Shown: one piece after another, positions 1 to 25,636 of the stretch
How the letters are laid out: each line of letters begins with the position of its first letter
Position numbering within the stretch: position 1 is the first letter of the stretch
DNA from: Arcobacter sp. UBA7394
GTDB lineage: Bacteria > Campylobacterota > Campylobacteria > Campylobacterales > Arcobacteraceae
Direction: 5' to 3'
Length of the DNA stretch: 25,636 bases
Assembly (NCBI GenBank): GCA_002470185.1
Contig: DKNG01000139.1
Span: 2,780-28,415 of the forward strand
The notes under the pieces: generated by a model
What the model was told of the DNA's origin: nothing
Databases searched by the model: none
The model's input: the letters and a program-made list of their open reading frames with translations, nothing else
Position numbers and translations under genes: made by a program

Positions 1-1
1 G

Positions 2-628
2 TTTATTGGATTTGCTACAAATTCAGGTAGAGTTGCTGGTGAAGACTTCAAAGCAATGAGTGATATCTGTAATAAATATAATGTTGCAGGATTATCATTA
101 ACTTCTACTCAAAACTTTATTATTTACGGTGTAAAAAATGAAGATGCTCAAGCCTTAGCAGATGAAATTGATGCATTAGGTTACCCTTATGCTCCAAGCC
201 CGTTCAGAGCTAGATTACAGTCATGTACAGGTAGTGAATTCTGTAAATTCGGAATCACTGAAACTAAAGAGTATGCAAAAAGAGTTGTTCTTGAATTAGA
301 AGAGAAAAACCCTAACTTTACTGAAAATGTAACTATCGCAATTTCTGGATGTGGTAATGGATGTTCTCAACCGCAAATTTCTGATATTGGATTTGTTGGA
401 ACAAAAGTAAGAGATGCTGAAGGTAACAGAGTAGAAGGTTATGATGTTATTTTAGGTGGTCAATTACAAGGTGAAAAAGGTAGTAGAATTGCACACAAAT
501 CTGGTGTAAAAGTTCAAGCTACTGAAGTTGTTGGTTTTGTTGGAGATTTAATTGCTTCATATCAAGCTGATAACTTAGGTCAAACTACATTCAAAGATTT
601 TGTAAACGTAGTAGAACTAAAAAAATAA
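2..628 (+). CDS. Nitrite/sulfite reductase (sirohaem, 4Fe-4S), C-terminal part; 5' end outside window
   Basis: The reading frame is open from base 2, so the annotated gene must begin upstream; the ATG at 56 is internal. About 208 residues are visible. Counting from that internal Met, Cys57 and Cys63 (CTGSEFC) and Cys99 and Cys103 (CGNGC) form the CX5C...CX3C signature that binds the coupled 4Fe-4S cluster and sirohaem in the assimilatory nitrite/sulfite reductase family. The preceding stretch looks like the second ferredoxin-like half-domain of this family. The reaction is six-electron reduction of nitrite or sulfite in the cytoplasm. The wording around the first Cys pair (TGSEFCKFGITETK) resembles ferredoxin-nitrite reductase NirA slightly more than CysI, but the substrate cannot be settled from this fragment. 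The gene ends just before a strong hairpin. Confidence 0.88.
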   Translation, partial: FIGFATNSGRVAGEDFKAMSDICNKYNVAGLSLTSTQNFIIYGVKNEDAQALADEIDALGYPYAPSPFRARLQSCTGSEFCKFGITETKEYAKRVVLELEEKNPNFTENVTIAISGCGNGCSQPQISDIGFVGTKVRDAEGNRVEGYDVILGGQLQGEKGSRIAHKSGVKVQATEVVGFVGDLIASYQADNLGQTTFKDFVNVVELKK

Positions 629-632
629 GTAA

Positions 633-658
633 TTAAAAGAGAAGAAATTCTCTTTTAA
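633..658. terminator. Bidirectional intrinsic terminator between convergent genes
   Basis: An 11-bp perfect stem, TTAAAAGAGAA (633-643) with TTCTCTTTTAA (648-658), encloses a GAAA tetraloop. It lies directly after the reductase stop codon, and its right arm contains the stop codon of the convergent metallopeptidase gene. A/T-rich arms supply U-rich tails in both directions. The single hairpin probably serves both genes. Confidence 0.75.
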
Positions 659-1155
659 TACAATTTCCCATGTCTATCCATATAGACTAAATAAACTCTC
701 AAATCAAATTCAACTTGATGATAATCATCCATCATATAAGTACATAAATCGTAAAAAGCTTTATCATGTTCTTTCTCTTTAAGATGAGCTAATTCGTGAA
801 CTACAATCATTTCTAGGAATTTTTCTGGAACATTTTTAAATATAGTTGCAACTCTAATTTCATTTTTTGCTTTTAGTTTATTACCTTGTACTCTTGAAAT
901 AAAAGTATGCATTCCTAAAGCATTATTGATTACATTAATCTTCCCATCAAATTGTATTTTTGAAAGTTGAAATTTTTTGAAGTATTGATTTTTTAAATCC
1001 ATAACATAGTTATATAAAGCTTTATCTGATTTTATATTATGGGCATTTGGGTATTTCTTTTTAATTGAGTCACCAAGTTTTCCATTTTCTAATTGTGATT
1101 TAATAGTATCTTGTAAGTGTTGTGGGTAATGTTGTAATTGTTTCATGGCTAGCAT
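655..1155 (-). CDS. M48-like / YgjP-type (DUF45) zinc metallopeptidase
   Basis: The 166-residue protein carries HELAHLKEKEHDKAFY at about residues 120-135. This is the HExxH zinc motif with a third His six residues later (H120, H124, H130), typical of the DUF45/YgjP-like metallopeptidase family. The visible N-terminal half is charged and lacks a signal peptide, so the protein should be cytoplasmic. The substrate is unknown. The first ATG (1155) overlaps a TATAAT-like sequence, and no Shine-Dalgarno precedes it; the ATG at 1146 (fourth codon) is an equally good start. The gene is single, convergent with the reductase gene and divergent from the GNAT gene. Family assignment is confident, function is not. 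Confidence 0.82.
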   Translation of the reverse strand: MLAMKQLQHYPQHLQDTIKSQLENGKLGDSIKKKYPNAHNIKSDKALYNYVMDLKNQYFKKFQLSKIQFDGKINVINNALGMHTFISRVQGNKLKAKNEIRVATIFKNVPEKFLEMIVVHELAHLKEKEHDKAFYDLCTYMMDDYHQVEFDLRVYLVYMDRHGKLY

Positions 1156-1171
1156 TATATATTAAAACTTT

Positions 1172-1196
1172 TGTTATAATGCTTCAATACTTGGAG
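1172..1196 (+). promoter_or_regulatory. Extended -10 promoter and RBS for the GNAT gene
   Basis: TATAAT at 1175-1180 is preceded by TG at 1172-1173, giving an extended -10 element (TGtTATAAT). A GGAG ribosome-binding site at 1193-1196 lies five bases before the ATG at 1202. On the opposite strand the same AT block offers TATAAC (1178-1173) and TATAAT (1159-1154) as candidates for the divergent metallopeptidase gene, so the 46-bp gap probably holds back-to-back promoters. Confidence 0.6.
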
Positions 1197-1201
1197 TAAA
1201 T

Positions 1202-1708
1202 ATGAATATTTTAAATACAAATAGATTAATTTTACGTAAGCTTTCAAAGGATGATTTTAATACTTTATATGAAAAAATATTTTCTGATTATGAAGTAGTT
1301 GAAAATACTTTTGGTTCTACTATGTTTTCACAAGAAGAGACTTATAAATTTTTATTAGAAAATGGAAACTTTGATTCTAAAGTAGGCTTATCAGTTCTTG
1401 AAGAAAAAGAGACTAATTCTATTATTGGAATTGGTGGAGTTTTACCTTGCAGATATCTAGATGAAGATGATTATGAAATAGGCTTTATATTAGAAAAAAA
1501 ATCTTGGGGTAAAGGTTATGCTAAAGAGATTGGTTCTGCTCAAATAGAACAAATAAAAAATGAATTGAAAAAAGATAGAGCTCTAGCAGTTGTAGCACCT
1601 GTTAATAAGGCATCAATAAAATCTTTAGAGAACTTAGGATTTGTATATAAAAAAACTACTGTAATACCAAGAGGTGAGCGATTAGTTTACTCTTTATGTT
1701 TAAAATAA
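1202..1708 (+). CDS. GNAT-family N-acetyltransferase (RimJ/RimL-like)
   Basis: The 168-residue protein begins with NTNRLILRKLSKDDF, the usual opening of RimJ/RimL-type GNAT enzymes (ActR, acetyltransferase_3). The acetyl-CoA pyrophosphate loop is SWGKGYAKEI at residues 101-110 (consensus Q/RxxGxG/A). A later NKASIKSLENLGF (135-147) matches the conserved Asn-Ser-Leu-Gly-Phe region. These enzymes transfer acetyl from acetyl-CoA to protein N-termini or small amines; the acceptor here cannot be told. The start is fixed by a GGAG five bases upstream. It is a single + gene flanked by oppositely oriented genes and ends in a hairpin shared with the dlp2 gene. Confidence 0.87.
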   Translation: MNILNTNRLILRKLSKDDFNTLYEKIFSDYEVVENTFGSTMFSQEETYKFLLENGNFDSKVGLSVLEEKETNSIIGIGGVLPCRYLDEDDYEIGFILEKKSWGKGYAKEIGSAQIEQIKNELKKDRALAVVAPVNKASIKSLENLGFVYKKTTVIPRGERLVYSLCLK

Positions 1709-1732
1709 AGAAGAGAACTAAATCTCCTCTTT
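1707..1732. terminator. Hairpin terminator between the GNAT and dlp2 genes
   Basis: AAAGAAGAGA (1707-1716) and TCTCCTCTTT (1723-1732) form a 10-bp stem with a six-base loop. Read on the minus strand the one imperfect pair is a G-U wobble, on the plus strand it is an A-C mismatch, so it should work better for the minus-strand dlp operon. The stop codon of dlp2 lies in the loop. Confidence 0.6.
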
Positions 1733-3751
1733 TATCTTTTCTAAGTCTTTAATTTTTTGAATATATTGAGCTTCTCTAGATTTTACAAAATTGATTCTAT
1801 CTTCATTTATTTCTAAATATTGTTGTTTAGAATATTTAACAACTTTAAATAAGTAGTTTCTTTTTGATGTTAAGAAATCTTCAATTTTTTCAAAAGCAAA
1901 ATTTGCTTTTAATTTAGTAAGGATCTCATCTTCTCTTGGATGCTGAATAGCAAATCTTGATGGTTCTTTTTTATATAACTCTTCTGATTCTAATATTTGT
2001 TGTTCAAAATGTCCAATAGTTGCTTGTGTTGTTTGAATATAAGAATAAGATAATGCACCATTAAAATAAGCAAACTTTTTTCTAACTGCTGAGATATTTT
2101 CTAAAATAGCTCTATGGTATGATCTTAAAACATTTTCATATACTTTAGCAGCAAAGTGTCTAGTATTTGAGAACTCCAAATCAGAAGCAATTTCTCTATG
2201 TTTTTTAATAAGCTCATATGGTTCTTGCCATTTTTCAACTTCTGTTTTGATATGTCTATATACATTTCTAAATGCTTCATCTGTATTAAGTTCAACATTT
2301 TTTAGAAGTTTAATTGATCTTTTGAACATCTTATCAATAGTTTGGTCATCATAGAAAAGGTTTTTATATACATTATCTGAATCAATCCAGAATGTTTCAT
2401 AATCAAACTTTTCAATTTTTTCAGATTTTAAGAAACCACTTTTTGATTCTTCAAATCTAGTATTAGTTTTTCTTTTGATATTTTTATATGTTTCATTTGC
2501 AATTTTTTCCATAATTGTTTCTAATGAGTTATAAATAGTGAATAACTCTTTTGAATATTTTTTATGGATTTCTTCAAAAGCTTTAATTGTTTCATCTTCA
2601 CAAGATTTAAGAACGGAACATAAGGCATCATAAACCCCAATGATTGTTTGGTACTCTTTGATTAAAATATCACAAACACCTTTCATATCATTTTTAATTG
2701 CATACTCTTTTGATTCTTCTGCTTTTGGTCGAATTGTACTTTCAATAAAATCTAAAACATCTTGAATATTAGACTCTTGTAAAAGTTTCATATTTGAAGC
2801 AATATCTTGATATTTAATATCTACTAACTCTTTTTGGAAAGTATCAAATTTCTCTTTGAAGAAATCTAATGATGTAGAATCAAGATTTTCATTTAAATCT
2901 TTTTTGAAATCTTTTAAAATCCCATCTACAGAATTTTCAATTAAAACAGATTTTTGATGAGCTCTTGAATCAAGTGCCATTTTTGCCGAAATAGGAGTTA
3001 CTTGAGCAAAGTATTTATCAAATTTCTCTGATACATATTTTGTAGTAGTATCTACTTGCTCTTGTGTGAATTTATCTTTTTGATTTAATACACATAAAGA
3101 TTTATCTTTGAAGTGTTCCATATACTCTTCAAGAACTTTTGCTTCTGATAATTTACCTGCATTATCAATAAGTGTAAGCCAGATAATCCCGCCTACATCC
3201 CTTAATACACTTCTTGTAGTATCTGTATCACTCTGGCTTTGAGAGTTAAGACCTGGTGTATCTACAAATGAAATATCTTTTAATATATCCATAGGAGCAT
3301 ATAAAGTAAGATATTTAATATCATTCATTTCATCTTGTCTTTGGTCTGTAAAATCAGCAATAGCCTCAATAGGAGCATATTCTTGAGCCCCTGAGTAATA
3401 AGTAATTTTTAATTTATACTCTTCCCCATAATTAATAAAGTTTACTTTAGAAGTAACTGGTGTAATACCAGTAGGTAAAATATTTCTTGAAAGTAGGGCA
3501 TTTAAAAATGTAGATTTACCAGCTGAGAATTGACCTGTAATTGCAACTTCCATTGGATATCTAGCACGTCTAATTTGTTTATTTAAAATTCTTTCTAATT
3601 GTCTAGATGGTAAAAATTTCTCATCTAATAATTTATCTTGAGTTTTTTTAATTTGACCTACAAGTGAGTCATCATAAACTACTTCTTTTTCTGAATATGT
3701 CTCATTAAACTCTTTTACAAAACCTCTTAATATTTTGATATTTGCATTCAT
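1718..3751 (-). CDS. Dynamin-like GTPase, second of a pair (DLP2-like)
   Basis: The 677-residue protein has a large GTPase domain of the dynamin family. G1 is GQFSAGKST (residues 73-81), a candidate G2 is in TGITPVTS around T97, G3 is DTPG (164-167), G4 is NQKD (223-226) and a G5-like SAK is at 255-257. The rest is helical and charged, as expected for the neck and trunk; no clear transmembrane segment is visible. Its start overlaps the stop of the upstream GTPase as TAATG, with AAAGGA about eight bases upstream, so the two are translationally coupled. In C. jejuni the adjacent pair Cj0411/Cj0412 forms a hetero-oligomeric, membrane-tethering dynamin-like complex. By order and size this is the counterpart of Cj0412 (DLP2), which is an inference from context. 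Confidence 0.88.
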   Translation of the reverse strand: MNANIKILRGFVKEFNETYSEKEVVYDDSLVGQIKKTQDKLLDEKFLPSRQLERILNKQIRRARYPMEVAITGQFSAGKSTFLNALLSRNILPTGITPVTSKVNFINYGEEYKLKITYYSGAQEYAPIEAIADFTDQRQDEMNDIKYLTLYAPMDILKDISFVDTPGLNSQSQSDTDTTRSVLRDVGGIIWLTLIDNAGKLSEAKVLEEYMEHFKDKSLCVLNQKDKFTQEQVDTTTKYVSEKFDKYFAQVTPISAKMALDSRAHQKSVLIENSVDGILKDFKKDLNENLDSTSLDFFKEKFDTFQKELVDIKYQDIASNMKLLQESNIQDVLDFIESTIRPKAEESKEYAIKNDMKGVCDILIKEYQTIIGVYDALCSVLKSCEDETIKAFEEIHKKYSKELFTIYNSLETIMEKIANETYKNIKRKTNTRFEESKSGFLKSEKIEKFDYETFWIDSDNVYKNLFYDDQTIDKMFKRSIKLLKNVELNTDEAFRNVYRHIKTEVEKWQEPYELIKKHREIASDLEFSNTRHFAAKVYENVLRSYHRAILENISAVRKKFAYFNGALSYSYIQTTQATIGHFEQQILESEELYKKEPSRFAIQHPREDEILTKLKANFAFEKIEDFLTSKRNYLFKVVKYSKQQYLEINEDRINFVKSREAQYIQKIKDLEKIKEEI

Positions 3752-6102
3752 TAGTTTAATCCTTTTACATTAGAAATAACTGTGTCTAGTTTTTTAATCT
3801 TTTTATGAATATCAATTGACATTGAAGCTCTATTTTCATTGTTTTGCTCAAATGAACCAATTTGATTTTGTAGTATCTCTTCATCATTTATCATTTTTTG
3901 TTCAAAGGCTTGAAGTGGTGCATTTAATGTAGCAAAGAATGATTCAATTAAAAGGTTTGAAACTTTATTTGCTTTTGATTTAATATCTTCTTCAATGCTT
4001 TTGAATTGGTCTTTAACAAAAGATTCAATTTCTCTATCTAATTCATTTATTTTATTAGCTTTAGATTTTGATACAGCACTTATTACTTGATTTATTAAAA
4101 CTTCATTGTTACCTGTTAAGAATCCAGCTTTAAAGTCATCTTGGAAGAATCCTCTTGCATCAAAGTTATCATTTTTATGCCCAATTGAGAATCCAAAGTC
4201 ATGATACTTTTGCTCACATTGTTCACCAATTGTTTGAGATTTTTTAATAAACTTATATCTATAGTCTCTAATTACATCAATAATTCCATCTTTAATTGCA
4301 GTTTCAACAATTACTTTAATTCTTGAATTTTCTGGTCTTTTTTTAGTTTTTTCAAAAGAGTATCTTACATCTGAAATAACTCTTTGTTTTATTACATTTT
4401 GAAGCTCGATTAATTCACTCTCAACAAATGTTTCAAGTGACTCAATATAGTTTTTAGCATCATTTTTATAATAAATAATATCTTCTTTCATTGCTAGGAA
4501 AATTCTATCATTTACAGCTTTTTTCTTATTAAACTCTTCTAATTCAACTTCTAATTCTTCTTTAGATTTTGATAATAGTTTTAGTTCATAGTTTAAAGAT
4601 TGTGCTTCTTTTTCTATAGTTTTAATTACTTGAGATTTTCCAGATTGAATAATCAATTCACCTTTTTGTGAATTTGAGCCAAATAATGTTTCATTTAAAT
4701 AATTTTCAATCTCTAAGATACCAGTATCTTCAATAGTAAATCCAGCATCTAATGCTTCTTGTTCTCTACCTGTTCTATGTAATAACGCCATTTTTCCAGA
4801 GATAGGAATAAACTTGATAGTTTTTAGAATATAGTCAAGTTGAGAATCTTTATTTTGTGCTTTTAGTTGTCTCTCAATTGATGATTTTGTATATTTAATT
4901 ACTTCATCTAATTGTTCTTTAGAAACTGTATCAGCTCTTGTAATTACAACTAATAGTTTTGAAATATTTTGATATAAAAGTGCATCAATAATAAATTCAA
5001 CATCTTTTAATGTAGCACTTTGAGATACGTTCATTAAGTGAAGCATCATATCACAAGCGGAGATATACTCTTTTGTAATTTCTTCTCTTTGAATAACTGG
5101 ATCATCTAATCCTGGAGTATCAACTATTTCAATTCCATCTGATAAGAAATCTAAGTTTGAACCTAATTCAACATATTTAACTAAGTTACATTTTTTTCCA
5201 CTAGCCTCTGCTGATGTGTACGAAGATAAATCATTAATATCAACTTCATCATATCTAGACTCAGGTTTAATATATGAGTTTAATTCACTACCAAAAATCT
5301 TATTAGTTTCATTAACATAATCTCTCATAGATTCTAGTTCATCTGCTGATTTTACAATTCTATCCCATTCACTTTTATTCCAGTAAAATACTTTTGCATT
5401 TTCAGTAGGGTTATGTTTTACAATTGTTAAGTTTGCAGTTTCAGGAACAACAGCTGAACCTAATATTTCTCTTCCCATTAATGCATTAAGCATTGTTGAT
5501 TTACCAGCGTTCATAACACCCGTAATTCCAATTGAGAATTTTTGATTATTTAAATAATTACTTGTTTCATCTAAATCTTCAATAATTTTTTCATTAGAAG
5601 ATTCTTCTTTTAACTCTTTGATAATATCTTCTAATGAAGATTTTAATTCTTTGAATGATGATTTATTTGCATCATCCTCAATTACTTGTTCTGTCATATC
5701 AATTTCATCAAGTAGGTTAAGTTCTTGATGGTCAAATAACGAAATTAATTTATCATAGTTTTCAATATTTAATATTTTATTTTCTTTTAAATAATCAAAA
5801 GAATCATGTAAAGTATCAACATGTGATTTTGCTTGGTTGTTTTCAATACACTCAACTATATTATGCTGTAAGTGATTTAACTCAGCAATATTACTTGGTG
5901 TTTTTACATTAAGTTGTTGACAAAATGTTTTAAAAGATGTAAGTGGTAAAAATTTTTCATAATTTTTTCTAGTGGCACTTAAAATCAATGCATAAATTGA
6001 AAATGTCGTTTCTGTGATATTCGTATCAATTGGTTCAACATCTAAATTCTGTTCAAATGTAATCCCATGATATAGTAAAAAGTAGTCGTTTGCTAAGCTC
6101 AT
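3751..6102 (-). CDS. Dynamin-like GTPase, first of a pair (DLP1-like)
   Basis: The 783-residue protein has an N-terminal helical region of about 185 residues before the GTPase domain. G1 is GVMNAGKST (195-203), G3 is DTPG (328-331), and the G4 position reads TRAD (388-391) instead of the usual N/TKxD. A long charged, coiled-coil-like region follows (about 500-560), then a helical C-terminus; I see no certain transmembrane helix, so membrane contact would come from an amphipathic paddle. The start has AGGGAG five bases upstream. The neighbour dlp2 overlaps by one base. Position next to frdCAB and length make it the likely counterpart of C. jejuni Cj0411 (DLP1). A membrane-remodelling or tethering role is inferred from that homologue. 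Confidence 0.88.
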   Translation of the reverse strand: MSLANDYFLLYHGITFEQNLDVEPIDTNITETTFSIYALILSATRKNYEKFLPLTSFKTFCQQLNVKTPSNIAELNHLQHNIVECIENNQAKSHVDTLHDSFDYLKENKILNIENYDKLISLFDHQELNLLDEIDMTEQVIEDDANKSSFKELKSSLEDIIKELKEESSNEKIIEDLDETSNYLNNQKFSIGITGVMNAGKSTMLNALMGREILGSAVVPETANLTIVKHNPTENAKVFYWNKSEWDRIVKSADELESMRDYVNETNKIFGSELNSYIKPESRYDEVDINDLSSYTSAEASGKKCNLVKYVELGSNLDFLSDGIEIVDTPGLDDPVIQREEITKEYISACDMMLHLMNVSQSATLKDVEFIIDALLYQNISKLLVVITRADTVSKEQLDEVIKYTKSSIERQLKAQNKDSQLDYILKTIKFIPISGKMALLHRTGREQEALDAGFTIEDTGILEIENYLNETLFGSNSQKGELIIQSGKSQVIKTIEKEAQSLNYELKLLSKSKEELEVELEEFNKKKAVNDRIFLAMKEDIIYYKNDAKNYIESLETFVESELIELQNVIKQRVISDVRYSFEKTKKRPENSRIKVIVETAIKDGIIDVIRDYRYKFIKKSQTIGEQCEQKYHDFGFSIGHKNDNFDARGFFQDDFKAGFLTGNNEVLINQVISAVSKSKANKINELDREIESFVKDQFKSIEEDIKSKANKVSNLLIESFFATLNAPLQAFEQKMINDEEILQNQIGSFEQNNENRASMSIDIHKKIKKLDTVISNVKGLN

Positions 6103-6121
6103 TATATCTCCCTAAAATATA

Positions 6122-6156
6122 AAAAGTTAAATATCAAAATTTGATACTTAACTTTT
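6122..6156. repeat. Long AT-rich inverted repeat in the dlp1 leader
   Basis: AAAAGTTAA (6122-6130) pairs with TTAACTTTT (6148-6156), and inside it TATCAA (6132-6137) pairs with TTGATA (6141-6146) around a three-base loop; one A/C mismatch separates the two stem parts. On the minus strand it is followed by a T-rich run and then the dlp1 ribosome-binding site. It could be a second, weaker terminator, an attenuator or an mRNA-stabilising hairpin. Confidence 0.5.
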
Positions 6157-6168
6157 CATACTAAATTT

Positions 6169-6200
6169 AAAAAATTACAAAGGGGGAGACCCCTTGTAAT
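6169..6200 (-). terminator. Intrinsic terminator after frdB
   Basis: Read on the minus strand, ATTACAAGGGG (6200-6190) pairs with CCCC-TTTGTAAT (down to 6174) with one bulged base, and is followed by a run of six T (6174-6169). The GC-rich top and U tail make this the most convincing terminator in the window. It begins inside the frdB stop codon and should separate frdCAB transcription from dlp1-dlp2, at least partly. Confidence 0.8.
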
Positions 6201-6931
6201 TATCTTAATGCTACTAATTTTCTTCTTAAATAAGCAATTTTATTTTGTAATGGTAAGTGTTTTGGACAATGATCTTCACAAGCTAGTAAAGACATACAAC
6301 CAAAGATACCATCATCATCACCGATTAACTCATAGAAGTCTTCAGCAGTTCTTTGATCATGAGGATCTACTTCAAATCTTGCAACTCTGTTTAATCCAAC
6401 AGGTCCAACGAAGTCAGGTCTCATTAATTTTGTACCACAAGAAGCAACACAAATACCACATTCGATACATCTATCAAGTTCGAAAGTTTCATCAGCTACA
6501 TCTGGATCAACTCTCTCTTCCATTTTAGTAATATCAGTTTCTTCGTTAGTTACAATCCAAGATTGAACTCTCTTAGACATATCATCCATCCATTTACCAG
6601 TATTAACAGATAAATCTTTGATTAATTCGAATGCTGGCATAGGCATTAATTGTAAGTTTCCAGTAGGGTAGTTAGCAATTAATGTTCTACAAGCAAGTGC
6701 AGGTTTACCATTAACTACCATTCCACAAGAACCACAGATTCCCGCTCTACAAACGAAGTCAAATGATAAATCTGGATCATACTCTTCTCTAATTTTCATT
6801 AATGCGATGAAAAGAGTCATCCCTGGAGTTTCTTCTAACTTATAATCAACGAAGTGAGGTTTAGAAACCTTACTTCTTGGATTAAACTTAAGAACCGATA
6901 TCGTGATTTCTCTACCTTTTTCTAAGCTCAT
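6200..6931 (-). CDS. frdB: Fumarate reductase iron-sulfur subunit
   Basis: The 243-residue subunit (Wolinella FrdB is about 239) carries electrons between the FrdA flavin and the FrdC haems. Three clusters can be read: [2Fe-2S] by C61, C66, C69 and C81 ([10 protein letters not shown]...C); [4Fe-4S] by C155, C158, C161 and C222; [3Fe-4S] by C165, C212 and C218. The third position of the second motif being Cys-rich as in QFR/SQR family members fits this split. It is a peripheral membrane protein on the cytoplasmic face. The ATG overlaps the frdA stop (TAATG), so it is coupled to frdA. In Campylobacter the equivalent enzyme works as fumarate reductase and can also oxidise succinate. Confidence 0.95.
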
Positions 6932-8916
6932 TATTTATCTCCTGCTCTTTCATTTTTCTCTCTATAGTTCATTGGTAAACTAAATGGCATTAATGCGTCT
7001 TGGATTTCATGTCTATCTTTTCCTTCAGCTTCCATTTTTTCTCTTACAGAATCAACTTCTTCTTGTCTTACAGCTGATTTTTCATTTTCAATAATCATAC
7101 CCTTAGCACCATAACCTCTAAATGCTGGAGGCATTTCCATAGTCATAATGTCAAGTTCTTCATAAGTTACAGTAGGAGTAGTCTGATTTTCATCTGGCCA
7201 AGAAGTTAATGTTCTGTTTAACCAGTTTGCATCATCTCTTTTTAAGAAGTCTTCTCTATAGTGAGCACCTCTAGATTCAGTTCTCTCTCTAGCACCTTTA
7301 GCAACACAAAGTGCTACTTTAAGCATTCTAGGAACTCTATAAGCTTCTTCTAATTCAGGGTTACCAACTCTTTCTTTAGATTTAACATTGATTTGTTTAG
7401 TTTTCTTTAATAAGTCTTCTAATTCATCAACTGCTTCAGCAAGTCCAGTACCATCTCTGAAGATACCAACTTTGTTATCCATTAGGTTTTGCATTTTGTT
7501 TTTAATTCTGAAGATATCTTCGCTTCCATTGTAAGCTAAAATTTCATCTAAATAAGTATCTTGCTTATCCATGAATTTTTGAACAGTTGCAGTAGGAATT
7601 GTAACATCGTTAGCTAAACAATAATCTGCAAAGTAGTTACCAATAATCATACCAGCAACAACTGTTTCAGATACTGAGTTTCCACCAAGTCTGTTGAATC
7701 CATGCATATCCCAACAAGCAGCTTCACCACAAGCGAATAAACCATCTAAGTTTTGAGATTCACCAGTTGGTTTAGTTCTAATTCCACCCATAGAGTAATG
7801 TTGCATAGGAAGAACTGGAGCCCAACCTTTTTTACCCTCATCAGCAGGATCAATACCATTAAAGATTTGACAAATTTCTTGTACATCTCTTAAGTTTTTC
7901 TCAATGTGTTCTCTACCTAAAATAGAAATATCTAACCAGATGTGCTCACCGTATGGAGAAGGTACACCCTTACCATTTCTAATGTGCTCAATCATTCTTC
8001 TAGAAACAACGTCTCTTGAAGCAAGTTCTTTTTTCTCTGGCTCGTAATCTGGCATAAATCTATGACCATCAACATCTCTTAAGATTCCACCATCACCTCT
8101 ACAACCTTCAGTTAATAAAATACCTGAAGGAACAATTGGAGTTGGGTGGAATTGTACAGCTTCCATGTTACCAAGAGTAGCTACACCAGTTTCTAAAGCG
8201 ATAGCAGCACCAATACCTTCACAGATAACAGCATTTGTAGTTTGTTTAAATACTCTACCATATCCACCTGTTGCAATACATGTACCTTTTGAAACGTAAG
8301 CTTCTAATTCACCAGTAATTAAATCTCTTACGATTGCACCGTAACATCTGTTATTTTCGTGAATTAAAGAAATAGCTTCTTTTCTATCTCTAATATCAAC
8401 GTCTTGTCTTAATGCTTCATTAGCAACACCGAATAACATAGTATGTCCAGTTGCATCTGCAGTATAACAAGTTCTCCATTTTTTAGTACCACCAAAGTCT
8501 CTAGACATAATTAAACCATGTCTGTCAGCATCTTCAGTAATAGTAGTTTTCTTAGCATTGATTACAGCTTCTCTTGAACCTTCTCTAACTCTAGTCCATG
8601 GAACACCCCAACCAGCAAGTTCTCTAATTGCTTTTGGTGCAGTATGTACGAACATTCTAGCAACATCTTGATCACATCCCCAGTCAGAACCTTTTACAGT
8701 ATCAGCAAAGTGTAAATCTTCATTATCTCCATCAGACATTTTAGAGTTACCTAAAGATGCTTGCATACCACCTTGAGCAGCTGCAGAGTGAGATCTTTTA
8801 ACGGGAACTAATGATAATACAATTGAGTTTAATCCCTTTTTTTGCGAAGCAACGGCAGCTCTTAACCCTGCTAGTCCTCCACCAATAACTAATGCATCAC
8901 AGTAATTAATTTTCAT
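6931..8916 (-). CDS. frdA: Fumarate reductase flavoprotein (catalytic) subunit
   Basis: The 661-residue protein catalyses fumarate + 2 H to succinate (or the reverse). The FAD-binding fold starts at [10 protein letters not shown] (12-21). His43 in [10 protein letters not shown] is the residue that binds FAD covalently, at the same number as in Wolinella succinogenes FrdA. Dicarboxylate-site residues are in place: H257 in QFHPTP, R301 in SRDVVSRR (the catalytic arginine, same number as in Wolinella), H373 in QHYSMGG and R409 in FNRLGGNS. The N-terminus has no Tat or Sec signal, so the active site faces the cytoplasm, unlike the periplasmic methylmenaquinol:fumarate reductases annotated as SdhA in Campylobacter. 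It overlaps frdC and frdB by one base each. Confidence 0.96.
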
Positions 8917-9710
8917 TATGCAATTCTCCCAGTAGTTTTATTTGTCATTTTATATTCCATTACTTTTGCAGATGGTACATATCTCTCACCAGCTTTATCA
9001 GCGTGATCCATACCAATTTTCATGTATGCAGCTAAAGATGCAAATCCTAATGCTAGGAAGAATACAGTAAGTGCCCATTTAACTTGTTTAAGTTTTTTTC
9101 TATTTTCTCTTGGGTTTTCACCATCGAACCATCCCCATTTAACACATAATCTGTAAAGACCAATTGTTCCATGTAATTCAACAGCTAATAATAATAAGAT
9201 GTATAAAGGCCACATCCATTCAGACCAGATTCTATCAGCTGATGCATACGGACCAATTGCATCTGAATTAGTTGCAATAATGTATAAGTGTACAGAACCT
9301 AAGAAGAACATAGCAAAACCAGTTCCTGCTTGTGTAAACCATAGTTTAGTATCATCATGATTCATGTGTTTAGCATGAGCTCTCATTACTTGATACTGTT
9401 TAAAGTTACCAGGAAGTTTTCTCATTCCAAGACCAGCATGCATTATGAAAATAATAAATATTACAACCGCAGCAATTGTAACTAATAAAGGATTTCCACC
9501 CTCAAAAATAAAACTAGCTTCTAAAAGCTTTGTAATTGTGTACATAAAGTCTTTTGATACTAATATCGAAGATACTAATAACATATGCCCCCACATAAAC
9601 AGCGCTAAAAAACCACCAGTCGCACTTTGTAGATAATCTAGTTTAGCAGGTAGCCTACTTTTCTTCCCCTCAACCGTCTTACCTAAATAACCTTCTATTA
9701 GGTCACTCAT
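8916..9710 (-). CDS. frdC: Fumarate reductase di-haem cytochrome b subunit
   Basis: The 264-residue membrane anchor has five hydrophobic segments (about 28-50, 75-95, 125-147, 163-190, 208-230). The four axial haem ligands known from Wolinella FrdC (H44, H93, H143, H182) are matched at H42, H91, H141 and H180, a constant offset of two. E64 and E178 occupy the places of the Wolinella quinol-site E66 and E-pathway E180. This identifies a type B, di-haem quinol:fumarate reductase that uses menaquinone. It is the first gene of frdCAB, with AAGGA upstream of the ATG, and its stop overlaps the frdA start. Confidence 0.95.
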
Positions 9711-9837
9711 TTCCTATCCTTTCTTGTGATTTGATTATTTGAACAATAGCAATATAGTAGCCTAAAGGCACTTGACTTTTGATTAGATGAGAAGTGATTT
9801 ATTTATGAAATATCATACGAATGTTATACGGAAAAGC
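9711..9837 (-). promoter_or_regulatory. frdCAB promoter region (candidate)
   Basis: This is the gap between the nuoN terminators and frdC. On the minus strand a -10-like TATATT lies at 9756-9751, giving a start near 9745 and a leader of about 35 bases with AAGGA before the ATG. No good -35 is seen, as is common for the vegetative sigma factor in Campylobacterota. A small dyad, TATGA-AATA-TCATA (9804-9817), and a GCCT-AA-AGGC dyad (about 9760-9769) next to the -10 could bind regulators. The exact start is uncertain. Confidence 0.35.
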
Positions 9838-9868
9838 TTTACAAAGCCCATAAAATAGGCTTTGTAAA
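9838..9868. terminator. Second hairpin downstream of nuoN
   Basis: TTTACAAAGCC (9838-9848) and GGCTTTGTAAA (9858-9868) make an 11-bp perfect stem with a nine-base loop. It lies downstream of the first nuoN hairpin in the direction of nuo transcription, with a short T run after it on the minus strand. It probably acts as a back-up terminator for the operon. Confidence 0.6.
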
Positions 9869-9905
9869 AAATAAGTTTAAGTGTATCTTAAAAGAAAAAA
9901 TTAAT

Positions 9906-9932
9906 TAGACTGTGTGAATTAGTAACAGTCTA
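9906..9932 (-). terminator. Intrinsic terminator of the nuo operon
   Basis: TAGACTGT (9906-9913) and ACAGTCTA (9925-9932) form an 8-bp stem with an 11-base loop. On the minus strand the stem is followed by AATTAATTTTTTCTTTT, a good U-rich tail. The stop codon of nuoN lies in the upstream arm. Confidence 0.7.
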
Positions 9933-11450
9933 TTTTATAAATAATGATTGTACTGCTGTTTGAGCAAGTATAATAATTTGGTCAATATTTAATGCTGGGA
10001 TAAAGAATACAATTGCTGAACCAACCCCACCTAAAACAGTCAAGATTGCAACAAAGGCAATTGCATAAGTTGAAACTCTTTTATCATTGAATTCAACAGA
10101 TATACATTCTTGTTTTGTTGGGTAGAAATACATAACTGCAATTAGTTTAAAGTAGTAGTAAACTGACACAATTGTTGCAAATACTGCTAAGACAGTTAAT
10201 CCTGCATATCCTGCATTAATTGCTTCTGTGAATACATAAAACTTACCAATAAACCCAATTGTTGATGGAATACCAGCAAGAGAGAATAAGAAAATTGTCA
10301 TCATTGCTGCTAAAAATGGTCTCTCTTTTGCTAAACCTTTGAAGTCATCATAAGTAACTCTTACATTTGTTTCAGAGATAATATGTGATGCAAGACCAAA
10401 TGCTCCAAGTGCAGATAAAAGATAAGCAATTAAATAGAACATTGTTGCATAAGCAGATTCAATGTTTACAATTTGTCCATCTTTGTAACTTAATGCTATA
10501 AATGCTAATAATAAGTAACCAGTATGCACAATTGAAGAAGCCGCTAGCATTCTTTTTACAATTTTTTGTGTTACAGCTAACCATGTACCAAATACTAAAG
10601 TAAATACAATAATTACTGAAATAATTGTGTCCCAGAAATCAAGAGTTATTCCGAAGTCTTGTAAAAATGCTCTAAGGAAAAATGAGAATATAGCAATTTT
10701 AAATGTTGATGCCATATACGCAGTAATAACCATTGGTGCACCTCTATATACATCAAGTACCCAAGATTGGAATGGAAATGCAGCAATTTTGAAAAGAAAT
10801 GTAAATAGGATTAATGTTAATCCAATATATACTAAAATCATTTGATCATCAGATGCTGAATTTATAAATACAGATAATTCACTTAAGTTTGTAGTTGCTG
10901 ATGCACCATAAACTAAAACTACACCTAATAGGTAAAAGGCTCCAATAAATGAACCTAATACTAAATATTTAAATATTGCTTCAACTCTTTTTGAATCTTC
11001 AGTGTTATATCCAACCATAATATAAACTGCAAAAGAAGCAATTTCTAAAGCAATATATGCTGTAACTAATTCATTTGAATATCCTAATAACATCATTCCA
11101 AATAGTGCAAATAATAAAATTGAGAAAAACTCGCCTTTAAAATATGATCTATGCTGGAAATAATGTTCACCAATTAATAGTGTAAGTATTGTTCCCGCAA
11201 TTAATAAAATGTTGAAGAAATTTGAAAAAGAATCAAATATTAATACATTATTTAATAAATCATTATATGGTTGAACTGAATATGCTTCACCAATTTGTGA
11301 TAATGAAAATCCAAATGCAATAAATAAGAAAATACAAGAAACAACAATAAAGTTTTTAACTGTAAAACTTTCGTACATACTCATAAACATAAGTACTAAT
11401 GCACCTGTTAATACAGTTAATGCTGGAATTAAATAGATAAATTCACTCAT
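9930..11450 (-). CDS. nuoN: NADH-quinone oxidoreductase subunit N
   Basis: This is a 506-residue, very hydrophobic antiporter-like (Mrp-type) subunit of the complex I membrane arm. The key charged residues of a proton channel are visible: E136 in [10 protein letters not shown] and K221 in [14 protein letters not shown], followed by the second-half helices ([17 protein letters not shown]). It is the last gene of the operon. Its ATG overlaps the nuoM stop by four bases (ATGA). Its stop codon is part of the operon terminator. Length and motifs are normal for NuoN. Confidence 0.95.
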
Positions 11451-12934
11451 TTTGATGCTCCAATATGTAAAATGTCATTTAAGTAATGTGTAACTGTTGG
11501 TTCGAACTTATTAATAAAAACTTCTGGATATAGTCCCATTAGAAATACTAAAATTACCCATGGTGCTAAACCAATAATTTCTTTAATTTTTAAGTCTCTC
11601 ATTTTTAGAACAGGACTTCCCTCTGGTCTATCTTGTAAAATAGCTCTTTGAAACATCCATAACATATACGATGCTCCAATAACAACAGTAGTTGCTGAGA
11701 TATATCCAAGAGTATGATTAAATTCATAAATACCAAAGATAATTAGTAACTCAGAAACAAAACCATTAGTTCCTGGTAATCCAACATTTGCAAATAACAT
11801 AATTGCAAATATAAAAGTTAAAATTGGTGCTTGTTTTGCTATTCCACCTAAGTCTTTAATAGTTTTAAATCCAGTCTCTTCATGAATTAGTCCTACAAGT
11901 AAGAATAATGCACCTGTTGCAATAGCATGAGCAATAATTAAATATAATGCTCCATTGATACCATATTCATTTAGTGAAAAAATACCAGCTGCAATGAAAC
12001 TTAAATGTGATGCTGAAGAGTAAGCAAACATTCTTTTAATATCATCTTGCATAAGTGCTGCGATTCCAAAATAAACTAAACCAAATAATCCAATTGCTAC
12101 AAAATATACTGAGAATTCAATATAAATTTCTGGGAAAATAGGAATCATAAATCTTACGATTGCATAAACACCAAGTTTAGCCATTATTGAAGATAATAAG
12201 AAAACTGCACCTGTAGGAGCATTTTTATATGTTTCCATAATCCATGTATGAAGAGGAAAAATAGGAATTTTAATTGCAAAAGCTGCAAGGAAACCAAGGA
12301 ATAACCATACTTTTGTATTATAATCAATTGTAGTTATTTTCATTAGCTCATTATAAGCAAATGACCAAGTACCAAATTCAGCATGGTAAGCAACACCTAA
12401 GTATAAAATAGCAATGAACATTAATAATGAACCAACCATAGTATAAACTGTTACTTTAATAGTTGTATATACCTTCTCTCCAAAACCGTATGAACCAATC
12501 ATTAAGAATACTGGTAATAACATTACTTCCCAGAAGAAATAGAATAATACAACATCAAGTGATAATAATGTTCCTGTTACACCAGTTTGAACTAATAACA
12601 TATTAATCCAGTAACCTTTAGTTCTTCCTTCCCATAATAATAAATAAGAAGTTGGAATTAAGATTGCAATCATCATTAAAATAGTTAAAGAAAAACCATC
12701 TAAACCTACATAATAATTAATACCATAAGTTTCAATCCAAGGTACATTTGTTACAAACTGCATTCCTTCTCCAGGAATGAACTCAATATAAATCTTTAGT
12801 ACAAGAGCTAAAATAACTGTAGTAGTCAAAAAGGCAATATTTCTGATTGTATTAACATCCCTAGTTGTAAGCATTAAACCAAATGCAACAATTGCAGGTA
12901 AAAATATAATAAACGAAAGTATATCTGAACTCAT
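11447..12934 (-). CDS. nuoM: NADH-quinone oxidoreductase subunit M
   Basis: This is a 495-residue antiporter-like membrane subunit, one of three proton-pumping modules. E136 in [17 protein letters not shown] corresponds to the essential glutamate of helix 5, and K222 in [14 protein letters not shown] to the helix 7 lysine. The motif [18 protein letters not shown] (here [14 protein letters not shown]) marks the second half. Start at 12934 is one base after the nuoL stop; its own stop overlaps nuoN. Normal length for the family. Confidence 0.95.
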
Positions 12935-12935
12935 A

Positions 12936-14822
12936 CTATAATCCTAAAGTAGTTAATAAATAGATAAACACACAAGTCATTCCTACTAACATGAATAGTG
13001 CGTAAAATCTTACATTTGCATTTTGAATCATTGCAACTTTTTTACCTAAGTTAACAAAACCTTTTGATGAATTCATAATGAATCCATCAATGATTTTGTC
13101 ATCTAAAACTTTATCAATAAATACTGATAGTCTTTTTGAAGTTTTAACAAAAATTGCATCATAAATTTCATCAACATAGAATTTATTTCCAATTAATCCA
13201 ACTTCTTCTTCTGGTTTTGTAACATCAAAGTTTGCATACTTTTTATATGAAACATAAATACCAGCAGCAGCAACTGCAATTGAAGTAATCATTAATATCC
13301 ATTCAGTAGAGTGACTCATATGAATAGTTTTAGAGTTTAATTGTCCTAACCAAGTATCAACTAAATGCTCTCCACCGAATATTGTTGGTAAGTTTAAGAA
13401 CCCAGCCCCAATTGCTCCAATTGCTAATATTAGTAATGGAATTGTAATTGTTTTAGATGTATATGTATATTGTGATTTATGTTTTGTTGGTGCAATGAAA
13501 ATAATAAAATACATTCTAAACATGTAAAATGCTGTTAAAAATGCTGTTCCTAATGCAATTGCCCAAATTAAATATTCACCTTCTTGGAATGCTGCTGCTA
13601 AGATTGCATCTTTTGAGAAGAAACCAGAGAATGGTGGTATACCTGAAATTGCTATAACTCCAACTAAGAACGTTGCTCCAATAATAGGAAGTTGAGCTCT
13701 ATGTTGTGCAATCTTAAAGATATTTTGTTCATGGTGAAGTGCTATAATAATACCACCAGCACCCATGAATAACATGGCTTTAAAGAATGCATGTGTAAAT
13801 ACATGGAATAGTCCAGTTGAATAAAAACCAAGACCAACAGCAATAAACATATATCCTAATTGACTCATTGTTGAATAAGCAAGGATTTTTTTAATGTCTG
13901 TTTGTCTTGTTGCAATTACTGCTGCAAATAGTGCAGATATTGCTCCAATGTATGCAATGAATAATCCAATCTCTTCAATTCCTGAATATAAGAAGTGGAA
14001 TCTTGCAACCATATAAACACCAGCTGTTACCATAGTAGCCGCGTGAATAAGTGCTGAAATTGGTGTAGGTCCTGCCATCGCATCAGGAAGCCATACATAT
14101 AATGGAACCTGTGCTGATTTCCCCATAGCTCCTACAAATAATAAGAATCCAGAAAGGATTAATAATTCATTTGATGCATTGGAAATATTAGCTTCAATAC
14201 TTCCAAATGATAAATCAACTTCTCCTAATGCGAAGAATAAAGTTACAACTCCTAGTAAGAAACCAAAATCTCCAACTCTATTTGCAATAAATGCTTTATT
14301 CGCTGCAATAATATTTTCAGATTTTCCATAATAGAACTTAATTAGTAAATATGAACAAACTCCAACACCTTCCCATCCAATGAAAAGAATAATTGGGTTA
14401 TCTGCTAATACTAAAATTAACATTGAAGCTAAGAATAAATTGAAATAAGCAAAGAACTTACCGAAACCATTATCACCTCTCATATAACCAATGGCATAGA
14501 TATGAATTAACCATCCAACAAATGTTACAAACATAGTCATAAAAATTGATAAGTTATCGCCAAGCAATGCCATATCGATATTTAGTTTATCAATATTGAT
14601 CCATGTAAATAACTGTTGCTTAAAAATAATCCCTTCATCTTTCATTCTTAAGAATAAAGATAAAGTGATTAAAAAAGATATAAAAGGAGTAATACAACCA
14701 ATTAATGCAAAAGTTAATTCAGATATTTTTTCTTTTTTTATGTGATATAAATATAAACCACCTGATAAAACAGCACCTAATAAAGGAGCTAAAATTATCC
14801 ATACAAGTAGTGATGTACTCAT
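12936..14822 (-). CDS. nuoL: NADH-quinone oxidoreductase subunit L
   Basis: This 628-residue protein is the distal antiporter-like subunit of the membrane arm, with the long C-terminal extension that includes the lateral helix (final ~150 residues, ending in a hydrophobic anchor near 605-625). E151 in LFIGWEGVGVCSYLL and K235 in GAMGKSAQVPLYVW correspond to the conserved pumping Glu and Lys of NuoL. The overlap with nuoK is four bases (ATGA). Nothing suggests truncation. Confidence 0.96.
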   Translation of the reverse strand: MSTSLLVWIILAPLLGAVLSGGLYLYHIKKEKISELTFALIGCITPFISFLITLSLFLRMKDEGIIFKQQLFTWINIDKLNIDMALLGDNLSIFMTMFVTFVGWLIHIYAIGYMRGDNGFGKFFAYFNLFLASMLILVLADNPIILFIGWEGVGVCSYLLIKFYYGKSENIIAANKAFIANRVGDFGFLLGVVTLFFALGEVDLSFGSIEANISNASNELLILSGFLLFVGAMGKSAQVPLYVWLPDAMAGPTPISALIHAATMVTAGVYMVARFHFLYSGIEEIGLFIAYIGAISALFAAVIATRQTDIKKILAYSTMSQLGYMFIAVGLGFYSTGLFHVFTHAFFKAMLFMGAGGIIIALHHEQNIFKIAQHRAQLPIIGATFLVGVIAISGIPPFSGFFSKDAILAAAFQEGEYLIWAIALGTAFLTAFYMFRMYFIIFIAPTKHKSQYTYTSKTITIPLLILAIGAIGAGFLNLPTIFGGEHLVDTWLGQLNSKTIHMSHSTEWILMITSIAVAAAGIYVSYKKYANFDVTKPEEEVGLIGNKFYVDEIYDAIFVKTSKRLSVFIDKVLDDKIIDGFIMNSSKGFVNLGKKVAMIQNANVRFYALFMLVGMTCVFIYLLTTLGL

Positions 14823-15133
14823 GATTTTTCCCCTTGTGTAAGTGTTGTAAAGATATCAGTATCAAGAGATTTTCTTGATCTATATAAAAGAATAATTACT
14901 GATAAGAAAATTGCAGCTTCAGCAGCGGCAATTGCAATTACCATAATTGTTACAACTTGTGGATCCATATCAAAATGATACCTAGCAAATGTTACTAGAA
15001 ATAAGTTTATACCATTTAACATCATTTCAATAGACATATAAATTACAAAGACATTTCTTCTTGCAATTACACCTATTACTCCAATAGAAAATAGAGCCAT
15101 TGATACAAAGGCATATGATGTTAATGAGATCAT
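14819..15133 (-). CDS. nuoK: NADH-quinone oxidoreductase subunit K
   Basis: This 104-residue protein has three transmembrane helices. It carries the two membrane glutamates of the E-channel at exactly the numbers known from E. coli NuoK: E36 (YMSIEMMLNGINL) and E72 (IAAAEAAIFLSV). It sits between nuoJ and nuoL, overlapping each by four bases, which implies coupled translation. Confidence 0.96.
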   Translation of the reverse strand: MISLTSYAFVSMALFSIGVIGVIARRNVFVIYMSIEMMLNGINLFLVTFARYHFDMDPQVVTIMVIAIAAAEAAIFLSVIILLYRSRKSLDTDIFTTLTQGEKS

Positions 15134-15657
15134 GAATCATCTCCTGTGTTTGTGATTTTTGATGTTCTTTTTTTAGCTAATACTACTGAACCAATTAATG
15201 CAACTAATAATAGAATTGAGATTAACTCAAATGCTAATAACCAGTTATTATATAATTGGATACCTATTGGTTTTATATCTCCAAAATCACTATTTGTAAT
15301 ATTGAAATCTTTTTCAGGAAGTTTAGCAACTGCTTTTAATATTAAGATATTTAAAGGAATCATTACAACTGCACCTAAAGCAATTAATGTATATTTTCTT
15401 GGTTCTTTTGGTAAATCTTCTTCTTTAATATTTAAGAACATTAAAATAAAAAGAATTAGAGTCATAATAGCCCCTGCATAAACAATAATTTGAACTAGGA
15501 AAAGGAAAGTGGCATTAAGTAATGCAAACATTCCTGCTACACTTAACATTGAGATTAAAACCCCAAGCGCGCTGTACATTGGATTTGCATACACAATCAT
15601 AGCAATTGCACCAGATATTGCTGAAAAAGCTAATGCAATAAAAATTATATCAATCAT
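15130..15657 (-). CDS. nuoJ: NADH-quinone oxidoreductase subunit J
   Basis: The 175-residue membrane subunit has about five hydrophobic helices. The conserved third-helix region reads FLFLVQIIVYAGAIMTLILF, where the VYAGA(I/V)M stretch, including Tyr and Gly, is the pi-bulge helix of ND6/NuoJ. The charged C-terminal tail (KKRTSKITNTGDDS) is cytoplasmic. Its ATG lies inside the end of nuoI (eight-base overlap ATGATTGA). Confidence 0.95.
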   Translation of the reverse strand: MIDIIFIALAFSAISGAIAMIVYANPMYSALGVLISMLSVAGMFALLNATFLFLVQIIVYAGAIMTLILFILMFLNIKEEDLPKEPRKYTLIALGAVVMIPLNILILKAVAKLPEKDFNITNSDFGDIKPIGIQLYNNWLLAFELISILLLVALIGSVVLAKKRTSKITNTGDDS

Positions 15658-16156
15658 TATTTAAATCCTTTGATCTTTCGTTTGCCATTAAAGCTTTTTT
15701 ATCTAACACAAACTCTTCTCTAGAACTTGCTGTAAATGAGAAGATACCTGTATCCATTCTAATTGCATCACATGGACAAGCTTCAACACAATAACCACAG
15801 AATACACACTCTAATAAATCAATTTTGAACTCTTTAGGTCGTTTCTCATCATGATCATCAAATCTCTCTTCTGCTTCAATAAAAATACATTCAGCAGGAC
15901 ATGCAGTTGCACACATATAACAAGCAACACACTTTTCAGTTTCATCTTCCCATTTTGTAAGTCTGTGAACACCTCTATATCTTTCATTAAGATCATCAGG
16001 TTGAACTTCTGGGTATTGCATTGTTTTTAGGTTATCCACATCTTTTAAGTTTTTTACAAAGTGTTTAAAAGTTGTTTTCATTCCCCCTGCAATAGCAGGT
16101 AGATATAATTTGTCTTTAAATGATTTACCGTATCTTGGTACTACTTTAATTCCCAT
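15650..16156 (-). CDS. nuoI: NADH-quinone oxidoreductase subunit I (2 x 4Fe-4S)
   Basis: This 168-residue ferredoxin-like subunit carries clusters N6a and N6b, which lead electrons to N2 in NuoB. Two CX2CX2CX3CP motifs are seen: C76, C79, C82, C86 (CVACYMCATACP) and C117, C120, C123, C127 (CVFCGYCVEACP). The start is one base after the nuoH stop (TAATATG), and the end overlaps nuoJ. Normal length. Confidence 0.96.
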   Translation of the reverse strand: MGIKVVPRYGKSFKDKLYLPAIAGGMKTTFKHFVKNLKDVDNLKTMQYPEVQPDDLNERYRGVHRLTKWEDETEKCVACYMCATACPAECIFIEAEERFDDHDEKRPKEFKIDLLECVFCGYCVEACPCDAIRMDTGIFSFTASSREEFVLDKKALMANERSKDLNND

Positions 16157-16157
16157 A

Positions 16158-17435
16158 TTAACTTCCTACTACAATAAATGTTGCAGTTACAACAATATTT
16201 AAAAGTGCTAATGGTAATAACACTTTCCACCCTAACATTTGTAATTGGTCGTATCTGAATCTAAGAACAGTCCATCTAACCCAAATATAAACAAATGCCA
16301 TCATAAAAAACTTAACTAAGAATGTACCAACTTGAAGAACAGCAGTTACAATATTAATTCCATTAGTTCCTAATCCTGTGATTAAGAATATAGCTAGAAG
16401 TCCAACAATTCCAGCACATATAGCCCAGAATGCTGTAGTTAAAATCTTTGTTTCTTTTTCTCTTCTTAAATCCCCATCACCTTTTGTTTTATTATTCTTT
16501 TTCATCCATCTTGTAAAAATGAAGATTTTAATTGGTAATAAAATCATAATAGCAACAATTACATAATTAATATTACTTTGAATTGTTTGAGTATCTAACC
16601 AAGGAATTTGATATCCACCAAAGAATAAAGTAACAATAATAGCTGATGATGCAGACATTGCAGCATATTCACCAACTTGGAAAAGACCAAATCTCATTGC
16701 TGAATATTCAGTATGGTAACCTGCAACGATTTCTGATTCTCCTTCTGCAATATCAAAAGGTGCTCTATTTGTTTCTGCAAAAGCACAAACAATAAAAATT
16801 ACTGCTGCTAGTGGTTGAATAAAGATTCCCCACATTGGAACAACACCCCAAAATACACCAGCTTGCGCATTCACCATATCTGTTAAGTGAATTGATCCAT
16901 AAGATAAAAGCATTGAAATAATTGCTAATGCCATTGCGGCTTCATATGAAATTACTTGAGCTGAAGCTCTAATAGAACCTAATAGCCCATATTTATTTTG
17001 TGATGAATAACCACCTAAAATAATTCCATATATTGCAAGACCCGCAAAAGCTAGGAACCACATTATCCCTAATTCATTGGGAACAGCTTGCATAATAAAT
17101 GATTTCCCATCAATTACTAAATTATCTGCAAAGGGAATAGTCGCAAATGTCAAAAATGAACATAAGAATACAATTGCAGGTGCTATAGTAAAGAAAAACT
17201 TGTATTTAATATGGCTAGGTGTAAAATCTTCTTTAAAAACAAGTTTTAACATATCTGCAAAACTTTGAATTAGTCCACCAAGTCTTAAAGGACCAATATT
17301 ACATCTATTAGGACCAGTTCTATCTTGCATAAATGCAGATATTCTTCTTTCCCACCAAACAAAAAGTGGTGTCAATCCAACTGCTAATACAACAGCTAGT
17401 AATATATTTACAGCAATAATTATTCCCGTACTCAT
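16158..17435 (-). CDS. nuoH: NADH-quinone oxidoreductase subunit H, enlarged form
   Basis: The product is 425 residues, against about 325-335 in most bacteria. The quinone-chamber signatures are intact: ERRISAFMQDRTGPNR (29-44) and the acidic loop RAPFDIAEGESEIVAGYHTE (224-243). The final conserved helix and its tail (FVYIWVRWTVLRFRYDQLQ, 381-399) are also present. The extra length lies between FFGGYQIPWL (271-280) and that last helix region (~366). It contains two hydrophobic stretches (about 290-309 and 333-353) joined by a strongly basic/acidic loop (RWMKKNNKTKGDGDLRREKE). In a standard NuoH about 10-20 residues occupy this place. The gene follows nuoG with a four-base overlap. Confidence 0.94.
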   Translation of the reverse strand: MSTGIIIAVNILLAVVLAVGLTPLFVWWERRISAFMQDRTGPNRCNIGPLRLGGLIQSFADMLKLVFKEDFTPSHIKYKFFFTIAPAIVFLCSFLTFATIPFADNLVIDGKSFIMQAVPNELGIMWFLAFAGLAIYGIILGGYSSQNKYGLLGSIRASAQVISYEAAMALAIISMLLSYGSIHLTDMVNAQAGVFWGVVPMWGIFIQPLAAVIFIVCAFAETNRAPFDIAEGESEIVAGYHTEYSAMRFGLFQVGEYAAMSASSAIIVTLFFGGYQIPWLDTQTIQSNINYVIVAIMILLPIKIFIFTRWMKKNNKTKGDGDLRREKETKILTTAFWAICAGIVGLLAIFLITGLGTNGINIVTAVLQVGTFLVKFFMMAFVYIWVRWTVLRFRYDQLQMLGWKVLLPLALLNIVVTATFIVVGS

Positions 17436-18868
17436 AGAGTTCCTTTACTAATCATTTCTTTTAGATGTTCAATTACAGATGTAATAGTTTCCATTGGATT
17501 ATTTTTGTTCATTTGAGAAATTACTCTTTGTTTAATACCATCGCAGTTGATATATGTTCCTGATTTCTCATAGAATGATGCAACTGGAATAGCAATATTT
17601 GATTTACTTAGAGTTAAACAATTATGACTAAATAGTGAAATAACAGTTTTACCTTCTAATAATTGTGAGTTTTCTTCAAAGCATGTTGATTCAAGAATTA
17701 TTACTAGTTGAGATTTTTCTAAAGACTCTTTAAAATAAGATTCTTCTTCATTAACTTCTAGTTCTTTAAATGCTGCTCTATTGGCACTTTTGTCGCTTTT
17801 TCTCAAGTAATCATCACCAAATGATTCATCATAGGTATCTGGTGAGTAACCACTAATACTAGCATTTAATTTTTCTGCTAAATTTTTAAGATTTAACATT
17901 TCTTCGTAAGAAAGATTTGGACTTAATACAAATAAGATATCTTTTTTAGTTGATAACTCTTTAAACATATTTGTTATTGTATTACTAAGATTTGTTGTTT
18001 CCTTATTTAATAGAGGAGTTTCAAATCTATTTTGATTTTCATTTTCGTAAGATAGTCTACCTTCATCACACATAAACCAACCATTTACAGATTTATTTGC
18101 ACGTGGTCTAAATCTATGAATTTGATCATCTTTATATTTTTCTTTTCTATGATCAACACTTATATTACATCCTTTTGAACAGCCATTACATATAGCATCA
18201 AATGTTTCTAAAAACCAAACTCTTTGTTTGAATCTAAAATCTTTTGAAGTTAATGCTCCAACTGGACATAAATCAACAACATTCATAGCATAAGGATTAT
18301 ATAGGGGTCTTCCTGGAAAAATTCCAATAGTAGAGTGATCTGTTCTATCAATTACTCCAAGTTCACTTGTTTTAGTAATGTCTTTACAGAATCTTACACA
18401 TCTTGTACAAAGTACACATCTTTCTTCATCAAGCATTACATTTGCGCCTAAATCGACTCTTTTACGATGCTTTGTTTTATTATCTACATTTACTCTTGAT
18501 TCATAAAATCCAGATTCCATGTAATAATCTTGTAATTTACATTCTCCTGCTTGGTCACATGTAGGACAATCAATTGGATGGTTAATAAGTTGAAGTTCTA
18601 AAATATCTCGTCTTACTTTCTCAATATTTTCACCCTTAGTTCTTACAACCATACCATCTTTGATAGGTGTATCACATGCAATTTGAGGTCTTTTTTGACC
18701 TTCAATTGCTACCATACACATTCTACAGTTACCATCTTTACCTAGTGCTTGGTGATAACAAAAATGAGGAATATGGATATTCTCATCCAATAATTTATCA
18801 ATTAACAAGCTTCCTTTGGAAGCTTGCATTTGTGCGCCATTGACTGTGATTTCTACCATCTCGCTCAT
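17432..18868 (-). CDS. nuoG: NADH-quinone oxidoreductase subunit G, compact form
   Basis: The product is 478 residues, whereas typical NuoG has 680-910. The Fe-S region is complete. [2Fe-2S] N1b is bound by C37, C48, C51 and C65. [4Fe-4S] N5 is bound by H97, C101, C104 and C110. N4 is bound by C151, C154, C157 and C201. An N7-type CNGCSKGC motif gives C227, C230, C234 and C267. After that, only about 210 residues remain in place of the large molybdopterin-oxidoreductase-like domain; part of the fold (FVLSPNLSYEEM, and the late segment IPVASFYEKSGTYINCDG) survives. The frame is intact and the stop overlaps the nuoH start, so this is a genuine short form. RBS AAGGGGAT precedes the start. Confidence 0.92.
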   Translation of the reverse strand: MSEMVEITVNGAQMQASKGSLLIDKLLDENIHIPHFCYHQALGKDGNCRMCMVAIEGQKRPQIACDTPIKDGMVVRTKGENIEKVRRDILELQLINHPIDCPTCDQAGECKLQDYYMESGFYESRVNVDNKTKHRKRVDLGANVMLDEERCVLCTRCVRFCKDITKTSELGVIDRTDHSTIGIFPGRPLYNPYAMNVVDLCPVGALTSKDFRFKQRVWFLETFDAICNGCSKGCNISVDHRKEKYKDDQIHRFRPRANKSVNGWFMCDEGRLSYENENQNRFETPLLNKETTNLSNTITNMFKELSTKKDILFVLSPNLSYEEMLNLKNLAEKLNASISGYSPDTYDESFGDDYLRKSDKSANRAAFKELEVNEEESYFKESLEKSQLVIILESTCFEENSQLLEGKTVISLFSHNCLTLSKSNIAIPVASFYEKSGTYINCDGIKQRVISQMNKNNPMETITSVIEHLKEMISKGTL

Positions 18869-18901
18869 TTAATATCCCCTTACACTAATGTTAATTTTTA
18901 C

Positions 18902-20188
18902 TTATTTACCTGTATATAATTGTCTTGGTCTTGCAATTTTGTGTTTTGGATCTTGTTTTAACTCTGACCATTGTGAAATCCAACCTGGAGTTCTTCCGAT
19001 TACGAAGATAGGTGTGAACATTTCAACTGGAATTTTAAGTGCAGTTAAAATTACTCCAGAATAGAAGTCAATATTTGGATATAATCCTCTTTCTTTGAAG
19101 TAATCATCATTTAATGCAGCTTCTTCAACAGCAGCAGCTACATCTAATAATTTAGAATCAAGATTTAATTCTTCTCTTAGTTTATCTTGTAAACCTTTTA
19201 AAGTTTCAGCTCTTGGATCTCTATTTTTATATACTCTATGTCCGAATCCCATTAATCTAAATGGATCGTTTCTATCTTTTGCTTTAGCAATATAAGTAGG
19301 TACATTTTTAACATCACCAATTAATCTTAATTGATCCATTACTTTTTCATTAGCACCACCATGAGCTGATCCCCATAATGCAGCAATACCAGAAGAAATA
19401 GCAACATAAGGGTGAGCTTCAGTAGAACCAACGTTTCTAACTGTTGTTGTAGAAGCATTTTGTTCGTGATCAGCATGTAAAGTAAAGATTGCATCCATTG
19501 CATCAACTTCAACTTGTTTGATTTCTTCATTCATACCGTTACCTAAGTATTTCATGTTTCCACCTGGATATGCTCTTAACATATATAAGAAGTTTTCAGT
19601 GAAATATCTATTTACATCTGGGTAAATTAAAGGTGTCCCAATTGATTTTCTATAAGCCATTGCAGCAATTGTTGGCATTTTAGCAACAATTCTTCTTCTC
19701 ATAGTTTTGAATTCAGCTTCATCTTCCATATTTAAGTGATCTTTATAGAAAGTTGAAAGTGCCATAGTAGCTGCACCCATAGTTGCCATTGGATGTGCAC
19801 CATCTGGGAATGCATCAAAAATTTTAATTAAACCTTCATTTAAGAATGATCTATGTCTAATTTCTAAATCGAAATTTTTAGAAGCTTGCTCACTTGGTAA
19901 GTCACCTCTCATTAGTAAGTAACATACATCTAAATAAGACTTTTTACCAGCTAAATCAGCAATATCATAACCTCTGTATCTTAACTCTGAGTTTTCACCG
20001 TCAATAAATGTAATTTTTGATTCACAAGATGCAGTTGAAGTATAACCTGGGTCATAAGTAAACATACCTGAATCTCTGTAGAATGAACTAATATCAACTA
20101 CACTTGGACCTCTTGTCCCATCTATAATATTGTATTCGTAGGCTTTACCATTTCTATTGTCAGTAAGTGTCATAGTATTTTTTGCCAT
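18902..20188 (-). CDS. gltA: Citrate synthase
   Basis: This 428-residue hexameric-type (type II, GltA) citrate synthase condenses acetyl-CoA and oxaloacetate. Catalytic residues H276 (GSAHGGAN), H317 (FGHRVYKNRDPR) and D374 (NIDFYSG) match E. coli H264, H305 and D362, with a constant offset of 12. The HADHEQNASTTTVR segment (238-251) is typical. It lies inside the nuo operon between nuoF and nuoG. It has a strong AAAGGAG RBS and 53 bases of A-rich, hairpin-free spacer after nuoF, and 33 bases before nuoG. No terminator separates it, so it is probably cotranscribed with complex I. Confidence 0.96.
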   Translation of the reverse strand: MAKNTMTLTDNRNGKAYEYNIIDGTRGPSVVDISSFYRDSGMFTYDPGYTSTASCESKITFIDGENSELRYRGYDIADLAGKKSYLDVCYLLMRGDLPSEQASKNFDLEIRHRSFLNEGLIKIFDAFPDGAHPMATMGAATMALSTFYKDHLNMEDEAEFKTMRRRIVAKMPTIAAMAYRKSIGTPLIYPDVNRYFTENFLYMLRAYPGGNMKYLGNGMNEEIKQVEVDAMDAIFTLHADHEQNASTTTVRNVGSTEAHPYVAISSGIAALWGSAHGGANEKVMDQLRLIGDVKNVPTYIAKAKDRNDPFRLMGFGHRVYKNRDPRAETLKGLQDKLREELNLDSKLLDVAAAVEEAALNDDYFKERGLYPNIDFYSGVILTALKIPVEMFTPIFVIGRTPGWISQWSELKQDPKHKIARPRQLYTGK

Positions 20189-20241
20189 TAATTTCTCCTT
20201 TAGTAAATTTAATTTAATTTTTTTTGTTTATTTGTTTGTTT

Positions 20242-21507
20242 TTATTTTTTGAAATATGTTTCAAATTCATGTGCATATTTTTCAACAATACTTTGAATTA
20301 TGTCTTTTACAGCTGGTGCAAATACACAAACTGTTTTTCCGTTCATTGTGCCACATACATCAAGTATTGTATTTAAATCTTCACTAGAACCTTCGCCTTC
20401 AAGAATCTTATGAATAATTTTATCAATCCATCCACAACCCTCTCGGCAAGGTGTACATTGACCACATGATTCATGATGATAAAACTCAATTAAGTTTTTA
20501 GCTACATCAACCATTGATACACCTTCAGGAATGATCATCATTCCACCTGTCCCTAAAGTTGAACCAATATCCCACATAGATTCATAATCTAAGTAGGCTT
20601 TTTCAACTTCTTCAGCAGTTAATATAGGACATGAAGCACCACCTGGGATTACAGCTTTAAGCTTTAATCCATTTTTCATACCACCACCTATTTTTTCGAT
20701 AACATCAGTCATTTTGTTACCGTAGGCTAGTTCGTATACACCAGGGTTATTAACTGGACCACTCATTGCAAATAGCATAGTGCCAGGTGCTTTCTCTGTA
20801 CCATATTTTGTATATGATTCATAACCATTTAATACAATGTTTGGAACTGAAGCAATTGTTTCAACATTGTTTACAGTTGCAGGATTTCCAAAGAACCATT
20901 CACACTCTTTACCATGTGGTTTCAGTCTTGGATGTCCTCTTTTACCTTCGATAGATTCAATAAGTGCTGATTTCTCACCACAAATATATGCTCCTCCACC
21001 TCTGTGAACTGTAATATTCATTCTATAATCATATTTATTCATGATTTTATCACCAATAATACCGTGCTCATAGGCTTCTTCTATTGCAGCATTTAATCTA
21101 TCAATAAAAAATTTATATTCTCCTCTAATGTAGATAAAACAATCATGTGCTCCAATTGCATAAGAAGAACAGATAATTCCTTCAATCAAAAGGTGTGGAT
21201 CGTATTCAAAAATTTGTCTATCTTTAAAAGTTCCTGGTTCTGATTCATCCCCATTAGCAATTAAATATCTAGGTCTTTCATCAACAGGAGGCATAAGTTT
21301 CCACTTAGGCCCACAAGCAGCTCCACCACCACCTTTTCCTCTAAGACCACTTTTACATACTTCTTCTGTTACTTCATCAGGAGTCATTGAAAAAAGTTTG
21401 TCAATTGATTCATATCTTCCATTTTTTAAAGCAACATCAAGTTTATGAGAATCTGGAATGTCAAAGTTTTTACTTACAATTTTTACAATCATGTCGTTTG
21501 AACTCAT
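20242..21507 (-). CDS. nuoF: NADH-quinone oxidoreductase subunit F (FMN, N3 cluster), variant nucleotide site
   Basis: The 421-residue protein is the electron-input subunit of complex I. The FMN-side acidic segment is NGDESEPGTFKDR (85-97), and the C-terminal N3 cluster uses C348, C351, C354 (ESCGQCTPCREG) and C394. The overall order is normal. Two conserved nucleotide-site motifs differ, however. The glycine loop usually read GRGGAGFPTGLKW is GKGGGGAACGPKW (57-69), and the usual GEETAL is GEKSAL (177-182). This may change which donor is oxidised (see findings). It overlaps nuoE by four bases. Confidence 0.94.
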   Translation of the reverse strand: MSSNDMIVKIVSKNFDIPDSHKLDVALKNGRYESIDKLFSMTPDEVTEEVCKSGLRGKGGGGAACGPKWKLMPPVDERPRYLIANGDESEPGTFKDRQIFEYDPHLLIEGIICSSYAIGAHDCFIYIRGEYKFFIDRLNAAIEEAYEHGIIGDKIMNKYDYRMNITVHRGGGAYICGEKSALIESIEGKRGHPRLKPHGKECEWFFGNPATVNNVETIASVPNIVLNGYESYTKYGTEKAPGTMLFAMSGPVNNPGVYELAYGNKMTDVIEKIGGGMKNGLKLKAVIPGGASCPILTAEEVEKAYLDYESMWDIGSTLGTGGMMIIPEGVSMVDVAKNLIEFYHHESCGQCTPCREGCGWIDKIIHKILEGEGSSEDLNTILDVCGTMNGKTVCVFAPAVKDIIQSIVEKYAHEFETYFKK

Positions 21508-21983
21508 TTTCTACACCCCTTAATAATATTTTCTAATTTTTCAATAGTCATATTTTCATGGTATGTATTGTTTAGTGCAATCATTGGTGCACCTCCACAA
21601 GCCCCTTGACATTCAACTTCTGTGAAATGGAATTTACCGTCTTCAGAAGTTTGTCCTGGCTCAATATTTAAAGTCTCTTTTATAAATTTTTTAAGTTCAG
21701 GAGCACCCATTACCATACAAGATAATGTTTTACATAACTCAATATGGTAAGTTCCAATTGGTTTTAGATTGAACATTGTATAAAATGTTGCAAAAGAGTG
21801 CACTTCAATTGGTGATTTATTTAATCTATTAGCCATAAAAATCATAGCTTCTGGTGAAACCCATCCCTCTTGCTCTTGTACTAACCAAAGTCCTGGAAGC
21901 ATCATTGCATCAGAATTTGGATATTTTTTTAGAATTCTTTGAAACTCTTTTTCATTTTCTTCTGTATATGTAAATGTTTTCAT
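21504..21983 (-). CDS. nuoE: NADH-quinone oxidoreductase subunit E (2Fe-2S)
   Basis: The 159-residue thioredoxin-fold subunit holds cluster N1a through C84, C89 (CKTLSC) and C125, C129 (CQGACGGAP). An N-terminal helical region with LPGLWLVQEQEGWVSPEAM is typical of the family. It partners NuoF at the tip of the peripheral arm. Its ATG overlaps the nuoCD stop (TAATG), and its stop overlaps nuoF (ATGA). Campylobacter and Helicobacter have unrelated small proteins in this place, so a real NuoE is a lineage marker. Confidence 0.95.
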   Translation of the reverse strand: MKTFTYTEENEKEFQRILKKYPNSDAMMLPGLWLVQEQEGWVSPEAMIFMANRLNKSPIEVHSFATFYTMFNLKPIGTYHIELCKTLSCMVMGAPELKKFIKETLNIEPGQTSEDGKFHFTEVECQGACGGAPMIALNNTYHENMTIEKLENIIKGCRK

Positions 21984-23617
21984 TATCTATCAAACTCCCC
22001 AGCAATAAAGTTCATACTTGCCATTGTAACAACAGCATCAGCAAGCATTCCACCCTCTACGATGTTGGCATAAGCACCAAGTGAATAAAAACAAGGTGGT
22101 CTACATTTTACTTTGTATGGAGTACCTGTTCCATCACTAGTAATAAAGAATCCTAATTCTCCATTTCCAGCTTCTGTTGATGAATAATATTCACCCTTTG
22201 GTACTTTGATACCTTCAAAAGTAAGTTTAAATTGATTCATTAAACCTTCAATATTTCCATAAACATCTTTTTTAGATGGAAGTAAAATACCTGGCGCATC
22301 AACATTGATAGCACCATCTGGTAACTCTTTCATAGCTTGTTTAATGATTTTTACTGATTGTCTCATCTCTTCAAATCTACACATTACTCTGTCATATACA
22401 TCACCATGTGATCCTACAACAATATCAAAATCAAAGTTTTCATACCCGTAATAAGGTTTATCTTTTCTAAGGTCATGAGGAATTCCAGTTGATCTTAAGT
22501 TTGGTCCAGAAATTCCTGCATTAATAGCAAAATCAGATGTAATTACACCCACATCTTGTGTTCTATCATGGAAAATCTTATTTCTAGCAACTAAACTTAA
22601 TGCATCATCAATAGCTATTTCTACATCTTTTAGTACTTCTGCTAAATCTTCATCAAATCCATCATATAAATCGAATTCTAATCCACCGATTCTTGTATAT
22701 GTATTTGTAAGTCTAGCTCCTGTAAGTTTTGATAATAAATCATAAGCCTTATCTCTTGGTGCAAATAAGTACCAGAAGTTAGTAAGTCCACCTAAATCTA
22801 CCATATTTGCAGCATTACATACTAGGTGATCAATAATTCTTGATAACTCACCAATAATGATTCTAATAAATTTAGCTCTTTGTGTAATATCGATATTTAA
22901 CATCTCTTCAACAGCTTTTGAATAACCAATGTTATTTAAAATAGCAGAACAGTAGTTTAATCTATCTGTGTATGGAATTACTTGTGAATAAGTATGATTC
23001 TCACAAGATTTTTCAAAACCTCTATGTAAGTAACCAATTTCAGTAACACAAGCAGTAATTGTTTCACCTTCCATAGCTACAAAGTTTCTAATAGTACCAT
23101 GTGAAGCTGGATGAGAAGGACCAATATTTAATAACATTAAATCATTGATTTCTTCTTGTGAATAACCTTTTGAAGTCAAAAGGGGTAACATTTCATCCAT
23201 TAAATCTTCTGTCTCTGTACAGATTTGACCTTTTGTAATTGGATAATCTTTTCTTAAAGGATAACCAAAAAATTGATGGTGATTTAAAAGTCTTTTTAGA
23301 TTCTTGTGACCTTTGAATTTTATTCCATATTGATCATAAGCTTCACGCTCACCCCAATCAGCTGCTTTATATAAGTCTGAAATAGAATCAACTTCTAATG
23401 TAGTATCGTCTATATACGCTTTAACTGAAATTTGATTTTTGAAACTTCCATCTCTTAATATATATACTACAGCAAATCTAGAAGGAGTTACATCTGGATA
23501 TTTTGAATAATCAACAACTGTAACATCAAGTAAAATTGAGTAGTTCTCTTCATTTTTCAGTTTTGAAATTGCAGATTTAATTTCGTTTGAATCAATTAGC
23601 ATGTCACATTTAAGCAT
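21983..23617 (-). CDS. nuoCD: NADH-quinone oxidoreductase fused subunit C/D
   Basis: The 544-residue fusion has a NuoC (30 kDa) domain in residues 1 to ~130 (WGEREAYDQYGIKFKGHKNL, then RKDYPI at 122-127) and a NuoD (49 kDa) domain from ~160. NuoD residues lining the quinone site are present: GPSHPASHG (H169, H173) and YTDRLNY (Y216, Y222). The NLRSTGIPHDLR and FDIVVGSHGDVYDR stretches are typical. The linker (~130-160) is short and acidic. The ATG overlaps the nuoB stop by eight bases (ATGCTTAA). A second in-frame ATG lies five codons later, without a better RBS. C and D are separate in many bacteria and fused in E. coli. Confidence 0.95.
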   Translation of the reverse strand: MLKCDMLIDSNEIKSAISKLKNEENYSILLDVTVVDYSKYPDVTPSRFAVVYILRDGSFKNQISVKAYIDDTTLEVDSISDLYKAADWGEREAYDQYGIKFKGHKNLKRLLNHHQFFGYPLRKDYPITKGQICTETEDLMDEMLPLLTSKGYSQEEINDLMLLNIGPSHPASHGTIRNFVAMEGETITACVTEIGYLHRGFEKSCENHTYSQVIPYTDRLNYCSAILNNIGYSKAVEEMLNIDITQRAKFIRIIIGELSRIIDHLVCNAANMVDLGGLTNFWYLFAPRDKAYDLLSKLTGARLTNTYTRIGGLEFDLYDGFDEDLAEVLKDVEIAIDDALSLVARNKIFHDRTQDVGVITSDFAINAGISGPNLRSTGIPHDLRKDKPYYGYENFDFDIVVGSHGDVYDRVMCRFEEMRQSVKIIKQAMKELPDGAINVDAPGILLPSKKDVYGNIEGLMNQFKLTFEGIKVPKGEYYSSTEAGNGELGFFITSDGTGTPYKVKCRPPCFYSLGAYANIVEGGMLADAVVTMASMNFIAGEFDR

Positions 23618-24125
23618 CTAAGAATCCTTTGTAGTCTTTAACTCTATCTTTGATAATTGATTCATCATTAGCTTTTTCTTGAATTCTCATAATAGCATCA
23701 AGTACAGCTTCTGGCCTTGGTGGACAACCTGCCACATATTCATCTACTGGAATAATTTCATCTATTCCTTGTAGTGTTGTGTAGTTATCGTAAAATCCAC
23801 CTGAACAAGCACATGCGCCCATTGAAATAACCCATTTAGGCTCACACATTTGTTCATATATTTTTTTTAAAATAGGTGCTTGTTTATAAGAAATAGTTCC
23901 AGCAACTATAAGTAAATCAGCTTGTCTTGGAGAAAATCTTACAACTTCTGCTCCAAATCTAGATAAATCATATTTTGCACCAGCAACTGACATGAATTCA
24001 ATACCACAACATGCAGTACCAAATACCATAGGCCACAGTGAGTATGATCTACCCCAGTTAATTGCGTGATCAAGTTTAGTCGTAACTATTGAATCACCAA
24101 GTTTTGATTCTGCGCCTAATCCCAT
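23610..24125 (-). CDS. nuoB: NADH-quinone oxidoreductase subunit B (N2 cluster)
   Basis: The 171-residue subunit binds the terminal cluster N2, which reduces quinone. Tandem C39 and C40 (GTACCGIEFM), C105 (GACACSGG) and C134 (VAGCPPRPE) show the same spacing as Thermus Nqo6 (C45, C46, C111, C140). It starts ten bases inside the end of nuoA, with AAGG upstream, and ends inside the start of nuoCD. Confidence 0.96.
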   Translation of the reverse strand: MGLGAESKLGDSIVTTKLDHAINWGRSYSLWPMVFGTACCGIEFMSVAGAKYDLSRFGAEVVRFSPRQADLLIVAGTISYKQAPILKKIYEQMCEPKWVISMGACACSGGFYDNYTTLQGIDEIIPVDEYVAGCPPRPEAVLDAIMRIQEKANDESIIKDRVKDYKGFLDA

Positions 24126-24478
24126 GATAGTGCCTTTTTCTTATAAATATAAATTAAGCCTGAAAATAAAAGTCCCATGAACATGAACATTTCAAATAGT
24201 CCAAGATATCCTAGTTCTTTAATATTTACAGCCCACGGAAACATAAATATGATTTCCACATCAAACAGAACAAATAAGATTGCAACTAAATAAAACTTAA
24301 TTGAGAATCTAATATTTGTATTACCAACTGGGTTAGATACACCACTTTCATATACTGTATTTTTCATAATCGCATTTTCATTTTTAGGACCAATGAATCT
24401 TGTTAAAGTGAATACTCCAACTAAGATAAGTCCAATTGCGACAAAAATAACAGATGCAAGAATTAATTCTGTTGACAT
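24116..24478 (-). CDS. nuoA: NADH-quinone oxidoreductase subunit A
   Basis: This 120-residue membrane subunit has three helices (about 6-27, 62-82, 92-111). The cytoplasmic loop contains YESG (43-46), and helix 2 contains FDVEIIFMFPWA with D73 and E75, the acidic residues of the E-channel. It is the first gene of the nuo operon; AGGATA precedes the ATG. It overlaps nuoB by ten bases. Confidence 0.95.
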   Translation of the reverse strand: MSTELILASVIFVAIGLILVGVFTLTRFIGPKNENAIMKNTVYESGVSNPVGNTNIRFSIKFYLVAILFVLFDVEIIFMFPWAVNIKELGYLGLFEMFMFMGLLFSGLIYIYKKKALSWD

Positions 24479-24511
24479 TTTGTATCCTATTTATTTTAAT
24501 ATCATTTGAAG

Positions 24512-24530
24512 ATTGTACACAAATCAATGA
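24512..24530 (-). promoter_or_regulatory. Candidate nuo operon promoter (proximal)
   Basis: On the minus strand GTGTACAATC gives a -10-like TACAAT (24517-24512), predicting a start near 24505 and a leader of about 27 bases before nuoA. A second candidate, TATAAA (24558-24553), lies further upstream; if that one is used, the inverted repeat at 24521-24555 would be in the mRNA leader. No clear -35 is seen for either. Confidence 0.45.
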
Positions 24531-24555
24531 CTATTTTGAAGTTTTTCATTGATTT
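24521..24555. repeat. 10-bp inverted repeat upstream of nuoA
   Basis: AAATCAATGA (24521-24530) and TCATTGATTT (24546-24555) are perfect inverted copies separated by 15 bases. They lie just upstream of the proximal -10. There is no T run after the structure on either strand, so an operator or leader RNA hairpin is more likely than a terminator. Confidence 0.6.
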
Positions 24556-24559
24556 ATAA

Positions 24560-24582
24560 AACGATTATTCTCATTATGAGAA
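24560..24582. promoter_or_regulatory. Fur-like box and 15-bp dyad upstream of nuo
   Basis: TTCTCAT-T-ATGAGAA (24568-24582) is a 7-1-7 perfect dyad. On the minus strand 24578-24560 reads CATAATGAGAATAATCGTT, which by my hand alignment matches 13 of 19 positions of the E. coli Fur consensus. It sits just upstream of the distal TATAAA candidate. In such AT-rich DNA a chance match is possible. Confidence 0.35.
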
Positions 24583-24613
24583 AAAAGGTAATACTTTATT
24601 GCCTATATTTACC
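24581..24613 (-). terminator. Intrinsic terminator of the aminotransferase gene
   Basis: On the minus strand GGTAA-A-TAT (from 24613) pairs with GTATTACC (24594-24587) with one bulged A, and is followed by six T (24586-24581). It starts at the stop codon of the aminotransferase and separates it from the nuo operon. Confidence 0.55.
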
Positions 24614-25636
24614 TAAAATGCCTTTGATAATTTTCTCAAAGCCTCATGTAATCGCTCTTTGTTTACTGCTGTGTTCAATCTAAAGTAAGAATAACCATTG
24701 CTACCAAAAGAAACACCATCATTTAATGCTAGTTTAGATTCCGTCAATAACTTCTCTTTAATCTCTTTATGAGACAGCTGTGTATTTTTGAAACATAACC
24801 AAATTAAATAAGTTGCTTCAGGCTCATTGAATTCGATAGGTAAGTTGTTTATTTTTAAATAATTTTTTGTTAATTCTATGTTGTTTTGAATGTATTTTTT
24901 CAGCTGTGAAACAAATTCTGCACCATTTTCATATGCTGCTTGTGTTGCAATATATCCAAAGAAATTTATAGAATTAATTTGTCTTTTTTGTGAAACTTTT
25001 TTAAATATCTCAAGTAACTTTGGATTATGAGAAATTGCATAAGCAGTATTTAATCCAGCAATATTAAATGTTTTTCCCGCAGAATTCAGTGTGATTGTAA
25101 TATCGGAAATTTCTTTAGAAATTGATGCAAGTGGAATGAATTTTTTAAATGTAATATCTGAGTGTATTTCATCTGAAATAATTATAATATTATTCTCTTT
25201 ACATATTTGTGCTAAATCTTCTAATTCTTCTTTATTCCAAACTCTTCCTACAGGATTATGCGGTGAACATAAAGCTAGGACTTTAGTGTTTTTTGTAATC
25301 TTAGCTTTTAAGTCTTCTAAATCCATAGTGTAATAACCATTTTCTTCTTTTAGTTCATTTACTACTACTTTTCTATTATTTGATTGAACACATTTAAATA
25401 GTGGAGGATATATTGGAGTTTGAACGATTACTTCATCTTCATCATTTGGACAAAATGCTTCAATACATGCTGAATATGCGGGAACTACACCATTTACCAT
25501 ATATATTTCATCTTTATTTACATTCCAATTATGTTGATTCTTTTGCCAATTTATTATTGAATTAAATAAATCATCACTTTGTAAACTATATCCATATGTT
25601 GAGTTTTGTGCTGCTTCAAGAATTTTATCATTAATA
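24613..25636 (-). CDS. MalY/PatB-type PLP aminotransferase (C-S lyase), N-terminus outside window
   Basis: The frame stays open through 25635, adding about 45 residues (ILEAAQNSTYGYSLQSDD...) before the Met at 25500, so that Met is internal and the gene starts beyond the right edge. The fold-type I PLP signature is clear. Counting from the internal Met, N82 is in CSPHNPVGRVW, D110 is in IIISDEIHSD, and K143 in NSAGKTFNIAGL is the Schiff-base lysine. GYS near the start and TPIYPPLFKCV resemble the MalY/PatB branch (cystathionine beta-lyase-like) more than classical aminotransferases. The exact substrate is unknown. The gene is upstream of nuo on the same strand but has its own terminator. Confidence 0.87.
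   Translation of the reverse strand, partial: INDKILEAAQNSTYGYSLQSDDLFNSIINWQKNQHNWNVNKDEIYMVNGVVPAYSACIEAFCPNDEDEVIVQTPIYPPLFKCVQSNNRKVVVNELKEENGYYTMDLEDLKAKITKNTKVLALCSPHNPVGRVWNKEELEDLAQICKENNIIIISDEIHSDITFKKFIPLASISKEISDITITLNSAGKTFNIAGLNTAYAISHNPKLLEIFKKVSQKRQINSINFFGYIATQAAYENGAEFVSQLKKYIQNNIELTKNYLKINNLPIEFNEPEATYLIWLCFKNTQLSHKEIKEKLLTESKLALNDGVSFGSNGYSYFRLNTAVNKERLHEALRKLSKAF

Follow-up and report, generated by a model that had tools for sequence, protein, structure and literature searches.

A rewritten adenosine half-site in the complex I subunit NuoF of Campylobacterota, with possible use of NADPH

Changes at E183 of Escherichia coli NuoF reportedly alter the choice between NADH and NADPH, and the engineered E183 variants, attributed to Morina in 2011, are said to act as an NADPH:ubiquinone oxidoreductase. 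In the Thermus subunit, F78 and F205 presumably also line the adenine site. In Aquifex NuoF, four residues make contact through water: E95 and D103 with the nicotinamide amide, E97 with the adjoining ribose and E184 with an oxygen of a phosphate (PMC6560083). In the FdsB formate dehydrogenase, Glu259 and Lys157 bond ribose oxygens and the adenine stacks on Phe152, which is compared there with Phe70 of Nqo1; the same source states that, in complex I, Lys202 moves away from Glu184 to bind NADH (PMC7171172). FdsB Glu259 is read here as corresponding to Thermus E185. Three Phe are mentioned for the related HydB site in PMC10482914.

Within the Campylobacterota, a review credits A. butzleri with "the canonical nuoEF genes" (PMC6682613), and a proteome paper calls the complex I of S. 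multivorans "standard", with its NuoEF interacting with NAD+ (PMC4585668). The NuoF variant reported here was not found described in the open-licence literature, a pool that lacks most subscription journals. It is encoded in a window of 25,636 nucleotides (the whole stretch of DNA analysed) from Arcobacter sp. UBA7394, which carries the following complex I and associated genes:

20242..21507, minus strand: nuoF, complex I 51-kDa subunit (421 aa), adenosine-site variant; open reading frame with Complex1_51K, SLBB and NADH_4Fe-4S domains
21504..21983, minus strand: nuoE (159 aa), with the N1a ligands and the Gly that matches Aquifex G129 both retained
17432..18868, minus strand: nuoG, short form (478 aa), with the N1b, N5, N4 and N7 Cys patterns
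18902..20188, minus strand: gltA, citrate synthase, between nuoF and nuoG
21983..24478, minus strand: nuoCD, nuoB and nuoA, the last two named by reading
9930..17435, minus strand: nuoH to nuoN, nuoH by profile and the remaining genes named by reading

All three NuoF domains exceed their Pfam cut-offs, and the protein scores 434.9 bits against NF010120 (above the cut-off of 389) and 494.9 bits against TIGR01959 (below the cut-off of 558.65). Within the nuo operon the gene follows nuoE and precedes nuoG, from which gltA separates it, and the nuo gene set of the window is full, nuoE and nuoF included, unlike the C. jejuni type in which these two are replaced.

Several features of the neighbouring genes were also recorded. 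The placement of gltA between nuoF and nuoG recurs in 72 of 108 variant-nuoF loci with a readable next mapped gene (some loci share a genome) and is absent from L002, L033 and more distant loci. NuoG is short across the clade, with 56 open frames of 443-556 aa (median 479.5), the N1b, N4 and N5 patterns being present in 56/56 and N7 in 54/56. NuoH (16158-17435; 425 aa) likely carries an insertion, because NuoH models match it in two separate stretches and the relatives' open frames that look complete measure about 421-452 aa. At 1718-6102, two adjoining open reading frames (677 and 783 aa) have the appearance of a dynamin-like GTPase pair, by motif reading only.

The departure of NuoF from the canonical sequence is concentrated in three loops:

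21292..21339, minus strand: first altered loop, residues 57-72; R66 (Aquifex) to K58, A to G61, F70 to A63 and F78 to L71, with K75 kept as K68
20962..20988, minus strand: second altered loop, residues 174-182; E185 (Thermus)/E183 (E. coli) to K179, with Y180 and E184 kept as Y174 and E178
20890..20922, minus strand: third altered loop, residues 196-206 (KPHGKECEWFF); KPPFPA..G to KPHGKECEW, F205 to G199 and G210 to W204, with K202 kept as K196

Residues 57-69 read GKGGGGAACGPKW (residue 57 at 21337-21339, residue 69 at 21301-21303) and residues 177-182 read GEKSAL, with the K179 codon at 20971-20973. Both motifs had been singled out by the original prediction, in an interval (20968..21348) that fits them, and both are confirmed; the third segment (residues 196-206) lies outside that interval and had been missed. 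In PDB alignments, three Phe of the Thermus NADH site are replaced (F70 by A63, F78 by L71 and F205 by G199), although L71 is weak evidence on its own, as the E. coli row likewise has Leu there. K179 aligns with Thermus E185 in the same alignments and with E. coli E183 when mapped by count. An aromatic residue, W204, is gained five residues after G199, where the Thermus equivalent is G210, and residues 396-397, past the last N3 Cys, also differ from canonical NuoF. The canonical adenosine contacts (the ribose Glu E185 and the Phe that Thermus has at positions 70 and 205) are thereby absent, and the E. coli E183 position is occupied by a non-acidic residue (K179), as in the engineered NADPH-accepting complex I.

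At the level of sequence, the NADH site has changed on its adenosine side but not on its nicotinamide side. Across Campylobacterota NuoF, E88, E90 and D96 are kept in 361/361 rows and E178, K68 and K196 in 360/360, and the equivalents of Aquifex E95, E97, D103 and E184 and of Thermus K75 and K202 are intact in the window NuoF. The N3 ligands C348, C351, C354 and C394 are invariant (66 rows), and FMN-loop residues are conserved across the variant, so that conservation bears out the claim that the FMN-side and N3 residues remain. In the adjoining nuoE open reading frames, the pattern C-x4-C...C-x-G-x-C is present in 119/119, and a stricter pattern demanding ...CG.AP in 87/119; the Cys and Gly alone, at the N1a switch described in PMC6560083, are kept in all 119. 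With the remaining NADH contacts and both N3 and N1a preserved, variant NuoF most probably still takes a dinucleotide as its substrate.

A search of 397 Campylobacterota genomes returned some match in 190 and a full-length NuoF of the variant type, counted at E < 1e-140, in 81. The 80 rows fetched besides the window all have K at position 179 and no Phe at 199, and position 63 is A (67), G (12) or S (1). An enlarged set of 361 Campylobacterota rows (339 distinct), assembled from the phylum sample, database proteins and loci from genome contigs, was set against 129 comparison rows, of which 9 were hand-picked (C. necator HoxF included) and 120 came from one search seeded with Aquifex NuoF; their named sources include Aquificota, Nitrospirota, Thermodesulfobacteriota and Acidobacteriota, and at most 2 of these rows have gaps at any listed site. 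Position 179 is K in 359 of the 361 rows (R in 1, gap in 1) vs E in 128/128 comparison rows; position 63 is A, G or S in 360/360 vs F in 127/127; position 199 has no Phe, Tyr or Trp in 360 rows (5 have His) vs F or Y in 129/129; and position 204 is W, F or Y in 359/360 vs G in 129/129. Since K stands at position 179 in 319 of the 320 distinct Campylobacterota rows with a letter there (the other being Arg) and in all 80 fetched rows, it is not the product of chance or sequencing error. Alignment against NuoF and HoxF rows, the check attached to the original prediction, found the altered residues in 0/129 comparison rows, and the absence of the variant outside Campylobacterota holds for that set only. 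Eleven sites are at least 90% fixed yet different, and 6 of them fall in two nucleotide loops that make up 49 of 421 positions (hypergeometric 5e-4, with the loops chosen in the light of the finding and of the PDB alignment, a choice that was not blind). Apart from these, the phylum's NuoF-like matches are Hyd-type paralogs (8/22 rows read) and a GltD-like protein that bears an N3-type domain and is matched in its C-terminal part.

In a tree of 68 rows the variant forms one side of a branch with support of 100/100, nested among ordinary NuoF under a midpoint root, and the branch persists with support of 100/99 in a tree of 63 rows from which the motif columns were removed. The clade spans several families, and one ancestral origin of the rewrite would be the simplest reading. 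The half-site is likewise replaced in NuoF of A. vandammei, A. cryaerophilus and A. caeni; a further group, f10, is probably Sulfurospirillaceae. Judging from these relatives, A. butzleri and S. multivorans NuoF are expected to share the variant. The proposal that this subunit represents an intermediate form on the way to the Campylobacter complex lacking NuoE and NuoF does not sit well with a single clade spread over several families, or with the eight NuoEF-less loci read, in which a quite different, GltD-like subunit is found. The view that the changes are hard to reconcile with plain NADH use fared better: the adenosine half-site is rewritten in every variant row examined, which supports the suggestion that it would be difficult to square with a plain NADH site.

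Three further signals were considered and dropped. Low model confidence was taken up as a sign of loop remodelling, the window model having mean pLDDT values of 57, 75 and 63 (residues 171-200), and was abandoned because a control fold of canonical NuoF, built with the same number of alignment rows, gave similar means of 63, 78, 66 and 75 in its residues 161-200. A Cys65-Cys202 pair (21313-21315 and 20902-20904) was considered as a pocket gate; Cys/Cys is found in 191/196 rows at least 72% identical to the window and in 0/165 more distant rows, so the pair marks a lineage and does not belong to the general variant. The idea that acidic carriers dock on a more positively charged surface was rejected, the difference of 0.6 charge units on the loops being too small to build on.

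The electron donors available to these organisms were examined from genome content, with genome handles taken from tables by eye for co-occurrence counts and associations computed without correction for shared descent. The Arcobacteraceae sample comprised 61 genomes, 41 with variant NuoF (the motif read in 24, which are also in the phylum sample, and the other 17 assigned by 60-98% identity) and 20 without. AceE-type pyruvate dehydrogenase, in counts that cover the AceE-type E1 only, was found in 32/397 genomes, and 32/32 of these carry variant NuoF, against 81/397 overall (Fisher p 2e-25, a value that overstates independence because 31/32 AceE genomes belong to one family, Arcobacteraceae; the remaining one, G195, is of another family and has no flavodoxin match). 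Among Arcobacteraceae, AceE was above cut-off in 36/41 genomes with variant NuoF vs 0/20 without. Cells with both AceE and variant NuoF make NADH by pyruvate dehydrogenase and must spend it. AceE is absent from 49/81 variant-NuoF genomes, among them the window's own (86% complete) and its sister G409, which is rated 100% complete and has a 98% identical NuoF.

Other routes for NADH and NADPH vary among these genomes. At E 1e-15, E. coli Ndh had no match in 13/41 variant-NuoF Arcobacteraceae, 12 of which have AceE; with this single query for NDH-2, presence may be over-called and absence is conservative. The NDH-2-like protein of the window genome is of uncertain kind, its best NCBIfam match being TIGR03169, below cut-off. 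PntA was above cut-off in 0/61 Arcobacteraceae, with weak matches in 16, and about a dozen of the 61 genomes encode a PntA relative of 368-388 aa below cut-off that could be either alanine dehydrogenase or a split PntA. Among the 13 genomes with no NDH-2-like match, three, each rated 100% complete (G008, G127 and G187), also have no flavodoxin at E 1e-25 and no PntA match of any kind. Malate dehydrogenase matches at E 1e-3 are present in 58/61 Arcobacteraceae, two of them very weak, and both the window's genome and G008 have malate dehydrogenase together with an NADP-dependent monomeric isocitrate dehydrogenase above cut-off. In loci L162 and L163, malate dehydrogenase directly follows the NADP-dependent isocitrate dehydrogenase gene. 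Malate:quinone oxidoreductase (Mqo) is reported for A. butzleri in PMC2147049, and malate dehydrogenase together with this enzyme could re-oxidise NADH without complex I.

Long-chain flavodoxin, searched with the model TIGR01752 only and counted in the 61-genome table at E 1e-25 or better, is present in 37/41 Arcobacteraceae with variant NuoF vs 8/20 without (p 7e-5); weaker matches in G008 (E 1.3e-5) and G127 (E 7.7e-13, 149 aa) were counted as absent. In the phylum sample it is present in 73/81 variant-NuoF genomes, with no match at E 1e-25 in 8/81, and the window's own genome has two. A strong match to the alpha subunit of 2-oxoacid:acceptor oxidoreductase (E < 1e-100) was found in 55/61 Arcobacteraceae. 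Four genomes (G399, G407, G415 and G421) have only weak matches to this subunit (E 1e-5 to 1e-4), keep variant NuoF and AceE, and all have flavodoxin and an NDH-2-like protein.

The explanation that best accommodates these observations is that the rebuilt adenosine half-site takes NADPH alongside NADH or even in preference to it, an outcome whose chances we put at about even. Variant NuoF would then be an electron-input flavoprotein of complex I that still oxidises a nicotinamide dinucleotide, passing hydride to FMN and electrons on through N3 and NuoG to quinone. Because Lys now occupies the site of the ribose-binding Glu and the Phe that clamp the adenine are gone (W204 perhaps taking their place), the enzyme would no longer keep out the 2'-phosphate. 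Menaquinone could then be supplied, with proton pumping, both by the NADPH that NADP-dependent isocitrate dehydrogenase makes and by the NADH that comes from malate dehydrogenase and, where present, pyruvate dehydrogenase. A non-acidic residue at the E183 site is linked to NADPH use by analogy with the engineered E. coli NuoF, and the exchange of Glu for Lys makes such use plausible; loss of the Phe clamp should weaken binding of any adenine nucleotide, not of NADH alone. A fuller version, held more tentatively, is that the NuoEF complex I of Campylobacterota naturally oxidises NADPH, or both NADPH and NADH, with menaquinone as acceptor and with proton pumping; K179 would read the 2'-phosphate, and one ancestral rewrite would have moved the adenine platform to W204.

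If the enzyme had instead remained specific for NADH, with W204 and its neighbours standing in for the Phe clamp and K179 as a new contact, the invariant nicotinamide-side contacts and the co-occurrence of AceE would be accounted for, as would the donors of A. butzleri, which in PMC6682613 and PMC2147049 are said, partly from genome analysis, to include NADH. This is rather unlikely in our estimate: the change from Glu to Lys at the ribose position takes away the usual NADH-selecting carboxylate, and unchanged selectivity would leave the fixation of the swap in 319/320 distinct rows without an obvious reason. The original prediction favoured a change of donor, and of this the possible use of NADPH stands as plausible from the residue at the E183 position, while the replacement of the nucleotide by flavodoxin or ferredoxin is not favoured. 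Docking of such a carrier over the opened pocket, with direct reduction of FMN and the nucleotide no longer a donor, would agree with the loss of adenosine contacts, the enrichment of long-chain flavodoxin (37/41 vs 8/20) and its presence in most variant-NuoF genomes of the phylum sample, the widespread 2-oxoacid:acceptor oxidoreductase, a slightly more positive net loop charge (mean +3.3 vs +2.7) and the flavodoxin use reported for C. jejuni complex I in PMC4178425. Against it stand the invariant NADH contacts (equivalents of E95, E97, D103, E184, K75 and K202), the 8/81 variant-NuoF genomes with no long-chain flavodoxin match at E 1e-25, the occurrence of variant NuoF in all 32 AceE genomes, and the four genomes that keep NuoF and AceE with weak 2-oxoacid oxidoreductase alpha matches, although flavodoxin is present in all four; taken together, these make the carrier mechanism quite improbable. 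The related HoxEFU is described as working with both ferredoxin and NAD(P)+ (PMC9414918), which suggests that ferredoxin could be used without giving up the adenosine site. Decay of the NuoF site, leaving a mainly structural subunit, would explain the loss of several substrate contacts but is very improbable, because decay would not yield invariant replacements and K58, G61, K179 and the aromatic at 204 are themselves fixed across the clade; the FMN-loop, N3 and N1a features are also kept.

The half-site that chooses between NADH and NADPH is replaced in all 81 phylum-sample genes and in the named relatives, and the assumption that these subunits are "canonical" is in need of a test. A subunit catalogued as a standard NADH dehydrogenase may be capable of working with NADPH. 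Should NADPH be accepted, this would be a natural complex I that couples NADPH oxidation to proton pumping; it would explain how NADPH is spent in bacteria with NADP-linked isocitrate dehydrogenase and without PntA above cut-off, and it would provide a ready residue set for how complex I distinguishes NADH from NADPH. On that view, the engineered E. coli E183 enzymes would have a wild equivalent in the subunits described by reviews as canonical.

Compared with canonical NuoF/Nqo1/NDUFV1 of Thermus, Aquifex, E. coli and Paracoccus, the variant has both the Phe clamp and the ribose Glu replaced and adds the changes R to K58, A to G61 and an aromatic at 204. Paralogs of the Hyd, HoxF and NfnB type share the core fold and loops with the variant, at 36-39% identity to those listed, and in the Campylobacterota Hyd-type paralogs (8/22 rows read) the F70 site is Y or F and the E185 site A or T. 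In L098-L102, L107-L109 and L136, a second NuoF paralog (open frames of 456-583 aa) adjoins small NuoE-like and, mostly, NuoG-like genes; its motifs in 8 rows, L136 excluded, are GDEGDPG, GE(A/T)TA and KPPHL, with Ala or Thr for the ribose Glu. NuoF2 of the Nitrospina NUO-2 complex is, like the variant, a NuoF with a proposed donor change, but is said to lack the FMN site and carry extra clusters, whereas the variant has intact FMN loops and no added clusters (PMC3578206).

The complex I of C. jejuni (Cj1574c/Cj1575c) belongs to the same phylum and has other subunits homologous to those of the window, but NuoE and NuoF are replaced there. In 8/8 NuoEF-less loci read (L137-L144), the nuo cluster encodes an FAD protein that is GltD-like and includes an N3-type domain; its open frames measure 669-726 aa, and GGGFTSMD...LYRR is present in all eight. 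This motif resembles what we take to be the NADPH motif of GltD, and the donor of the complex with this subunit may also be NADPH. The same clusters include two NuoG-like genes. The closest parallel is with the engineered E. coli E183 variants, in which the change falls at the residue aligned with K179 and has the same predicted effect on the choice between NADH and NADPH; the Campylobacterota variant differs from them in being natural, in carrying Lys and in having lost the Phe clamp as well.
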